A stretch of DNA of 64,000 nucleotides from Nocardioides sp. cx-173 (GTDB taxonomy: Bacteria; Actinomycetota; Actinomycetes; Propionibacteriales; Nocardioidaceae). The notes beneath the pieces were generated by a model, which was not told where the DNA came from, made no database searches, and worked only from the letters and a program-made list of their open reading frames with translations. The position numbers were made by a program, and so were the translations under genes. The DNA lies in assembly GCF_021117365.1 (NCBI RefSeq), contig NZ_CP088262.1, positions 2,623,001 to 2,687,000 of the forward strand, written 5' to 3'. Below, one piece after another: positions 1 through 64,000 of this stretch (positions within the stretch are counted from its first letter, which is position 1; each line of letters starts with the position of its first letter).

Positions 1-633
1 CAGAAGATGGAGCTGCGCTACGCCACCATCACCGGCGTCGCCCGCGACGACCTGGAGGACGGCGGCGCCTGGCTGTACGCCGAGACCGTGCGTGCCATCC
101 ACGAGCTCAACCCCGGCACCGGCGTGGAGAACCTGATCCCCGACTTCAACGGCAAGCCCGACCTGCTCCGCGAGGTCTTCGAGTCGCGCCCCGAGGTGCT
201 GGCCCACAACGTCGAGACCGTGCCGCGCATCTTCAAGCGGATCCGTCCGGCCTTCCGCTACGAGCGGTCCCTCGACGTCATCACCCAGGCCCGCGACTTC
301 GGCCTGGTCACCAAGTCCAACCTGATCCTCGGCATGGGCGAGACCCGCGACGAGGTCTCCCAGGCGCTGCGCGACCTGCACGCAGCCGGCTGCGAGCTGA
401 TCACGATCACCCAGTACCTGCGTCCCTCGCTGCGCCACCACCCCGTCGAGCGTTGGGTCAAGCCCGAGGAGTTCGTCGAGCTGCGAGACGAGGCCGACGA
501 GATCGGCTTCTCCGGCGTGCTGTCCGGTCCCCTGGTCCGTTCGTCCTACCGGGCCGGTCGGCTGTACCGTCAGGCGATGGACGCCCGCGAGGGCCACGTC
601 GGCACCGCCAGCAGCGTCCCCGCCACCGCCTGA
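1..633 (+). CDS. lipA: Lipoyl synthase, C-terminal part (5' end outside window)
   Basis: Radical SAM enzyme that inserts two sulfur atoms into octanoyl-lipoyl domains in the cytoplasm. The frame is open from base 1, so about the last 210 residues are present; the two N-terminal Fe-S cysteine clusters lie upstream of the window. Visible family features are the barrel segments [27 protein letters not shown] and TQYLRPS, and the C-terminal RSSYRAG motif that carries the serine ligand of the auxiliary cluster. It is followed after 46 bp by the DUF4191 gene, the usual actinobacterial neighbour. Identification is very secure. Confidence 0.97.
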
Positions 634-679
634 CACGCATCTCCCGCGTCGGCCCGACCAGTAAGGCAGCTCCGCACCC

Positions 680-1396
680 ATGGCCAAGAAGGACACGCCC
701 ACCGATCCCGCCGACATGAGTCGTCGGCAGCAGATCGTCGCCACCTACCGGATGACGAAGCAGACCGACAAGCGGATCGGCCTGTGGCTGCTCGGCTCGT
801 TCCTGCTCTTCGGCGCCGTCGGGTTCGGCCTGTTCTGGATCCTGCCCGGCAGCGGCACCATCGGCCTGGTCATGTCGATCGTGGGCGGCCTGCTGTTCGG
901 CTTCCTCGGCATGATGATCGTGTTCTCCCGGCGCGCCCAGCGCACGGCGTACGACCGGATGGCCGGCCAGCCCGGCGCCGCCGCGAGCGCGCTCACGATG
1001 CTCAAGCGCGGCTGGAAGTCCGACCCCGTCATCGCGTTCAACAAGCAGCAGGACGTCGTCCACCGCGTCGTGGGCCCTCCGGGAATCGTGCTCGTCGGTG
1101 AGGGCAACCCGCACCGCGTGCGTCAGCTCCTCGCCTCCGAGCGGCGCAAGCACGAGCGCGTCGCCTCCGAGACCCCGATCCACGAGGTCGTCGTCGGCGA
1201 CGGCGAGGGCCAGGTGCCCCTCGCCAAGCTGGTCCGCCACGTCCAGAAGCTTGGCCGTCAGGTCAAGCCGGCCGAGCTGACCGACATCCTCGCCCGGATC
1301 AAGGCCCTGGACGCCAACCGCTCGGCGATCCCGATGCCCAAGGGCCCGGTGCCGACCAGCATGAAGGGCATGCGCGGCAACATGCGCGGCCGCTGA
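680..1396 (+). CDS. DUF4191 family membrane protein
   Basis: A 238-residue protein typical of the conserved actinobacterial DUF4191 family, nearly always found next to lipA. Two adjacent hydrophobic segments (about residues 33-55 and 60-82) form a membrane hairpin. A basic cytoplasmic C-terminal half of about 150 residues follows and ends in an Arg/Met/Gly-rich tail. Biochemical function is unknown. It is probably co-transcribed with lipA and converges on the lipoprotein gene 16 bp downstream. The ATG at 680 has only a weak AAGG-type ribosome site. Confidence 0.9.
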   Translation: MAKKDTPTDPADMSRRQQIVATYRMTKQTDKRIGLWLLGSFLLFGAVGFGLFWILPGSGTIGLVMSIVGGLLFGFLGMMIVFSRRAQRTAYDRMAGQPGAAASALTMLKRGWKSDPVIAFNKQQDVVHRVVGPPGIVLVGEGNPHRVRQLLASERRKHERVASETPIHEVVVGDGEGQVPLAKLVRHVQKLGRQVKPAELTDILARIKALDANRSAIPMPKGPVPTSMKGMRGNMRGR

Positions 1397-1412
1397 CCGG
1401 CGGCGCCGGCGG

Positions 1413-2294
1413 CTACTGGACCTGGGAGGCCGGCGGCGCCTCGATGTCGACCGGCTCGCCCCAGTTGTCATAGGTCGCGGTGGTCGTGCCGCCCAGCTTG
1501 CCGAGGTCGGTCACCATCTTGCGGAAGTAGCCGTTCTCGTCGAAGTACAGGTCGTAGGTGTACGACGGCTCCAGCATGTTCTCCGGAAGGGTGCTCGTGT
1601 CGACGCCCTGCTCGGAGAGCAGCGTGGCGGAGTCCAGCACGAGGCTGTAGTGCTCCATGCCGTCCTCCTCGCCGACGTACGTCGCGCCCGTGATCGCCTT
1701 CTCCATGGTGTCGAACTGCGCACGGATGTCGAGCTGCTTGCTCAGGGCCGCGTACGGGCTGCTCGGGTCGTCGAGTGAGGTCGCGGTGTAGGTCTCGGCT
1801 CCGGGGTTCTGCTGGTACACCGTGTTGTCCACCAGCACCATCGTGATCGGAGCCGTCTCGCCGACGTTGATCGTCATGGTCATCTCCGGCGGAGTGTTGC
1901 TGAAGTCCGCCTGCCCCTCGGCGTCGTAGGCCGCGGCGCCCTCGGTGCTCATGGTGAACGTCGCCGTGCTGGCCTCCTCGAAGGCGCGGGCGAAGATGTC
2001 GACCACCTCGGACGGCTCCACCTTCTCCCCCGCGGTCGGCTCGCCGCCCTCCTGCGTCGCCCCGGGCGCGGCCTGCTCGCCGCCCTCCTCCGGGTCGGTG
2101 CTCTCGCCCGGGTCGGTGGTGGCGCCCCCGGAGGCCGCGCCGTCGCGCATCTTCGAGAACAGCCCGCCGCCGCCGCTGCCGCCGTCGGAGTCGTCGGCAG
2201 AGGAGTCTCCGTCGCCACCGCAGGCGGCGAGTGAGGAGAGGGCCAGAGCGAGGACCGCGGCAGAGGCGGTGCGACGGAGGGGCGAGCGAGACAT
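1413..2294 (-). CDS. LppX/LprG-like lipoprotein
   Basis: A 293-residue secreted lipoprotein. A basic N-terminus and hydrophobic stretch end in the lipobox LAAC with Cys25 as the lipidated residue, followed by a Ser/Asp/Gly-rich low-complexity linker to about residue 90. The remaining ~200 residues resemble the LppX_LprAFG fold, which binds lipids in mycobacteria (for example 'YDLYFDENGYFRKM'). It probably sits on the outer face of the membrane. The start ATG has GAAAGGTAG as ribosome site, which overlaps the stop of the RDD gene, so the two genes form an operon. Exact ligand is unknown. Confidence 0.85.
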   Translation of the reverse strand: MSRSPLRRTASAAVLALALSSLAACGGDGDSSADDSDGGSGGGGLFSKMRDGAASGGATTDPGESTDPEEGGEQAAPGATQEGGEPTAGEKVEPSEVVDIFARAFEEASTATFTMSTEGAAAYDAEGQADFSNTPPEMTMTINVGETAPITMVLVDNTVYQQNPGAETYTATSLDDPSSPYAALSKQLDIRAQFDTMEKAITGATYVGEEDGMEHYSLVLDSATLLSEQGVDTSTLPENMLEPSYTYDLYFDENGYFRKMVTDLGKLGGTTTATYDNWGEPVDIEAPPASQVQ

Positions 2295-2298
2295 GGGG

Positions 2299-2721
2299 CT
2301 ACCTTTCGGGGCGGCGTGGTCCGGGGCTGAGCTCGTGGAACGTGTCCAACGTAACCGTCACCGTTCCCGCAACCAGGTCGTGCAAACCGCGCCCGTCGGG
2401 CCGGTAGATCAGCGGCGGGATCACCAGCGCCACCATCACCTGGCGCAGCAGCGCCTTGAGCGGGTTGAGGGGGCGCAGGCGGCCGTCGGCGGGCACGACC
2501 CTCAGCCGGGTGACGAGCTTGCCGAACGAGCCTCCGAGCAGCCAGGTGAAGAGCGCCGACTCCACGACGTACACGACCAGGACGTAGAACTGGGCGTCGC
2601 TGCCGGGCTCGCCGTACTCGTCCAACCCGACGATCGCGATCACCGCGAGGGTCGAGACGAACCAGTCGACGAACAGCGCCAGGATCCGGCGCGGCCAGGA
2701 TGCCGACTCGGGGACCGTCAC
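2299..2721 (-). CDS. RDD family membrane protein
   Basis: About 140 residues with the RDD signature: an N-terminal R-R-x-x-A-x-x-x-D helix (PRRILALFVDWF), a second hydrophobic helix near residues 55-75 with GGSFGK, and a C-terminal helix. RDD proteins are small integral membrane proteins of uncertain function, some with suggested ion or solute transport roles. I chose the GTG at 2721 (or the adjacent one at 2724) because a GTGAGG ribosome site precedes it. A longer frame reaches back to 2784 but adds an unlikely N-terminus. It is transcribed divergently from glnA. Confidence 0.85.
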   Translation of the reverse strand: MTVPESASWPRRILALFVDWFVSTLAVIAIVGLDEYGEPGSDAQFYVLVVYVVESALFTWLLGGSFGKLVTRLRVVPADGRLRPLNPLKALLRQVMVALVIPPLIYRPDGRGLHDLVAGTVTVTLDTFHELSPGPRRPER

Positions 2722-2786
2722 CACGTCGTCGTCCTCACCCCCGCAGGCTACCGAGGGCACAGGGACGTCACCTCCCCCGGCCACCT

Positions 2787-2824
2787 GTTACATCCCGGAA
2801 ACGAAACCGATACGGTCGAGAAAT
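2787..2824 (+). promoter_or_regulatory. Predicted GlnR-binding site upstream of glnA
   Basis: The sequence reads GTTAC-N6-GAAAC-N6-GATAC-N6-GAAAT, with exact six-base spacers. This matches the four-box GlnR consensus (gTnAC-n6-GaAAC repeated) known from Streptomyces and mycobacteria. It ends 109 bp before the glnA start, in the divergent gap with the RDD gene. Nitrogen control of glnA by GlnR is inferred. Confidence 0.85.
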
Positions 2825-2933
2825 GGCCCGTTCGTAGGTTCGGGTCACCCTCCGGAGCAGCGTGGCTCCGGGGTGTCCACTTCTGCTTGCTTTTGTCGGC
2901 TGCCCCGTCACGGGATGCAGCCAAGGAGGACGA

Positions 2934-4358
2934 ATGTTCCAGAACAGCGACGAGCTGCTCGCCTACATCAAGGACGAACGCGTCGAGATGGTCGACGTCC
3001 GCTTCTGTGACCTGCCCGGCGTCATGCAGCACTTCACGGTCCCGGTGTCGTCGTTCGACCAGTCCGTCTTCGAGGACGGGCTGAACTTCGACGGCTCCTC
3101 GATCCGCGGCTTCCAGGCCATCCACGAGTCCGACATGTCGCTGTTCCCGGACCCGACCACCGCCTACATCGACCCGTTCCGGGTGGCGAAGACGCTGGTG
3201 GTCAACTTCTTCATCCACGACCCGCTCACCGGCGAGCCGTACTCGCGCGACCCGCGCAACATCGCCAAGAAGGCCATGGCCTACCTCGGCACCACCGGGA
3301 TCGGCGACACGGCGTTCTTCGCCCCCGAGGCCGAGTTCTACGTCTTCGACAACGTGCGCTTCGAGACCAAGCAGAACGCCGGCTACTACGAGATCAACTC
3401 CTCGGCCGGCGCCTGGAACACCGGCGACGCGTTCGAGAACGACAACCGCGGCTACAAGGTCAAGTACAAGGGCGGCTACTTCCCCGTCGCGCCGACCGAT
3501 CACTTCGGCGAGCTGCGCGACGAGATGGTCATCGAGCTCGAGCGGGCCGGCCTCCAGGTCGAGCGCGCCCACCACGAGGTCGGCACCGCCGGCCAGGCGG
3601 AGATCAACTACCGCTTCGACGAGCTGCTCAAGGCCGCCGACGACGTGATGAAGTTCAAGTACATCATCAAGAACACCGCGTGGCGCAACGGCAAGACGGC
3701 GACCTTCATGCCCAAGCCGATCTTCGGCGACAACGGCTCGGGCATGCACGTGCACCAGTCCATCTGGAACAACGGCGAGCCGCTGTTCTACGACGAGACC
3801 GGCTACGGCGGCCTGTCCGACATGGCGCGCTACTACATCGGCGGCATCCTCAAGCACGCCCCGTCGCTGCTGGCGTTCACCAACCCCACGGTGAACTCCT
3901 ACCACCGCCTGGTCCCCGGCTTCGAGGCCCCGATCTCGCTGGTCTACTCCCAGCGCAACCGCTCGGCCTGCGTCCGGATCCCGATCACGGGCTCCAACCC
4001 GAAGGCCAAGCGCATCGAGTTCCGCTGCCCCGACCCGTCGGCCAACCCCTACCTCGCCTTCTCGGCGCTGCTGCTGGCCGGCCTCGACGGCATCAAGAAC
4101 AAGATCGAGCCCGCCGCCCCCATCGACAAGGACATCTACGAGCTCCCGCCCGACGAGATGGCCGACATCGACCAGGTCCCGACCTCGCTCGGCGCCGTCC
4201 TCGACTCCCTCGAGGCCGACCACGAGTTCCTGACGGCCGGCAACGTGTTCACGCCCGACCTGATCGAGACCTGGATCGACTACAAGCGCACCCAGGAGAT
4301 CCTCCCCGTGCAGATGCGCCCGCACCCGCACGAGTTCGAGCTGTACTACGACATCTGA
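2934..4358 (+). CDS. glnA: Glutamine synthetase, type I
   Basis: Makes glutamine from glutamate, ammonia and ATP as a cytoplasmic dodecamer; the central nitrogen-assimilation enzyme. The 474-residue length is standard. Family motifs include DGSSIRGF, the metal/ATP residues in [10 protein letters not shown] and [22 protein letters not shown], and [17 protein letters not shown]. The loop tyrosine used for adenylylation lies in [10 protein letters not shown] (about residue 402), so it is the GSI-beta type. The ATG at 2934 is chosen because AAGGAGG lies just upstream at 2922-2928; the longer open frame from 2862 is not needed. A GlnR site precedes it and a terminator follows. Confidence 0.98.
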
Positions 4359-4422
4359 TTACGGGTGCCTGGCGGCCCTTCGATGAACCACGATTGACCG
4401 AAGAAACCGCCCCTGACCTGCA

Positions 4423-4464
4423 GAAACGCCGCCGCGCGACCCTTCGGTCGCTCGGCGGCGTTTC
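4423..4464 (+). terminator. Strong hairpin terminator after glnA
   Basis: A perfect 12-bp stem pairs GAAACGCCGCCG (4423-4434) with its complement at 4453-4464. It is extended inward, after one mismatch, by a further 6-bp stem GCGACC/GGTCGC closed by a CTTC loop. It begins 65 bp after the glnA stop. No long T-tract follows, which is common in high-GC actinobacteria. Confidence 0.8.
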
Positions 4465-4812
4465 GCGTCTCCTGGGGTTCGCTTGTTACATCCTGGGTAC
4501 ATGAAGGTCGGCCGTTTAACGTTCAACCAGTCGTGTTGGCGCCGCCCGCGGACTGCCGCTGACCCGCTCGCGCAGCCCAACCGCAAGCGCACTGTCCGCG
4601 GCATGGTCGGGCGGATGCCCGCTGAGCGGAATGGTCGGGCGGATGCCCGCTGGGCGGCATGGTCGGGCAGAGCCCGTATGGCGGCCGTGGAGTGCGTTCA
4701 GGAACCATCCGACCAGTTGGGAGCCCAGGCAACGAGTCGGTCAGCGAACCCGTCGGTGTCGTGGGGCGAGCGAATCGGGCGACCGCGGTAGAAGGATGTG
4801 CCGCTGCGGGCA
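4465..4812. other. Gene-free stretch with repeats
   Basis: About 350 bp between the glnA terminator and the operator pair. I see no credible coding frame. It holds the three-copy 28-bp repeat described separately, and otherwise nothing I can assign. This appears to be the junction between the conserved glnA block and an accessory insert. Confidence 0.5.
4581..4684. repeat. Tandem ~28-bp repeat (three units) with a related copy at 6341
   Basis: Three near-identical units run head to tail: 4602-4629, 4630-4657 and 4658-4684, each beginning with (C/A)ATGGTCGGGC and containing GGGCGGATGCCCGC or a decayed form of it. Unit 1 is preceded by GCAAGCGCACTGTCCGCG (4583-4600). The same arrangement, diverged, recurs at 6341-6407 on the other side of the HTH/serine-hydrolase pair. 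Confidence 0.75.
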
Positions 4813-4856
4813 GTCAACGTAAGTTGACGACCATAGAGAAGTCAACTAGGGTTGAC
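4813..4856. promoter_or_regulatory. Two palindromic operators upstream of small HTH gene
   Basis: Two perfect inverted repeats of identical arms, GTCAAC-N4-GTTGAC, at 4813-4828 and 4841-4856, with centres 28 bp apart. The second ends three bases before the ATG at 4860 and covers the presumed ribosome site. This fits cooperative binding and autorepression by the HTH protein it precedes; that assignment is inferred. Confidence 0.75.
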
Positions 4857-4859
4857 CGC

Positions 4860-5090
4860 ATGGCCGATGTTGATCTTGCATGGATCACCGAGCACACCGA
4901 TCCCCTCCAAGCGTTGCGCGAAGCGACCGCGCTGCGCCGCCGACTGGAAGGACACGAAGAGGTCCTGGTCCACCGTGCCCGCGTGTCAGGGACCACGTGG
5001 GCGCAGATTGCCGAGGCGCTCGGCGTCTCGAAGCAAGCCGTCCACAAGAAGTACGGGGGCCGGCACCTGTTCGGCCGCACGGAGGCATGA
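4860..5090 (+). CDS. Small helix-turn-helix DNA-binding protein
   Basis: A 76-residue protein. An N-terminal helical segment (LREATALRRRLEGHEEVLV) is followed by a clear HTH at about residues 43-66 (TTWAQIAEALGVSKQAVHKKYG), similar to sigma-70 region 4 or AsnC-type HTH. It is a stand-alone DNA-binding domain without a visible ligand domain. The ATG at 4860 lies immediately after the second of two perfect palindromes, suggesting autoregulation. Its stop overlaps the start of the serine hydrolase (ATGA, 5087-5090), so the two are translationally coupled. Confidence 0.8.
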   Translation: MADVDLAWITEHTDPLQALREATALRRRLEGHEEVLVHRARVSGTTWAQIAEALGVSKQAVHKKYGGRHLFGRTEA

Positions 5091-6124
5091 CGATGATCAA
5101 CTCGCTCCTTGACGATCTGTCAGGACGAACAGCGCAACGACTCGGCGCTGGACAGCGTGGTGTCGTGGTGGTGGGTGCGCTGCACGGCAGGCAGTCCGCA
5201 GTGCACGGCGCAGATCCCGGCACGCAGTTCGAGATCGGTTCCATCACCAAGACGTTCACCGCGCTCGCCTTGGCCCAGCTCGCCGTGCGCGGCGTCGTGG
5301 GGCTGGACCAACCCCTGAGCGACCTCCTACCTCGTGACATCACGGCCCCCCAGCGCGGCGGCGAGGTCATCAGGCTGAGGCACCTGGCCTCCCACACTTC
5401 TGGGTTACCAAGGCTTCCCAAGGGGACCCTGCCACGGGGCCTGTTGCGAGCAGACCCCTACGCCGGATGCACCGGCGAGCTCCTGATGGACGGGTTGCGG
5501 CGCACCCGTTTGCGATCGGTGCCCGGCACCCGCTTCTGCTACTCCAACCTCGGCGCCGGCTTGCTCGGATTCGTCCTGGCACGCCACACCGAGACCGACT
5601 ACGACTCGCTCGTCCAGGCCGAGATCTGCCGGCATCTGGGCATGACAGACACCCGCGTGGTCCTCGATCTCGAAGGCGCAGCCCGGTTGGCCCCCGGTCA
5701 CTCCCGCACGGGACGACCACGCCCACCGTGGCACCTGGCCGCCCTCGCCGGTGCCGGCGGCCTTCACTCGACGGTTCCCGACCTGCTCAGGCTCGCGCGG
5801 GCCCACCTCGGCCCCGCCCCCGAAGAACTCGCCGAAGCGATCGCTCTCAACCGCACGACCGCGCACCGCATCAACGCACGAGCTGCGATCCATCCCGGCT
5901 GGATCGCAGCCAACATGCCCCGCACCCAGCATCGAGTCATGTTCCACAGTGGCGGCACGGGTGGATATCGCAGCCTGCTGGCTATAGCCCCCGAACACGG
6001 CGCCGCAGTCGTGATCCTCAACGCCAACAACCGACCCGTGGATCGTCCCGGCCTCAAGCTGCTCGGGCAGATCATCGACTCCGGACCCGGATTCGGGTCC
6101 GATCCCGTCCCGGCCGCCGCCTGA
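5087..6124 (+). CDS. Serine hydrolase, class C beta-lactamase/esterase family
   Basis: A 345-residue member of the beta-lactamase/penicillin-binding-protein-like serine hydrolases (PF00144 type). All three catalytic motifs are visible: SITK (Ser52, Lys55), YSN (Tyr152) and HSGG (residues 287-290, in place of KTG). HSGG is more common in esterases and D-amino peptidases than in true AmpC enzymes. There is no signal peptide, so it is probably cytoplasmic and unlikely to be a classical secreted beta-lactamase. The start follows from the ATGA overlap with the HTH gene. Repeats flank the pair, suggesting acquisition as a module. Substrate unknown. Confidence 0.85.
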   Translation: MTMINSLLDDLSGRTAQRLGAGQRGVVVVGALHGRQSAVHGADPGTQFEIGSITKTFTALALAQLAVRGVVGLDQPLSDLLPRDITAPQRGGEVIRLRHLASHTSGLPRLPKGTLPRGLLRADPYAGCTGELLMDGLRRTRLRSVPGTRFCYSNLGAGLLGFVLARHTETDYDSLVQAEICRHLGMTDTRVVLDLEGAARLAPGHSRTGRPRPPWHLAALAGAGGLHSTVPDLLRLARAHLGPAPEELAEAIALNRTTAHRINARAAIHPGWIAANMPRTQHRVMFHSGGTGGYRSLLAIAPEHGAAVVILNANNRPVDRPGLKLLGQIIDSGPGFGSDPVPAAA

Positions 6125-6515
6125 CCGACCTGACGTGGGTAGAGAGCTCGGCGAAGTAGCGACCGGTCGCAGTCGGCGGAGTCAGCCAACGGATCCCGCG
6201 CATTCACGTGCTCCCGCCCTGCGGCGCACGACTCCGGATGCAACGGATGATGGCCTCAACTAACCGACGCCGATCGTGGGCGGCCGGGGTCAAGCGCAGC
6301 CATTTGCACGAGCAAGATCGCCCACAAGTCGACCGGATCTCGGCACGCAAGCGCACCGTCAGCGCATGGTCGAGCGGAGCCCGATGTACGGCACGGTCGG
6401 GCGGAACCACTAGGCGGCGGCATACAGGCAACAAAGTCGTACGGCGGTGCATCTCATGAGGATGATGTCGGGTCGGGCAGGAACGTGTGTCCTCGTGCTA
6501 TTCGTCAGCGGCGTA
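6125..6515. other. Gene-free stretch between serine hydrolase and IS element
   Basis: About 390 bp without a supportable gene. It contains the diverged copy of the repeat that also precedes the HTH gene. The remainder shows no clear hairpin, operator or coding bias. Confidence 0.5.
6341..6407. repeat. Diverged second copy of the repeat found at 4581-4684
   Basis: CGGCACGCAAGCGCACCGTC is followed by GCATGGTCGAGCGGAGCCCG and then CACGGTCGGGCGGAACC. The order matches the copy at 4581-4684 (GCAAGCGCACTGTC, then CATGGTCGGGCGGA units). Both copies are in the same orientation, so they form direct repeats flanking the 1.3-kb HTH/serine-hydrolase module. Confidence 0.65.
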
Positions 6516-6583
6516 GGGAGCCTGACCCGGTAGCCCGGACACCTGATCTGTAGCGATGATCGCTGCAGGAAGGAGTCTGAGAG

Positions 6584-6871
6584 ATGCCTGCACCACACCC
6601 GCCCGAGTTCCGTCGCCGGGCGATGGACCTGGCCCGTCAGCCAGGAGCGTCGGTCGCTCAGGTCGCGAAGGACCTGGGGATCAGCGAGTCCGGTCTACGC
6701 CGTTGGATGAGCCAGGACGACGTCGACACCGGCCGCAAGGAAGGGCTGTCGACCAGCGAGCGCGAAGAGCTGGTCAGGCTGCGCCGGGAGAACCGTCGTC
6801 AGCAGATGGAGATCGAGATTCTTAAACGCGCTTCGGCCTATTTCGCACAGGAGAACGTGCTCCCAAAATAG
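6584..6871 (+). CDS. IS3-family transposase OrfA
   Basis: A 95-residue helix-turn-helix protein that binds the element ends. The N-terminal HTH (SVAQVAKDLGISESGLRRWM, about residues 23-42) is followed by a leucine-rich coiled coil (LVRLRRENRRQQMEIEILKR), both typical of IS3 OrfA. The start ATG has AGGAAGGAG upstream. The frame ends at TAG 6869-6871 right after a candidate -1 slippery sequence, so the main product is probably the OrfAB fusion, with OrfA alone acting as regulator. Confidence 0.92.
   Translation: MPAPHPPEFRRRAMDLARQPGASVAQVAKDLGISESGLRRWMSQDDVDTGRKEGLSTSEREELVRLRRENRRQQMEIEILKRASAYFAQENVLPK
6862..6868 (+). other. Candidate programmed -1 frameshift site of the IS element
   Basis: The heptamer C CCA AAA in the OrfA frame, two codons before the TAG stop, permits slippage to CCC AAA. 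Reading then continues in the -1 frame as IGFRLVQEL into OrfB with no stop. IS3 elements commonly use such sites to make OrfAB. Confidence 0.6.
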
Positions 6872-6918
6872 GGTTCCGGCTGGTCCAGGAGCTCGCCGCG
6901 GACGGCTTCGACGTCGCG

Positions 6919-7770
6919 GTGGCCTGCCGGGTCTTGAAGGTCTCACGCTCCGGCTACTACGAGTGGCGCGACCGGCCACCCTCAGCCCGCGACCTCGAGG
7001 ATGCCTATCTGGCGAACACGATCTACGACATCCACGCCATGTCACGGCGCTCCTACGGTGCCCCACGGGTGCACGCCGAGCTCCGGCTCGGGATGGGGGT
7101 CCGGGTCGGCCGGAAACGGGTCGCGCGGCTGCTGCGGATGACCGGCCGGCGCGCGATCCGCCATCGCCACAAGCGTCGGCACTGCCCGGCTGAGGCGGTC
7201 CACCAGGACCTCGTGCAACGAAAGTTCACCGCTTCTGGCCCGGACCTGTTGTGGTGCACCGACATCACCGAGCACCCCACCAGGGGCGGGAAGGTCTACT
7301 GCGCCGCGGTCCTCGACGTGTTCACCCGACAGGTCGTGGGCTGGTCGATCGCGGACCACATGCGCTCAGAACTGGTCGTCGACGCACTGCAGATGGCGAC
7401 CTGGCGTCGCCGCCCGCAGGCCGGCACGGTCGTCCATTCCGACCGTGGCAGCCAGTACACGTCCTGGGTCTTCGGCCACCGGCTCCGCGACGCCGGCCTG
7501 CTCGGATCCATGGGCCGAGTCGCCTCGTCGGTGGACAACTCGATGATCGAGTCGTTCTGGTCGACCATGCAACGCGAGCTCCTCGACACCCGGACCTGGG
7601 ACACCCCAGAGCAGCTCGGCTCGGCGATCTTCGAGTGGATCGAAGCTTGGTACAACCCCCGCCGCCGGCACACCGCGATCGGAATGCTCAGCCCGATCGA
7701 CTACGAGCACCACTGGCAGCAGCAACAAGCCTCCGCCGCTCTTCACACCGCCGCCCACGGCGCGGCATGA
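6919..7770 (+). CDS. IS3-family transposase OrfB (integrase catalytic core)
   Basis: DDE recombinase catalysing transposition. The start given is the first GTG in frame, but the frame is open back to the slippery site at 6862, and the functional protein is probably the OrfAB fusion of about 395 residues. HTH_21-like region near the N-terminus (MSRRSYGAPRVHAELR), then the rve core with Asp in WCTDITE, Asp in VHSDRGSQY and Glu in NSMIESFWSTMQREL, plus the C-terminal YNPRRRHTAIG motif. All catalytic residues are intact, so the element may be active. Confidence 0.92.
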   Translation: MACRVLKVSRSGYYEWRDRPPSARDLEDAYLANTIYDIHAMSRRSYGAPRVHAELRLGMGVRVGRKRVARLLRMTGRRAIRHRHKRRHCPAEAVHQDLVQRKFTASGPDLLWCTDITEHPTRGGKVYCAAVLDVFTRQVVGWSIADHMRSELVVDALQMATWRRRPQAGTVVHSDRGSQYTSWVFGHRLRDAGLLGSMGRVASSVDNSMIESFWSTMQRELLDTRTWDTPEQLGSAIFEWIEAWYNPRRRHTAIGMLSPIDYEHHWQQQQASAALHTAAHGAA

Positions 7771-7852
7771 TCACCACACCACCGTGTCCGGAGAACCGGG
7801 TCAGGCTCCATATGCGCAAAGCAGTTGTTATGGGGTCTGCCAGCGTCTTGGA

Positions 7853-7886
7853 GCGCCGACTCTGTCGGCGCAGCCCCCATCGGGCT
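7853..7886 (+). other. Two adjacent hairpins between IS end and NOS gene
   Basis: Hairpin 1: perfect 8-bp stem GCGCCGAC/GTCGGCGC with a TCT loop (7853-7871). Hairpin 2 follows directly: 5-bp stem AGCCC/GGGCT with loop CCATC (7872-7886). They end 12 bp before the NOS start codon. They may be a terminator remnant that insulates NOS from the IS, or a 5'-UTR structure. Confidence 0.5.
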
Positions 7887-7897
7887 AGCATCGTCAG

Positions 7898-9121
7898 ATG
7901 GGGAGGCACGACGCGGCCGGGCCGAGCGCCGAGTTCCAGGTCGGTCATCATGTCTCCCCACCGGGCCTAGCCCGCATCTTCGATGAGGAGGTGCTGCGAG
8001 ACGAGGCCATCTCGTTCGTCGAGCACTTCTACGACGAGAACAAGTCCCCCATCCCGCTGCGTGACCGACTCGCGGCGGTCGAACAACAGATTGCCGAGAC
8101 CGGTACCTATACCCACACCAAGTCGGAGCTCGTATGGGGAGCGCGCGTCGCCTGGCGCAACAGTGCGCGATGCATCGGGCGCCTGTACTGGAACGGCCTT
8201 CGGGTGCGCGACTTGCGCGCGGTCCAGACGGTGGACGCGATGGCGTACCACTGCGTCGAGCACATCAGAGTCAGCCTGAACCGCGGGAACATCCGCCCTG
8301 TCATGAGCGTGTTCGCGCCCGAGACGCCGGCAAGCCCGGGAATGCGCCTGCTCAACCCGCAGTTGCTGGGATACGCGGGATACGACCGCGGCGGTGGGGA
8401 TCGGCTGGGGGATCGCAACAACCGCGATGTGACCATGACCGCTCTGCGGTCCGGGTGGTCGGCTCCGCGCCCTCCGTCGCCGTTCGACGTGCTGCCAATG
8501 CTGATCCGCGACTTCGACGGGCACGTGCACGTGCGACGGCTCCCGCCAGAGGCGACGCCGGAGGTCCGACTGCGGCACCCCGATCTCGACTGGCTGGAGG
8601 GGCTGGGACTGCGCTGGTTCGCGCTCCCCGTCGTCTCGGACATGGCGCTCTACATCGGGGGCATCAACTATCCCGCTGTTCCGTTCAGCGGCTGGTTCAT
8701 GAGCTCCGAGATTGCGGTCCGAGATCTTGCCGACCGCGACCGCTACGACGTGCTCCCCTTTCTGGCCAGACGGATGGGCCTGGACCCGGGAAACCCCACC
8801 GACTTCGCCGTCGACCGGGCCGCTCTGGAGCTGTTGCGAGCGGTGCACTTCTCGTTCGACGCCGAGAAGGTGCGTATCACCGAACACCACACGGAGTCGT
8901 CGCGCTTTCTCCTCCACCGCGACCGAGAACAGGCCGCAGGTCGTTCCTGTCCGGCCGACTGGAGCTGGATCGTCCCTCCGGTCTCCTCCGCATTGACCCC
9001 CGTCTTCCATCAGTACTACGACTTCCTACCAGCCAAGGGCCCGCAGCTTTATCACCCCTATACGACGACCTATCGGGCGCACCGCGACCGCGACGAAGGA
9101 CGGCGACGGGCCGAGCGCTGA
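7898..9121 (+). CDS. nos: Bacterial nitric oxide synthase, oxygenase domain
   Basis: Oxidises L-arginine to citrulline and NO, using electrons from a separate reductase since no flavin domain is attached. At 407 residues it matches bacterial NOS oxygenases. Key residues are present: heme-thiolate Cys92 in WRNSARCIGRLYW, the arginine-binding Glu271 in GWFMSSEIAVRD, and the pterin-site motif CPADWSWIVPP (residues 351-361). The N-terminus has no Zn-binding Cys pair, as usual in bacteria. The ATG at 7898 lacks a strong ribosome site. It lies between an IS element and, convergently, the rSAM/PKS operon. NO can serve stress defence or nitration of natural products; which applies here is unknown. 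Confidence 0.95.
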   Translation: MGRHDAAGPSAEFQVGHHVSPPGLARIFDEEVLRDEAISFVEHFYDENKSPIPLRDRLAAVEQQIAETGTYTHTKSELVWGARVAWRNSARCIGRLYWNGLRVRDLRAVQTVDAMAYHCVEHIRVSLNRGNIRPVMSVFAPETPASPGMRLLNPQLLGYAGYDRGGGDRLGDRNNRDVTMTALRSGWSAPRPPSPFDVLPMLIRDFDGHVHVRRLPPEATPEVRLRHPDLDWLEGLGLRWFALPVVSDMALYIGGINYPAVPFSGWFMSSEIAVRDLADRDRYDVLPFLARRMGLDPGNPTDFAVDRAALELLRAVHFSFDAEKVRITEHHTESSRFLLHRDREQAAGRSCPADWSWIVPPVSSALTPVFHQYYDFLPAKGPQLYHPYTTTYRAHRDRDEGRRRAER

Positions 9122-9157
9122 CGCCGGTGGCGGCGGAGGCTCGTCGTCGGAACCACC

Positions 9158-9562
9158 TCAGTACGCCGCCGCGCGGCATATTGCTCGCGACATCTCGGAG
9201 GGCTGAACACCATCCACTGCCCAGTGCCACGCCCAGTTGAGCACCCCGTCGTTGAAGGAGGCATGGATCTCCATCGCATAGGAGCCTGGAGTCGTGCACA
9301 CGAAGATCCCGTCGGCGCTCATCTCGAACACGCTGACGCCGGGTGATTCCGAGAACGCGACGAAGAGCCCGTCAGGTGCCACCACGGTGTGCTCACGGTG
9401 CTGGAGGCCCTCGCGTTCGGACGTCGCCTCGTAGTCGATCGTAAGGCAACCCCCTGGTGCTTGACGCACCTCGATGCGGGCCGAGCACTCGCCGCTCTCC
9501 AGCCCTGTCACCAACCCTCTGTAGAGGCCGGGTGTCGTCCCAAGCAGCCCGTTCGAGCTCAC
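9158..9562 (-). CDS. Hypothetical protein, last gene of rSAM/PKS operon
   Basis: A 134-residue protein I do not recognise. It looks like a soluble beta-rich domain with alternating hydrophobic strands (CLTIDYEATS, GLFVAFSESPGVSVFEM, GIFVCTTPGSY, LNWAWHWAVDG), somewhat reminiscent of small lipocalin-like or DUF1579-like folds. There is no signal peptide or membrane segment. The GTG start at 9562 overlaps the stop of the upstream M16-like gene (GTGA), so it is translationally coupled and belongs to the operon. A tailoring, binding or immunity role is possible but not shown. Confidence 0.75.
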   Translation of the reverse strand: MSSNGLLGTTPGLYRGLVTGLESGECSARIEVRQAPGGCLTIDYEATSEREGLQHREHTVVAPDGLFVAFSESPGVSVFEMSADGIFVCTTPGSYAMEIHASFNDGVLNWAWHWAVDGVQPSEMSRAICRAAAY

Positions 9563-10728
9563 GTGCGCTCCATTCCACGAAGGCGGTCACTGTCTGGACT
9601 CAGACTCGCATGGTCCGGTGCAGCGAAGTCCAGGTTCACCGACTCGATCGACTCCGGCGCCGCCACGACGACGAGGTCCATCTCGGCGACGTCGAGGAAG
9701 GCTCGCCACATGTGGTGGGCGAGCTCGGGGTCGACCGCGCGCAGGGCTGAGAGGTCGTCTGCGTGCGGGGCGCCGACCAAGGCCCGGTCGACCAGACGTC
9801 GCATGGTTGCCTCGTGGTTCAGGCGGCTCATAGCGGAGGCGTTCTCGTACGCGCCGACGGCCTGCTCCCAGCCCCTGGCGTCCCTAGGAGCCGCATCGGC
9901 ACCCTCCAGTACGGCGCGTCGCAGCGCAGCCACGGCCGTCTCGACGGTTCCCGGGGAACAGGAGAAGGACACCGTCCACCGAGTGAACGGCGATAGGAGG
10001 ATACCGGCGTACGGCGCGTAGGCGAGTCCGGAGGCGCGCACCGCGGTGAATAGGCGCGATGAGGGCGTGGCACCCCAGAGGTGGGTGCAAACGCGGATGA
10101 TGGCGAGCTCCGGCTCTGTCCACGACGGGGCGAGACGGGTCAGCCGAACGGTGACCTGCCTCGCGCTGGCGACCGAGCGCGTGTGGACCCGGAACCCGCG
10201 TGGGCGGAGTCGCTGGACCGCGGCGGGTGGGGCGACCGGGGCCACCGGCCACGACCACCGGGCGGACATCTCGACCGGCGCGGTGACCAGGACGAACGGC
10301 TGGGGCACCGTCTCGATCCGACACCCGGGAGCCGCATCGAGTACCTGGCACGCCACGTAGTCGGCCAGTTCGTTAGGTCCCTCGACACCCGGCTCCGACT
10401 CTTCCTGTGTGGGAAGAGGTTTCTCCAGGTACAGGGTGAGCACTTCGACCACGTGCTGGACGTTGCCGACCTCGGTGGTCACCGAAAGCCCGTAGAACTG
10501 TGGGTGGGCATACACCCGAGTGTCGGCAACGATGGTCTGCCCGACGGTCGAAGCGAGCTCCTCGAGGTACCGACGAGCCGGCGTAGCGGCGGAGACGACT
10601 GCCGGTCCCCTCCTGTGTGGCACCACGACGTGCACGTCGGCAAGCAATGCCTCGGGAAGGCGCACGCCCCGCACAGCGACGCCGTCGAGCGCGGACATCG
10701 AGCGGCCACGATCGATTTGCCCCGTCAC
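9559..10728 (-). CDS. M16-like peptidase subunit, non-catalytic
   Basis: A 389-residue protein with the size and layout of an M16B (insulinase/pitrilysin-like) subunit but without the HxxEH zinc motif. The C-terminal half carries the M16 hallmark 'R' region (PSSRLFTAVRASGLAYAPYA, matching the usual SRLFxxLREExGLxY). It probably pairs with the catalytic M16 protein encoded directly upstream, as in PqqF/PqqG-type or mitochondrial processing peptidase heterodimers. GTG start at 10728 with GGAGGTGAG upstream, overlapping the partner's stop (10725). It suggests that the operon processes a peptide. Confidence 0.78.
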   Translation of the reverse strand: MTGQIDRGRSMSALDGVAVRGVRLPEALLADVHVVVPHRRGPAVVSAATPARRYLEELASTVGQTIVADTRVYAHPQFYGLSVTTEVGNVQHVVEVLTLYLEKPLPTQEESEPGVEGPNELADYVACQVLDAAPGCRIETVPQPFVLVTAPVEMSARWSWPVAPVAPPAAVQRLRPRGFRVHTRSVASARQVTVRLTRLAPSWTEPELAIIRVCTHLWGATPSSRLFTAVRASGLAYAPYAGILLSPFTRWTVSFSCSPGTVETAVAALRRAVLEGADAAPRDARGWEQAVGAYENASAMSRLNHEATMRRLVDRALVGAPHADDLSALRAVDPELAHHMWRAFLDVAEMDLVVVAAPESIESVNLDFAAPDHASLSPDSDRLRGMERT

Positions 10729-11966
10729 GGTCTCACCTCCACGAGCCCCGCCTCAGCCGTCGAGAGACGCTGGAGCGCAGCGCGAATGCCGTGCGGGGAG
10801 GCGTGCTCTAAGCGATCCCAGATCAGGTCGAGGCCGCTTGGGTCGCCGGTCAGCAGGGCTGCGCTGGCTTCGGTCATCGCGCGGCCGCCCCACCACTGCC
10901 ACGAGCGTGCGATGTCGAGCCGACCGCGTGCTACGAGACGGAGGAGCTCGCCGTCGTCGAGCGAGGCGACTTCGGCACAAAGTCCACTCAGCGTCTTGGC
11001 ACCCTCGCCCGCGGTGCCGTCGAGCTCGATAACCAGCACGTTGGGGTCGCGCACGGCCAGGCCGTCAGCGTTCATGAGCCCGGTGTAGGCGCGAGGAGTG
11101 AACCCGCGGGCGGATCTGCTACTCAAGAGCGCGTTCATCGCGCCGGCGAGTGCAACCTCCGAGACAAATTCCGCCGACGCGTACGGCGAGGTGAGGTAGC
11201 CGAATGCCACGGCGGGTCGTTGGATCAACGGATCAGGGTAGGAACCAGCAGAGGCGACCGGAGTTGCCATGTAGCGGCCAGGCTGGCGCACGAGAGGGGC
11301 TACCGGCAAGGGAATGTCGCGGAAGATGTCCCTGGCGAGGGCGAGCAAGTCGTTCGTACTCTTGTCACCTGCGACGTAGATGAGTGCGTTATCTGGGCGG
11401 TAGTAGCGGGCATGGAACTGCGCGGCCGTCTCCACATCGACGGCGTCGAGATCGTCGAAGGTGCCGTCGTCGTTATGCGCGTGCACCCAGTCACCGAAGC
11501 AGTGCTGTGCCAGTTGAGACCACGGGAACGACCCATAGGGCAGGTTCCCCATCCGGTCCGAGACCTCGTTGCGCACCACGTCGCGTTCGCGGTCGAGATG
11601 CGCCTGGTCGAGGCACGGTCCAACCATGCGGCTCCGCTCGAGGCGTAGCACTTGACGAAGCCTGCCCCGAGGTGTCGCATTCACGAAAACGGTGTGGTCC
11701 AGCCGGGTCATCGCGTTCGCCATCCCACCCAGCGCGGTGACCGCCTGGAGATGGGTCTCGCCATCCTTGCTCTGGTCGAACATTAGATGCTCGCAGAGAT
11801 GGGCGAGACCCCGTTGCCCCGGCTCCTCGTCGCGGATCCCGACCTCGTAGTCCACCACCACCACGTCGACGCTCGTCGACTCAACGCACCGGGCAACAAT
11901 GCGAATGCCGCTGTTGAGCACCTCGCCGGCGATCGATCCGCTGCGGACCTCGGCACTCCTGGTCAC
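10725..11966 (-). CDS. M16 family zinc peptidase (catalytic subunit)
   Basis: A 413-residue M16B metallopeptidase. The inverted zinc motif HLCEH is at residues 56-60 and the third ligand Glu134 is in RDVVRNEVSDR, with the typical ~74-residue spacing. The C-terminal domain has the SRSARGFTPRAYTG region. No signal peptide, so it acts in the cytoplasm. The GTG start at 11966 overlaps the MFS gene stop (GTGA), which excludes the longer frame running to 12584. With the next gene it forms a catalytic/non-catalytic pair, typical of RiPP leader-peptide processing (PqqF/G, AlbE/F), although no precursor peptide is visible here. Confidence 0.88.
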   Translation of the reverse strand: MTRSAEVRSGSIAGEVLNSGIRIVARCVESTSVDVVVVDYEVGIRDEEPGQRGLAHLCEHLMFDQSKDGETHLQAVTALGGMANAMTRLDHTVFVNATPRGRLRQVLRLERSRMVGPCLDQAHLDRERDVVRNEVSDRMGNLPYGSFPWSQLAQHCFGDWVHAHNDDGTFDDLDAVDVETAAQFHARYYRPDNALIYVAGDKSTNDLLALARDIFRDIPLPVAPLVRQPGRYMATPVASAGSYPDPLIQRPAVAFGYLTSPYASAEFVSEVALAGAMNALLSSRSARGFTPRAYTGLMNADGLAVRDPNVLVIELDGTAGEGAKTLSGLCAEVASLDDGELLRLVARGRLDIARSWQWWGGRAMTEASAALLTGDPSGLDLIWDRLEHASPHGIRAALQRLSTAEAGLVEVRP

Positions 11967-13231
11967 GGGAACATCGTCTCGACGCCTGCGGACTCCGCGG
12001 GGCTCCGACCGTGTCGGCGAAGTGCGCCCGCCATCGCGATCACCGCCACGAGGTTGGCCACGACTGCAATGGTGAGCGCAGTACGTGGTCCCGTGGCGAT
12101 TGCCAGGACTGCGCCGGCCACCGCCCCGATGGCGCGCATGCCGTACTGCGCAGCCCCGATAGCCGCCTCGAGGTACGCGTGTGCCCATGTGCTCACCGAC
12201 CGCTGGCGTAGGTCGATCGACGTGACCCGGCTGACCGAGCCCGCGACGTTGGCGACGAACTGCGCACCCGCCAAGGCGAGAAACCCCGCGAGCCCGGGCG
12301 CTGCGAGAGGCATTGCGGCCGATGCGGCCGCGCCAACGACGCTGGCGCCGATGAACACGCGCCCGACATGTGCGTCTCCGACCCAACGGCTGACCACCGC
12401 GCCGAGCAGGGCACCGCACCCAGCGACTGTGAAAACGGACCCCAGTGCGACCGCCTCGAGACCCAGGACACGGTTGGCGAAGACGATGAGGACGACGTAT
12501 CCAGCCGAAGCAGCGGTCGTCATCGCGGCCGTGCCAAGGATAATGATCGACGCGATGCGGCTCCGCCGGACTTCGGCCATGCACTCCCGCAAAGGGATCC
12601 GTTCGAGGGCTTGCGGAGCAACCCGCCCGATCGCGACCGCGAGTGACAATCGCTGCCGTAGCAGTCGGGCGCCACGCAGGACGAGGATGCCCGACAGCAG
12701 GAAGGTCAGGGCATCGACGGCGATGGCGCCCCGCGGATGCATCAACTCGACCAGTGCCCCGGCGAGCAGCGGCCCCAGCAGCATGGCAAGCGTCTGCGCG
12801 ACCTCGAAGCGGGCGTAAGTCCGGACGGCACGCTCGCCCAGAGCCCCGCTCAGAATCGGCTGCAAGGACCGGTACGCCGCACCGTCGCAGGCGGAGGCCG
12901 ACCCCGCCAACGCCGACGCGACGAGGACCGCCCAGAACGTGATCGCGCCGCTGGTAAGGGGCGCAGTCACCAGCAGGCCGAAGACACCGAAGCGGGCCAG
13001 GTCAGCAAGGACCATGGTGCGCACGATGCCCAGCCGCGCCACCACGCTCCCGGCGTGGAAGCCGAGCAGCAGGAACGGGAGGTACTCGGCTGCGTAGACG
13101 AAACCGATGGCACCATCGGAACCGGACTCGGCCAGAAGCAGGAAGGGCACGGCCAAGACCGACAGCTCGTTGCCGAGCTGACTGGCGAACCGGGCGGACC
13201 AGATGAGGTCCCCGCCTCGTCGCACGCTCAC
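11963..13231 (-). CDS. MFS transporter (putative product exporter)
   Basis: About 422 residues with roughly 12 hydrophobic segments, resembling the MFS_3/enterobactin-exporter (EntS-like) group. There is an N-terminal ARFASQLGNELSVLAVPFLLL start and the loop ERAVRTYARFEVAQTLAMLLGPLLAG typical of that group. It probably exports the product of the surrounding operon. GTG start at 13231 overlaps the stop of the 2OG oxygenase gene, and its stop overlaps the M16 start, so it is embedded within the operon. Confidence 0.87.
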   Translation of the reverse strand: MSVRRGGDLIWSARFASQLGNELSVLAVPFLLLAESGSDGAIGFVYAAEYLPFLLLGFHAGSVVARLGIVRTMVLADLARFGVFGLLVTAPLTSGAITFWAVLVASALAGSASACDGAAYRSLQPILSGALGERAVRTYARFEVAQTLAMLLGPLLAGALVELMHPRGAIAVDALTFLLSGILVLRGARLLRQRLSLAVAIGRVAPQALERIPLRECMAEVRRSRIASIIILGTAAMTTAASAGYVVLIVFANRVLGLEAVALGSVFTVAGCGALLGAVVSRWVGDAHVGRVFIGASVVGAAASAAMPLAAPGLAGFLALAGAQFVANVAGSVSRVTSIDLRQRSVSTWAHAYLEAAIGAAQYGMRAIGAVAGAVLAIATGPRTALTIAVVANLVAVIAMAGALRRHGRSPAESAGVETMFP

Positions 13232-13956
13232 GCCTGCGTCGTCTCCCGGTAGACGAGGTTGTAGGAGACAGCGATCCGACGCTGGTCGACTTCGTGCACG
13301 GGGACGCTGTGCTGGAGCCAGCCCGGGAACATGACCAGGCTTCCCTGGCGCACCGGGAGCTCGACGCCGATGCCTTCGTCGGCGAAAGTGACACCGGGGT
13401 TGAAGTAGTCGAGATTGCTGCGCGGATCGTGGACGACCACCGCCCTGCTCCCAGCCGGGAACGCGGCGTAGTAGATCGCAGCCACCGGCGTGTTGGGATG
13501 GAAGTGGCGCTCGTGGGCATCGGCACGGTCGTAGACGCTGGCCCATGAGCGTCCGACCGCGATCGACGGCCGAGGAGCTTCCCGCCGCGCCTCACGCTCG
13601 TTGAATGCGGCGCCGCGCAGTCCATGCGTCGCGTTCCAGGCTGACTGCAGGGTTTGCCCGAGACAGACCTCGACGTACTGCGTCGCCATGCCTAGGACCC
13701 AGGTCGTCAGCGCGGTGGCCGCTGGGTGGTCCCACGAGTCGAAGTCGTCGAAGGTCTCCGACTTGCCGACCACCTGCTGCGGGGTGTCATCGACGGCGCG
13801 GGACACTAGCTCGCCCAGCGCGGCGTCGAGCGTCTCGGCGAAGGGACACGGGACGATGATGACCGGGGTGGCGAAGAGTCGCAGGAGCTGCACGCTGTCC
13901 ACCGTTTCATCCGTCGCCGACGGCTGTCCGGTTGTCGTCGTCTCGTCAGTAGACAC
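13228..13956 (-). CDS. 2-oxoglutarate/Fe(II)-dependent oxygenase-like protein
   Basis: A 242-residue protein resembling the 2OG-Fe(II) oxygenase group of PF13759. Metal-site candidates are HFHPN (His151/His153) and His216 in WLQHSVPV, with the 2OG-binding Arg in RRIAVSYN (226/227), plus DPRSNLDYFNPG between them. Such enzymes hydroxylate or desaturate small molecules and peptides. GTG start at 13956 with GTGGAGG upstream; it overlaps the SDR gene by 11 bp. A tailoring step in the operon's pathway is likely; substrate unknown. Confidence 0.82.
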   Translation of the reverse strand: MSTDETTTTGQPSATDETVDSVQLLRLFATPVIIVPCPFAETLDAALGELVSRAVDDTPQQVVGKSETFDDFDSWDHPAATALTTWVLGMATQYVEVCLGQTLQSAWNATHGLRGAAFNEREARREAPRPSIAVGRSWASVYDRADAHERHFHPNTPVAAIYYAAFPAGSRAVVVHDPRSNLDYFNPGVTFADEGIGVELPVRQGSLVMFPGWLQHSVPVHEVDQRRIAVSYNLVYRETTQA

Positions 13957-14731
13957 TCAAACCTCCACAGATATTGATCGCCTGACCTGTGTACGCACCC
14001 GCGTTCGGCGCGGCGATGAAGCGGACCAGGTTCGCCACCTCGTCGACTTGCACGTATCGCCCGATCGGTATGCGGGCCAGCTGCCGACGCTTCACCTCCT
14101 CGATCTCAATGTGGTCCGCAGCGGCGTACCGCGCTCGCGATTGAGCGCTCAGCTCCGTATCGACGAAGCCAGGACACACCGCATTGACGGTGACCCCGCA
14201 TCCCGCGAACTCCCACGCGAGAGCCTTGGTCATGGCAATCACGCCTGCCTTCGACGCCGAGTACGCCGGGGCGAGGCGGACGCCCTGCTTGCCGCCGGTG
14301 GACGCGATGGTGATGATGCGTCCGAATCCGCGCTCCGCCATCCCTCCCCGCGCAAGGGCGTGCTGCGCCAGGAGGAAGGCGCCGTTGAGGTTCACGTCGA
14401 TGATCTCCTTCCACCGGGCGTACGGGAACTGGACCGTCGGCCCCCCGCCGCCGATGCCCGCACTGTTGACCAGTACGTCGATTCGGTGGTGGCGTTCGAC
14501 CACGCCGTCCACGAGCGCAGCCACCTCGTCCTCGACGGTCACATCCGCTGGTATGCCCTCCAGACCCAGGACGGGGTCCGCGTCTCGAAGGGCGCGGGCG
14601 ATGGAGGCGGGGTGCTTGCTCGAGATCACGACCGCGGCGCCTGCCCCCGCCAGTGCTGTCGCGCAAGCCAGGCCGATGCCGCGGCTGCCTCCCGCGACAA
14701 CGGCGACCAGGCCCTTGAGATCATCACTCAC
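13946..14731 (-). CDS. SDR family ketoreductase (FabG/ActIII-like)
   Basis: A 261-residue classical short-chain dehydrogenase: NAD(P)-binding GGSRGIG at residues 14-20, NSAG, catalytic Ser in TIASTGG, YSASK, and the C-terminal G-x-G region GAYTGQAINICGGLSVY. It resembles FabG and the C-9 ketoreductases of aromatic polyketide pathways, which fits the neighbouring ketosynthase and cyclase. GTG start at 14731 with GGAGG upstream overlaps the cyclase stop by 8 bp. The longer open frame to 14899 is rejected. Probably reduces a keto group of a polyketide intermediate (inferred). Confidence 0.9.
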   Translation of the reverse strand: MSDDLKGLVAVVAGGSRGIGLACATALAGAGAAVVISSKHPASIARALRDADPVLGLEGIPADVTVEDEVAALVDGVVERHHRIDVLVNSAGIGGGGPTVQFPYARWKEIIDVNLNGAFLLAQHALARGGMAERGFGRIITIASTGGKQGVRLAPAYSASKAGVIAMTKALAWEFAGCGVTVNAVCPGFVDTELSAQSRARYAAADHIEIEEVKRRQLARIPIGRYVQVDEVANLVRFIAAPNAGAYTGQAINICGGLSVY

Positions 14732-15206
14732 GACGCGCCTCCGCGAACCAGTCGCGCATCCCCGACAGGTCCCTGGTCGCGTTCGATCGGATCGCACGAG
14801 TGAAGAAGTCGGCGGCCCCGGCATTCGTGGCCACGAAGCGATGCCGCAGGGTGACCAGGGCGGTCCCCTCCGAGTCACCCGGCGTGAACTCCCAGGCACC
14901 GTTCATCCGGAGCAGGGGTGCCACCGGGTCTAGCCGAGCGAAGGTGACACTGAGCTTGCTGTCGTCCAGCCGTCTCGCCGACCTCCAGGTGTGCACGGCG
15001 TCGTTGGCCTCGGCGGTCAGCTCGATCTCCTCAATCGAGTCCGGTCCGCGAGGCACGACGACCGTTGCGTCGGTGACGGCCGGCATGAACTGCGGCCACA
15101 ACGCCAGGTCGCAGCACAAGGCGTATGCGGCCTCAGGCGTCGCGGCGACGACGATGGTGTGCTTCTCGCGGCCTCGGACCGCGTCCTGCGACTCAAGCTG
15201 CTTCAC
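14724..15206 (-). CDS. SRPBCC protein, aromatase/cyclase-like
   Basis: A 160-residue START/Bet v1-type protein (polyketide cyclase/dehydrase family). It begins with the family pattern HTIVVAATPEAAYALCCDLALWPQFMP, contains TWRSARRLD and ends with a long helix (FFTRAIRSNATRDLSGMRDWF). Single-domain members such as TcmN-type aromatase/cyclases guide folding of poly-beta-ketone chains. The GTG at 15206 is preceded by GGAGGA at suitable distance; the gene overlaps the KS-like gene by 14 bp. Cyclase function is inferred from the PKS context. Confidence 0.85.
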   Translation of the reverse strand: MKQLESQDAVRGREKHTIVVAATPEAAYALCCDLALWPQFMPAVTDATVVVPRGPDSIEEIELTAEANDAVHTWRSARRLDDSKLSVTFARLDPVAPLLRMNGAWEFTPGDSEGTALVTLRHRFVATNAGAADFFTRAIRSNATRDLSGMRDWFAEARRE

Positions 15207-16017
15207 GGGCACTTCCTCCGGACATAGGCACGAGCGCGTATCCGTCACCGAGTTCGATCGGGCAGGAATGAGGACTGTCGTCGAGAGCGCAGCCGAGGTG
15301 GCTGGCTCGCGCCAGCGGGTCGCCGGCACCATCGTGAAGCCCTCGCCACACGACTGACAGTGGGCTGCCCGTGTGGGCCACCGCCGCCTCGATCAGAACG
15401 GCGACCGCGCCCTCCGCCAGCACCGGCGGCTCGCCGATGTCGCGGCACGGTGACGAGGCCAGCATGCTGAACGACGACACGCGCGACTCGGCGACGACCA
15501 CGACGGCCCGGTCGACGGCACCGGCCTCGATCGCGTCCTGCGCCGCCCACCAAACCTGCCCGAGCCCCCCGGAGTATCCGGCCACGGACTTCGCCTCACC
15601 GAGGATGCCGTAACGGATCGTCACCTCACCCTGCGCGGCCGCGGGGAACCACGCGGTCGCCTGGTAGGGCTGCATGCTGCGGACCCCGCGCGTAACGAGC
15701 GTCTCGAGCTGCTCTTCTCCGTACGCCCACCCTGCGGACGAGTTGAGCACGAAGACTCCGAGCCGTTCCGGGTCCTCCGTCGGGAAGCTCCGCACCAACC
15801 GGGACACCACCGTCACGGCGAGCGCGCTGAACCGGTCGATACGTCGTCCCAATGTCCGCGGAACCTCCGCGTCGTACCGCGGATCGTCGGCGAAGGCCCG
15901 CACCGCGTGATCGACCCCGCAGTGCTTGCAACCGATCGGCACGACCTCGTCAGCACCCGGCAGTAGCGTGACGTGTCCCAGGACGGCGAGACCCCCGGCC
16001 GTCGGCGCGCCGCTCAT
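15193..16017 (-). CDS. Short ketosynthase-like partner lacking the active-site Cys
   Basis: A 274-residue protein related to the N-terminal half of ketosynthases. At the nucleophilic-elbow position it reads SVAGYSGGLG, so Tyr148 stands where the KS has GCTAG, and no later His motifs are present. It overlaps the KS gene by ATGA (16014-16017), exactly as chain-length factors pair with KS-alpha in type II PKS. It is much shorter than the ~400 residues of normal CLFs, so it is either a minimal CLF-like partner or a decayed KS. Contains CKHCGVDH near residue 30, an unusual Cys pair. Confidence 0.78.
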   Translation of the reverse strand: MSGAPTAGGLAVLGHVTLLPGADEVVPIGCKHCGVDHAVRAFADDPRYDAEVPRTLGRRIDRFSALAVTVVSRLVRSFPTEDPERLGVFVLNSSAGWAYGEEQLETLVTRGVRSMQPYQATAWFPAAAQGEVTIRYGILGEAKSVAGYSGGLGQVWWAAQDAIEAGAVDRAVVVVAESRVSSFSMLASSPCRDIGEPPVLAEGAVAVLIEAAVAHTGSPLSVVWRGLHDGAGDPLARASHLGCALDDSPHSCPIELGDGYALVPMSGGSAREAA

Positions 16018-17186
16018 GCTGCGCTCATCACGATGGCGGTGTGAATCCCGGAGAAGCCACTGCTCAGCTTGACGATTGTCCGCACCTGCCGCTGCTCGGC
16101 GCTTCCCAGGACGAGCCGCAGTGGCACCGTCGGGTCTGTCGTGTTAGCGATCGGCGGTGCGGCGGACTCCTGGAACATGGCACCGCACCCGACGATCTCA
16201 AGCAGGTTCGACGCACCGAGCGCGTGCCCGTTGACGCCCTTCTGGGCGGTGATGGCCACACCCGCCGATGCCTCCCCGCACACCGTCCTGATGGCGGCGG
16301 ACTCGCTGGCGTCGTTGAGCGGAGTCGACGTGCCGTGCGAGTCGATGACGTCGATCTCGGACGGCGACGCGCCGGCGTCCTTGAGGGCAGCGATCAGCGC
16401 ACGGGCGATGTCGGAACCGTCCTCTCGGAGCGCTGTCATGTGGAGCGCACTGGAGACCGACGCCCAGCCCCGGATCTCGAAGGCCCCATGTCCTCCGCGC
16501 CTTACGAGCGACTCCTCCGACTCCAGCACCACGCACGCAGCTCCTTCACCGAGGGCGAACCCATCGCGCCCGGCGTCGAACGGTCGCGACGCTGTTTCTG
16601 GGCTGCCGTGCCGTCTGGTCAAGGCGCCGATCTTGTCGAACGCCGCCACGACGATCGGCGAGATGGTCGCGTCCGATGCGCACACGACCGCGATGTCGTC
16701 CCGCCCGCTACGGACGGCACGGAAAGCGGAGCCCAACGCGTCGAGACCGGCTGTGCAGCCGGTCGACATGACGAGGCCGCGACCATCCGCACGAAGTTCG
16801 CGGCGAAGTCCGCGTTCGAGAGACTCGAAGCGCAGGTCCTCCGCCGACGGCGCCGTGCCGTCCCGGTAGACCCGCTCCAGCTCACAGGTGGCGCCGATCG
16901 CGGTGGCCGTCGTGATCGACGTCGTCGCGAGCTTCAAGGCAGACAGGCCGCTCTGTGCGACTGCCTCACGGGCGGCGAGGACGCCCATCGCCTCATAGCG
17001 AGGGACGTCGCCGGGGAGGTCCTCCCCTACGCGCGCGGCCACCGCTTGAAGTCCGTCAATGTGCTCGGGTGGGAGTGCCCGGACGAGCGACTTTCCCGCG
17101 AACTGCGCTTCCGAATAGGCTCGACAACCCACCCCTGCGGGGGAGACCGCGCCGAGGCCGGTAACGAAAACCCTGCGTCTTCTCAT
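16014..17186 (-). CDS. Beta-ketoacyl synthase (type II PKS KS-alpha)
   Basis: A 390-residue condensing enzyme with a complete triad: Cys144 in STGCTAG, His284 in DSHGTST and His321 in GVNGHALGAS. Begins RRRVFVTGLGAVSPAGVG, as FabF and aromatic-PKS KS-alpha proteins do. It should extend an acyl chain on an acyl carrier protein, but no ACP gene is visible in the operon. ATG start 27 bp after the upstream barrel-protein gene. Paired with the downstream Cys-less KS-like gene, it forms the core of a type II PKS-like complex. Confidence 0.93.
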   Translation of the reverse strand: MRRRRVFVTGLGAVSPAGVGCRAYSEAQFAGKSLVRALPPEHIDGLQAVAARVGEDLPGDVPRYEAMGVLAAREAVAQSGLSALKLATTSITTATAIGATCELERVYRDGTAPSAEDLRFESLERGLRRELRADGRGLVMSTGCTAGLDALGSAFRAVRSGRDDIAVVCASDATISPIVVAAFDKIGALTRRHGSPETASRPFDAGRDGFALGEGAACVVLESEESLVRRGGHGAFEIRGWASVSSALHMTALREDGSDIARALIAALKDAGASPSEIDVIDSHGTSTPLNDASESAAIRTVCGEASAGVAITAQKGVNGHALGASNLLEIVGCGAMFQESAAPPIANTTDPTVPLRLVLGSAEQRQVRTIVKLSSGFSGIHTAIVMSAA

Positions 17187-17213
17187 CCGGGCACCCCCGT
17201 CCGGGCCCGGGAG

Positions 17214-17654
17214 TCAGGACTCTCGGTCCGGGTCGAACGGACGGAGCTCGTTTCGAGCCGTCGCCGCACGCTCGACCTCGGCCATCGTCTCCATCTGGGT
17301 GATCAGCGCTGCCAGCTCCTCACGACCGGAGCTCCAGTTGTTCAATGGGATGACCTCACGGTCCTGAGCGGACATCCGCGCGTGCGCGACGTTGGTCCGG
17401 AAGTGTCGCTGCAGCTCCTCGTGGTCGTCGACAGCGACGATGGACGCCATCCCCGCATACGAGACAGCCTTGTGCAGCTGCGCGACGATGGCCTGTGAGT
17501 AGGCCTTCTCGGCGTACTCGATCGAGTCCATCGAGCGTCGCAGTGACTGAGCCTGCTCGCGATAGTCCGCTGCGTTGTCGAGGCCGCCCCAACGTTCGAG
17601 CACCAGGAACTGCTGCTTCGACTCGTCGGCCAGGCCTTCTTCGTTGATCAACAT
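17214..17654 (-). CDS. Barrel-fold enzyme paralogue B (muconolactone-isomerase-like)
   Basis: A 146-residue protein paralogous to the next gene upstream. Shared features are (V)L-ERWGG-D-ADYxxQAxxLRRxMDxIEYxExAY, then a strand-turn-strand with AVDDHEELQRHF and a final EVIPLNNW segment. The second half resembles dimeric alpha+beta barrel enzymes such as muconolactone isomerase, and in aromatic polyketide pathways such folds serve as cyclases or cofactor-free monooxygenases. ATG at 17654 with GAGGAG upstream. Catalytic role not determined. Confidence 0.75.
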   Translation of the reverse strand: MLINEEGLADESKQQFLVLERWGGLDNAADYREQAQSLRRSMDSIEYAEKAYSQAIVAQLHKAVSYAGMASIVAVDDHEELQRHFRTNVAHARMSAQDREVIPLNNWSSGREELAALITQMETMAEVERAATARNELRPFDPDRES

Positions 17655-17713
17655 GTTTCTCCTCGTGGTTGTTGACTGCCAGTGACGATCGATCGCCATT
17701 GGTTTGTGTTCCG

Positions 17714-18154
17714 TCAGTCGGTACGTCCCATCTCGAAGGGCCTCACCCGCCCCTCCGCGGCGTAGCGCTCTTCCTCGCGGGCCAGGTTCTCGACGTTCTC
17801 GATGAGCTTTCCGAAGGTCTCGCGGCCGTCGTCCCACTCCCCCATCGGGACCACCGTGCGGTCAGCAGGAGCCATCCGGGCGTTGGCGGGATTGGCCTTG
17901 ATGTAGTCACCGAGTTGCTCGTGCGAGTCCACGGCGAGCAGCACCGCCGTGCCGCCGTGTCCCGAGAGGTGGTGGGCGATGATCACTTGGCCCTTGCGAT
18001 AGGCGGCCTCGACGTACTCGATGGCATCCATGTAACGGCGCAGCGCTCGGGCCTGCTGGGCGTAGTCGGCTCGGGCGTCGATGCCGCCCCACTTCTCGAT
18101 GACCAGGTAGTGCAGCTTGCCGGGTGTCTTGGCCAATTCTCGGTTGTACAGCAC
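17714..18154 (-). CDS. Barrel-fold enzyme paralogue A (muconolactone-isomerase-like)
   Basis: A 146-residue protein with the same architecture as the downstream paralogue: YLVIEKWGGIDARADYAQQA, LRRYMDAIEYVEAAYRKGQV, then LLAVDSHEQLGDYIKANPANARM and TVVPMGEW. The domain resembles the ferredoxin-like barrel of muconolactone isomerase. GTG start at 18154, 9 bp after the rSAM stop, so tightly coupled. Two diverged tandem copies suggest a heteromeric barrel or two successive steps. Function unassigned. Confidence 0.75.
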   Translation of the reverse strand: MLYNRELAKTPGKLHYLVIEKWGGIDARADYAQQARALRRYMDAIEYVEAAYRKGQVIIAHHLSGHGGTAVLLAVDSHEQLGDYIKANPANARMAPADRTVVPMGEWDDGRETFGKLIENVENLAREEERYAAEGRVRPFEMGRTD

Positions 18155-18163
18155 AGTCTTCCC

Positions 18164-20188
18164 CTACTCGAAGTTGTCTGAGATGAGCAGTTCGCATCGG
18201 ACGTCGAGCGAACGTTGAAGGTGGCGGAACGGAGTACCGCGGATGTCCCGGAGCCAACCCCCGTAGTTGAACGAGGCGCTGGGGACGACTACCAGATCGG
18301 GTTTGCCCTCGCGGTCGATGTAGTCCTCGATCGACGAGACGATGTCGTCGACGGTGAACAAGTCACCGAGGACGATGTTGCCGCCGTAGTAACGGTTCTC
18401 GGGCACGAGGCTCTCAATCCGCGTCGGCTGCGCACGACACAGGAAGCTCCACGCTCGAAGCATCGCCTCGAAGTGTGGGCGGACGACCTGGGACGTCACG
18501 ACCACGACGTGATCGGCGTCAGCGTGGTTGATCATGCGGAAGAGGTGGCGCATAGCGGAGACCGTGATGCCGCTGGCCTCGAGGAACACGCCGAAACGGT
18601 CGTTCACCGGCGGGCCGTACAGGTAGTCCTCCGAAGCCGCCTCGTGCCCCAGCTCAATGGTCACCGGCCGCCCGCCCTCCCGACGAACGTCGAGCACGCA
18701 GACCGCACGCTCGTCGTCGCGGGCGGTGCCGAGCAGGGAGAGGCAGTGCGGTCGAGACATCACCGGCACGCCGTTGACCTGCTCGATGAGATCACCGACC
18801 GCGAGCCCGCCCTCGGCCGCTGGTGACATGGGGGAGACTCCCGCCACATAGGCGCCGTTGAGGTCGTCTGGGTGGAGCAGCGACTGCGTGAACATTCCGG
18901 GCTGGATGATCAGCGGGTGTTGGAGCCGAGGCCGCAATGGCGTGAGCTCTCGGACGGCGCTTGCCCAGTAGTCATCGGGATCGAACACCGGTGGGTTCGG
19001 GAACAGCCGGGTGTAGCCGCCGAGGATCACGTCGATGATGCGGACGTTGAGCTGGTCGACGAGCTCGATGGTCTTGACCAGCTCGCCGATCGGCACCTCT
19101 GGCCAGGCGACCAACGTGGCCGTGAACCGAAGCCCACGCTCGTGCAGCCGCCGTATTCCGTTGATCCCCAGCTCGGCGCGTCCTCCCATGACGCGCTGGC
19201 GCGCAGCGGGCGTCGAGGCGTTCACACTGACGGTCAGCTCGACCGGGTCGAGAGCCACCAACCGCTCGACCGTCGAGTCGTCGAGCGTGTAGCCGTTGGT
19301 CGTCAGCGAGATCAGGTCGTTGGGCGAGACGGCTCGCAAGGACTCGAGCACGTCGAGTGACCCCGGGTGCACGAGGATCTCTTCCAGGTCGTACGTCGGG
19401 GGAAGGAGTGTCTTGCCCTGGCCGTAGTACTGCAGGCGGACGTCTGCCTCGTGCCGCGACTTCTCGACGCTGAACGAGTTGAGCCGGATGGACGCGTCCT
19501 TCGGATTGCCGTGGACGTAGCAGAAGATGCAGCGGGCGTTGCAGTTTCGCGACAGGCTCGCGATCACCTCGTACGGATCGCCCTGGCTCGGACGCACCCA
19601 CTGATCGAGGTCGCGCAAGCCAAAGGCGGCGACCTTCCCGTCCTCTGTCTCCGCTCGCGCCACGCGGTTCAGTGCCTGGAAGGCCCGCTGGATGAACTGA
19701 ACCCTCGGCTCGGTCCGCACCAGCACCAGCGGGTCATAGAACTCGTCGTTTCCTTCCTGCCCGCCGCGCAGGTCGGCCTCGACCTTGTTGCTCACGCTCG
19801 TCGTGATCGAGACGTCCGGCTTGGGGTCGCGAATCGGCTTGAGATGAGGCTCCTTGTCGCTCATCTCATTGTGGAACAAGAAGCTCGCGACATCGACGCG
19901 CTGGCCGTCGCTGTCGAAGAGCTCAACGACGTCGAGCATGTTGCCGAGGAAACTCCGAAAGAGCGCCTCCATTTCGTTCTCAGGGTGCAGCGGCTGAGCG
20001 TCTGGGACGACGGGGAACCGGAAGAGCTGTCCGTCGTCGCTCTCGACTGCGACTGATGCGTCGGCCGCGTCCAGCCCTTCGACCGGATGGGACGAACAGT
20101 GCCCGCCCGCGCCGTCGTCCTGAAGATCGAGGAACCAACGGTGATTGGACAGCTGAGCGGACGCACGTGGTGGATCGTCGGTAGCCAC
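18164..20188 (-). CDS. Radical SAM protein with PDZ and DUF512-like domains
   Basis: About 674 residues and the first gene of the operon. Residues 1-190: unknown acidic N-terminal region. Radical SAM core from ~200 with the cluster motif CNARCIFC (Cys216, Cys220, Cys223), followed by SLTTNGYTLDD and TVSVNASTPAARQRVMGG. A PDZ-like domain at ~447-518 (AYVAGVSPMSPAAEGGLAVG). C-terminal ~150 residues resemble DUF512 (RYYGGNIVLGDLFTVDDI). In the familiar bacterial DUF512 proteins the PDZ comes before the SAM core; here it is inserted after it. I favour the GTG at 20188; frame extends to 20254. Substrate unknown; a peptide or protein-bound target is plausible because PDZ domains bind C-termini. Confidence 0.87.
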   Translation of the reverse strand: MATDDPPRASAQLSNHRWFLDLQDDGAGGHCSSHPVEGLDAADASVAVESDDGQLFRFPVVPDAQPLHPENEMEALFRSFLGNMLDVVELFDSDGQRVDVASFLFHNEMSDKEPHLKPIRDPKPDVSITTSVSNKVEADLRGGQEGNDEFYDPLVLVRTEPRVQFIQRAFQALNRVARAETEDGKVAAFGLRDLDQWVRPSQGDPYEVIASLSRNCNARCIFCYVHGNPKDASIRLNSFSVEKSRHEADVRLQYYGQGKTLLPPTYDLEEILVHPGSLDVLESLRAVSPNDLISLTTNGYTLDDSTVERLVALDPVELTVSVNASTPAARQRVMGGRAELGINGIRRLHERGLRFTATLVAWPEVPIGELVKTIELVDQLNVRIIDVILGGYTRLFPNPPVFDPDDYWASAVRELTPLRPRLQHPLIIQPGMFTQSLLHPDDLNGAYVAGVSPMSPAAEGGLAVGDLIEQVNGVPVMSRPHCLSLLGTARDDERAVCVLDVRREGGRPVTIELGHEAASEDYLYGPPVNDRFGVFLEASGITVSAMRHLFRMINHADADHVVVVTSQVVRPHFEAMLRAWSFLCRAQPTRIESLVPENRYYGGNIVLGDLFTVDDIVSSIEDYIDREGKPDLVVVPSASFNYGGWLRDIRGTPFRHLQRSLDVRCELLISDNFE

Positions 20189-20514
20189 GAGACTGAACCC
20201 CCAAACCGCGCTCCGAGTGTGCTGCGGACGCCTGTCAGACCCAACTCCGCACATTCGCGGCGGCGGGCTTGCAATCTGGAGTCGTCTTAACCCAGACTGC
20301 GCTGCTGCCGGCTAAGGGGGCGGTAGCTGTTTGGGAGGCTAGGTGGGATCAGAACGGGCGTCAAGGTATCGAGAACGTCCCGATTGACCTTCCTACATAC
20401 CCCTGCGTTCACCGGGCGGCCGGAACGACGAACCCGAGCCAGGTGTACGTGCGAGGCCGGTTACGGGTAGCCCGGCACCTTGAAGAGGTCCCGGTCGAGG
20501 GGCGCTAGCCGATG
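20189..20514. other. Upstream region of the rSAM/PKS operon
   Basis: About 326 bp that must hold the promoter of the twelve-gene minus-strand operon. I see no convincing -35/-10 pair, and no precursor-peptide gene with a ribosome site on either strand. A plus-strand frame at 20269-20508 lacks any support. Confidence 0.45.
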
Positions 20515-20748
20515 CTAGGAGCTGACTTCCACCATCGAGGATCGCGCGAGCACCCCGCGTCCCGCGGGGCGGAGCGTCGAGGCACCGACCTCGCCCCGAC
20601 GTCGAACGGTCAGCAGTCGCTCCACCGAGGTCTCGTCGACCACTCCCCTGGCCAGCGACCGCAGCTCACCGCGCGCGACCAGGTGCTGCACCTGCCGCCT
20701 CGAAACACCGAGCCGCTCAGCGGCCTCGGATGCGGCGAGCAATGACAT
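20515..20748 (-). CDS. Small HTH (excisionase/MerR-like) protein, possibly truncated
   Basis: A 77-residue protein. The N-terminal ~45 residues form an excisionase-type winged HTH (LAASEAAERLGVSRRQVQHL, then ARGELRSLARGVVDETSVERLL). The rest is Arg/Gly-rich with no visible fold, so it may be the stump of a longer regulator. ATG at 20748 is chosen; a TTG at 20757 is possible but lies inside a 26-bp palindrome just upstream, which is probably its operator. No partner gene is apparent: the rSAM operon starts 326 bp downstream on the same strand. Confidence 0.6.
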   Translation of the reverse strand: MSLLAASEAAERLGVSRRQVQHLVARGELRSLARGVVDETSVERLLTVRRRGEVGASTLRPAGRGVLARSSMVEVSS

Positions 20749-20752
20749 GACA

Positions 20753-20778
20753 GACAAGTTCGCTTAAGCGAAGTTGTC
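20753..20778. promoter_or_regulatory. 26-bp palindromic operator at small HTH gene
   Basis: An inverted repeat matching at 12 of 13 pairs, centred on CGCTTAAGCG (20761-20770), with outer arms GACAA and TTGTC. It ends five bases before the ATG on the minus strand, so a bound protein would block transcription or a near-leaderless start. Probably autoregulated by the HTH protein. Confidence 0.7.
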
Positions 20779-20838
20779 CAGACGTCGCCGACCTCGAAAG
20801 AGGCCTGCCACCGCAAGACCCGGGAAGGAAAGTCCGAG

Positions 20839-21294
20839 TCAGGCGGTGGTGACGTTCTCCCCGTCGACGGTGACCCTCGTCTCGGGCAGCGGTGCGTTCG
20901 CCGGTCCGGACTGTGGTGAGCCGTCGGAGAGGGAGAACCTGCTGTGGTGGCAGGCACAGTCGATGGTCTCGGTCACCTTCGTCACCTCGCAGCCCTGGTG
21001 GGTGCACGTGGAGCTGAACGCCTTAAACGTCCCCTCCTCGGGCTGGGTCACGACCAGACCGTCGTCGACCAGGATGATGCCGCCGCCGACCGGCACTTCG
21101 GCGGTGGTGGTGAGCACGGTGCCGGCCCCGGGCGCCTGGACGCCACTGTCGCCGCCGTCGTCGGAGCCGCACGCGGCCAGCAGCGGGAGGCCGACGCCGA
21201 GCGCTGCGGCGCCTCCCAGCACGGTGCGGCGGGGTACCCCGGGGGCGGGATCGGACGCGGGTGTCGCTCTGCCCGGCGCTGCTTCGACTGCCAT
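20839..21294 (-). CDS. Rieske [2Fe-2S] lipoprotein with Tat-type signal
   Basis: A 151-residue electron-transfer protein. Twin-arginine signal PRRTVLGG (residues 21-28) runs into the lipobox LAAC at Cys42, so it is exported folded and anchored outside. The Rieske box is complete: CTHQGC (Cys97 and His99 ligands, Cys102 disulfide) and CACHHS (Cys113 and His116 ligands, Cys115 disulfide). The disulfide type suggests a relatively high potential. It shares a 76-bp leader with the copper monooxygenase lipoprotein gene, and a two-component system lies between them, suggesting a common stimulus and possibly electron delivery. Confidence 0.93.
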   Translation of the reverse strand: MAVEAAPGRATPASDPAPGVPRRTVLGGAAALGVGLPLLAACGSDDGGDSGVQAPGAGTVLTTTAEVPVGGGIILVDDGLVVTQPEEGTFKAFSSTCTHQGCEVTKVTETIDCACHHSRFSLSDGSPQSGPANAPLPETRVTVDGENVTTA

Positions 21295-21299
21295 CGCTG

Positions 21300-21375
21300 G
21301 CCTCCTACCTACGGGTTACATCGCTCATCTGACGGCTCCTTCGTAGCGAGCGAACCTGAGGCGAGTGTTAATGCG
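21300..21375 (-). promoter_or_regulatory. Conserved 76-bp leader, copy A (Rieske gene)
   Basis: Read on the minus strand it contains TTCGCTCGCTACGAAGGAG and then the AGGAGG ribosome site just before the gene. It aligns without gaps to 24873-24948 upstream of the copper monooxygenase gene at about 78% identity, while the coding regions are unrelated. It probably includes the promoter or operator shared by both genes, perhaps for the two-component system encoded between them. Confidence 0.75.
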
Positions 21376-21389
21376 CGCCGCCGGGCGGG

Positions 21390-22838
21390 TCAGCGCACCG
21401 CGGTGTCCTCCCCGGTGGCGAGCCGGGCGATCGGGGCGGGCGGGGCGGCGGCCGGAAGGTCGACCCGAAGCAGCGCGCCACCGCGTGCGGAGCGGGCGAC
21501 GGTGGCGCGGCCGCCGTGGGCGTCGACGACCCGCTGCACGATCGACAGACCCAGACCGGATCCCGGCAACGCCCGGGCGCTGTCGGCACGGTAGAACCGG
21601 TCGAAGACCCGCGGTACGTCGGCGGCGTCGATGCCCGGCCCGGCGTCGTCGATCTCGAGCACCGCCGACCTGCCCTCGGCATGGAGCCGGACCTGGACCG
21701 GCTGGTCCGCGGGGGACCATTTGCCGGCGTTGTCGACGAGGTTGAGCACCGCCCGCTGGAGCGCGGCGGGACGGCCGCTCACCCACACCGACGTCACGTC
21801 GAGCGCGATCTCGATGTCGGGCACGCGGGAGCGCGCCCGGGTCGCGGCGGCCACCACCACGTCGGCGAGGTCGAGCAGCTCGGCGCTCTCGTCGCCGATG
21901 TCACCACGCGCCAGCTCGGTCAGCTCGGCGGCAAGGGTGCTCAGCTCGGCCACCTGGGCACCCAGGTCGTTGAGCAGCCGGGTCCGGCTCTCCGCCGGAA
22001 GTGCGGTGTCCAAGGTGCCGCGCCGATCGAGCCGGATCAGCAACTCGACGTTGAGGCGCAGGCTGGTGAGCGGGGTCTTGAGCTCGTGGGCGGCGTCCTC
22101 GGCGAGCAGCCGCTGGGCCCCACGAGAGTCCCGGAGCGCGGCGAGCATGGCGTTGATCGACCGGATCAGCCGCCGGATCTCCCCGCCGCCCTCATCCGGG
22201 ATGTCGGCGTCGAGGTCCCTGGTGTCCGCGACACGTACCGCGGCGGCGGTCAGCCGGTCGATCGGCGCCAGCCCGGTCCGCGCCACGGTCCGCCCGACAA
22301 GGGCGCCGCCGACCACGCAGAGCAGCCCGATCAGCAGCATGCCGAACCCGAACCGGTTGACCGGGCTGTCGTCGGCGGCGTGGGCCAGCTGGACCGCGCC
22401 GTCGCCCGTCCCCAGCGTGTAGATGAAGTAGCCCTCTTCGCTGTCGTTCGACTCCATCAGGTCGGCCGACGCGCCCCTCGCCACGCGCCCGGCGCCCTCG
22501 CTGAGCGGGGGCAGCGCCGGTTGGCCGGCCGGGGTCCTGGTCGAGCCGTCGGGCAGGATGACCCGCACCAGCCGACCGTCTCCGGGATACGGCGGTAGCT
22601 CCACCTGCGTCAGACCGGCACGCTCCGCCTTCGTCGCCAGGACGCGGGAGTCGGCGCGCAGCTGGTCCTCGGCAGTGTCCCGTAGCTCCCGGTCCAGCAG
22701 CTCGCTGGCCAGCTGGAAGGCCACGAACACGCTGACCGCGATGGCCGTCGCCGCGATCACCGTCAGCCTGGTGCGCAGGGACCACCCGCGCCACCATCGG
22801 GTCAGCCGGCGCGGCTCCCGGCCGGTGGACCTGCTCAC
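21390..22838 (-). CDS. Sensor histidine kinase (MprB/BaeS-like)
   Basis: A 482-residue membrane kinase. TM1 at about 25-45, extracytoplasmic sensor ~46-163, TM2 ~165-187, HAMP ~188-240, HisKA with phospho-His251 in [15 protein letters not shown], then HATPase with [16 protein letters not shown] and GSGLGLSIV. It phosphorylates the response regulator whose gene it overlaps (GTGA at 22835-22838). The sensor domain is acidic and has no recognisable ligand fold. Neighbouring exported redox lipoproteins (Rieske, Cu monooxygenase) suggest an envelope, redox or metal signal; this is inference. Confidence 0.93.
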
Positions 22839-23566
22839 GGAGGAGTCTCGCGCAACGTGTATCCCAGCCCGCGCCGCGTGTAGATCAGTCGCGGCTCACC
22901 CTCGGCCTCCATCTTGCGGCGCAGGTAGCTCACGTACACCTGGAGGTTGTTGGCGGTGGCGCTCATGTCGAAGCCCCAGATCGCCTCGAACAGCATGTCG
23001 CGGGTCAAGACCCGGGTCGCGTTGCCCATGAGGACCTGCAGGAGGGAGAACTCGGTCCGGGTGAGGCGCAGCTGTCGCTCGCCCCGCCACGCCTCGAACC
23101 TGTCGGGATCGAGCCGGACGTCGGCGAACGACAGGATCTGCGCCTCCTCGTCCGCCGGCGTGCGCCGGCGCAGCAGGGCTCGCACTCGGGCCAGCAGCTC
23201 CTCGGTGGCGAACGGCTTGGGCAGGTAGTCGTCGGCGCCCGCGTCGAGCCCCGCGACCCGGTCGGAGACCTGGTCACGGGCGGTCAGCATCAGCACCGGC
23301 AGATCCCGATCCGCGGCCCGCAACCGCCGGCAGGTCTCCAACCCGCCCAGGCGGGGCATCATCACGTCGAGGATCAGCAGATCCAGCGTGTCACCGCCGG
23401 CCCCACCGACGCCCTCGAGCACGGCGAGGCCGTTGGCGACGGTGCTGGTGTCGTAACCCTCCACCTGGAGCACCCGCTCCAGCGACTCCCGGATGGCCGC
23501 GTCATCATCGGCGATCATGATCCGCACGCCGGCCCGCCCCCCTCCAGTCGCTGCTGTGCCGCTCAT
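22835..23566 (-). CDS. OmpR-family response regulator (MprA/PrrA-like)
   Basis: A 243-residue regulator. Receiver domain with acidic pocket IADDD (residues 18-22), phospho-acceptor Asp67 in LILDVMMP, Lys117 in YLPKPFA. C-terminal winged helix from ~145 with [14 protein letters not shown] and the [17 protein letters not shown] recognition region. ATG start at 23566. Co-transcribed with the overlapping kinase gene. Candidate targets are the two similar leaders at 21300-21375 and 24873-24948. Confidence 0.94.
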
Positions 23567-23623
23567 TGTCCTCGATCATGAGGCCAGGATCGGCGCGCAC
23601 GGGCGCATTTCAGCCGACGCCTC

Positions 23624-24868
23624 TCAGGGCTCGCGGGGAGAGACCGTCATGATGCCGATGCACATCTCGTCGCCGGTGCCGTCGCCCCACACCACATACC
23701 GCGGCGGCAGCTTGCTCAGCTGCCCCACCTGCTTGCGCAGCCCCACGTCGTGCGTGCACGTCACCCGCAGAATGTCCCCCGGATCGACCTCCACCGGCTC
23801 CGGCAGCTTCGCCATCCGCTGGTTGTCGAAGTCGAACTGCGGCACGTCCAGCAGGACCTTGGCGTCCGGCGTGCCCGGGTTGAGCTCGACCTTCAGGGAC
23901 CGCCCGAGCATGTGCATGTGACCGAACCCGGCGAACACCGTCACCGGCTCCTCCACCTCGTGGTCGCAGGTCTGGGTGTCGCCGGGCAACGGCTCGCCGC
24001 CCTCGTTGCACTCCTCCACCTGCTCGTCCGCGAACTCGCCGACCTCCGGCCCGAACCGCTTCGTCACGTCCGCGATCGAGGCCGTCCGGTCGCAGAGCGG
24101 GCCCGACTCGTCGGCGGCACAGGGCAGGTCGGTCGGCGCGTCGAGCGACCAGGTCTCGAGCTCCCGGGTCTGCGGCGTGCCGTCCGTCAGCCGCAGCCGC
24201 ACCCCCGAGCGGTCCGACCCGCCCGGCTCGCCGTCGGTCGCGAGCAGGTTGTAGTGCATCTGGAAGACGATCAGGCTGCCCGGCTCCAGCTTGTAGCCGG
24301 CGTCCTGGTCGAGCAGCGTCTCCGCGGCGCCCGGCGCCCATGTGTCCACCCACGCCGCGCCAGGGTCGGAGCCCTCGTCGTCGTCCTCCACATCGGCGCC
24401 CTCCACTCCGGTCCCGCCGAAGCACCGCCAGCCGAGGCCGGGAGTCTTCGCGTCCTGCTCGCGCACCGCGGCGGCGTCGCCCGGCGGCACCGCGTAGACG
24501 ATGCCGTGGTGCGCGATGGCGAGGTTCTCCGGCATGACCTGGGTCCCGGTGAGGAACGCCACCTCGGTCAGGTCCGGATCGAGCACCTGGCACCGGTACT
24601 CGTCGATAGCGCCCTCCGGCGGCGCGGGCGTGTAGGCCTCGGCCATCTTCAGCTCGACGAACCGCTCGCCGGCGCGCAGCGGCTGCGGTGGAGCCGGCGC
24701 CTCGCCCCCGTGCGCGCTGTGCGAGCCGGGCGGCGCGGCGGGCTGGACGGGCTGGGCACTGTTGTCGCCGTCCGAGCTGCAGGCGGCGACAGCGAACACC
24801 GTCGCCAGCGCCATCGCGGCCGCCCCGAGCTTCCGCCGTAAGTCGGACCTCACTGCGTTGATTGCCAT
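23624..24868 (-). CDS. PHM/DBH-like type II copper monooxygenase, lipoprotein
   Basis: A 414-residue exported lipoprotein (lipobox VAAC, Cys30) with the two-domain fold of peptidylglycine and dopamine-beta monooxygenases. Copper ligands appear complete: CuH site His120-His121 (IAHHG) and His205 (QMHYN); CuM site His317 and His319 (GHMHMLG) and Met402 (DEMCIG). Such enzymes hydroxylate C-H bonds using ascorbate or another one-electron donor. Bacterial members are little studied. ATG at 24868 with GGAGG upstream. The shared leader links it to the Rieske protein, which could act as electron donor (inference). Confidence 0.9.
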   Translation of the reverse strand: MAINAVRSDLRRKLGAAAMALATVFAVAACSSDGDNSAQPVQPAAPPGSHSAHGGEAPAPPQPLRAGERFVELKMAEAYTPAPPEGAIDEYRCQVLDPDLTEVAFLTGTQVMPENLAIAHHGIVYAVPPGDAAAVREQDAKTPGLGWRCFGGTGVEGADVEDDDEGSDPGAAWVDTWAPGAAETLLDQDAGYKLEPGSLIVFQMHYNLLATDGEPGGSDRSGVRLRLTDGTPQTRELETWSLDAPTDLPCAADESGPLCDRTASIADVTKRFGPEVGEFADEQVEECNEGGEPLPGDTQTCDHEVEEPVTVFAGFGHMHMLGRSLKVELNPGTPDAKVLLDVPQFDFDNQRMAKLPEPVEVDPGDILRVTCTHDVGLRKQVGQLSKLPPRYVVWGDGTGDEMCIGIMTVSPREP

Positions 24869-24872
24869 TACT

Positions 24873-24948
24873 AGCCTCCTGCATACGAGTTGCATCGCTT
24901 GTCTGAGGCCTCCTTCGTACCGAGCGAAACTTAGACACCTGTTAGAGC
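24873..24948 (-). promoter_or_regulatory. Conserved 76-bp leader, copy B (Cu monooxygenase gene)
   Basis: Ungapped match to 21300-21375. Strongest block on the minus strand is TTCGCTCGGTACGAAGGAGG, containing a short inverted repeat TTCG-N7-CGAA. It runs straight into the gene's AGGAGG ribosome site. Confidence 0.75.
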
Positions 24949-25052
24949 GATACTCAGGCCGGTTGACCGAATCAGGTGCCCAGCGCACGTACAGTCGGGA
25001 CGACGGGACTGACGCGTCACAGGCGCACGGGAGGACACGAGGTCACGTGCAC

Positions 25053-25475
25053 ATGATTCAGAGCCCGCAGGCGATTCAGGTGCTCCGCGACGGCATCACG
25101 CTCGACGCGACGGTGGCCTGGCGCCAAGAACGGGAGTCCTGGGCGTGGGTGGTCGAGATCGGCTGCACCGACTTCGATCTGGTCGAAGCGCAGGCGCACG
25201 ACGCGTTCGAGGCGCTCTGCCTCGCACGGGAGCAGCTCGAGCCACGCGGGTGGCGCATCGGGGTCGCCGGCGCCCAGGCGGATGTCTGGCCCAGTGGCAT
25301 GGCCCGCGAGCAAGGCGGCGGGCTGCGCGCCTATCGGATGAGCGGAGATCGGGTCGGCGACCTCGTCGACGTCTTCGAGCCCGTGGACCCGGCCACGGTG
25401 ACCACGGTCGCCGAGCAGCGCGCCGAGACCGAGCGCCGGTACGACGAGATCCGGCGCAGCGCCCAGAACAGGTGA
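25053..25475 (+). CDS. Hypothetical protein
   Basis: A 140-residue soluble protein I cannot assign. It contains a conserved-looking stretch GWRIGVAGAQADVWPSGMAR followed by GGGLRAYRM, a pattern I associate with small uncharacterised bacterial proteins, some beside toxin-immunity genes. No membrane segment. ATG at 25053 has GAGG 10 bases upstream; a GTG at 25047 is an alternative. A second small gene on the same strand follows after 81 bp. Confidence 0.7.
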   Translation: MIQSPQAIQVLRDGITLDATVAWRQERESWAWVVEIGCTDFDLVEAQAHDAFEALCLAREQLEPRGWRIGVAGAQADVWPSGMAREQGGGLRAYRMSGDRVGDLVDVFEPVDPATVTTVAEQRAETERRYDEIRRSAQNR

Positions 25476-25556
25476 CACGACGCGGGAGACCCGACCGCGA
25501 TCGCCCCACTTCGCCCCGGCGGGCGGACGCGATGATCAGACTCGAGAGGAACCGTG

Positions 25557-25946
25557 ATGGCAGCCGACGTCGCAGCCGATCTCATCCGCGCTCTCATCGA
25601 CACGATGGGGGCCCCCGGCGTCGATGGGGACGGCTGGGAGTCGCTGGCGATCATCTTGGAGTTCCCGGGCGGGGAGTTCAACGAGGCGCACGGTTACCTC
25701 TACCGGCCTGACGGCGTGGTGGCGGCCATGGCGTCAGACCCTTCGGCCGTCGGGCCCGCGGTGACGGCGTACACCGACAGCCACTACCGGTTGGGCGAGG
25801 TACTGCCGCGCAAGATCCTGGTGCAGTTCGACCGGACCACCGGCAGGTACGACATCGCCTTCGAGGAGGCCGACGAGGCGCGGTGGAAGGTGACCCCGCG
25901 GAACTTCAGAGAGCTCCGGGAGGAGCTGCGTCCGAAGTTCAACTGA
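25557..25946 (+). CDS. Hypothetical protein, possibly YezG-like immunity protein
   Basis: A 129-residue acidic protein. The C-terminal pattern KILVQFDRTTGRYDIAFEEA followed by RWKVTPRNFRELREELRPKF resembles small SUKH/YezG-type immunity proteins, in which an acidic loop and a WxxTP segment near the end are common. The similarity is from pattern only. Ribosome site GAGAGGA precedes the ATG at 25557 (a GTG at 25554 is also possible). No toxin gene is nearby. Confidence 0.65.
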   Translation: MAADVAADLIRALIDTMGAPGVDGDGWESLAIILEFPGGEFNEAHGYLYRPDGVVAAMASDPSAVGPAVTAYTDSHYRLGEVLPRKILVQFDRTTGRYDIAFEEADEARWKVTPRNFRELREELRPKFN

Positions 25947-25971
25947 CGCGACCGAGCGGCGAGGGCACCCG

Positions 25972-26910
25972 TCAGTGACGTGGCTGCAGCGCTGCGTTCG
26001 GGAGGACCGGCGCAGGCAGGGGGTCACCGTCGTATCCGCGGACGACGCCGAATCGGCCCGCCGGGTCGCCCGCTGCGATGACCTCGGCCTGCCACTCCTG
26101 GCGGAAGCCGACGATCTCGTCGTGGCTGCGGCCGACGAAGTTCCACCACATGACGATCTCCTCGCCCAGTGGCTCCCCGCCGATCAGCAGCCCGCGTACG
26201 GCGGCGTCACCCGCGCGGATGACGAGCTCGTCGGATCCCTTGGGGACGTAGCACAGCTGGTCGGCAGCGACCACGACCCCGTTCAGCGCCGGCTCACCGG
26301 CGTCGATGAGCAGGCCGTGCTCGAAGGCAGGGTCCACCGGAAGTCGCACCTCGCCTCCGGCAGGTAGGTCGATCTGCGCCCCCACGAGCGGACTGAACGT
26401 CGTCAGGGGGGCCGACAGCCCCAGGAGCTCACCGAGGAAGACCCGGACGGTGGCGTCACCGTGCGTGAGCGGATGCGGCACGTAGTGCTCGAACAGCGGC
26501 TCGGTCCCGCGGCTCGCATCAGGCAACGCGACCCACAGCTGCACACCGTGCAAGCCGCGGGCATCCTCGGTCGAGACCTCTGAGTGCTGGATGCCCCGCC
26601 CTGCGGTCATCAGGTTCACCTGGCCGGGAACGATGTAGGCCAGGCTGCCCAGGGAGTCGCGGTGCTCGACCTTGCCTGCGTACAGCCAGCTGACGGTCTG
26701 CAGCCCGGTGTGCGGATGCGGACGGGTGTCCATGGTCCGCGCCGAGGCTGCCGGAGTGGGACCGAAGGAGTCCGCGAAGCACCATGCGCCGATGAGGCTG
26801 CGCGCGCGCTGCGGCAGGGTGCGCCGGACCATCAGCGCTCGCTGTCCTCCCAGCGGGACCTCACGCGGCTGCAGCAGCTCAGGACCAACAGCAGGCTCGG
26901 TCACGCTCAC
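25972..26910 (-). CDS. Pirin family protein
   Basis: A 312-residue bicupin. The N-terminal pirin motif is present (RPHPHTGLQTVSWLYAG with Fe-binding His residues), followed by GRGIQHSEVS and HGVQLWVALP, and a C-terminal pirin_C domain ending in ...EEIVMWWNFVGRSHDEI. Pirins are cytoplasmic metal-dependent cupins, some with quercetinase or redox-sensing activity. GTG start at 26910 with GAGGAAGAG upstream; another GTG is at 26904. It lies 19 bp downstream of glsA on the same strand, so likely in one operon. Confidence 0.9.
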   Translation of the reverse strand: MSVTEPAVGPELLQPREVPLGGQRALMVRRTLPQRARSLIGAWCFADSFGPTPAASARTMDTRPHPHTGLQTVSWLYAGKVEHRDSLGSLAYIVPGQVNLMTAGRGIQHSEVSTEDARGLHGVQLWVALPDASRGTEPLFEHYVPHPLTHGDATVRVFLGELLGLSAPLTTFSPLVGAQIDLPAGGEVRLPVDPAFEHGLLIDAGEPALNGVVVAADQLCYVPKGSDELVIRAGDAAVRGLLIGGEPLGEEIVMWWNFVGRSHDEIVGFRQEWQAEVIAAGDPAGRFGVVRGYDGDPLPAPVLPNAALQPRH

Positions 26911-26929
26911 CTCTTCCTCAGGGTGCTGT

Positions 26930-28288
26930 TCACGGTTGCTCACGCGGAACCTCCCGACCCTCGTCACCCGGCGAGCCAGGAGCCGGCTCGTGGCCGGTGG
27001 AGCGAGCGGTGACGCTGCGGACCGCTTGCTCGAGGTCCTCGACGACGGTGACTCGTCCCCCGTCGCCGGGCTCGGGGTCCGGTACGAGCGCCTCCGGGTC
27101 GATGAGAAACACCTCGTGGTGATCCACCGTGAGTCGACGCGCGACCTCCAGCAGCATGCGTCGTGCCACGTCGTCGATCGAGTAGACCATGGTGAGATCC
27201 AGAGCCACCGCGACCTCGGGGGGTGCTGTGTCCAGGACCTCTCGCACGATCCGTTCGGCTCCGGCAAAGCGAATCCCACCCTGCAGCTGGAAGACCCGGA
27301 CGGCATGTGGTCCGCCGCCCACCACGTGGTTGGAACGTACGACCGCGCGCGCGGAGGGCGGCACCTCCATCACGTGCAGACCCATGTCGGAGGAGAACCG
27401 CTCGAACAGCGTCACCCCGCGAACGCTGTTGCCGTGGGCGTCCAGCCGTGCCGAGAGGGTGGCGATCCCGATCTGGCCGGGCAGGGCGCCGATCAGGCCG
27501 CCGGAGACCCCGCTCTTCGCCGGAATGCCGACCTGCGTCGCCCAGTCACCGGCCGAGTCGTACATCCCGCAGGTGGCCATGACGCTCAGCACCTGACGCA
27601 CCACCCGCTCGCCGACCACCTGCTCGCCCGAGACGGGGTTCACCCCTCGGTTGGCCAAGGTCGCGGCCATCATCGCCAGATCCCGCACGGTGACGAGCAC
27701 GGAGCACTGGCGGGTGTAGCCGTCGACGACGGCCTGCGGGTCCTCGGTGAGGACGTCGTAGCTGCGGAGCATGTGCGCGATGGCCAGATTTCGATGGGCA
27801 TGCTCCATCTCGGAGGCGTACACCCTCTCGTCGATGCTCAGCTGCCGGCCAGCGAAGGCGGACAGGCCGTCGATCACCCGCTCCACACGTCCCGCCGGGT
27901 CCCACTCCCTCGAGCCCGCCAGCGAGTGCGCGGTGAGGGCACCGGCGTTGATCATGGGATTGAGGGGGCGCCCGCTCCCACTCTCGAGGGAGATCTCGTT
28001 GAACGCCTCGCCCGAGGGTTCCACGCCGATCTTGGCGAGCACGGGGTCGAAGCCGCGATCTGCCAGGGCCAGCGCGTAGGCGAACGGTTTGGAGATCGAC
28101 TGGATCGTGAACTCGGCATCCACGTCGCCGGCGCCGTAGATCTTGCCGTCGAGGGTGGCGAAGACGACGCCGAGACGACCCGGATCGGCCGCCGCGAGCT
28201 CGGGGATGTACCCCGCCAGCTGCCCGGAGACGTCGGGCGCGACCTCTGCCAGCGCCTCGGTCAGGTAGTCAGGAATGACTGATCGCAT
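26930..28288 (-). CDS. glsA: Glutaminase A with C-terminal STAS-like domain
   Basis: Hydrolyses glutamine to glutamate and ammonia. 452 residues: glutaminase domain ~20-310 with the serine-hydrolase motif SISK (Ser64, Lys67), PLNPMINAGA, and VGIPAKSGVSGG; then a ~110-residue C-terminal part (~335-430) with the STAS-like pattern VALDLTMVYSIDDVARRML, often fused to actinobacterial glutaminases. ATG at 28288. Cytoplasmic. It probably forms an operon with the adjacent acetyltransferase (12 bp gap) and pirin genes. Confidence 0.95.
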   Translation of the reverse strand: MRSVIPDYLTEALAEVAPDVSGQLAGYIPELAAADPGRLGVVFATLDGKIYGAGDVDAEFTIQSISKPFAYALALADRGFDPVLAKIGVEPSGEAFNEISLESGSGRPLNPMINAGALTAHSLAGSREWDPAGRVERVIDGLSAFAGRQLSIDERVYASEMEHAHRNLAIAHMLRSYDVLTEDPQAVVDGYTRQCSVLVTVRDLAMMAATLANRGVNPVSGEQVVGERVVRQVLSVMATCGMYDSAGDWATQVGIPAKSGVSGGLIGALPGQIGIATLSARLDAHGNSVRGVTLFERFSSDMGLHVMEVPPSARAVVRSNHVVGGGPHAVRVFQLQGGIRFAGAERIVREVLDTAPPEVAVALDLTMVYSIDDVARRMLLEVARRLTVDHHEVFLIDPEALVPDPEPGDGGRVTVVEDLEQAVRSVTARSTGHEPAPGSPGDEGREVPREQP

Positions 28289-28300
28289 CGATCCGCTCCT

Positions 28301-28693
28301 TCATGCTCCGCCTCGTGCGGCCCGGGTGGCGAGGGCGATGTCCGCCGGGGTCGGCCGGCGGAACACGCCGCCCCGGGCGATGAACTCACCACCGTGCACC
28401 TTCAGGTGCCGGGCGAACACTGGGCACACCGGCACGACGGTGAGGTTCCTGCGAATGCTGTCGTCGAGCGCCTCGCGGACCAGCAGTCCCGCGAGACCGC
28501 GCCCACCGAACTCCTCGACCACCTCGGTGTGGAAGAAGATCCGGTCGTTGCCCGCGTCCGGAGCGTCGACGAAGACGGCACGCCCCACGGTCGTCTCTCC
28601 GTCCAGGCTCAGGGTGTAGGCGCTGACATGGCTGCCGGTCTCGAGCTTGACCTGCACGGTCGCACCCGACTTGTCGGTGAGTGTCTTGGTCAT
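28301..28693 (-). CDS. GNAT-type N-acetyltransferase (YjdJ-like)
   Basis: A 130-residue single-domain GNAT of the small GNAT_acetyltr_2/YjdJ class: ligand strand FFHTEVVEEFGGRGLAGLLV (acetyl-CoA loop GRGLAG) then VPVCPVFARHLKVH. ATG at 28693. It is paralogous to the frameshifted gene just upstream, which has GKGVGS at the same position, indicating a tandem duplication. Substrate unknown. Confidence 0.87.
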   Translation of the reverse strand: MTKTLTDKSGATVQVKLETGSHVSAYTLSLDGETTVGRAVFVDAPDAGNDRIFFHTEVVEEFGGRGLAGLLVREALDDSIRRNLTVVPVCPVFARHLKVHGGEFIARGGVFRRPTPADIALATRAARGGA

Positions 28694-28732
28694 GTGGTGG
28701 TCCTCTCGTGTGGCGTCGCGTTGCGTGGCACG

Positions 28733-29042
28733 TCAGTCCTTGGCCGTCGACTCAGGCACGCCGTAGACCAGCGGCACGTACTCACGATGCCGTCCGATCC
28801 AGCCCTTGATGAACGGACACAGCGGCATGACCTTGCGTCGGCCTGCTGCGCGGACGTCGTCCAGCGAATCGGGCGAGGGCCGAGCCGACGCCCTTGCCCT
28901 CGAACCGGCGCTCGACGTCGGTGTGGGTGAAGACGATCAGCTCGTCGGTGAGGAGGTACTCAGCGAAGCCGGCGGCTTCGCCGCCGATGCTCGCTCGGTA
29001 GCGCAGGCGGTCGGGGTCATGGACCACGTGGATGTCTGTCAT
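28733..29042 (-). pseudogene. Second GNAT-type acetyltransferase, frameshifted
   Basis: Frame 1 from ATG 29042 encodes RYRASIGGEAAGFAEYLLT and VERRFEGKGVGSALARFA. After about base 28876 the sensible continuation (LDDVRAAGRRKVMPLCPFI, then HREYVPLVYGVPES and a stop at 28733) lies in another frame. One missing base explains it. This is either a real loss of function or a sequencing error. The intact paralogue follows directly. Confidence 0.75.
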
Positions 29043-29058
29043 TTCGGTCCTCCGGCGC

Positions 29059-29925
<867 letters not shown>

Positions 29926-29941
29926 TCAGTGGTGGGGTCGG

Positions 29942-30841
29942 CTAGCAGCGGGTGAGCGCCCTCGACCGCGAGGCGCTTGCGGCACTCGCCAGGCCGAGGG
30001 GGGCGGTGTCCCGCATCGCGCACAGGAGCGCCTCCCTGAAGGAGCGAGCGTCCTGGAAGCGGTCCTCCCGCCTCTTGGCGAGCGCCTTCGCGAGTACGGC
30101 GTCGAGTGCCGGGAGCCCCGTCGGGACCTGCGCGGGCTCCTCGTGGACGTGCTGGTAGGCGACAGCCACGGGGTCGTCGCCCACGAAGGGTGGGCGCCCG
30201 GTCAGGAGCTCGTGGAGCACGCAGCCTGCGGAGTAGAGGTCGCTGCGGGCGTCGGCGGTCTGTCCCCGTGCCTGCTCCGGAGAGAGGTACGAGGGAGTTC
30301 CGAGGAACACCTGGGCCTGGGTGAGCGTCGCGGCCGGGCCCTGGGCACTCGAGATGCCGAAGTCCACGAGCTTGACCGCATCCTCGGGCGTGATCATCAC
30401 GTTCGCCGGTTTGATGTCGCGATGGACGACGCCCGCACGGTGACTGACGTCGAGCGCCGCGAGGATCCCGACCTGGTAGTGGATGGCCTCGTCGCGGGTC
30501 AGTGGGCGCATCCTGAGCAGGTCGCGCAACGACCGCCCCGCGACGTACTCCATGACGATGAACGGCACCCGGACCGTGCCCGCCGAGCCGTCGTCGACCT
30601 CCTCGTGCCCGGTGTCGTAGACCGCGACGATCGCGGGATGACTGAGACCAGCCACGGTCATCGCTTCGCGCCGGAGGCGGGACCGGAACAGAGGATCTCG
30701 TGCCAGGTCCTTGCGCAGCATCTTGATGGCCACCGCGCGGCCCGAGCGGGTGTCGCGACCTCGATGGACCTCGGCCGTGGCGCCGAAGCCGATGACCTCA
30801 CCCAGCTCGTACCGACCGGCGATCACTCGATCGGTGCTCAT
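29942..30841 (-). CDS. Serine/threonine protein kinase (PknB-like, soluble)
   Basis: A 299-residue Hanks-type kinase with a complete catalytic domain (~10-270): Gly loop IGFGATAEV, Lys in AIKML, catalytic HRDIKPANV, DFG, and SPEQ in the activation segment (GTPSYLSPEQARG). There is no transmembrane or PASTA segment, only a short Ser/Ala/Arg tail, so it is cytoplasmic. ATG start overlaps the stop of the ABC permease (30838-30841), so the kinase is the third gene of an ABC exporter operon and may regulate it. Confidence 0.93.
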   Translation of the reverse strand: MSTDRVIAGRYELGEVIGFGATAEVHRGRDTRSGRAVAIKMLRKDLARDPLFRSRLRREAMTVAGLSHPAIVAVYDTGHEEVDDGSAGTVRVPFIVMEYVAGRSLRDLLRMRPLTRDEAIHYQVGILAALDVSHRAGVVHRDIKPANVMITPEDAVKLVDFGISSAQGPAATLTQAQVFLGTPSYLSPEQARGQTADARSDLYSAGCVLHELLTGRPPFVGDDPVAVAYQHVHEEPAQVPTGLPALDAVLAKALAKRREDRFQDARSFREALLCAMRDTAPLGLASAASASRSRALTRC

Positions 30842-31614
30842 CGACGTGGCTCCCAGCGGAAGAGCCGGCTGGCCAGTGCCACGGCGACGAACACCCAGGC
30901 CAGCGTGGGCACCACGAGGGGCAGCGAGTCCGTGAGAGGGACGCCGCCGTCCCAGGCGTTGACGACCAGCTCGGTGGCTGACCCGCCGGGTAGGAGCCGC
31001 TTGAGGTAGGCAAGGTCCTCCGTGCCGCTGATCCCCACCCAGCTGGCCACGGCGATCACCGCCAGGCTGACCGGCAGGGTGGTCACCTGGGCGTGCTCGG
31101 GTGAGTTCGTGAGCCCTGCCGTCGCCAACGCGAGAGCCACCATCATGGCCGTCGTCGCCAGGATCGCCACCACCAACAGCGGGATCTCGGCCGGGGGTTC
31201 GGTGACCACGCCGAACACCGTCAGGATGGCCACCACCTGGACGAGAGCGATGAGGGTGATGGGGAGGACCAGCCCGGTGAGGATGCTCGGGTCGCTCGCG
31301 GCCGTGGACCGCAGCCGCTTGAGGAACAGGTCCTGCCGGCGCGCGGCCAGGGTGGTCACCGCTGTGGTGTAGAGCCCGAAGGCCATCACGGTGAACATCA
31401 CGATCGCTGCGACGTAGCCCAGGCTGCCGAGGTCGGAGAACACCTCGTGCTGACGCACGAAGTAGCCGCCGACCGCGACGGGGATGACCAGGCCGGTAAC
31501 GAGGACCAGTCGGTTACGGAACATCTGGACCAGCTCGCTGCGAGCGATCTCGACCATGGCGGTGCCTCGCTTCCCCGTGAAGCGTCGTGGCTCCGGAGGC
31601 CTCGTGGGCTTCAT
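30838..31614 (-). CDS. ABC-2 type exporter permease
   Basis: A 258-residue permease with about six membrane segments and the ABC-2 signature region (LKRLRSTAASDPSILTGLVLP, then SWVGISGTEDLAYLKRLLPGG). It pairs with the ATP-binding protein encoded directly upstream. ATG at 31614 overlaps that gene's stop (31611); a second ATG (MVEIARSEL) 19 codons in is an alternative start. Exported substrate unknown; DrrB-like and lantibiotic-type exporters are similar in form. Confidence 0.9.
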   Translation of the reverse strand: MKPTRPPEPRRFTGKRGTAMVEIARSELVQMFRNRLVLVTGLVIPVAVGGYFVRQHEVFSDLGSLGYVAAIVMFTVMAFGLYTTAVTTLAARRQDLFLKRLRSTAASDPSILTGLVLPITLIALVQVVAILTVFGVVTEPPAEIPLLVVAILATTAMMVALALATAGLTNSPEHAQVTTLPVSLAVIAVASWVGISGTEDLAYLKRLLPGGSATELVVNAWDGGVPLTDSLPLVVPTLAWVFVAVALASRLFRWEPRR

Positions 31615-32489
31615 GCGGCGTCCAGGGCACGGAAGACGTCGTCGAGACGCGTGGGGCCGGCGGTGAGCTCCACCAGCTCCACACCCGCGTCGTGCGCCCA
31701 GCCCAGCAGCCGGTAGAGGTCCTCCTGCAGGTTGAACGTCTCGAGGTGGAATGCGCCGTTGAGTGCACCCACGATCGGCGGCTCGGGCGCCCCGGGTGGC
31801 AGGGCGAAGCTGATCACCGACGGCAAGCTCTGAGTCAGCTCCACGACCGTGCCCTCGCGCCTCAGCGTGCCCTCGTGCATGAGGCCGATCCGGTCGGCAC
31901 GCTGCTGGGCCTCCTCCAGGTAGTGGGTGGTGAGCACGACCGTGGAACCTTCCTCGCGCAGTCGATCCACGGCGGACCAGAGCGCGTCGCGGGACTGGAT
32001 GTCCAGTCCGGTCGTGGGCTCGTCCAGGATGACCAGCTCCGGGCCCCCGTAGACGGCCGTGGCGAAGTCCAGGCGGCGCTTCTCGCCGCCGGACAGCTGG
32101 GAGACCCGAGTGTTCGCCTTCCGGGTGAGACCGGCGACGCCGAGGACCCGGTCCACGTCGTCGCGCCTGCCACTGAGCGAGCCGATCAGACCGACCGACT
32201 CCCGCACCGTCAGGTCGGGCGAGAAGCCACTCTCCTGCAGCATGATGCCCATCCGCGGCCGCACCGCGCGCCGGTCCTGCGGGTTCTCACCGAAGATCCG
32301 CACCGTCCCGGAGGCGGCCCCCCGATGCCCCTCGACCACCTCCAGGGTGGAGGTCTTGCCGGCTCCGTTCGTGCCCAGCAGGGCGTAGAGCTCGCCGCGC
32401 TGGACCTGCAAGGAGAGGTCACGGACCGCGGCGAAGTCGCCGTAGGTGACGTTCAGGTGTTCGACGTCGATGACGGGAGAGACGGGCAT
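31611..32489 (-). CDS. ABC transporter ATP-binding protein (DrrA/CcmA-like)
   Basis: A 292-residue ATPase: Walker A LGTNGAGKTST, Q-loop MLQESGF, signature QLSGGEKRRLDFA, Walker B LVILDEPTTGLD and switch His in LTTHYLEEA. A ~70-residue C-terminal extension ends in ...TRLDDVFRALDAA, typical of drug/lipid exporters. ATG at 32489 with AGGAACCTCC upstream. First gene of the ATPase-permease-kinase operon; the large LuxR regulator gene is divergent 254 bp away and could control it. Confidence 0.93.
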   Translation of the reverse strand: MPVSPVIDVEHLNVTYGDFAAVRDLSLQVQRGELYALLGTNGAGKTSTLEVVEGHRGAASGTVRIFGENPQDRRAVRPRMGIMLQESGFSPDLTVRESVGLIGSLSGRRDDVDRVLGVAGLTRKANTRVSQLSGGEKRRLDFATAVYGGPELVILDEPTTGLDIQSRDALWSAVDRLREEGSTVVLTTHYLEEAQQRADRIGLMHEGTLRREGTVVELTQSLPSVISFALPPGAPEPPIVGALNGAFHLETFNLQEDLYRLLGWAHDAGVELVELTAGPTRLDDVFRALDAA

Positions 32490-32622
32490 GGAGGTTCCTT
32501 TCAGGTGCCGCGAGGCGGTGGCCTCGCAGGTCCGGCCCGTGCTCCGGGCCCACGGTCCGGCTGATCCGGACCGTGTCGATTCGTGTCGTGGCACCAGACT
32601 CGCCCTCAGCGGAGTGCCGTCG

Positions 32623-32711
32623 CGTCGGTGAAAACCTCGGTGCCTTTGCGCGCACCACGCCCGCAGGCGAGCCGGTTCTGGCAGGCTGAGCGCTCGCATC
32701 GGTGAGAATCA
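32623..32711. promoter_or_regulatory. Repeated motif in the ABC/LuxR divergent promoter region
   Basis: CGTCGGTGAAAACC (32623-32636) and CATCGGTGAGAATC (32698-32711) are direct copies, 75 bp apart. The second forms part of a small palindrome GGTGA-GAA-TCACC (32702-32714). Possible binding sites for the LuxR regulator; weak evidence. Confidence 0.35.
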
Positions 32712-32743
32712 CCTAGCCTGGCCGACTCGAGGAGGATCGGGAG

Positions 32744-35500
32744 CTGACGGACCTCGTAGGCCGTCGCGCGGAGTGCGCGAGGGTGGAAGAGCTGCTCACG
32801 CAGGCGCAGACAGGGCGCAGCGGAGCTCTGGTGGTGCGCGGCGAAGCAGGCATAGGCAAGACCGCACTGGTGGAGCAGGCATGCAACACCGCGACGTCAT
32901 CGGGGTTCCTGGTGAAGTCCTCGGTGGGCGTGGAGGCTGAGACACAGTTCGCGTTCGCCGGGCTGTACCAGTTGTGCGGTCCGCTGCTGGACCGCGTCGG
33001 TGCGCTCCCGGACCCACAGCGGGATGCGCTGGGGGTGGCGTTCGGACTGCGAGCCGGCCCCGCGCCGGACCGCTTCCTGGTCGGTCTGGCGACCCTCAAC
33101 CTGCTGGCCGAGGTCGCCGAGGAGGCACCGCTGCTGTGCCTCGTCGACGATGCGCAGTGGCTGGACGAGGCGTCCGCGCAGGTCCTGGCGTTCGTTGCGC
33201 GGCGGGTGTCGGTCGAGCGGGTGGCCCTGCTGTTCGTGCTGCGCGACTCCAGCGCAGGCGACGACCACCCGCTGGCCGGGTTGCCCGAGCTGCGCCTGGA
33301 AGGGCTCGGGGCGGCCGAGGCACAGGCGCTGCTGGCCGCCTCCCTGCCGAGGCGGCTCGACGACGCCGTGCGGGACCGGATCGTCGCCGAGGCGCGCGGC
33401 AATCCGCTGGCCCTGCTGGAGCTGTCGCACAGCACGCAGTCCGCGCAGCTGGCCGGGGGGTTCGAGCTGCCCGACTCGCTGAGCGTCCCCCGCCGCATCG
33501 AGGACGGCTACCGACGGCGTTCGGCCACCCTTCCGGCCGAGACCCAGCTGCTGCTGTTGGTGGCCGCAGCAGACCCCACCGGCGATGCCGCGCTGCTGTG
33601 GCGCGCGACCTCGCACCTGGGCATCACTCCGGAGGCGGCCGCTCCTGCCGAAGCCAGCGGCCTGCTGGAGATGGACACTCAGGTGCGGTTCCGTCATCCG
33701 CTGGTCCGCTCGGCCGTCTACCAGGCGGCCACCCCGCCGGACCAGCGTCGGGCCCACGCCGCGCTGGCCTTCGCCACCGACCCGACGGTCGACCCGGACC
33801 GGCGTGCCTGGCACCGCGCGCGAGCGGTGCAGGGCACCGACGAGGAGGCCGCCGCGGAGCTCGAGAGCGCGGCCGGGCGGGCCCGTGCTCGCGGCGGGGT
33901 GGCCGCTGCGGCCGCGTTCCTGCAGCACGCGGCTGAGCTGACCCCCGAGCCGAGCACCCGTGCGACGCGGATGCTCGACGCCGCGCAGGCCAAACACGAC
34001 GCCGGCGCGTCGGAGGCCGCCTTGGAGCTGCTAGCCGGCGCCGCGACCGGGCCGTTGGACGCTCTGCAACGCGCGCGTCTCGGGCTGCTGCGCGCCCAGA
34101 TCGCGTTCCACCTGACCCGAGGCAGCGACGTCTCGGGCATGCTGCTGGACGCCGCCAGGGCACTCGCCCCTCTGGACGCCTCACTGTCCCGCGAGACCTA
34201 CCTCCACGCGCTCGATGCGGCCATCATCACCGGCGGCCTCGAGCACCGGCGGGGCATGGTGGAGGCGACCGAGGCCGCCCGTTCCGCTCCCCCGCCGCCA
34301 GGCCCGCCGGGGGCGGCCGATCTGCTGCTCGACGGGCTGGTGACCACCTACACGGACGGCTACGCGGCCGGCGTGCCGCAGCTGCGCCTGGCGCTCGAGG
34401 CCTTCTGCGCCGACGATCCGGCCGCCGAGGCTGCCGGGGGCGGCGACACCCGCCGCTGGCACTGGCTGGCCAGCCGTACGGCGCTGACGCTGTTCGACGA
34501 CGACCTGCTTCACACACTGGCGCACCGCAACGTACGGCTCGCCCGGGAGGCAGGCGCGCTGAACACGCTCCCGGCCTCGCTGCTGTTCCTGGCAGCCGTG
34601 TCAGTGCTCTTCGGCCAGCCCGCGCGGGCCACCGACCTGATCGCCGAGGAGACCGCGATCACCCAGGCGACCGGCGGTGTCTCACTGCGCTTCGGTCAGC
34701 TCCTGCTGGCCGCCTGGCGCGGACAGCAGACCGAGACCGTCCAGATCCACGCCGCGGCCGTCGAGGAGGCTGCCGTCCGCGGGAACGACGCTGAGGTCTC
34801 CTTGGCGCAGGTCGCGATGGCGGTGCTCCACAACGGCCTGGGCAACTACGCAGCCGCGTTCGACGCCGCGCTGCGGGCCTGCGAGTCACTGGAGCCACCC
34901 CACATCAACCTGGCACTCCCCGAGCTCATCGAGGCGGCCACCCGTGCTGGCGAACCGGTCCACGCGGCCGTCGCGTTGGATCAGCTCGACTCCCGGGCCG
35001 CCGCCAGCGGCACCCCGTGGGCGCTCGGAATGGCGGCGCACTCGCGGGCGCTCACCAGCACCGGGCCGGGCGCCGAGCAACACCACCGCCAGGCGATCGA
35101 GCTGCTGCAAGGCTCGCGGATGGGCGCCTACCTGGCCCGAGCGCATCTGGTCTTCGGTGAGTGGCTGCGCCGCGAGGGCCGTCGCCAGGACGCCCGTGAA
35201 CAGCTCCGCACCGCCCACGAGCTGCTGTCCGACATGGGCGCGAGGGCGTTCGCCGAGCGCGCCGCTCGCGAGCTGCGCGCCACCGGCGAGCACCCCCGCA
35301 AACGAACCGCCCAGCCGACCGACTCCCTCACCGCCCAGGAGGTGCACATCGCGCGGCTCGTGGCGACCGGGGCCACCTCCCGCGAGGTGGCTGGGCAGCT
35401 GTTCCTCAGCCCACGCACGATCGAGGCCCATCTGCGCAGCATCTTCCGCAAGCTGGGCATCACCTCCCGCCGGCAGCTCAGAGAGCTGCCGCTCTCCTGA
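32744..35500 (+). CDS. LAL-type LuxR regulator (AAA ATPase-TPR-HTH) with likely CTG start
   Basis: A large cytoplasmic STAND-type regulator of about 918 residues: N-terminal LVGRRAE box, Walker A GEAGIGKTAL, Walker B-like LLCLVDDAQWLDEAS, a long helical repeat region (~330-830), and a C-terminal LuxR HTH (LTAQEVHIARLVATGATSRE, then RTIEAHLRSIFRKLGI). The family N-terminus (TDLVGRRAEC) lies upstream of the first GTG (32783). The only codon with a good ribosome site (GGAGGA at 32731-32736) is CTG at 32744; a stop at 32714 and no ATG/GTG/TTG in between support it. Possibly controls the divergent ABC operon. Confidence 0.9.
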   Translation: MTDLVGRRAECARVEELLTQAQTGRSGALVVRGEAGIGKTALVEQACNTATSSGFLVKSSVGVEAETQFAFAGLYQLCGPLLDRVGALPDPQRDALGVAFGLRAGPAPDRFLVGLATLNLLAEVAEEAPLLCLVDDAQWLDEASAQVLAFVARRVSVERVALLFVLRDSSAGDDHPLAGLPELRLEGLGAAEAQALLAASLPRRLDDAVRDRIVAEARGNPLALLELSHSTQSAQLAGGFELPDSLSVPRRIEDGYRRRSATLPAETQLLLLVAAADPTGDAALLWRATSHLGITPEAAAPAEASGLLEMDTQVRFRHPLVRSAVYQAATPPDQRRAHAALAFATDPTVDPDRRAWHRARAVQGTDEEAAAELESAAGRARARGGVAAAAAFLQHAAELTPEPSTRATRMLDAAQAKHDAGASEAALELLAGAATGPLDALQRARLGLLRAQIAFHLTRGSDVSGMLLDAARALAPLDASLSRETYLHALDAAIITGGLEHRRGMVEATEAARSAPPPPGPPGAADLLLDGLVTTYTDGYAAGVPQLRLALEAFCADDPAAEAAGGGDTRRWHWLASRTALTLFDDDLLHTLAHRNVRLAREAGALNTLPASLLFLAAVSVLFGQPARATDLIAEETAITQATGGVSLRFGQLLLAAWRGQQTETVQIHAAAVEEAAVRGNDAEVSLAQVAMAVLHNGLGNYAAAFDAALRACESLEPPHINLALPELIEAATRAGEPVHAAVALDQLDSRAAASGTPWALGMAAHSRALTSTGPGAEQHHRQAIELLQGSRMGAYLARAHLVFGEWLRREGRRQDAREQLRTAHELLSDMGARAFAERAARELRATGEHPRKRTAQPTDSLTAQEVHIARLVATGATSREVAGQLFLSPRTIEAHLRSIFRKLGITSRRQLRELPLS

Positions 35501-35613
35501 ACCCGTGTCGGCCGGGCGGAGGGAGGAGCGCGCACGGTCGTCGGGCCGACTCCCACCTCGCCGGGTGAGGGCGCAGGCGAACTCTCACCTCTCGGCGAGC
35601 TCGCCCCGGAACA

Positions 35614-36348
35614 TCACGCTCCCGCGGAGGGGCGGTCACCTAGGACGGCGCCCACCGAGGCAGCCAGCTCGGCCGGGTGGGTCATGGGCACCATGTGGGC
35701 TCCGACAGCCAGCTCGATCACCGTCCGGTTCGGGGCGCTGCCGCCCAGCGACCGCAGCCAGTCGCTGCGAGCGATGCGGTCGTGCGCCCCGCGGACGAGA
35801 ACCATCGCGCAGTGGACCTCGGACAGCGTCGCGCCGAGGTCGTCACGGCGCGACTGGTCCATGGTGCGAAGCATCGATCCGAGCGTGGTGCGCCGGTACT
35901 GGCGCAGCAACGACGGGAGCTGACGCGGATCCTCGTGGCCGGCGGTTCGAAGCCACAAGGTCGCCAGTGCCCACCACGACGCCGCACGCGGATCAGTCGT
36001 CGGCCCGACCAGCACCAGCCCGTCGACCAGGTCCGGCCGTAGGCGTGCCGCATGCGCCACCACCTGGCAGCTCGACGAGTGACCCAGCAGGGTCGTCGGC
36101 CCGTTCAGCGCGCCACTCAGCTGGACCGCGACGTCCACAGGCGCACACGGGGCGCGGCGGGAGAGCGGGACGCCGTACCCCGGCAGCACCAGCACGTTGC
36201 CGTCTCCGGCTCCCCAGTAAGACAGGGTCGGGCGCCAGGCCTCGACGCCCAGTCCGAGTCCGGGCACCGCGACGAGCCGCGAGTTCTCCAGCGGCAGGCC
36301 GATCGGCCGTGGGTTGCCCGCGTAGTCGTGGGCGCGACGTCGTCGCAC
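35614..36348 (-). CDS. Alpha/beta hydrolase
   Basis: A 244-residue alpha/beta hydrolase: nucleophile Ser in LLGHSSSCQVVAHAA, preceding strand NVLVLPGYGVPLS, Asp in VRGAHDRIA and His in GAHMVPMTHPAEL. No signal peptide. The start is uncertain: GTG at 36348 gives a sensible N-terminus (VRRRRAHDYAGNPRPIG), while the frame upstream of it is antisense-like shadow of the next gene. Substrate unknown. Confidence 0.8.
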   Translation of the reverse strand: MRRRRAHDYAGNPRPIGLPLENSRLVAVPGLGLGVEAWRPTLSYWGAGDGNVLVLPGYGVPLSRRAPCAPVDVAVQLSGALNGPTTLLGHSSSCQVVAHAARLRPDLVDGLVLVGPTTDPRAASWWALATLWLRTAGHEDPRQLPSLLRQYRRTTLGSMLRTMDQSRRDDLGATLSEVHCAMVLVRGAHDRIARSDWLRSLGGSAPNRTVIELAVGAHMVPMTHPAELAASVGAVLGDRPSAGA

Positions 36349-36359
36349 GTATGCCGCCG

Positions 36360-36656
36360 TCAGGGCCGGGGGTCGTGGCGCGTCCAGGGCCGGTCGTCGC
36401 GGCGGTGCCCGGTGCCGGCGAGGCACCTGCGGCACACCGACGTCACCCGGTCGGCATCGCGCCCGGTGGCCGGCTGCACGTCCAGCCAGTCGATGTGGGA
36501 GAAGCGGCCCAGTCCGGCCCTCTTCACCGGGAGGCCACAGATCGTCTGGTTGGTACCGGGCAGCCAGGCGTGCACCTCCCCCGCCGGCGTCCGAAACCCG
36601 TCCGGGTCGATCCAGGAGCTGGTCGCGGCAACCGCCGCCCGCGTGGATGTGGCCAT
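36360..36656 (-). CDS. Small putative zinc-binding protein
   Basis: A 98-residue protein. Candidate metal ligands are arranged as HAWLPGTNQTICG, FSHIDW and SVCRRC, a pattern I recall from small uncharacterised actinobacterial proteins. ATG at 36656 (MATSTRAAV) is chosen; the open frame extends to 36761. It ends 11 bp before the hydrolase start, so the two are probably co-transcribed. Function unknown. Confidence 0.65.
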   Translation of the reverse strand: MATSTRAAVAATSSWIDPDGFRTPAGEVHAWLPGTNQTICGLPVKRAGLGRFSHIDWLDVQPATGRDADRVTSVCRRCLAGTGHRRDDRPWTRHDPRP

Positions 36657-36781
36657 GCGCGCCGGTACCCGGGTTGTTGCCTGTCGGACGGCGCCGACCC
36701 GGTCGGATCTCCGGAGGACCGGCCTCGGAGCCGCCACCCGCCGGACACCCGAGAGATCCACGACGCGACGTGGGATTCGAG

Positions 36782-37477
36782 TCAGGCCGAGGCCACCGCT
36801 TGGCCGTCCCGGGCCTCGGCGTAGCGGACCAGTGCGACCGTCGTGCGCTCGATGTGCTGCGCGAGCGCGTCGGCTGCACGGTCCGCGTCGCGCGCGAGGG
36901 TCAGCTCGGCGATCTCCTGGTGCTCGGCCGCGACGTCCCTGAGGTCGTCGCGCGCGAGCTCGCGCGACCAGTGGATGTAGAGGGTGGAGCAGTCGCGCAG
37001 ACCGTTAGCGATATCCGTCAGGCGAGCGCTCCTGCCCCCGGCGAGCAGCACGTGGTGAAAGTCCCGGTGGGCCTGCACCCACAGCGCCGCCGCGTGTCCG
37101 TCGTCGTTGGTCATCGGAGTGCGTTGGAGCCGGTGGTGGGCGGCCAGGACGCTCGACTCCCACGCCAGGTCACCGTCGGCGATCGACTCGCGCAGCGCCA
37201 TCACCTCGACAAGCCGGCGCGCCCGGGTGAGGTCCTCGAGGTCGGCCACCGACAGCTCCATGACCGCAAACCCCCGCTGCGGCATCGCCACGATGAGGCC
37301 CTGCTCGGCCAGCCGGGTGAGCGCCTCACGCAGCACGCTGGGACTGACCCGGTAGCGACCGGCGATCTCGGTGATGCGCAGCTTCGCCCCCGGGGCCAGG
37401 TCCCCCTGCAGCAGCTCCTGCCGCAGACGGTCGTAGACCTCCTGCGTCAGCGTCGACTTCTCGGTGCTCCGGGCCAT
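36782..37477 (-). CDS. GntR-family regulator (FCD/FadR type)
   Basis: A 231-residue repressor: N-terminal winged HTH (~12-75; LAPGAKLRITEIAGRYRVSP, VLREALTRLAEQGL) and a C-terminal FCD ligand domain with metal-site residues spread over RARRLVEVMALRESI, AHRDFHHVLLAGG and AAEHQEIAEL. FCD regulators sense organic acids. Divergent from the VOC dioxygenase-like gene across 237 bp, so it is the likely regulator of that gene. Confidence 0.92.
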   Translation of the reverse strand: MARSTEKSTLTQEVYDRLRQELLQGDLAPGAKLRITEIAGRYRVSPSVLREALTRLAEQGLIVAMPQRGFAVMELSVADLEDLTRARRLVEVMALRESIADGDLAWESSVLAAHHRLQRTPMTNDDGHAAALWVQAHRDFHHVLLAGGRSARLTDIANGLRDCSTLYIHWSRELARDDLRDVAAEHQEIAELTLARDADRAADALAQHIERTTVALVRYAEARDGQAVASA

Positions 37478-37499
37478 GCCGCGAGTCTAGGCTCGCACT

Positions 37500-37545
37500 C
37501 GAATCGAAGACGATAATAGAGAAAATCTTTTTTCCTCTTGCTAGT
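37500..37545. promoter_or_regulatory. AT-rich patch in GntR/VOC divergent promoter region
   Basis: A locally AT-rich run (GATAATAGAGAAAATC followed by a T6 tract and CCTCT) in otherwise ~70% GC sequence, 23 bp upstream of the GntR start. It contains the loose inverted repeat AGAG-AAAA/TTTT-CTCT. Likely promoter and/or GntR operator. Confidence 0.45.
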
Positions 37546-37714
37546 GGGACCGTGCCCACGCCAGACTGTGACTGGCGCCACGCCATGAACTGGATCCAAG
37601 GACGAGGCGAGCGGCGCCCGCGGCGCGCTCCCGGAGTCCCGCACACGGCATCCGTCGCCGCACCCTGACCGAGGTTCGCACATGACGAAACGACAAAACC
37701 ACAAGGAGCCTGCC

Positions 37715-38650
37715 ATGGCCCTGCACCGCCTCACCTCGATCACCGTCGGGGTCCCCAACGTCGCGGAGACCGCGGCGTACTACGCCGACTTCGGCCTCGA
37801 GCCGCTCGGTGGCAACGTGTTCGCCACCGCCGACGGGGGCGAGCAGTTCCGCCTCGTCCACGCCGACCGGCGCCGCCTGGTCGAGATCGGCATCGGCGCC
37901 GAGGACCCCGACGACCTGGCCCGCATCGAACGACAGCTGCGCGGCCTCGACCTCGGCGTCGAGCGCACCGGTGCCGGCTCCGGCGCGCGGCTGGTCGCCG
38001 AGGAGCCGATCGCCGGCTTCCGTGCGGTGATCTCGGTGGCACCCCGCATCGACCAGCAGCGGATCGAGCCCACGCGCTACAACGGCCCAGGTCGCGTCGA
38101 TCGCGCCAACACCCGCGCGCGGGGCATCCTGCGCGAGGGCGCGGTCACTCCGCGCAAGCTAGGACACGTCGTCATCGGATCCACCGACCAGGCCGCGACC
38201 CAACGCTTCTTCACCGAGGGCATCGGGTTCAAGGTGAGTGACGTCGTCCCCTCGATCGCCTCGTTCATGCGCTGCTCGACCGACCACCACAACGTGCTGG
38301 TCCAGCAGGCACCGGTCAACTTCCTGCACCACACCTCCTGGCAGGTCGAGGATGTCGATGAGGTCGGCCGGGGAGCGATGTCGATGCTGGAGGGGAACCC
38401 CGAACGCCACGTGTGGGGTCTGGGCCGCCACCACGTGGGGTCGAACTTCTTCTGGTACCTCAAGGACCCTGCCGGCAACTTCTCCGAGTACTACTCCGAC
38501 ATCGACTGCATCGTCGACGACGCGCTGTGGGAGCCCGGCACCTGGGAGGGCGCCAAGGGTCTCTTCAGTTGGGGTCCGCCGCCGCCGCCCTCGTTCGTCA
38601 TGCCCGAGGACGTCGCGGCGATGATGACCGGAGCCCACAGCGCCGGATGA
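37715..38650 (+). CDS. VOC-family extradiol dioxygenase-like protein
   Basis: A 311-residue two-domain vicinal-oxygen-chelate protein similar to type I extradiol (2,3-dihydroxybiphenyl/catechol 2,3-) dioxygenases. Likely Fe(II) ligands in the C-terminal domain are His in KLGHVVIGS, His in NFLHHTSWQVED and Glu in FSEYYSD. The N-terminal domain (LTSITVGVPNVAETAAYY) is the degenerate partner. ATG at 37715 with AAGGAG upstream; the frame extends to 37682. Probably ring cleavage of an aromatic diol, controlled by the divergent GntR gene. Confidence 0.85.
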   Translation: MALHRLTSITVGVPNVAETAAYYADFGLEPLGGNVFATADGGEQFRLVHADRRRLVEIGIGAEDPDDLARIERQLRGLDLGVERTGAGSGARLVAEEPIAGFRAVISVAPRIDQQRIEPTRYNGPGRVDRANTRARGILREGAVTPRKLGHVVIGSTDQAATQRFFTEGIGFKVSDVVPSIASFMRCSTDHHNVLVQQAPVNFLHHTSWQVEDVDEVGRGAMSMLEGNPERHVWGLGRHHVGSNFFWYLKDPAGNFSEYYSDIDCIVDDALWEPGTWEGAKGLFSWGPPPPPSFVMPEDVAAMMTGAHSAG

Positions 38651-38871
38651 GGCACCGGGCACGGCCACCCGGCGGTGGCCTTGCGCACCGAGCGGCTGTC
38701 GCCCCCACCGAGGTGAACCGGCCCGAGCGCGTGTACCGCAGTTGGTATCGGCTGCAGGCCGCCGGTCGGCTGGCCGGTTCGTTTGGGGGTGCTCGCAGGT
38801 GGCGCGCAGCTCGCGAGCGACGACCCCCCCGGCGGTGGATACTGCGCACGGTTGGTTAGCATCATTCGCTC

Positions 38872-38888
38872 TTGCAAATTATTTGCAT
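38872..38888. promoter_or_regulatory. Perfect 15-bp palindrome, Nur/Fur-family-like box
   Basis: TTGCAA-ATTAT-TTGCAT, in which TGCAAAT-T-ATTTGCA (38873-38887) is perfectly symmetric. It matches the shape of the nickel-responsive Nur box of Streptomyces (TTGCAA-N5-TTGCAA). It lies just before the AAGGAG ribosome site of the FecCD operon, an ideal repressor position. Confidence 0.75.
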
Positions 38889-38901
38889 TAAGGAGCGTGG
38901 G

Positions 38902-39996
38902 TTGCCCGCCCATACCGCACTGGAGGCGCCCTCCGCCGTCAGAGCCGACCCGCTCGGGCGCAGGAGGCGTCGCCGGCGCAACGCCGCGATCGTCGCGGCG
39001 CTGGTGATGGGGATGCTCGGCTCGGCGGTACTCGGCATCGGGATCGGGCCGATCATGATCTCGCCGCCCGACGTGCTGGAGGTGCTGTGGGCGCGCCTTC
39101 AGTCATCGCTCCCCGAGGGCGTGAGCGACACCTCCGAGGCGATCGTGTGGGACGTGCGCCTGCCGCGCGTGATCATGGCGGTCGGGGTGGGCGCCGGGCT
39201 GGCCGTGTGCGGCGCCGCCCTGCAGGCGATGGTCCGCAACCTCCTCGCGGACCCATACCTGCTGGGCATCAACTCCGGCGCCTCCAGCGGCGCGGCCGCC
39301 ACGATCCTCTTCGGGGTGACACTGGGCGTCGGCGAGCACAGCCTGTCGGCCAGCGCCTTTCTCGGAGCCCTGGCCGCCTCGCTGCTGGTCTTCGTGGTCG
39401 CCCGCGCGGCCGGTCGCATCACGTCGGTGCGCCTGCTGCTCGCCGGCGTCGCCGTGGGCTACGCGCTGTCCGCGCTGACGAGCTTCCTGATCTTCGCCTC
39501 GGGCTCCGCCGAGGGCGCGCGCTCGGTCATGTTCTGGCTACTCGGCTCGTTGGCGCTCGCGCAATGGGGCGCGCCCCTGATCGCCCTGACCCTGGTGGTC
39601 GTGGGTACGACGACCGTGCTCGCCCTGTGGGGGCGCCGGCTCGACGCACTCGCGATCGGAGACGAGACCGCGCTCGTGCTCGGTGTCTCACCGACCCGCT
39701 TCCGCACCCAGCTGCTCGTCATCGTCTCGCTGTGCATCGGGTTCGTGGTCGCGGCGGCGGGCTCCATCGGATTCGTCGGGTTGGTCGTCCCACACCTGGC
39801 CCGCCGACTGGTCGGTGCGGCCCATGCGTGGTCGATTCCCACGGCCGCGATGCTCGGCGCGATCTTCTTGATCTGGGCCGACCTGTTCTCCCGCATGCTC
39901 CTGCAGCCGCGCGAGCTGCCCATCGGCATCGTCACCGCGATGGTCGGCGCGCCGTTCCTGTTCTACCTCATCCGCCGCCTGCACTCCGCGGCCTGA
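38902..39996 (+). CDS. FecCD-family ABC permease (metal/metallophore uptake)
   Basis: A 364-residue inner-membrane permease with about nine to ten membrane segments and FecCD hallmarks: LRLPRVIMAVGVGAGLAVCG, LADPYLLGINSGASSGA, GSIGFVGLVVPHLARRLVG and RELPIGIVTAMVGAPFF-like end. TTG at 38902 is chosen because AAGGAG (38890-38895) is six bases upstream. First gene of the uptake operon, under the Nur-like palindrome. Substrate could be a chelated metal, siderophore or cobalamin-like compound. Confidence 0.92.
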   Translation: MPAHTALEAPSAVRADPLGRRRRRRRNAAIVAALVMGMLGSAVLGIGIGPIMISPPDVLEVLWARLQSSLPEGVSDTSEAIVWDVRLPRVIMAVGVGAGLAVCGAALQAMVRNLLADPYLLGINSGASSGAAATILFGVTLGVGEHSLSASAFLGALAASLLVFVVARAAGRITSVRLLLAGVAVGYALSALTSFLIFASGSAEGARSVMFWLLGSLALAQWGAPLIALTLVVVGTTTVLALWGRRLDALAIGDETALVLGVSPTRFRTQLLVIVSLCIGFVVAAAGSIGFVGLVVPHLARRLVGAAHAWSIPTAAMLGAIFLIWADLFSRMLLQPRELPIGIVTAMVGAPFLFYLIRRLHSAA

Positions 39997-40020
39997 CACC
40001 GCCTCCGACGAAGGGTTCCC

Positions 40021-41000
40021 GTGTCCGTTCCACGCCTCACCGCTCTCGCGACCGCCGCCGTCCTGATCGCAACCCTTGCCGCCTGCAGCACCGAATCCCG
40101 TGACGACGCCGGCTCAGGTGGCGCCGCCCCTGTCACCGTGCAGAACTGCGGAGTCGAGGTGGTGCTCGACAAGACCCCCCAGAGGGCGGTGCTGCTCAAG
40201 CCTGCGGCCGCCACGTACCTCCACGAGCTCGGCATCCTCTCCGACGTGGTTGTCGCCCGCGCCGGGGCGTACCCCCGGGGCTACTACGACGACGCGACCT
40301 GGGCCGAGCTCGAGACGATACCGATGCTGTCGGACGACCTCGACGCCTCCGGCCACCTGGAGATCTCCAAGGAGGTGGTCCTCGCCCAGCGGCCCGACCT
40401 CGTCCTCGGCGAGGCCGACAACCTCACCCGGGACGCGCTCACCGCCGTCGACATCCCCCTGGTCGAGGAGCCCGGCCTGTGCCCCGAGCCACCGAGTGAC
40501 CCGTCCTTCGCCGACATCGAGGAGCAGCTGCGCACCTACGGCCGCATCTTCGACAAGGACCACGAGGCCGAGAAGGCCGTCGGGCGCCTACAGAGGCACC
40601 TCGACGAGGTCCTCGCGCAGGTCGACCCGGACGAGGAGCGCACCGCTGCCGTGCTCTACCCCACCGTCGGTGGCGGCACGCCCTTCGCCTACGGCGCCTC
40701 CTCGATGGTCCAGGCCCAGCTGGAGGCCGCCGGGTTCCGCAACGTCTTCGACGACACCAGCGACCGGGTCTTCGAAGTGACCCTCGAGGAGCTCATCGGG
40801 CGCAACCCCGACGTACTGATCCTCCTCCACTCCGACGGCGACCCCGCCGACGTGGAGGCCGCCATCACCGAGATGAACGGCGCGCAGGCCCTGGCCGCGG
40901 TCGAGAACGACGCCATCCTGACGCAGCTCTTCAACTTCTCCGAGCCGCCCTCGCCGCTGGCCATCGATGGGCTGGAGAACATCGTGCGGCACTTCCAGCG

Positions 41001-41004
<4 letters not shown>
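40021..41004 (+). CDS. ABC substrate-binding lipoprotein (BtuF/FecB-like)
   Basis: A 327-residue lipoprotein (lipobox LAAC, Cys22) of the helical-backbone periplasmic binding class: VVLDKTPQRAVLLKPAAATYL, PDLVLGEADN, and AAITEMNGAQALAAVENDAI near the end. It captures substrate for the neighbouring FecCD permease. GTG start at 40021. Its stop overlaps the ATPase start (ATGA, 41001-41004). Confidence 0.92.
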
Positions 41005-41797
<793 letters not shown>

Positions 41798-41801
<4 letters not shown>

Positions 41802-42511
41802 CCCGGAGCACCGACGTCCAGACAGCGCTGAACGAGTACTGGACCCAGCGATCCGTGCCGTACGACGAGTACCAGCAGCGGCCGGACCGCAAGGACCTCG
41901 ACCTCGCCGCCTGGAAGCAGGTCTTCGCCGATGCCCTCGGCACCGCGCCGCTCGACGTCCTCGACGTCGGAACCGGATCGGGCTACGTCGCCTGCACCGT
42001 CGCCGAGCTGGGCCACAGGGTCACCGGCATCGACCTGGCTGACGGCATGCTGGGGCGCGCCCGGCGGCACGCCGACGCCATGACCACCCCACCGACCTTC
42101 CTGCGCGGCGACGCGGTCGCACCCGACTTCCCCGCCAACTCCTTCGACGCCGTCGTCAACCGCTACGTCACCTGGACGCTGCGCGAGCCCGACACCGCAT
42201 TGGCCAACTGGCTCCGGCTGCTGCGCCCGGGCGGCACCCTCGCGGTCGTCGACTCCACCTGGTTCGCCCGAGGCCTCCACGAGGGCGCCAGCGACCAGTT
42301 CAAGTCCTTCTACGACGAGGACGTGCGCCAGGCGCTCCCGCTCGCGGAGTCGACCACCATCGAGCCGTTCGTTGACCGGATCCGCGCCGCCGGCTTCGTC
42401 GACGTCGAGGCAGTCGCGCTCACCCGACTGCACGAACTCGATCTCGAGTACGGCGTCGCGCCGAACCACGAGGTGCTGACGCAGTACCTCATCCGCGGCA
42501 CCCGTCCTTGA
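41798..42511 (+). CDS. Class I SAM-dependent methyltransferase of the uptake operon
   Basis: A 237-residue methyltransferase: SAM-binding motif I VLDVGTGSGYVA (about residues 51-62), motif II GIDLADGMLGRAR, motif III FDAVVNRYVTWTL and RPGGTLAVVDSTW. Similar methyltransferases recur as the last gene of FecCD-type uptake operons, where they may modify the imported chelator or its biosynthetic precursor; the role is not established. Start overlaps the ATPase stop (ATGA). Confidence 0.9.
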
Positions 42512-42538
42512 CCCCACCCGATGCCAAGGGCTCACAGC

Positions 42539-42597
42539 CTGCCGTTGCCCTGACCGGTGCGAAGGCGTGAGGCAGGCGGCTCAGGGCAGAACGGCAG
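42539..42597. terminator. Bidirectional hairpin between methyltransferase and GAF-ANTAR genes
   Basis: CTGCCGTTGCCCTGA (42539-42553) pairs with TCAGGGC-AG-AACGGCAG (42581-42597), leaving a 2-base bulge. It lies between convergent genes; its right arm overlaps the last codons of the GAF-ANTAR gene. Confidence 0.65.
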
Positions 42598-43333
42598 CGG
42601 ATCGTGCGTGCTGGATGACTGTCTGGTGCTGAAGCTCCCGGTCGACGACCTGACTTGCAATCACACTGAGCTTGGTTCCGTGGTCACGGGCGTAGCGACG
42701 CAAGCCCGCGAACGCGTCGTCCATGCTCAATCCGCTGGCTTGGGCCAGGACACCCTTGGCCTGCTCCACGATAATCCGGCTGGTCAGCGCTCGCTGGAGT
42801 TGTGAGTTGACCGTGGCGCGGTCGATAGCAGAGCGCTCATTGACGATGGCGACGGTCGCCACATGCAGGAGCGCCTGGGCGAAAGCGAGATCCTCGTCAT
42901 TGAGGACACCGGGCGTCTCTCCGAACAGCCCCAGCGCCCCGAGAACATGACCGGTCAGCCTCATCGGCAGCGCATGGACCGACCTGAAACCGGAGTCCCG
43001 CGCCGCGCGAGAGAACTGCGGCCATCGTTGCTCCTCGTCCGCCAGGTCACGGACCAGCACCGCCTCGCCACCCTGGAAACAGTCCAAGCACGGACCCTCG
43101 TCGCGCTGAAGCTGGAAGACCTCCAGATGATGGACCCGCTCTGAGGACGAAGCGGCGAGGTGCAGGACACCGCGCCCATCGGCAAGAAGCAGACCTGCGG
43201 ACGCCACGTCGAGCAGCCCAGCGCAATGGCCCGTGAGCTGTGCGAGCACGTCCACCACGTCGTAGTCGTCAACAAGCTCGTTGGACATCTCCACGAACGC
43301 ACGGATGATGCGGTGTTCCCGTGTCTCCGTCAT
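42581..43333 (-). CDS. GAF-ANTAR regulator
   Basis: A 250-residue protein with a GAF sensor domain (~20-165; GPCLDCFQGGEAVLVRDLAD, LPMRLTGHVLGALGLFG) and a C-terminal ANTAR RNA-binding domain (~185-240; RIIVEQAKGVLAQASGLSMD). ANTAR proteins bind paired hexaloop hairpins in nascent RNA to prevent termination. ATG at 43333 overlaps the stop of the upstream GAF-ANTAR gene (ATGA), so the two are coupled. Signal and targets unknown. Confidence 0.92.
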   Translation of the reverse strand: MTETREHRIIRAFVEMSNELVDDYDVVDVLAQLTGHCAGLLDVASAGLLLADGRGVLHLAASSSERVHHLEVFQLQRDEGPCLDCFQGGEAVLVRDLADEEQRWPQFSRAARDSGFRSVHALPMRLTGHVLGALGLFGETPGVLNDEDLAFAQALLHVATVAIVNERSAIDRATVNSQLQRALTSRIIVEQAKGVLAQASGLSMDDAFAGLRRYARDHGTKLSVIASQVVDRELQHQTVIQHARSAAVLP

Positions 43334-44100
43334 GGTGAGCCTTCCCTCGCGCCGGCCCGGCCGTCGGTCTCCAGCATGAGCCTGCGCTCGACGATGGCCC
43401 TGGCAACCTGGCTCGCTGTCTGCCCCGTGGTGATGGCATGGGCCCGAAGGCGCACCAGTGCCTCGGTTGCGTCGACATCCAGTGCCGCGATCAGCATCCC
43501 AGTCGCCTGGTGGACCTCCACCCGGTCCAACTCCGCCGCGTGCTCGGGTCCAGATGCCACACTCTCGAACAGGTCCTCGCCATGGGCACCGACCCCTACC
43601 GCGTCGGCGATCAGGTCGAGCAGCGGAGCAGTAGCCAGCTCCGCGGCCAGCAAGGCCACTGCCAAGTCGTCGCCTTCCAAAGGCCCTGGTGCTGAACGAA
43701 AGAGATCCAGGGCGCCGACGCACACCGACGTGACCATGACGGGGAGGGCGAAAACTCCTCGGACCCCATCGTCGAGGAGCGCACCCCTCAGGAGCGGCCA
43801 CCGTCGTTCACGCGGTGAGTCGAGGTTCGGAACCAATACCGCCTCGCGCGTGGCCACTGCATCCAAACAGGGACCCTCACCAAAGGTGAACTGATATTCA
43901 TCGAGACGGCGGCTGGCTTCGCTGCTCGACCCGAAGGTGCCCCTCGAGGCACCCCGATAGACGACCGAGAGCGCGGCCCCGTCGACGCCGGCCAGACCTA
44001 CACACGTGGCACACAGCTCGTCCGTTGCCGCGAGACCGGGGGTGTTGTTGGACATCGCGGCGATCAGCTCAGCCCTGATGTCGCTCAGTGACGAGGCCAC
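43330..44100 (-). CDS. GAF-ANTAR regulator
   Basis: A 256-residue protein: GAF domain (~15-165; FTFGEGPCLDAVATREAVLV, FALPVMVTSVCVGALDLF) and ANTAR domain (~190-245; DRVEVHQATGMLIAALDVDA, LRAHAITTGQTASQVARAI). GTG start at 44100 with GGGGAGG upstream; the longer frame to 44493 has no support. First gene of a two-gene GAF-ANTAR operon, divergent from a third member at 44459. Confidence 0.9.
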   Translation of the reverse strand: MASSLSDIRAELIAAMSNNTPGLAATDELCATCVGLAGVDGAALSVVYRGASRGTFGSSSEASRRLDEYQFTFGEGPCLDAVATREAVLVPNLDSPRERRWPLLRGALLDDGVRGVFALPVMVTSVCVGALDLFRSAPGPLEGDDLAVALLAAELATAPLLDLIADAVGVGAHGEDLFESVASGPEHAAELDRVEVHQATGMLIAALDVDATEALVRLRAHAITTGQTASQVARAIVERRLMLETDGRAGAREGSP

Positions 44101-44458
44101 GCGACTACCTCCCCTGTTCTGCGCTGCCCCATCTAGGCAGTTCGATTTGCAGCCTAGCGCCACCCTCGGCCAGCGGCATGGCACAAACCCGTGGCGGCTT
44201 CCCCACCCGCTGCCGCCACTGGCCTGAGCAGGCCCGACCCTCTGCTCCGCTGGATTCGAGCTCGAGGCAGTGTGTCGTCGCGGGCGCAGCGAGTGTTCTG
44301 CGCCGCGAGAGTCGGACCCCGGACGTGAGCAGAGGCGGCGACTGGAGCCGGGTGTACGGTCGACGAGTAGAGCATCGTTCTCGTCCCGGACCTCGTCGCG
44401 GCCGATGTGCGCGAATCGCCACCGCGACTCGACGGCACACCCAGACACGAGCGAGGCC
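44101..44458. other. Divergent promoter region between two GAF-ANTAR genes
   Basis: A 358-bp gap. It holds a 7-bp perfect stem GTGGCGG/CCGCCAC (44191-44197 with 44213-44219, 15-base loop). No clear promoter consensus, and I do not see the paired A-loop hairpins that ANTAR proteins bind. Confidence 0.4.
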
Positions 44459-45175
44459 ATGCAGCCCATCCCTGAATCACTCGAGGCGATCAAGCAGCTC
44501 GACGCCTACGAGGACGACCAGCATCTGCTTGAGGACATCCTTGCCATCGCGGGGAAGGTCGGGGGCGTCGTGCCCGACTGCCTAGGACTGACCCTGGCCT
44601 TCGTCCACGAGGGGATTTCGTTGACCCTCGTAGCCTCGGACGCGCAGTTCGCCGTTCTGGACGCAATCCAGTACTTGGGCGGTGAGTTGGGCGGGGGTCC
44701 CTGCCTCGACGCCGTAGCCAGCGAACAAGTCCTGGACTGCACCGCCAGTGACCTCGACGAGAACGGTTGGCAACTGTTCTCCCAGGCCACTGCCGCTGCG
44801 GGAGTCAAGAGCACCCTGACCCTCCCGATCATCACAGAGGGGCGCGTTACCGGGAGCGTCAACCTGTACGCCGGGTCGGATCGGGCATTTGCCGGCCATC
44901 ACGAGGTGCTCGCCGACATCCTGGGCGCATGGGCCGCCGCGGCAGTCACCAACGCCGACCTCGGATTCACCACTCGCGCCCACTCCCAACAGGCGCCGCG
45001 GGTGCTACGAGAGGCCGCCGTGATCGACAATGCCGTCGGCTTGCTGATGGCCGCCGACGGGCTCGAGCCCGAAGCCGCACGCCTACGCCTGGAGGGTGCC
45101 GCGCTCCGAGCCGGGGTCACGGTCCTACACGTCGCCGAAACGATGCTCGACGACAACAACGACTTCCACGACTAA
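44459..45175 (+). CDS. GAF-domain protein with ANTAR-like C-terminus
   Basis: A 238-residue protein starting MQPIPESLEAIKQL. GAF domain at ~20-165 (GGGPCLDAVASEQVLDC, LTLPIITEGRVTGSVNLYA) and ANTAR-like helices at ~180-235 (AAVIDNAVGLLMAADGLEPE). It is a close paralogue of the 46258-46980 product, which begins MEPIPETVQAIEQF. Frames extending to 44270 lack support; ATG at 44459 has GAGCGAGG upstream. Confidence 0.87.
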   Translation: MQPIPESLEAIKQLDAYEDDQHLLEDILAIAGKVGGVVPDCLGLTLAFVHEGISLTLVASDAQFAVLDAIQYLGGELGGGPCLDAVASEQVLDCTASDLDENGWQLFSQATAAAGVKSTLTLPIITEGRVTGSVNLYAGSDRAFAGHHEVLADILGAWAAAAVTNADLGFTTRAHSQQAPRVLREAAVIDNAVGLLMAADGLEPEAARLRLEGAALRAGVTVLHVAETMLDDNNDFHD

Positions 45176-45406
45176 GCGAGTTGCTCGACTGGCCTGCCAC
45201 CCAGACAATCCTCGATGTCTGCGGCTCGGCAAGGACGACGGCCTTTACTTATGTGTCGGGCTCCCGTAGTTTCGACGTCATCGCTTCATGCAGAATCCAC
45301 CCCGGTCCCGGTGGCGTCCATCGCCCTCGCGTTGACATCACCGTCGTCCGGGGCCGCGCACCGGGCCATGCTCGTGCGTTGCCCCGGTTCGCCACCGGAG
45401 GTTCTC

Positions 45407-46138
45407 ATGTCCATCTCGGTCCTCGACCGCCCCGCCCATGCACCTGACGCGCTGCCTGCGCCTCCTGGCGAACCCCTTGGTCGCGCCGTGGCCCTCAGCC
45501 CGTACGAGCTCATCCAGGCGGGTCTCGAGTCCGTGCTGGACGGCGTCCCCGGCCTCCTTCTGGGCGCCGCGAAACCGGCGAGCCCAGGCGATGCTCTGAG
45601 GCCTCGAGGCCTGAGTCGCTGCGACTTCGCCTTCGTTGACTCAGCGTGTGTTGACACACCGCTGGCCGATCAACTGATGTGGGCCATCGGGCAGCCGGAA
45701 CTCGTCGTGGTGATCCTGGCGCGCGAGCACGATCCCGCCCTCACCGACCGCGCCCTCGACCTCGGCGCAGACGGATGTCTCTCACTGACGGCGACCCGGA
45801 CGGAGATCGGCCTCGCGGTCATGGCGCTGAGGCGCAGGCAACTCCACGCGGATGGTTCTGCATTCGACGTGGTTTACCGGTTGAACCCATACGCAGCGCC
45901 CGCGGACCGCGTCACTGACTCGCTCTCGCCTCGCGAGCTGCAGGTCCTGGCGTCCATCGCTCTGGGGCTGTCGAACCGAGAGATCGCGGATCGCATGTTC
46001 GTGTCGATCAATACCGTCAAGACCTACATTCGTACGGCATACGCCAAGCTCCGGGTCTACAGCCGCGCCCAGGCAACACTGTGGGGTGTCGAACACCGTG
46101 TGAGCGACCTCGAACGACGCGCACGCCTAGGCAGCTGA
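45407..46138 (+). CDS. LuxR-family regulator with degenerate receiver-like domain
   Basis: A 243-residue protein. C-terminal LuxR HTH is clear (LSPRELQVLASIALGLSNRE, VSINTVKTYIRTAYAKL). The N-terminal half is folded like a receiver but seems degenerate: FAFVDSACVDTPL stands at the phospho-Asp strand and the conserved Lys position reads CLSLTAT. It is probably not controlled by phosphorylation. ATG at 45407 with GGAGG upstream. Related to the 50962-51630 regulator, which keeps the Lys. Confidence 0.85.
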   Translation: MSISVLDRPAHAPDALPAPPGEPLGRAVALSPYELIQAGLESVLDGVPGLLLGAAKPASPGDALRPRGLSRCDFAFVDSACVDTPLADQLMWAIGQPELVVVILAREHDPALTDRALDLGADGCLSLTATRTEIGLAVMALRRRQLHADGSAFDVVYRLNPYAAPADRVTDSLSPRELQVLASIALGLSNREIADRMFVSINTVKTYIRTAYAKLRVYSRAQATLWGVEHRVSDLERRARLGS

Positions 46139-46168
46139 TATCGACCGATCTCGTGTCAAGAGCAGTGT

Positions 46169-46204
46169 GAGGCGCCCGGTGTGATCACTCGCGGCGGGCG
46201 CCTC
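46169..46204. terminator. Bidirectional hairpin terminator
   Basis: Perfect 10-bp stem GAGGCGCCCG (46169-46178) / CGGGCGCCTC (46195-46204) with a 16-base loop. It lies between the convergent LuxR-type (+) and GAF-ANTAR (-) genes. Confidence 0.75.
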
Positions 46205-46257
46205 TGCTGGGTCGACGTGATCGGGTGCCGGTCGATGAGGACGAGCGCCTGGGGAGC

Positions 46258-46980
46258 TCAGCAATCACCACCCGGCCCCTGGGACCTGTGGATCTCGATG
46301 ATGGTCCTCGCCAGCTGCAGCTCGGTGACCCCAGCGCGCAGCGCGGCGTTCTGCATCCGTCGACGGGCCGAGTCCAGATCGATGCCCTCGCGGCTGGCGA
46401 CCATGCCGCTGGCGACGGTGAGGTCGAGCTCCTCACGCAGGAGGCCGGGGGCCGCCTCGGCCAGCTCCCGGGTCGTGAACGACATGTCCGCGTTGGTGAC
46501 CGCACCCTCTGCCCAGGCGCCGAAGATCCCGGCCACCTCTTCGTGGTGCCCGTGGAAGGCGTCGGGCGTCGCGGCGTAGAGGTTGACGCTGCCGATGACC
46601 TGCTCCTCCTCGAGGATGGGCAGAGTCAGGGTGCTTGCCACCGACGCGGCCGCACTGGCCCCGGCGAACAGCTGCCATCCCTGTTCGTCCAGCACCTCTT
46701 CGCGCTCGAACCCCAGGATCTCTCGGTCCCTGACCGCCCGCAGGCACGGACCATCGGCCACGTACTGCACCGCGTCCAGCATCGCCAGCTCCTGCGCGGT
46801 CGCGACGACGGTGAACGTGACCTCGTCCTCGTTGGAGGCCAGGCTGAGACCAAGGCACTGCGGGACCACGTCCCGCACCTCATCGGCCTTCACGAGCAGC
46901 TCGACCAACAGGTCCTCGGTCTCGATCACGAAAGGACCGAACTGCTCGATGGCCTGAACTGTCTCCGGAATCGGCTCCAC
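46258..46980 (-). CDS. GAF-domain protein with ANTAR-like C-terminus
   Basis: A 240-residue paralogue of the 44459-45175 product (MEPIPETVQAIEQF start, DGPCLRAVRDREILGFE, LTLPILEEEQVIGSVNLYA, ANTAR-like VASGMVASREGIDLDSARRR). The start codon at 46980 is GTG. Same region, opposite strand. The two copies probably arose by local duplication. Likely antiterminator or signalling protein; signal unknown. Confidence 0.87.
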   Translation of the reverse strand: MEPIPETVQAIEQFGPFVIETEDLLVELLVKADEVRDVVPQCLGLSLASNEDEVTFTVVATAQELAMLDAVQYVADGPCLRAVRDREILGFEREEVLDEQGWQLFAGASAAASVASTLTLPILEEEQVIGSVNLYAATPDAFHGHHEEVAGIFGAWAEGAVTNADMSFTTRELAEAAPGLLREELDLTVASGMVASREGIDLDSARRRMQNAALRAGVTELQLARTIIEIHRSQGPGGDC

Positions 46981-47141
46981 GTGGTCCCCTTACCCTCGTC
47001 GTCGTGATGGCCCCTGGGGGCCTTGGCCTTGGTCCGGAAACGTCCGTGGGTGGTCGACAGCGAGCCCGGCTCCAGCGCCCAGAGGGTGGCCTGGATCTCG
47101 TAGCCGTTGAGGATCGCGATTCAGGCGTGGGGAATGGGTGT

Positions 47142-47939
47142 TCACGCATCGCCTGATCGGATTGTGGTTGCGGTCAATGGCGATTGCGGGTGGTGGTTCC
47201 CACGAGTCGGAAGGTCCACAGGACGCCCCAGCAAAGGGGCCATCAGGCGGCGGATCGCGGGCGAGGGCGGGAGTCCGAGCTCGTCGGCAAGGAGGCGCCG
47301 GTACCCGTGGTATTGACGCAGCGCCTCCGCATGATTGCCCTCGGCGAGATGCACCTCGATCACGCTGCGGTGTGCGCTCTCCCGCAGCGGCTCGCCGCGG
47401 ACGGCCCCGAGACCCGCGCAGAGAGCGTCGCTGAAGTGGCCCTGCGCCCGTAGGCCCCAGGCCGAGCGTTCCAGGGCGTGCAGACGCGTCTGGCGAAAGG
47501 TCTCCTGCTCGACCTGGATCCAGTCCTCGTGCCAGCCGGGCAAGAGATCCCGGGTGAGTGGAGTCAGATCGGCCAGCGCATCGGGCGTTGGCAGGTCTGA
47601 TCCGCACAGGCGCCTTGCTCGCTCCTCGGCGTCCCAGAGGTCGACTCGCACGTCCTCGGACAGGCGCACTGTGGTGGTGGTGCACGTCACTAGGGTCCGG
47701 CCCCGGGGGCGCGGCAGGCGCCACAGGACCGACCGGAGACTGGCGGCCGCACGAGGCGGCGGCGTCTCGGGCCAGAGACGCTCGGCCAGCGTGGTGCGTT
47801 CTACGGGGCGACCACGCTGCACCACCGCGAGCTGAGCCAGAAGTCGCTGGGCGGGGACGGAGATCCGGAGCACCTCCTCCGCGAACGACACTTCGAAGGA
47901 CTCGAGCAGCGCCAGGCGTACGAACGGATGCTCTGTCAC
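47142..47939 (-). CDS. SARP-like regulator with BTAD domain
   Basis: A 265-residue protein of the AfsR/DnrI/SARP type: N-terminal OmpR-like winged HTH (~10-90; VPAQRLLAQLAVVQRGRPVE, ASLRSVLWRL) and a bacterial transcriptional activation domain (~100-245; LHALERSAWGLRAQGHFSDA, REPLRESAHRSVIEV-like, LRQYHGYRRLLADELGLPPS). GTG start at 47939; the very long frame to 49373 is antisense to the catalase. SARPs activate secondary-metabolite genes, but no such cluster adjoins it. It is divergent from the Mn catalase gene. Confidence 0.87.
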   Translation of the reverse strand: MTEHPFVRLALLESFEVSFAEEVLRISVPAQRLLAQLAVVQRGRPVERTTLAERLWPETPPPRAAASLRSVLWRLPRPRGRTLVTCTTTTVRLSEDVRVDLWDAEERARRLCGSDLPTPDALADLTPLTRDLLPGWHEDWIQVEQETFRQTRLHALERSAWGLRAQGHFSDALCAGLGAVRGEPLRESAHRSVIEVHLAEGNHAEALRQYHGYRRLLADELGLPPSPAIRRLMAPLLGRPVDLPTRGNHHPQSPLTATTIRSGDA

Positions 47940-48212
47940 CGCTGTCGCGCCTCCCGCCCGCCGTGCTCCCCCGAGTCCACGTTGTGACTGCAGGTGCCCG
48001 CCAGGCCCGCGAGCGCTCTCACCCCGTGGGGTGATTCGCAAGATCGGTGACGGCCTGGGGACGCGTCGCACACGAACGTCCCACGAGGGGTCGTACGTGG
48101 TAGCGCATGGGCGACACCACGACCCGGACACGGGCGCGGAGAGCGTTGTCGGCATCGGGAGCGACCGGCGCTCCCACTCCGGAAGACCACCCATGCTCCG
48201 CCACAGCATCGA

Positions 48213-49112
48213 GTGCAGAACGACGTCAAGCCCGAGCGCCCCGACGCTCTCTTCGCCGCCAAGATCCAGGAGCTGGTCGGTGGCCAGTTCGGCGAAATGA
48301 CCGTGATGATGCAGTACCTCTGGCAGGGCTGGAACTGCCGTATCCCCGGCAAGTACAAGGACATGCTGCTCGACATCGGCACCGAGGAGATCGGCCACGT
48401 CGAGATGCTCGTGACCCTGATGGCTCGGTTGCTCGAGGGCGCGCCCTCGGAGACCCAGGCCGAGGCCGCCGCCGCCAACCCGGCCCTCGCCGCCGTACTC
48501 GGCGGTCAGAACGTCCAGCACGCGATCGTCACCGGCGGGGCGGCCATGCCGACCAACAGCCAAGGCGTCCCGTGGAACGGCGGCTACATCGTCGCCAGCG
48601 GCAACCTGCTGGCCGACTTCCGCAGCAACGTCGCCGCCGAGGCACAGAGCCGGCTCCAGACCGCGCGCGTCTACAACATGACCGATGACCACGGCGTCAA
48701 GGAGACGCGGAAGTTCAACCTCGGTCGCGACACCTTCCATCAGCAGCAGTGGTTGCTCGGCATCGAGCAGCTCATCGAGGACGGCTACACCGACGGTCTC
48801 GAGGACTCGCTCAAGGAGGAGGAGGACAAGGAGGCCGCCCGCACGTTCTACAGCTTCCACGACGGCAGCACCGCCCACGAGGGCCGCTGGGCGCAGGGCA
48901 ACACGCTGATCGGAGATGAGGAGATCCGTTTCGAGCAAGGTCGGCCGCTCTCGGACGACATCAACGACGTCCCGGCGCCCGATCCGCTGCTGTTCGCTAC
49001 GTACGACGGCCACAAGGGTCCCGGCAAGCCGGGCACCGCTGGGGGCGCCTACCTCCAGGGCGCAGAGAACCTGATCTCCAAGGCCAAGGACGCGCTGACT
49101 CCGGGCGACTGA
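48213..49112 (+). CDS. Manganese catalase (possible N-terminal frameshift)
   Basis: Breaks down H2O2 with a dinuclear Mn site. 299 residues from GTG 48213: Mn-ligand helices FGEMTVMMQYLWQGW, LDIGTEEIGHVEML and HGVKETRKFNLGRDTFHQQQ, then the C-terminal FYSFHDGST region typical of actinobacterial members. The family N-terminus (M-x-x-H-S-x-E-LQND) is encoded from ATG 48193 (MLRHSIE) but in a frame one base off the rest, joining at about 48213. So either a base is missing or translation starts at the GTG. A putative Mn transporter gene follows after 43 bp. Confidence 0.9.
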   Translation: MQNDVKPERPDALFAAKIQELVGGQFGEMTVMMQYLWQGWNCRIPGKYKDMLLDIGTEEIGHVEMLVTLMARLLEGAPSETQAEAAAANPALAAVLGGQNVQHAIVTGGAAMPTNSQGVPWNGGYIVASGNLLADFRSNVAAEAQSRLQTARVYNMTDDHGVKETRKFNLGRDTFHQQQWLLGIEQLIEDGYTDGLEDSLKEEEDKEAARTFYSFHDGSTAHEGRWAQGNTLIGDEEIRFEQGRPLSDDINDVPAPDPLLFATYDGHKGPGKPGTAGGAYLQGAENLISKAKDALTPGD

Positions 49113-49155
49113 CCTGCCGGCAACATCCACCCCCGTCGGCTCGGAGGAATCCGCC

Positions 49156-50241
49156 ATGACCGAAAGCCTGGTCGAGATCCTGTTGCGACCCCTCGCGGAC
49201 GCGTTCATGCAGGTGGGGGTGCTCGTGGCGCTGCTCGTCGCCCCCTTCGGCTGGGCCCGGTTGCGATGGGGCCACCGCCTCGACGACGCGCTCGTGCGGC
49301 ACCGCCAGCTCGGCCCCCTCGTGGCCGCGTTGCTGACGGTGCCGCCCGGGTGCGGCGGGGCCATCATCGTCATGGCGGTCTACGCCCGAGGCGCTGTGTC
49401 GTACGGCGCCGCGATCGCCGCACTGGTGGCCACGATGGGGGACGCCTCGTGGGTCCTGCTCGCCGCAGACCCGGTGTTGACCTTGCAGCTGAAAGTGCTT
49501 CTCATCGTCGTGGGCGCGCTGTCGGGCTACGTCGTCGACGCGCTGGGCATCGCGCCGCGACGACGCGCCGACCTGCTCCCTGCCGCCCGCCGGAGCCCGG
49601 CGCCCAGCCCTCCCGTGAGGGTCGCGGCGATGCGACTACCCGCACCCACCGGGCTGCACGACCTGGGGGTGCTGCCGGCGCTGTTGTGGCTCAGCCTCGG
49701 GACCGGCGCGACGATCAGCGTCCCGGTGACGTTCCAGCTGCTCCGGCCGGACACCCTCTACCTCGCCCTCGGCGTAGCCGGGACCGCCGTGGCCGCGGTC
49801 GTCTTCATCCGCGGGGGGTGCCAGCTCGCCGACGACGACGACGAGACCGCCCATCCGACGTCCATGACGCAGGTGCTCCGTCACGGCGGCCGCGAGATCG
49901 CTTTCGTGACCGTCTGGGTGGCCGCCGCCTACGTGGCCTGGTCGCTCGTCACCCATGTCACCGGCTTCGACGGCTCACAGCTGCCACTCTTCGGCGTCGT
50001 GGGCGTCGTCGTGGGCGCGCTTGTCGGTTTGATCCCCGGCTGCGCGGTTCAGATCGTGTTCGCCGGTCTCTTCCTCGCCGGGGGCATGCCACTGCCGACT
50101 CTGGTGGCCAACATGGTGAGCCAAGACGGCGACGCGCTGCTCCCTCTACTCGCGCTGGAGCACCGATCGGCGCTACTGGCGACCGTCCTCACGACCGTCC
50201 CGGCACTGCTCGTCGGCTCGGCCATGCTCATCCTCACCTGA
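49156..50241 (+). CDS. Putative manganese/heavy-metal transporter (ArsP_2-like)
   Basis: A 361-residue membrane protein with about ten hydrophobic segments. It has two related halves with the motifs VPPGCGGAIIVMAVYARGAV and LIPGCAVQIVFAGLFLAGG, and MGDASWVLLA / SQDGDALLPLLA after each, as in the putative 10-TM metal exporter family (PF11449) annotated as putative manganese transporter. ATG at 49156 with GGAGGAAT upstream. Its position directly after a manganese catalase supports Mn handling. Confidence 0.82.
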   Translation: MTESLVEILLRPLADAFMQVGVLVALLVAPFGWARLRWGHRLDDALVRHRQLGPLVAALLTVPPGCGGAIIVMAVYARGAVSYGAAIAALVATMGDASWVLLAADPVLTLQLKVLLIVVGALSGYVVDALGIAPRRRADLLPAARRSPAPSPPVRVAAMRLPAPTGLHDLGVLPALLWLSLGTGATISVPVTFQLLRPDTLYLALGVAGTAVAAVVFIRGGCQLADDDDETAHPTSMTQVLRHGGREIAFVTVWVAAAYVAWSLVTHVTGFDGSQLPLFGVVGVVVGALVGLIPGCAVQIVFAGLFLAGGMPLPTLVANMVSQDGDALLPLLALEHRSALLATVLTTVPALLVGSAMLILT

Positions 50242-50269
50242 CACGACTCACTCACCATCGGAGGTCGCC

Positions 50270-50632
50270 ATGAACACCATCGGCACGACCCGTCTTCACC
50301 TCATGCTCGCCGTGCTCGCCCTGCTGACCGGAACGTCGACCGGCCTGACAGTCGCAGCGATCGTGCTCCTCGTCCTGGGGCTGCGGACGATCACCCGCCA
50401 ACGGCTGGCGCAAGGCCGGTCAGTCGCGGTGGGTCGAGGCGGGTTCGCGCCGGCGGAGCACCCCGTTCTGTTGCAGGTGGCCCGCCCCGCGCGCCAGCGT
50501 CTGGCTGATTGCCCGGCAGCCGTACGGCGCCGACCGGCGTGCCACGGGGCGGCGGCGTCCCACACGTCCCTGCTCCGATCGATCAAAGTCAGCGGAAGCG
50601 CAGCGAGGGCGTTGCCGGAGCACCTCGACTAG
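50270..50632 (+). CDS. Small hypothetical membrane protein
   Basis: The first ~45 residues form a plausible small membrane protein: short start, hydrophobic segments (LMLAVLALLTGTSTGL, TVAAIVLLVLGL) and a basic end. A good ribosome site (GGAGG) precedes the ATG at 50270, 28 bp after the transporter gene. The remaining ~70 residues are Arg/Ala-rich with frame-shadow character, so the true end may be earlier or the gene is decayed. Function unknown. Confidence 0.45.
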   Translation: MNTIGTTRLHLMLAVLALLTGTSTGLTVAAIVLLVLGLRTITRQRLAQGRSVAVGRGGFAPAEHPVLLQVARPARQRLADCPAAVRRRPACHGAAASHTSLLRSIKVSGSAARALPEHLD

Positions 50633-50961
50633 CCGCTCGACCGCGACGCGACGGTCAGCCGGACCAGGCAGCCGACGGCAAGACCTCCGCCCGGTACGGA
50701 GCCCGGACGGAGGTCCGCGCTGAGACCCGCCGGATCAAGTGAAGACCATCACCCGGGACGGCCAGAGCCACAGCCACCGAGCTCTGCGCGTGGCTCGACG
50801 TGATCAAGCGTAGCAAGAGGCGTGGTGAGGCCAGACTCCTCGATCCCGATTCGCCGCGGGCCCCAAGCCAAGGTCCCATTGGCGCTCGGCCGACACCGCA
50901 CGCCGGGTCCTCGCTCTTGGCTGCTGGCGCGAAAGCTAGGTGCCAGGGCAGCGACGGAACG
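50633..50961. other. Gene-free stretch with hairpin
   Basis: About 330 bp between the small membrane protein gene and the convergent LuxR-type gene. Besides the hairpin at 50682-50715 I see no gene or regulatory motif. Confidence 0.4.
50682..50715. terminator. Possible hairpin terminator
   Basis: Perfect 8-bp stem GACCTCCG (50682-50689) / CGGAGGTC (50708-50715) with an 18-base GC-rich loop, 50 bp after the small membrane protein gene. Confidence 0.5.
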
Positions 50962-51630
50962 CTAGTGCGGCCGACGAAGGACCAAGGCCGGGTCGATGCT
51001 GCGCAGGGTGTCGGGCTGGAAGCCGTTGTTGAGCGCCCAGATGACTGCCTGAGACCGGGAGGCGACCCCGATCTTGCGGTACGCCGTGCGCACGTAGGTC
51101 TTGATGGAGTTGATGCTCAAGAACGCCCGGGCGGCGATCTCCTGGTTGCTCAGTCCTTGCGCGATCAGGGCGATGACCTCCGCCTCACGCGGAGACAACC
51201 CGATCGACCGCCCCGGCCAGTCGCCTTCCCCACCCACACTCGTCTCGTCATCCCCCGTCAGGATCACGACCTCACCGGCAACGACTCGCCTGAGCGCCGC
51301 GACAACCTGAGGGCCGGTGAGCACCTTCGACAAGTAGCCCCGGGCTCCACCAGCGACTGCCTGCTCGACCATCTGGGGCTGGACGTTCCAGCTGTACACC
51401 ACGACTTTCGCGCTGCAGTCCCGGACAAAGTCCTGCAGGTCGATGCCTTGTCCTTGCACCTGACCGAACGTGTCGTACAGGACGACGTCGACGTCACTGA
51501 GCACAGGCTGCGAAGCCCCGGTCTCAACGACGTCGATGGCCTCGGCAGCGAGGAGTGACGCCACCCCGGCAACGACGACGGCGTAGTCATCAACGATGGC
51601 CAAGCGCAGAGGAGGGGGTGTCGAAGTCAC
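50962..51630 (-). CDS. NarL/LuxR-type response regulator
   Basis: A 222-residue regulator: receiver with LAIVDDYAVV, phospho-acceptor strand VDVVLYDTFG and Lys in GYLSKVLTG, then LuxR HTH (LSPREAEVIALIAQGLSNQE, INSIKTYVRTAYRKIGVASR). The HTH is close to that of the 45407-46138 regulator. GTG at 51630 is assumed; GGAGG directly abuts it, so a later TTG start is possible. No kinase gene is adjacent (orphan). Confidence 0.85.
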   Translation of the reverse strand: MTSTPPPLRLAIVDDYAVVVAGVASLLAAEAIDVVETGASQPVLSDVDVVLYDTFGQVQGQGIDLQDFVRDCSAKVVVYSWNVQPQMVEQAVAGGARGYLSKVLTGPQVVAALRRVVAGEVVILTGDDETSVGGEGDWPGRSIGLSPREAEVIALIAQGLSNQEIAARAFLSINSIKTYVRTAYRKIGVASRSQAVIWALNNGFQPDTLRSIDPALVLRRPH

Positions 51631-51934
51631 CCTCCTGACAATAGCGGGCAACGCTCGTCCACCCGCATCGCGAGCCGACCCAGGTGCCCGAGGGGCCGGG
51701 CAGGGCCATCTCGGGCTGCCAAGCCGTCGGGTGGGCACACGAGGACGGCTTCGCACCCGTCGCCCAGCGAACGATGCCCTCCGGTCCTGCCGCTGAACAA
51801 CGCTGACGTCGCGATGCAGGGGCTGGAACTCCTCCCCCAGGTGGGAGACCTAGGTGCGCGCTCCCAGCAGGTCGGCAGGGTGGGATGACGAGCCGAGCGG
51901 GTGCGGTCCCGCGCTGATCCGCGACACTCTGGGC
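51631..51934. other. Divergent intergenic stretch
   Basis: About 300 bp between the LuxR-type gene (-) and the membrane-anchored unknown gene (+). Nothing recognisable beyond the presumed promoters. Confidence 0.35.
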
Positions 51935-52654
51935 ATGAGGAAGCTGCTCCGCGGATGCGCGTTCGTGGCCCTGGGGGCCGCCGTCGTGCTCGCCTGCGTG
52001 TATCTCGTCCACGGCCTCCTAGGCCAGGCCGCGTTGTCGAAGGCCAGAGACCGGGCCAGCGCGGACATCGCCGAGAAGCTGCCCGCCGCCCGCGAGGTCG
52101 CCGCGCAGGACCGGGAGCGGGTCCGCTCCCGGCTCGGCACGTTGACCGCCGGCCGCCCGAACCAGCCGGCGCACTCGTGGACGGAGCTGGTGTGCGACAT
52201 CAGCAGCGTGGACGCCGGCTGGGTGGTCCAGAGCTACTCCCAGGAGTGTCGCCTGCGCACCGTCGACGCCATCCCACTCGAGGGACCGGCCGACGACGGA
52301 GCGACCCCCGGAGGAGCCGAGAGCTCGGCGGACCGCGAATGCGTCTCCACGCCCCCCGGGCCGGGCGCGGTGGACGTGACCTCCCGCGTGTCCATCCACC
52401 GCGGACCGGCCACGGCGTATGACGCCGACGACCCGTACCGCGAAGGCTGCCCCGACGACATCTTCACGCCCGCGGACCGCGAGACGACCAGGCCCCTGGA
52501 CGGCACTCGCCCGGCGGGGACCGAGGACGCCCGCTCGTGGCTGGTCCTCACGATCGAGACCCCCGTCTCGCACATCGACCTCGGCTGCGACCCATGGGTG
52601 CCGCTGCTGTGCGCCTCGCCCCTCGACGCTCCCGTCCTGGGCGACGGCGACTGA
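51935..52654 (+). CDS. Membrane-anchored hypothetical protein
   Basis: A 239-residue protein: one N-terminal membrane segment (FVALGAAVVLACVYLVHGLL, residues 10-29), a helical region, then a Cys- and Asp-rich extracytoplasmic part (CDISSVDAG, SYSQECRL, DRECVST, CDPWVPLLC) with six or more cysteines that could form disulfides. I do not recognise the family. ATG at 51935 is chosen because it places a basic residue pair right before the membrane segment. It converges on the CstR-like gene. Confidence 0.7.
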   Translation: MRKLLRGCAFVALGAAVVLACVYLVHGLLGQAALSKARDRASADIAEKLPAAREVAAQDRERVRSRLGTLTAGRPNQPAHSWTELVCDISSVDAGWVVQSYSQECRLRTVDAIPLEGPADDGATPGGAESSADRECVSTPPGPGAVDVTSRVSIHRGPATAYDADDPYREGCPDDIFTPADRETTRPLDGTRPAGTEDARSWLVLTIETPVSHIDLGCDPWVPLLCASPLDAPVLGDGD

Positions 52655-52683
52655 GCAGGACGGGCGGTCGCTCTCGGCGGGGC

Positions 52684-52953
52684 CTAGGCCAACGCCAGGA
52701 ACAGCTTCTCCATCTTCTTGACGTCGACCCCCTCGAGGCCGCCGGCGTCGGCATCGGTCAGGCAGGTCTGCAGGCCCGTGGCGACGATGGCGTAGCCGGC
52801 GCGCGAGAGTGCCTTGTTGACCGCGGCCAGCTGGGTGAGGACGTCCTCGCAGGAGGAGCCGTCCTCCATCATCCGGATGACGCTGGCCAGGTGGCCGTTG
52901 GCGCGCTTCATGCGCGTGATGATCGGCTTGATGTCGGTGGGCTCGAGGTCCAT
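52684..52953 (-). CDS. cstR: CsoR/FrmR-family repressor, CstR-like (persulfide sensor)
   Basis: An 89-residue all-helical tetrameric repressor (DUF156): IKPIITRMKRANGHLASVIR, then SSCEDVLTQLAAVNKAL and GYAIVATGLQTCL. The two cysteines are 29 residues apart, as Cys31/Cys60 in CstR. The CsoR copper His (expected four residues before the second Cys) is Gly here, arguing against a copper sensor and for persulfide sensing. Divergent from the rhodanese/MBL-rhodanese/TauE genes, with two matching operators in the gap. ATG at 52953 overlaps the stop of a 40-codon frame. Confidence 0.88.
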   Translation of the reverse strand: MDLEPTDIKPIITRMKRANGHLASVIRMMEDGSSCEDVLTQLAAVNKALSRAGYAIVATGLQTCLTDADAGGLEGVDVKKMEKLFLALA

Positions 52954-53075
52954 CAGGCCTGCCCTCCCTGGCCGGCGATCTGCCCGGTGACCTGCGGGAG
53001 GACCGGCACGCACGCGGCGGTCATCTTTGTCTCGGTGCGGCGCTCGGCAGAGCCCGACTGCGTGTCGTGAGCCAT
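52953..53075 (-). CDS. Small 40-residue ORF coupled to cstR
   Basis: Encodes a 40-residue peptide with one cysteine (TAACVPVLPQVTGQ). It has a ribosome site (AAAGGACACGAG) before ATG 53075 and its TGA overlaps the cstR ATG by one base, so it could couple translation of the repressor. It is too short to recognise; an internal ATG gives a 23-residue version. May simply be a leader ORF. Confidence 0.4.
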   Translation of the reverse strand: MAHDTQSGSAERRTETKMTAACVPVLPQVTGQIAGQGGQA

Positions 53076-53130
53076 CGCTCGTGTCCTTTCGACGTCGTCG
53101 GGCCGTCGGCCCCGGGACCGCCAACTGTAT

Positions 53131-53180
53131 AACCCCCCAGGGGGATGCGCTACCGTGGATCTGGATCCCCCTGGGGGGAT
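53131..53180. promoter_or_regulatory. Paired CsoR-family operators between cstR and cst genes
   Basis: Two inverted copies of the same 16-bp sequence: AACCCCCCAGGGGGAT (53131-53146) and ATCCCCCTGGGGGGAT (53165-53180), centres 34 bp apart. G/C-tract palindromes like these are the classic CsoR/CstR operators. Their place in the divergent gap lets one repressor control both directions. Confidence 0.85.
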
Positions 53181-53211
53181 CGTCATGCAGTCACACCAAG
53201 GAAGTGCGCCC

Positions 53212-53400
53212 ATGCGTGAGATCGACGTCGACCAGCTCGCCGCAGCCCTCCCCGGAGGGGCCCTGGTGATCGACGTGCGCGAGCCCGACGTCCTCCTCGC
53301 CCAGGGCGTCGACGCCGTCAACGTCACGGGTGGCACCAGCGCCTGGGTGCGCTCCGGGCGTCCCGTCGCCCGCGGCGCCGAGGCGGGAGCGGCGCGATGA
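53212..53400 (+). CDS. Rhodanese-like protein with internal deletion (no active-site loop)
   Basis: A 62-residue remnant: the start of a rhodanese domain (VDQLAAALPGGALVIDVREP) joins directly to its end (AVNVTGGTSAWVRSGRPV). The middle ~50 residues, including the CRxGxR catalytic loop, are absent, yet the frame is preserved. It cannot be an active sulfurtransferase. ATG at 53212 follows AAGGAAG; its stop overlaps the next start (ATGA). It may survive for translational coupling. Confidence 0.75.
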   Translation: MREIDVDQLAAALPGGALVIDVREPDVLLAQGVDAVNVTGGTSAWVRSGRPVARGAEAGAAR

Positions 53401-54779
53401 CCGCGCCGAGCGCCCTCACCGTGCTGCTCATCGAGACCCCGACCCTCGGGGACCGCAGCTACCTCGTCCACGACGGCGAGATCGCGTTCGTGGTCGACCC
53501 CCAGCGCGACATCGACCGCGTAATGGCGCTTCTCCAGGAGCACGGCGTCCGGGCCACCCACGTCCTCGAGACACATATCCACAACGACTACGTCACCGGG
53601 GGTCTCGCCCTGGCCGCGGCGACCGGGGCGGCGTACCTCGTCAACGCCGCCGACGATGTCGCCTTCGAACGCACCCCCGTGCACGACGGCCAGGAGATCC
53701 TCGTGGGCTCGCGCATGCGCCTCACCGCGCTGGCGACCCCCGGCCACACCTTCACCCACCTCTCCTACGCGCTGCGCGACACCGAGAGCGGCTCGGATCT
53801 CGGCGTCTTCTCCGGTGGCTCGCTGCTGTACGGCGCCACGGGTCGGCCCGACCTGCTGGGCGCCGACCACACCGACGCCCTCGTCCGCCACCAGCACGCC
53901 TCAGCGCACCGGCTGGCCGACCTGCTGCCCGACGAGGCCGAGGTCTTCCCCACCCACGGGTTCGGCTCGTTCTGCTCCGCCACCCAGACCGCCGCCGCCT
54001 CGTCGACGATCGGTCTCGAGCGGCGCCGCAACCCGGTCCTGACCCAGGACGCGGAGACCTACGTCCGCGAGCTGCTGGCCGGCCTCGGCCCCTGGCCGGC
54101 CTACTACGCCCACATGGCGCCGGCCAACGCCGACGGTCCGGCCGCGCCCGACCTGAGCCCTCCGGAGCGGGCCGACGCCGCCGAGCTGCGCCGCCGCATC
54201 GAGGCCGGCGAGTGGGTCGTCGACCTGCGCCACCGCACCGCCTTCGCCGCGGGCCACGCGCCCGGAACGCTCAACCTGGGGCTGGACGGCGGCTTCGCGA
54301 CGTACGTCGGGTGGCTGATCCCGTGGGGCACCCCGATCACCCTGCTGGGCGAGAGCGTGGAGGACGTCGCCGAGGCGCAGCGCGAGCTGGTCCGCATCGG
54401 CATCGACCGACCCGCGGCCCACGCCACCGGCACTCCGCACGACTGGACCGAGGGTGGGCTGGCGAGCTTCGCGACCGCGACCTTCGGCGACCTCGCCCAC
54501 GTCCGCCACCACCGAGAGGTGGTGATCCTGGACGTGCGCCGTCGCGACGAGCACCACGCGACCGCCATCGCCGGCGCCGTGAACATCCCGCTCCACGAGC
54601 TGTTGAGCCGGCTCGGCGAGGTGCCGGCCGGCGAGGTCTGGGTGCACTGCGCGGGCGGCTACCGCGCCTCGATCGCCGCCTCCATGCTGGATGGGCACGG
54701 TCGGACCGTGGTGGCCGTCGACGACGTCATGGACAACGCCGGGACGGCCGGCCTGCCGCTCATGGGCCCGTCGGCGTGA
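53397..54779 (+). CDS. MBL-fold persulfide dioxygenase fused to rhodanese domains (CstB/ETHE1-like)
   Basis: A 460-residue enzyme expected to oxidise persulfides to sulfite or thiosulfate. N-terminal ETHE1-type metallo-beta-lactamase domain (~8-240) with iron site ETHIHNDY (His60, His62, Asp64) and ATPGHTFTHLSY; a first rhodanese domain lacking Cys (~265-350), and a second with catalytic Cys418 in VHCAGGYRAS. The layout matches CstB-like fusions. Lies between CstR-type operators and a TauE-type exporter gene, with 4-bp overlaps to both neighbours. Confidence 0.92.
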   Translation: MTAPSALTVLLIETPTLGDRSYLVHDGEIAFVVDPQRDIDRVMALLQEHGVRATHVLETHIHNDYVTGGLALAAATGAAYLVNAADDVAFERTPVHDGQEILVGSRMRLTALATPGHTFTHLSYALRDTESGSDLGVFSGGSLLYGATGRPDLLGADHTDALVRHQHASAHRLADLLPDEAEVFPTHGFGSFCSATQTAAASSTIGLERRRNPVLTQDAETYVRELLAGLGPWPAYYAHMAPANADGPAAPDLSPPERADAAELRRRIEAGEWVVDLRHRTAFAAGHAPGTLNLGLDGGFATYVGWLIPWGTPITLLGESVEDVAEAQRELVRIGIDRPAAHATGTPHDWTEGGLASFATATFGDLAHVRHHREVVILDVRRRDEHHATAIAGAVNIPLHELLSRLGEVPAGEVWVHCAGGYRASIAASMLDGHGRTVVAVDDVMDNAGTAGLPLMGPSA

Positions 54780-55597
54780 CCCTCGCCCTGGCGATCGCCG
54801 CCGGCGCGCTCATCGGGCTCAGCCTCGGTGCGCTGGGAGGCGGCGGCTCGATCCTGGCCGTGCCGGTGCTGGTCTACGTGCTCGACCAGTCACCCGCCCA
54901 GGCGACGACCGGCTCCCTGGTCGTCGTCGGCGTGACGTCGCTGATCGGCGCCATCGCGGCTCGGCGGTCCGGCCACGTCCTGCTCGCCCGCGGCGTTGCC
55001 TTCGGCCTGGTCGCCGTCGGCGGCGCGGTCCTCGGCGCCAAGGCCTCGGCCCACGTCGCCGAGGAGGTCCTGCTCGTCGCCTTCGCCGGCCTGATGCTGC
55101 TCGTCGGCGCGCTGATGGCGTCGCGGCTGCGGCGCCCTCACGCCGACGGCCACGCGCACGTCCGGCGCCCTGCGCTCGACGACCCCATCATCACGTTCAG
55201 CCCGACGTTCGCCTGCGCGTGCCCGCGCGCCCTGAAGGTGCTCGTCACCGCGACGCTCGTCGGGCTCCTCACCGGCTTCCTCGGCGTGGGCGGCGGGTTC
55301 GTCGTCGTTCCCGCGCTGCTGGTCGCCCTCGCGCTGCCCCTTCAGTACGCCGCCGGCACCTCGCTCGTCGTCATCACGATCACCAGCGCGGCCGCCCTGG
55401 CGACCCGCGCCGGAGTCGGTGCGGCCCCCGACTGGGGCATGGTCGTGGTCCTGACGCTCGCCTCGGCGCTCACCGCGGTCGCCGGGGCTCGCCTTGCCGA
55501 CCGCGTCGACACCCGCCGCCTCACCGCTGCATTCACCGGCCTGGTGCTCGCCGTCGCCGCCTACACCGCGGTCCGCGCCGTCCCAGCCCTCATGTGA
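54776..55597 (+). CDS. TauE/SafE-family sulfite exporter-like permease
   Basis: A 273-residue membrane protein with about eight segments in two repeats, each with the family Gly-rich motif (LGALGGGGSILAVPVLVY and GFLGVGGGFVVVPALLV). A central cytoplasmic loop is His/Arg-rich and contains FACACPRA. TauE/SafE proteins export sulfite or sulfoacetate, fitting removal of the product of the persulfide dioxygenase. GTG at 54776 overlaps the upstream stop (GTGA). Confidence 0.9.
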   Translation: MTLALAIAAGALIGLSLGALGGGGSILAVPVLVYVLDQSPAQATTGSLVVVGVTSLIGAIAARRSGHVLLARGVAFGLVAVGGAVLGAKASAHVAEEVLLVAFAGLMLLVGALMASRLRRPHADGHAHVRRPALDDPIITFSPTFACACPRALKVLVTATLVGLLTGFLGVGGGFVVVPALLVALALPLQYAAGTSLVVITITSAAALATRAGVGAAPDWGMVVVLTLASALTAVAGARLADRVDTRRLTAAFTGLVLAVAAYTAVRAVPALM

Positions 55598-55672
55598 CGC
55601 CGCCCGAGGCGGCGCACCTCGACCGCACGACCCTTCCTGCACCACCTCACCACCACCTCAAGGAGCCCCACC

Positions 55673-55837
55673 ATGTGCCGAGCAGTCACCTGCAAGAAGT
55701 GCGGCAAGACCACCTGGGCCGGCTGCGGCCAGCACGTCGACCAGGTCTTGGCCCGCGTCCCCCGCGCCGACCGGTGCGACGGCCACCCGCAGGAGCCCCG
55801 CACCGGCCTGTGGGCCCGGCTGTTCGGGAGGAGCTGA
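55673..55837 (+). CDS. Small Cys-rich zinc-ribbon-like protein
   Basis: A 54-residue protein. Cysteines are arranged as MCRAVTCKKCGKTTWAGCG and a later RCDGH, giving a CxxC plus C...C/H set suited to one Zn or Fe. Small proteins of this pattern are common in actinobacteria. ATG at 55673 with AAGGAG upstream, 75 bp after the exporter gene on the same strand, so probably the last gene of the persulfide operon. Function unknown. Confidence 0.75.
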   Translation: MCRAVTCKKCGKTTWAGCGQHVDQVLARVPRADRCDGHPQEPRTGLWARLFGRS

Positions 55838-55838
55838 C

Positions 55839-55872
55839 GAGCCCGGCCACGTGCGCCGAACGCCGAGGGCTC
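55839..55872. terminator. Weak hairpin between convergent genes
   Basis: GAGCCC (55839-55844) / GGGCTC (55867-55872), 6-bp stem and 22-base loop, between the small Cys-rich protein gene and the LacI gene; its right arm overlaps the LacI stop codon. Confidence 0.3.
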
Positions 55873-56899
55873 ACACCGAGTCGCGGCGTACCAGCTCGGG
55901 CACGAAGACCACCCGGCGCGGGACGCCCTGGCCGCCCTCGTCGATGGCCTCGGTGAGCAACCGGACCGCCTCGGCGACCATCTGGGCGATCGGGTTGTGC
56001 AGCGTGGTCAGGGGTGGGCGGGTGCGCTCGGCGACGCCGAGGTCGTCGTAGCCCACGATCGCGACGTCCTCGGGGACGCGGATGCCGCGGCTGGCGAGCT
56101 CACGCACGGCGCCTTGGGCCATGAGATCGGAGGCGGCGAAGATGCCGTCGATGTCGGCCCCGGCGTCGAGCAGCGAGGCGCAGGCCTCGGCCCCGCTCTC
56201 CTCGGTGAAGTCGCCGTAGGCGACCAGGTCGCTCGGCACCCCGTGGGTCGCCAGCTCGCGACGCCAGCCCAGGAGTCGGTCATGGCCCGCGCGCATGTCG
56301 GGGGGCCCGGCGATGGTGGCGATCTTGCACCGTCCCGCCTCGAGCAGGACCCGCACCGCCTGGCCGGCGGCACCGGCGTTGTCGCTGTCGACGAACGAGA
56401 CGCGCTCCGAGCCGATCCACGGACGCCCGATGAACACGCACGGCAGACCGATCTCGGAGAGGTGCTCGGCGAGACGGTCGTCGCGGTGGTGCGAGGCGAC
56501 GATCGCGCCGTCGACGTAGCGACCGCGCAGGTAGAGCAGCAGGCGCTCCTCCTCGTCGCCCGGCTGGGCGAGCAGCAGCACCAGTTGGAGGTCGTGCTCG
56601 CGAAGGGAGCGGGCGACCAGGTGCAGCATCCTCGCGAAGAACGGGTCGGAGAAGATCCGCTCGTCGGACTCGGGGAGGATCACCGCCACGGATCCGGTGC
56701 GCTGGGTGACCAGCGACCGCGCGGCCCCGTTGGGCGTGTAGCCCAGCTCGCGCACCGCGTCGAAGACCGCCGTCTGCGCCTTGGCGCTGACCTTCGACCT
56801 GCCGTTGATCGCCCGCGACGCCGTGGCCTTGCTGACCCCTGCGAGCTCGGCCACCTCGCCCAGCGTGGACGCCCGCCCGTTGTGAGCCACCCGCGTCAC
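55871..56899 (-). CDS. LacI-family repressor (CebR/BglR-like)
   Basis: A 342-residue repressor: N-terminal HTH (TLGEVAELAGVSKATASRAI, hinge GYTPNGAARSLVTQ) and a periplasmic-binding-like sensor domain (VDGAIVASHH, IAGPPDMRAGHDR, GIFAASDLMAQGAV, VAIVGYDDL). Last gene of the beta-glucoside operon; GTG at 56899 overlaps the GH1 stop (GTGA). Likely binds the two palindromes at 61555 and 61654 and is released by a beta-glucoside. Confidence 0.93.
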   Translation of the reverse strand: MTRVAHNGRASTLGEVAELAGVSKATASRAINGRSKVSAKAQTAVFDAVRELGYTPNGAARSLVTQRTGSVAVILPESDERIFSDPFFARMLHLVARSLREHDLQLVLLLAQPGDEEERLLLYLRGRYVDGAIVASHHRDDRLAEHLSEIGLPCVFIGRPWIGSERVSFVDSDNAGAAGQAVRVLLEAGRCKIATIAGPPDMRAGHDRLLGWRRELATHGVPSDLVAYGDFTEESGAEACASLLDAGADIDGIFAASDLMAQGAVRELASRGIRVPEDVAIVGYDDLGVAERTRPPLTTLHNPIAQMVAEAVRLLTEAIDEGGQGVPRRVVFVPELVRRDSV

Positions 56900-58335
56900 G
56901 CTACTGGCAGACGGTTCTGGGCGGCGAGCCGGGAGAACCACAGCGCGCTGTCCTTGGGCGTGCGCACCTGGGTGTCGTAGTCGACGTGGACGAGACCGAA
57001 GCGGTGGGCGAAGCCGTAGCTCCACTCGAAGTTGTCCATGAGCGACCACACGAAGTAGCCGCGCACGTCCACCCCCCTGTCCATCGCGTCCAGCATCGCA
57101 TGCAGGTGCTGCTCGATGAATCGCTGCCGCGACGTGTCGTGGACCGCGCCGTCCTCGACGACGTCACAGGCCATGACGCCGTTCTCGGTGATGTAGACCG
57201 GCGGCGCGTCGTAGACGTCCTTGAGCCGCACGAGCACTCGGGTGAAAGCGACGGGGTCGATCTCCCAGTCCCGCTCGGTGGTCGGCCTGCCCGTGCGCGG
57301 GAACACCATGCCGCCTCCGGGGTACGGCGACTGGCGCGGGCGCGAGGAGTGCTCGATGCGGCTGCCCAGCAGCTCACCGGGCTGCGCGTCGTAGGGCAGC
57401 GCGGCGGGGACGTCGCCGTGGTAGAAGTTCACGCCCAGGAAGTCCAACGGCCGGCTGATCAGCTCCAGGTCGCCGTCGAGGACGAAGTCCTGCCAGGGCT
57501 TGGCGTCGAAGAGCATGCCGTCGGTGTCGCGGCCCAGGTCGTCGGGGTACTTCCCGTGGAACAGCGGATCGAGGAAGAGGCGGTTGTGGAAGCCGTCGAG
57601 GCGGCGAGCCGCCTCGACATCCTCCTCGCGCGAGGGGTCGAACGGGTCCGCCACGGTGGGGTTGAGGGTGATGCCCACGGTCTTGCCCCGGTCGGCCGTG
57701 CCGCCCTGCCCTCGGAACGCGTCGACGAACAGTCCGTGGCCCAGGAGCAGGTGGTGCGCCGCAACGACGCCGGCGACGCCCTCCTGCCGTCCCGGCGCGT
57801 GACCGCCGCCGGTGTAGCCCATGAACGCCGAGCACCAGGGCTCGTTGAGGGTCGTCCAGCTGTCGATGCGGTCGCCGAGCGCGTCGTGGACAGCCATCGC
57901 GTAGTCGAGGAACCGGTAGGCCGTGTCCCGGTCGGTCCAGCCGCCGCGGTCCTCCAGCGCCTGCGGCAGGTCCCAGTGGTAGAGCGTCGGAAAAGGCGTG
58001 ATCCCGGCGTCGAGCAGCTCGTCGGTGAGCCTGCAGTAGAAGTCCAGACCGGCCGGGTTGAGGGCACCGCCGTCGGGACACACACGCGGCCACGCCACGG
58101 AGAAGCGGTACGACGCGAGCCCCAGGCGCTTCATTAGGGCGACGTCCTGTGGCATCCGCTCGTAGTGCTCGCACGCGACGTCCGCGGTGTCGCCGTGCAG
58201 GATCGCGCCGGGCACCGTGACGAAGGCGTCCCAGATCGACGGCGTGCGCCCATCGGCGTGGACCGCCCCCTCGATCTGGTACGCCGCGGCCGCGGCGCCC
58301 CACAGGAAGCCCGGGGGGAACTCTCGGATCGTCAT
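56896..58335 (-). CDS. GH1 beta-glucosidase
   Basis: A 479-residue family 1 glycoside hydrolase that cleaves beta-glucosides after uptake (no signal peptide). N-terminal FLWGAAAAAYQIEGA, acid/base Glu165 in TLNEPW, nucleophile Glu384 in ITENG, and the C-terminal GYFVWSLMDNFEWSYG. ATG at 58335 overlaps the permease stop (58332), so it is in the ABC transporter operon. Cellobiose or related cello-oligosaccharides are the probable substrates. Confidence 0.95.
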   Translation of the reverse strand: MTIREFPPGFLWGAAAAAYQIEGAVHADGRTPSIWDAFVTVPGAILHGDTADVACEHYERMPQDVALMKRLGLASYRFSVAWPRVCPDGGALNPAGLDFYCRLTDELLDAGITPFPTLYHWDLPQALEDRGGWTDRDTAYRFLDYAMAVHDALGDRIDSWTTLNEPWCSAFMGYTGGGHAPGRQEGVAGVVAAHHLLLGHGLFVDAFRGQGGTADRGKTVGITLNPTVADPFDPSREEDVEAARRLDGFHNRLFLDPLFHGKYPDDLGRDTDGMLFDAKPWQDFVLDGDLELISRPLDFLGVNFYHGDVPAALPYDAQPGELLGSRIEHSSRPRQSPYPGGGMVFPRTGRPTTERDWEIDPVAFTRVLVRLKDVYDAPPVYITENGVMACDVVEDGAVHDTSRQRFIEQHLHAMLDAMDRGVDVRGYFVWSLMDNFEWSYGFAHRFGLVHVDYDTQVRTPKDSALWFSRLAAQNRLPVA

Positions 58336-59162
58336 CCCTTGACGGCTCCTTGCATGATGCCCGCCACGAGCTGGCGGCCGGTGGCGATGAACAGCAGCAG
58401 CAGCGGGATCGTGGCCAGCAGCGTGCCCGCCTGGAGCAGCGCGATGTCCGAGATCCCCCCGGCGGGCGCGATCTTGAGCTGGTCGAGCGCCGTCTGCAGG
58501 GTCTGGACGTCGGAGCCCTGCAAGATCAGCAGCGGCCACATGAAGTCGGTCCAGGTGTGCATGAAGGTGAACAGTGCGAGGATCGCCATCGCCGGGCGCG
58601 CGGCCGGCACGGCGACGGTCCAGAACGTGCGGATCTGCGAGCAGCCGTCGACCCGGGCCGCCTCGATCAGCTCGTCCGGGATCGCGTCGACGAGGTACTG
58701 GCGCATGAAGAAGACGCCGAACGCCGTGACCAGCCACGGCAGCACCACCGCGGTGCGGGTGCCGGCCAGGCCCAGGTTGCTGAACTCCTTGAGCAGCGGC
58801 ATCAACGCCAGCTGGGTCGGCACCGCCATCGTGGCGATGACGAAGCCCATGCCGACGGTGCTCCCGCGGAACCTGAGCTTGGCGAACGAGTAGCCGGCCA
58901 GGGTGGAGAAGAACACCACCGAGACGGCCGAGACGCCGGAGATGATCACGGAGTTGGCGAGCGCGGACCAGAAGTCAATCTGGTCGAAGACCCGGCGGGC
59001 GTTGTCGAGGAAGTGGCCACCCGGGAAGAGCGGCGGCGGACTGTGGATCGCCCGCTCCTTGGTCACCGAGCCGATGACGAAGGACCAGTAGAGCGGGAAG
59101 GCCGAGCCCAGCACGAAGGCGGCGAGCAGGCCGTAGACGAGTGCTCCTGGACGGCGGTTCAT
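58332..59162 (-). CDS. Carbohydrate ABC permease (MalG/CebG-like)
   Basis: A 276-residue permease with six membrane segments and the EAA loop (ELIEAARVDGCSQIRTFWTVAVP, residues ~165-190) that contacts the ATPase. Works with the partner permease encoded upstream. No ATPase gene is in the operon, so a shared MsiK-type ATPase elsewhere is expected, as in other actinobacterial sugar importers. ATG at 59162 overlaps the upstream stop. Confidence 0.94.
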   Translation of the reverse strand: MNRRPGALVYGLLAAFVLGSAFPLYWSFVIGSVTKERAIHSPPPLFPGGHFLDNARRVFDQIDFWSALANSVIISGVSAVSVVFFSTLAGYSFAKLRFRGSTVGMGFVIATMAVPTQLALMPLLKEFSNLGLAGTRTAVVLPWLVTAFGVFFMRQYLVDAIPDELIEAARVDGCSQIRTFWTVAVPAARPAMAILALFTFMHTWTDFMWPLLILQGSDVQTLQTALDQLKIAPAGGISDIALLQAGTLLATIPLLLLFIATGRQLVAGIMQGAVKG

Positions 59163-60145
59163 CGCTCCGACCTCCTCTGGACCAGCCGGGTGACGCCGAA
59201 GTTGAGCAGGGCGATCACGACGATGATCAGCACGATGATCCAGGTGGCGGCGGCCGCACGTGGATAGGGATCGGTGGCGCTGTTGGCGGTGTTGAAGACG
59301 TACATCGTCAGTGTCTGGTACTGGTAGTCCGCACCCCCTTGGAACTGCAGGTTGGTGTCGAACAGCCGCGGCTCGGTGAAGATCTGCAGGCCCCCGATGG
59401 TCGAGGTGATGATGACGAAGACCATGGTCGGGCTGATCGAGGGCAGCGTGACGTGGAAGAACTGCCGCACCCGGCTGGCACCGTCGATCGACGCCGCCTC
59501 GTAGAGCTGGCGGGGCACCGCCTGCAGGGCGGCGAGGATGATCAGGGTGTTGTAGCCGGTCCAGCGGTAGTTGACCATCGACGCGATGGCCGTCCAGCTG
59601 GCGAACCGGTCGGTGTGCCAGCCGACCTTCGGCAGGCCCAGCCCCTGGATGATCTCGTTCACCAGGCCGGTCTTGTCGGCGAAGAGGCTGCCGAAGATCA
59701 GTGCTGTCGCGGCCGGCGCGACGACGAAGGGCAGCAGCACGCTCATCCGCCACCAGGTGCGACCGCGCAGGTGGGTGTCCAGCATCGCCGCGATCACCGT
59801 CGCGATGACGACCTGCGGACCCGAGGAGAGCACGAAGATGCCGATGGTGTTCCAGAAAGCCTTGTGGAACACCGGGTCCTGCAGCACGTGGACGTAGTTG
59901 GCCCACCCGACACCCTCGCCGTGGGTCGGGCCGAAGCGCGGCCAGGAGAAGAACGAGAGGTAGCCCGAGTAGACCATCGGGTAGACCCCGATGAGCAGGA
60001 ACACCAGGAAGAACGGCACCACGTAGAGGTACGGCGAGAAGTGGAAGTCCCATCGCGAGAGCCGCTGGCGCCGCGTCAGCCTCGGGGGCGGCGTGCCCGT
60101 CTGCTTGCCGGCGTCACCGGTCCTGGTGGCCTCGATGGTCGTCAT
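59159..60145 (-). CDS. Carbohydrate ABC permease (MalF/CebF-like)
   Basis: A 328-residue permease with six membrane segments (first at ~40-65 after a long basic N-terminus) and the EAA loop QLYEAASIDGASRVRQFFHVTLP. ATG at 60145 is chosen because GAGGAAGAG precedes it; the frame runs to 60229. Overlaps the second permease by ATGA. Part of the binding protein-permease-permease-GH1-LacI operon. Confidence 0.94.
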   Translation of the reverse strand: MTTIEATRTGDAGKQTGTPPPRLTRRQRLSRWDFHFSPYLYVVPFFLVFLLIGVYPMVYSGYLSFFSWPRFGPTHGEGVGWANYVHVLQDPVFHKAFWNTIGIFVLSSGPQVVIATVIAAMLDTHLRGRTWWRMSVLLPFVVAPAATALIFGSLFADKTGLVNEIIQGLGLPKVGWHTDRFASWTAIASMVNYRWTGYNTLIILAALQAVPRQLYEAASIDGASRVRQFFHVTLPSISPTMVFVIITSTIGGLQIFTEPRLFDTNLQFQGGADYQYQTLTMYVFNTANSATDPYPRAAAATWIIVLIIVVIALLNFGVTRLVQRRSER

Positions 60146-60238
60146 GTCGCTCTTCCTCTCGTCGATCGGGCCCGCCCCACGCCGGGGAGGTCGCACGGAC
60201 CTCCCCGGCGGAGCCGGGATGCCGACCACGGACAGCGG

Positions 60239-61522
60239 TCAGGAGAGGCTCTCGACGGCCTGGACGAACGTCTGCCAGGAGTCGTCGGGTGAGCCGCCCT
60301 CGTCGACGCGCTGGATGGCGGTCTGGAAGAGCCCGAGGATGTCGGAGTACTTGTCGCCCTTGTACGGCCGACCCGGCGTCACCGCGGCGGCACGAGTCGC
60401 GAGGATCTCCGCCGTGGGCGCGTCGTTGAAGTAGGGGTCGGTGACCTTCTGGGCGGCCAGCTCCTCCTGCGCCTCGACGTTGGCCGGGTAGTTGCCGGCC
60501 GCCTCGAAGGCGGCGAGCTCCTGGTCCTTGTCGGTCAGCCAGGCGGCGAGCTGCTTGGCCTCCTCCTGGTGCTCGGACTGCATGGGCACGGCGAGGTAGG
60601 AGCCGCCCCAGTTGCCCCCGCCGCCCGGGAAGGCGTCGACGATGTCCCAGCCCTTGACGTCCGGGGCCGACGACTTGATGTTGGAGAACATCCAGCCGGG
60701 GCACGGCATGGTCGCGAAGCCGTTGTTGGTGAAGCCGGCGGTCCAGTCCTCGCCCCACTGCACGACGCGGGGCGACAGGGTCGGGGTGTACCTGGTGACG
60801 GTGTCCCAGACCAGCTTCACCTCGTCGTTCTCCAGGTTGACCTCGTTGTCCTCGGTCTGGAAGGGGAACTCGGCCTGGTTGAGCATGGCCTGGGCGATCG
60901 AGCCGCTGGAGTCGTACCACTTGGTCTTCGGCATCTTCTTCACGAAGTCCTCGCCGGCGGCGAAGTAGCTGTCCCAGCTCTCGAAGATCGCCTTGACCTC
61001 CTCGCGGTCGGTGGGCAGTCCAGCCTCGGCGAAGAGGTCGGCGCGGTAGCAGAACGCCTCCGGGCCGGCATCGGTCGGGTAGCCGATCTGCTTGCCGTCC
61101 GCGGTCTGCCCGGCCTGGTAGGCGTACTCGACCCAGCGGTCCTCGATCGAGGAGTCCGACAGGTCGGCGAACTGGTCGGAGGCCCCGTCGGCGAGGAACT
61201 GCGGCATCGAGTCACCCTCGACCGCGATGACGTCGGTCAGCCCGTGACCGGCCTGCAGGTCCTGGGTGAGCGTCTTCTTCCACGGGTCCCAGTCGGCGAT
61301 CTTTGTCGCCTTGACGGTGAACGGGCGCTCGGGGTCGGCGTTCCACTCCTCGATCAGCTTGTCGTAGCCGAAGTCGCTGAACGTGGTGATGGTCAGGACG
61401 TCGTCCTTTCCGAGCTTGCTCTGGCTGGCATCGGAGTCGCCGCCGCAGGCGGCGGTCAATCCGGCGACGAGGACTGCGGCGCCGGCGAGCGCCACCCCTC
61501 GTCGGATGGTGGGCTGGCGCAT
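60239..61522 (-). CDS. Sugar ABC substrate-binding lipoprotein (CebE-like)
   Basis: A 427-residue binding protein of the extracellular solute-binding family 1. Lipobox LTAAC (Cys26) anchors it outside. Contains FSDFGYDKLIEEWNAD, YPTDAGPEAFCYRADLFAEA and the aromatic-rich binding region CPGWMFSNIKSS. First gene of the beta-glucoside operon; ATG at 61522, 32 bp downstream of a LacI-type operator. Ligand probably a beta-linked glucoside such as cellobiose, inferred from the GH1 partner. Confidence 0.93.
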   Translation of the reverse strand: MRQPTIRRGVALAGAAVLVAGLTAACGGDSDASQSKLGKDDVLTITTFSDFGYDKLIEEWNADPERPFTVKATKIADWDPWKKTLTQDLQAGHGLTDVIAVEGDSMPQFLADGASDQFADLSDSSIEDRWVEYAYQAGQTADGKQIGYPTDAGPEAFCYRADLFAEAGLPTDREEVKAIFESWDSYFAAGEDFVKKMPKTKWYDSSGSIAQAMLNQAEFPFQTEDNEVNLENDEVKLVWDTVTRYTPTLSPRVVQWGEDWTAGFTNNGFATMPCPGWMFSNIKSSAPDVKGWDIVDAFPGGGGNWGGSYLAVPMQSEHQEEAKQLAAWLTDKDQELAAFEAAGNYPANVEAQEELAAQKVTDPYFNDAPTAEILATRAAAVTPGRPYKGDKYSDILGLFQTAIQRVDEGGSPDDSWQTFVQAVESLS

Positions 61523-61554
61523 CGCTGAACGCTCCTGACGGTCGTACGCAGATA

Positions 61555-61570
61555 GTGGAAACGGTTCCAC
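61555..61570. promoter_or_regulatory. LacI-type operator 1
   Basis: GTGGAA-ACGG-TTCCAC: palindromic arms of six bases around a central CG, the standard LacI-family half-site pattern (TGGAAACG). Lies 32 bp upstream of the binding-protein start, at the expected promoter position. Confidence 0.85.
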
Positions 61571-61653
61571 TCCGGTTGCCACGAAACTATGAGGGACGTC
61601 ACATCCGACTGTCAATAGCCCCACCGGGACGGGAGAGTCCCGCGGGTGAGATC

Positions 61654-61671
61654 GGTGAAATCGTTTCCACC
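61654..61671. promoter_or_regulatory. LacI-type operator 2
   Basis: GGTGAAATCGTTTCCACC, a slightly imperfect copy of operator 1 around a central CG, centred 100 bp further upstream. Two sites suggest looping or control of both directions. Confidence 0.75.
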
Positions 61672-61771
61672 GAACAGCCGGTCCCCGCGCGCGCACCGAC
61701 ACCACGAGAGCGCGCCGGATCGGGGCATCGGCGATCGCGCTGCGAGGGGGGTCGTGGTGGGTGGTGCCGGA

Positions 61772-62737
61772 TCAGCCCGCAGCCTGGAGGCTCTTCTCCA
61801 GCTCGGCGAGAGTGCGGTAGCAGGCCATGACCTGACGGATCGAGGCGTTGGGCTCGCGCCCCTCTCGGATCGCGGCCACGAACTCGCGGTCCTGCAGCTC
61901 GATCCCGTCCATCGACACATCGACGCCGCTGACGTCGATCGGCTCCTCCCAGCCGTCCATCAGGTCGTCATAGCGAGCGAGGTAGGTGCCGGTGTCGCCG
62001 ATGTAGCGGAAGGTGGCCCCGAACGGCCCGTCGTTGTTGAAGGACAGCGACAGGGTGCAGATCGCGCCGTTCTCGGCGCGGAGCTGGATCGACATGTCCA
62101 TGGCGATCCCGAGCTCGCGATGGAGGGGGCCCTGCACGGCGTTCGCCTGCACCACGGGAGACCCCGTCTGGTAGGCGAACAGATCCACCGTGTGCGCGGC
62201 GTGGTGCCACAACAGGTGGTCGGTCCACGAGCGCGGCTGCCCCAATGCGTTGAGGTTCTCGCGTCGCAGGAAGTAGGTCTGGACGTCCAGCTGCTGGATG
62301 CAGAGCTCGCCGGCGGCCACCCGCTGATGCACCCACTGATGACTCGGGTTGAACCGCCGCGTGTGCCCGACCATCGCCACCAGGCCGGTGCGCTCCTGCT
62401 CGACCAGGCACGCCTGCGCGTCTGCCAGCGAGTCGGCGAGCGGGATCTCGACCTGCACGTGCTTGCCGGCGCGCAAGCAGGCCAGGGTCTGCTCGGCGTG
62501 CAACGGGGTCGGCGTGGCGAGGACGACCGCGTCCACGTCACGGTCGGCCAGCACCTCGTCGAGCGTGGCAACCCCGCGCCCGACGCCCTGCTCGGCGGCG
62601 AACCGCCGGGCGGCCTCGAGGTCGGAGCTCACGACGGCGACGACCTCCACCCCCTCGATCCGCTTGAGCGCCGCGGCGTGCTTGGCGCCGAACGCGCCGC
62701 CGCCGGCGAGGGCGATCCGCAGGGTCTGGTCGGTCAT
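61772..62737 (-). CDS. Gfo/Idh/MocA-family dehydrogenase, LigC-like
   Basis: A 321-residue NAD(P)-dependent oxidoreductase. N-terminal Rossmann motif (IALAGGGAFGAKHAAALK) and the catalytic region HVQVEIPLADSLADA, then GHTRRFNPSHQW, RSWTDHLLWHHAAHTVDLFA and AICTLSLSFNNDGP. These stretches are remarkably like LigC, the 4-carboxy-2-hydroxymuconate-6-semialdehyde dehydrogenase of protocatechuate 4,5-cleavage. That identity is from memory of the family, so the precise reaction is not certain. Co-directional with the aldehyde dehydrogenase 84 bp upstream; no 4,5-dioxygenase is in view. Confidence 0.88.
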   Translation of the reverse strand: MTDQTLRIALAGGGAFGAKHAAALKRIEGVEVVAVVSSDLEAARRFAAEQGVGRGVATLDEVLADRDVDAVVLATPTPLHAEQTLACLRAGKHVQVEIPLADSLADAQACLVEQERTGLVAMVGHTRRFNPSHQWVHQRVAAGELCIQQLDVQTYFLRRENLNALGQPRSWTDHLLWHHAAHTVDLFAYQTGSPVVQANAVQGPLHRELGIAMDMSIQLRAENGAICTLSLSFNNDGPFGATFRYIGDTGTYLARYDDLMDGWEEPIDVSGVDVSMDGIELQDREFVAAIREGREPNASIRQVMACYRTLAELEKSLQAAG

Positions 62738-62821
62738 GCCACTCCTTCGCGTCGAGGTCCGCGTCGCACGGCAGCGTAGTGCCGGGGCGGTCGCATGACG
62801 GACCAGGTCCGCTCCCCTGGC

Positions 62822-64000
62822 TCAGTCGTCCCCGATCGACCACGTCACCGTGTGCGCCTCGGTGAACTCGAGCAGACCCTCCACCCCCAGCTCGCGGCCG
62901 ATGCCGCTGCGCCGGAAGCCGCCGAACGGCGCCCGGTCGTCCTGGGCGACGGCGTTGTGGTTGTTGACCCAGGTCGTCCCGGTCCGCAGCCGGCGCGCGA
63001 GGTGGGCGGCGCGGTCGCGGTCGGCGGTCCACACCGACGAGCAGAGGCCGGCCCACTCGTCGTTGAGCCGGTCGACCACCTGCTCCGCGTCGTCGAACGG
63101 CAGGACCGGCAGGGCCGGCCCGAACTGCTCCTCGGTGACGATGCGTGCCTCCGGCCGCGGGTCCAGCACGAGCCGGGCCGGGAGGAAGAACCCGCCCTGC
63201 TCCACCGCGAGGGCGTCGATCGTGCCGAGGTCGCGCACCTCGGTCCCGGAGCCGCGCGCCTCGCCGACCATCTCCTCGACGATGTCTCGTTGCTTGGCGT
63301 TGTTGAGCGGCCCCATGGTGACGCCCTCCTCGAGGCCGTGCCCGATGCGGTAGTGCGCGAGGAGGTCGCTCATGCCGGTGACGACCTCGTCGTAGCGGCT
63401 GCGGTGCACGTAGAGCCGCTTCATGCCCATGCAGACCTGACCGGTCGTGAGGAAGGCCGCCGCCACCAGCCGGCGCAGGGCGGCGTCGTCGAGCTCGGCG
63501 TCCTCGAGGACCAGGGCCGGGTCGTTGCCGCCGAGCTCGAGGGTCACGCGGGTCATGTTCCGGGCGGCCGTCTGCATCATGAACTGCCCGGCCGGAGTGC
63601 TGCCGGTGAAGACGATGCGGGTGATGCGCGGGTCCTCGATGACCGGGGCCACCGCCTCGTTGTCACCGGTCACGACGTTCACCACGCCGGGCGGCAGAGC
63701 TCGAGCGAGGATCTCGAGCGTGGCGACCACCGCCAGCGGGCACGTCGGCGGCGGCTTGACCACCACCGGGCAGCCGGCGACCAGGGCGTAGGGCAGGCTC
63801 GCGGCAAGGATCGCGACCGGCCAGTTGTACGGGACGATGATCGTCACCGGACCTATCGGGAGCGACATCACCTCCGAGCGGAACGGCGGCAGCACCAGGT
63901 CCTCGCGTCCGGCGTGGCCCTCCGCCGGCTCGGGGCGACCGAGGTGCCGCACCCCGCCCAGCTCACCGGCGAGCGAGGCGGCCAGGCGGCACCGGGTCTC
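62822..64000 (-). CDS. Aldehyde dehydrogenase (N-terminus outside window)
   Basis: At least 392 residues of an NAD(P)-dependent aldehyde dehydrogenase; the frame stays open to base 64000, so the N-terminal part lies beyond. Visible motifs: PIGPVTIIVPYNWPVAI, VVKPPPTCPL, VFTGSTPAGQFM, catalytic Glu in LELGGNDPALV, catalytic Cys in GQVCMGMKR, and PFGGFRRSGIGRELG. Substrate unknown. Probably co-transcribed with the LigC-like gene, suggesting catabolism of an aldehyde intermediate. Confidence 0.95.
   Translation of the reverse strand, partial: ETRCRLAASLAGELGGVRHLGRPEPAEGHAGREDLVLPPFRSEVMSLPIGPVTIIVPYNWPVAILAASLPYALVAGCPVVVKPPPTCPLAVVATLEILARALPPGVVNVVTGDNEAVAPVIEDPRITRIVFTGSTPAGQFMMQTAARNMTRVTLELGGNDPALVLEDAELDDAALRRLVAAAFLTTGQVCMGMKRLYVHRSRYDEVVTGMSDLLAHYRIGHGLEEGVTMGPLNNAKQRDIVEEMVGEARGSGTEVRDLGTIDALAVEQGGFFLPARLVLDPRPEARIVTEEQFGPALPVLPFDDAEQVVDRLNDEWAGLCSSVWTADRDRAAHLARRLRTGTTWVNNHNAVAQDDRAPFGGFRRSGIGRELGVEGLLEFTEAHTVTWSIGDD

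Follow-up and report, generated by a model that had tools for sequence, protein, structure and literature searches.

A very rare, probably imported operon of Nocardioides sp. cx-173 with a type II polyketide synthase core and a putative DUF512/Mmp10-type radical SAM enzyme

The DUF512 group of radical SAM enzymes has about 6000 members, whose substrates are given as unknown in the accounts cited here (PMC11659888; PMC13331322). A radical SAM methylase accompanies a type II PKS in the coelulatin cluster, where a HemN-like enzyme is reported to act on the polyketide (PMC9714029). In cispentacin biosynthesis the ketosynthase (KS) AmcF is paired with a shortened partner, the cyclisation factor AmcG, described as being without parts of a CLF (PMC10698177). 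PttP1/PttP2 is reported as a heteromeric RiPP leader protease with two M16-type subunits tied to its pathway (PMC10885120). Some type II PKS clusters are described as missing an ACP gene, and whether such systems borrow an ACP or work free of one is treated as an open question (PMC7949117). The operon described here shares features with these systems and differs from them.

The operon lies in a window of 64,000 nucleotides, the whole stretch of DNA analysed. All twelve open reading frames of the initial annotation were confirmed on the minus strand, running from 20188 to 9158 (Table 1), and the overlaps of 4–14 bp that it reported were found at 8 of the 11 junctions with the starts chosen in this analysis. 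On these starts the three upstream junctions are gaps (radical SAM/b1 9, b1/b2 14 and b2/KS 27 bp), followed by overlaps of 4 (KS/partner), 14 (partner/cyclase), 8 (cyclase/SDR) and 11 bp (SDR/2OG), and then by overlaps of 4 bp at each of 2OG/MFS, MFS/M16a, M16a/M16b and M16b/U. The family calls for the radical SAM, PDZ, KS, cyclase, SDR, 2OG-Fe, MFS and M16 genes are supported by Pfam matches. Neither promoter-like sites (1 vs 0.6 in shuffles) nor terminator-like sites (4 vs 4.0) were above chance, and an Rfam scan of positions 4000–24000 gave nothing at gathering score.

Table 1. Genes of the operon, in order from its upstream end, and the neighbouring NO synthase gene (positions in the window)
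Feature	Position	Strand	Basis
Radical SAM - PDZ - DUF512-like (putative cobalamin-binding) protein, 674 aa, long N-terminal extension	18164..20188	-	Pfam; predicted model
b1, 146 aa	17714..18154	-	Family without Pfam match above cut-off
b2, 161 aa (chosen start)	17214..17699	-	b1 homologue, 42% identity by alignment
Ketosynthase (KS), Cys-His-His motifs	16014..17186	-	Pfam, NCBIfam and PDB matches; motifs
Short Cys-less KS-like partner (CLF-like), 274 aa	15193..16017	-	Homologues, alignment, PDB profile
SRPBCC / Polyketide_cyc2 cyclase-like	14724..15206	-	Polyketide_cyc2 2e-9; start picked by GGAGG
SDR, ketoreductase-like	13946..14731	-	adh_short_C2 4e-53 (scanned from 14677); start picked by GGAGG
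2OG-Fe(II) oxygenase	13228..13956	-	PF13759, 2OG-FeII_Oxy_5 6e-18
MFS transporter	11963..13231	-	MFS_1 2e-14 (scanned from start further upstream; domain inside)
M16a, M16 peptidase with catalytic motif (HLCEH)	10725..11966	-	Peptidase_M16 7.5e-13, Peptidase_M16_C 9e-8
M16b, non-catalytic M16-like partner	9559..10728	-	Peptidase_M16_C (PF05193) 9e-9, sole match above cut-off
U, 134 aa	9158..9562	-	No Pfam match above cut-off
Bacterial NO synthase oxygenase	7898..9121	+	PF02898 7.9e-124

The KS (390 aa; Pfam ketoacyl-synt N 6e-23 and C 2e-23, PF00109/PF02801) carries STGC at 141, DSHGT at 282 and NGH at 319, the Cys-His-His set of a type II PKS. Its best two PDB matches, at 209 and 207 bits, come from aromatic type II minimal synthases: 1tqy_A is the KS for actinorhodin, and 6smo is a KS/CLF that we take to be the Photorhabdus anthraquinone AntDE. 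The Cys-less KS-like partner of the initial annotation was confirmed as such, but at 274 aa it is far shorter than the KS and than its counterparts in aromatic type II minimal synthases, which have 371 and 415 aa. In our reading of the alignment, the partner has TAWFPAAAQGE at the position of the KS Cys, as would be expected of a CLF. It had no match in a Pfam scan, its profile found 6smo_C as best PDB match (1.1e-36), and a protein search in which 5981 candidates were scored listed 95 homologues. The two proteins would form a heterodimer, and the other predicted partners of a type II PKS, a cyclase (PF10604/PF03364) and a ketoreductase (PF13561), are encoded next to them.

No dedicated ACP gene was found in the operon, in contrast to the aromatic type II minimal synthases; the point was not raised in the initial annotation. 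In the whole genome PF00550 has a single match at E<=0.001, 94 kb beyond the end of the window. Since the one ACP lies far outside the operon, the PKS must either borrow it or do without, and a genome with a single detectable ACP makes a clean answer to that question possible.

The KS, partner and SDR genes occur in the same order in Herbihabitans rhizosphaerae (L008) and in Pseudonocardiales MAGs (L005–L007), with identities over matched stretches of 47–48%, 47–53% and 49–55%, respectively. Herbihabitans also keeps the cyclase, and its SDR is the one that is 55% identical. In L005 the cassette is followed by genes for an ACP, a carboxyltransferase, an O-methyltransferase, an FAA hydrolase and an amidohydrolase (L006 and L007 were covered as ORF translations only). 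None of the four loci has a radical SAM, 2OG, MFS, M16, b1/b2, U or NO synthase match at 1e-6. A sweep with the partner profile found 9 of 394 genomes at 1e-20, our own included; in the eight other loci (3.4–3.6 kb each) the partner is 30–35% identical and no radical SAM or M16 match was found. Among plasmids the partner matched 20 records at 33–38% identity, none covering 80%. The KS tree excludes 9 of the 55 loci in which a KS match was found, their ORF being longer than 520 aa. That cassettes are swapped is plain from the quite different neighbours beside which the KS-partner core is found.

The radical SAM protein has Pfam matches to Radical_SAM (7e-14) and PDZ_6 (2e-9), and a DUF512 match (E 0.0032, 17.2 bits) that is under the cut-off of 25. 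Its predicted model matches csDUF512 (9cg1), pfDUF512 (9cg2) and Mmp10, which are class 2 cobalamin radical SAM enzymes, and like them appears to have a radical SAM core and a C-terminal domain with the cobalamin-binding type of fold. All 8 family members in the alignment share the CxxxCxxC core (C216/C220/C223) and also T565, which from its position we take to be the Thr at the DMB tail. L610, a candidate for the axial Leu beneath the cobalt, is Leu in 6 of the 8 and Met in 2; it aligns with Leu286 of pfDUF512 if the chain numbering starts at 0. From its modelled fold the protein appears to be of the DUF512/Mmp10 cobalamin kind, a likely radical methylase that probably depends on vitamin B12. 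It differs from these three in an N-terminal extension of about 200 residues and in its location in a PKS operon, and its PDZ domain stands between core and cobalamin domain, whereas that of csDUF512 is described at the N terminus (PMC11659888). The HemN-like coelulatin enzyme is of another type (PMC9714029). With a DUF512 relative in a defined biosynthetic operon, the question of its substrate becomes testable.

The operon is very rare among bacteria. The radical SAM query matched only its own genome in the genus sweep (1 of 215) and in a class sample (1 of 394), and among 58 relatives it gave three matches at E<=0.001, its own and two partial ones of about 20 bits. It had no match in the 8 genomes of the family of G057 or in 341 of a second family, taken as that of Herbihabitans from the 86% identity between a protein of its member G408 and the Herbihabitans probe; the sampled sets overlap. 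Scans with the radical SAM alignment gave 13 pattern matches in the genome collection and 51 in viral contigs, none confirmed, and the sweeps returned no match from Amycolatopsis sp. WGS_07, the source of one relative (P0002). The protein search scored the 7993 candidates sharing most words. A Sinorhizobium locus (L062) was rejected as a second copy, with the radical SAM gene alone convincing (next 2OG 0.015, SDR 0.073). Three further loci (L037, L020 and L009) were examined as ORF translations only. As the GC3 of the operon is low (0.82 vs 0.93 in 15 flanking genes) and its radical SAM gene is found in none of the 214 other genomes of the genus, it looks imported, and probably is.

Conserved co-occurrence of the radical SAM enzyme, the KS pair and the M16 pair had been proposed as a check on whether they form one system. 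Contigs of equal length in the protein searches (lgn 10295 bp, ena 19198 bp and jgi 6786 bp) indirectly link the radical SAM or b1 family with the short KS-like partner in three further cases, so that the PKS and radical parts are probably one system; the M16 pair was found in none of the other loci examined. The reading that we favor, at a probability of roughly 55%, is that of an imported, very rare natural-product operon with a type II PKS core and DUF512/Mmp10-type tailoring, and its product is probably novel. It builds on what can be read from the sequence itself, namely gene set and layout, cassette homology, the predicted cobalamin-domain fold and an operon lacking an ACP gene. In the pathway that we infer, the KS and its short partner would build a polyketide on the host fatty-acid ACP, the sole ACP found in the genome; the SDR would reduce it, and the SRPBCC protein would fold or aromatise it. 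The radical SAM enzyme would then methylate an unactivated position, the 2OG-Fe enzyme would oxidise the product, b1 and b2 may help in an unspecified step, and the MFS protein would export the product. The least certain step is that of the M16 proteins, which may form a heterodimer that trims a pathway-linked peptide or serves self-protection.

As initially annotated, M16a has the HxxEH motif (at residue 56) and M16b has none, and by sequence the two look complementary. Two M16-type subunits tied to a biosynthetic pathway are a feature shared with PttP1/PttP2. The initial annotation suggested a hybrid class; on this model the radical SAM enzyme and the 2OG enzyme would modify a ribosomal peptide, the M16 pair would cut its leader, and the polyketide would be either attached or processed. 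Of this proposal the unity of the PKS and radical parts probably stands, but no precursor peptide was found, a difference from PttP1/PttP2, nor was a joining enzyme. In the area searched (20150–20840), 16 ORFs of at least 20 aa overlap and none is convincing; one of 41 aa at 20287–20412 has no visible ribosome site. The Pfam matches of the operon include no acyltransferase or ligase, PDZ is the sole peptide-binding element that Pfam recognises in it, and M16 proteins were matched in none of 57 CLF loci. We thus consider the hybrid rather unlikely, although an M16 pair acting in the pathway would be a new peptide-polyketide link. A related polyketide pathway, lacking an ACP of its own and using a ribosomal peptide or small protein as scaffold, seems to us a long shot; in it the PDZ domain of the radical SAM enzyme would hold the C terminus of the scaffold, the KS pair would handle acyl groups that are already attached to the scaffold or are meant for it, and the M16 proteins would release the product as a heterodimer.

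It is also improbable, if somewhat less so than that scaffold pathway, that horizontal transfer joined by chance a PKS and radical tailoring operon and an M16 pair with U serving an unrelated task. The absence of M16 proteins from every other locus examined and the cassette swapping described above would agree with such an origin, but the unbroken 4-base overlaps from the 2OG gene through U (on the chosen starts) and an even GC3 of 0.79–0.86 across all twelve genes argue against it. M16b itself had no match in the PDB or among plasmids. Least probable is a route of the cispentacin type, with a KS and cyclisation factor making a five-membered ring from 2-oxoglutarate before tailoring. The shortness of the partner recalls AmcG, as far as that factor is described (PMC10698177), and the AmcF model does match the KS over residues 6–388; however, its 157.6 bits do not reach the cut-off of 325, fabF-type models outscore it, the best PDB relative of the partner is 6smo_C, and no Pfam match in the operon points to a counterpart of AmcB (ACP) or AmcH (adenylation).

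The description of b1 and b2 as barrel proteins was not borne out, as neither has a Pfam match above cut-off and the b1 model is of low confidence (pLDDT 61.6), with no Foldseek match at E<=0.001. Against PDB sequences the best E for the two was only 1.4, b1 had no match among plasmids, and a protein search in which 39 candidates were scored gave four database proteins for its family, its own cluster included. U had no plasmid match and a best E of 0.027 against the PDB. The NO synthase gene is convergent with the operon, 36 bp past the end of U. Its GC3 is 0.826 and NO synthase was found in 7 of the 58 relatives searched, our own included; it possibly belongs to the imported segment and may have a role in the pathway.

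The initial annotation described twelve genes on one strand as an operon, and this was confirmed: they run from 20188 to 9158 on the minus strand, with eight junctions overlapping by 4–14 bp each, also as described, and the first three leaving 9, 14, and 27 bp between genes. The radical SAM, PDZ, KS, cyclase, SDR, 2OG-Fe, MFS, and two M16 assignments come from Pfam and NCBIfam. The Pfam search gave no family above cut-off for b1 and b2 (homologous small proteins), the short KS partner, or U, the 134-aa product of the last gene. The radical SAM start at 20188 is the same start point as in P0001, a 92% identical radical SAM protein. The ORF on the operon's upstream side (see table) is possibly a regulator or an excisionase-like remnant.

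Features in and around the operon
Feature	Coordinates	Strand	Remarks
Bacterial NO synthase (NOS) oxygenase	7898-9121	+	convergent with operon; 36 bp separate its end from that of U
Transposase, integrase-core and HTH_21 domains	6919-7770	+	Pfam
80-aa ORF	20515-20757	-	weak HTH_17 match just under cut-off; upstream side of operon
tRNA-Arg (cct)	61499-61585	+	only tRNA found in window

Both His motifs and the Cys are intact in the KS, which in the PDB matches the actinorhodin KS and the KS of 6smo best; its highest-scoring NCBIfam model, fabF, stays below cut-off. The partner (274 aa, without the Cys) falls into a broad KS-like family with at least 95 homologues (alignment of 18), and 6smo_C is the best solved relative of its profile. 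Eight of its relatives (P0039, P0042, P0049, P0058, P0064, P0067, P0068, and P0077) carry a fused SRPBCC domain of the same kind as that encoded by the gene following the partner in the window, and these fusions suggest that partner and cyclase work together.

A scan of 84,980 genomes gave 57 loci with a partner relative, 55 of them also having a KS relative. KS, partner, cyclase, and SDR matches occur together in six (L008, L009, L020, L024, L037, and L058), and in Herbihabitans rhizosphaerae (L008) their order is that of the window. Three Pseudonocardiales MAG loci (L005–L007) have KS, partner, and SDR, the match in L007 being partial. Of the three, L005 was scanned, and there SnoaL-like, amidohydrolase, metallo-beta-lactamase-fold, FAA hydrolase, ACP, carboxyltransferase, and O-methyltransferase genes come after the cassette. 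The KS tree groups the window KS with L005–L008 at 100/100, on long branches. The other five loci are gammaproteobacterial (Pseudoalteromonas luteoviolacea, Zooshikella, and a MAG), with cyclase-SDR-KS-partner matches; the partner is near full length (391–415 aa) in the three read, L009, L020, and L037, and translated ORFs downstream in L009 and L037 look like an ACP and a ligase.

Relatives of the radical SAM protein, b1, b2, 2OG, MFS, M16a, M16b, U, and NOS were absent at 1e-6 from all 57 partner loci, within flanks of at most 10 kb (less where the contig ended). Indirect evidence linking the radical SAM or b1 family to the KS partner came from three contigs, each pair being placed by equal size and same source: radical SAM and partner relatives P0001 and P0011 (lgn, 10295 bp) and P0005 and P0098 (ena, 19198 bp), and b1 and partner relatives P0008 and P0012 (jgi, 6786 bp). 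These account for two of six radical SAM matches and one of three non-self b1 matches; the other four (one from an Amycolatopsis genome) and two, respectively, had no partner paired by size, and radical SAM and b1 matches had no contig size in common. Since two pairs are only 40–65% identical to the window, the association predates this single strain. The radical SAM and PKS parts likely function together as a single system.

The operon has no ACP gene. In the genome as a whole (a single contig, 99.7% complete), PF00550 matches once, 94 kb past the window's end; TIGR00517 also hits this place, its 70.2 bits falling slightly short of the 70.45 cut-off, and its second match (12.5 bits) was taken as noise. 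Judging from translations, a FabD-like gene adjoins, which points to the fatty-acid ACP as the protein's probable identity. A single PPTase, of AcpS type, was detected. The KS pair must therefore borrow this ACP or do without, possibilities already raised for ACP-less clusters (PMC7949117).

A peptide-polyketide hybrid had been proposed from the combination of radical SAM, PKS, and M16 genes, and the M16 pair itself is as described: M16a has HLCEH at 56, and M16b lacks HxxEH while keeping the M16 C-terminal domain. PF00675 has one other match in the genome, about 1 Mb away. Heteromeric M16 proteases remove the leaders of some RiPPs (PMC10885120). Against the hybrid, no ORF upstream of the operon stands out as a precursor, and no joining enzyme was recognised within it. 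A peptide part of the pathway is possible; a C-methylated, oxidised polyketide is a moderately likely product. Combined-term searches of the open-access literature led to coelulatin and to work on DUF512, further combinations returning nothing. In the Sinorhizobium radical SAM locus, an 80-aa ORF without a Pfam match (L062:17282-17524) shares one base with the radical SAM-PDZ gene in its longest form. It ends in TRV, which resembles a PDZ ligand motif, and is a candidate substrate.

That NOS belongs to the pathway is a guess. Some clusters use NO as a precursor for nitro compounds (PMC10831120); no P450 is among the operon's Pfam matches. NOS was found in seven of 58 genomes searched, two of them in the genus (own genome counted in both), scoring about 494–505 bits in the six others versus 414 in the window.

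GC3 is 0.822 in the operon's twelve genes and 0.826 in NOS, against 0.929 in 15 flanking genes of our selection. The transposase, which we take to be of IS3 type, is preceded by a small ORF (together 6584-7770, +) close to the border of the low-GC3 segment. In overlapping genus (1/215) and class (1/394) sets, the own genome alone gave a match to the radical SAM gene; there was none among 341 genomes of the family taken to hold Herbihabitans. Among 5.8 billion database proteins, at least six radical SAM relatives (best 7993 candidates scored) and at least four of b1, own cluster counted, were found by searches that detect only relatives with short exact words in common. One b1 relative, P0007, is 98% identical (longest contig 409922 bp), so the operon may also be present in a close relative of the strain.
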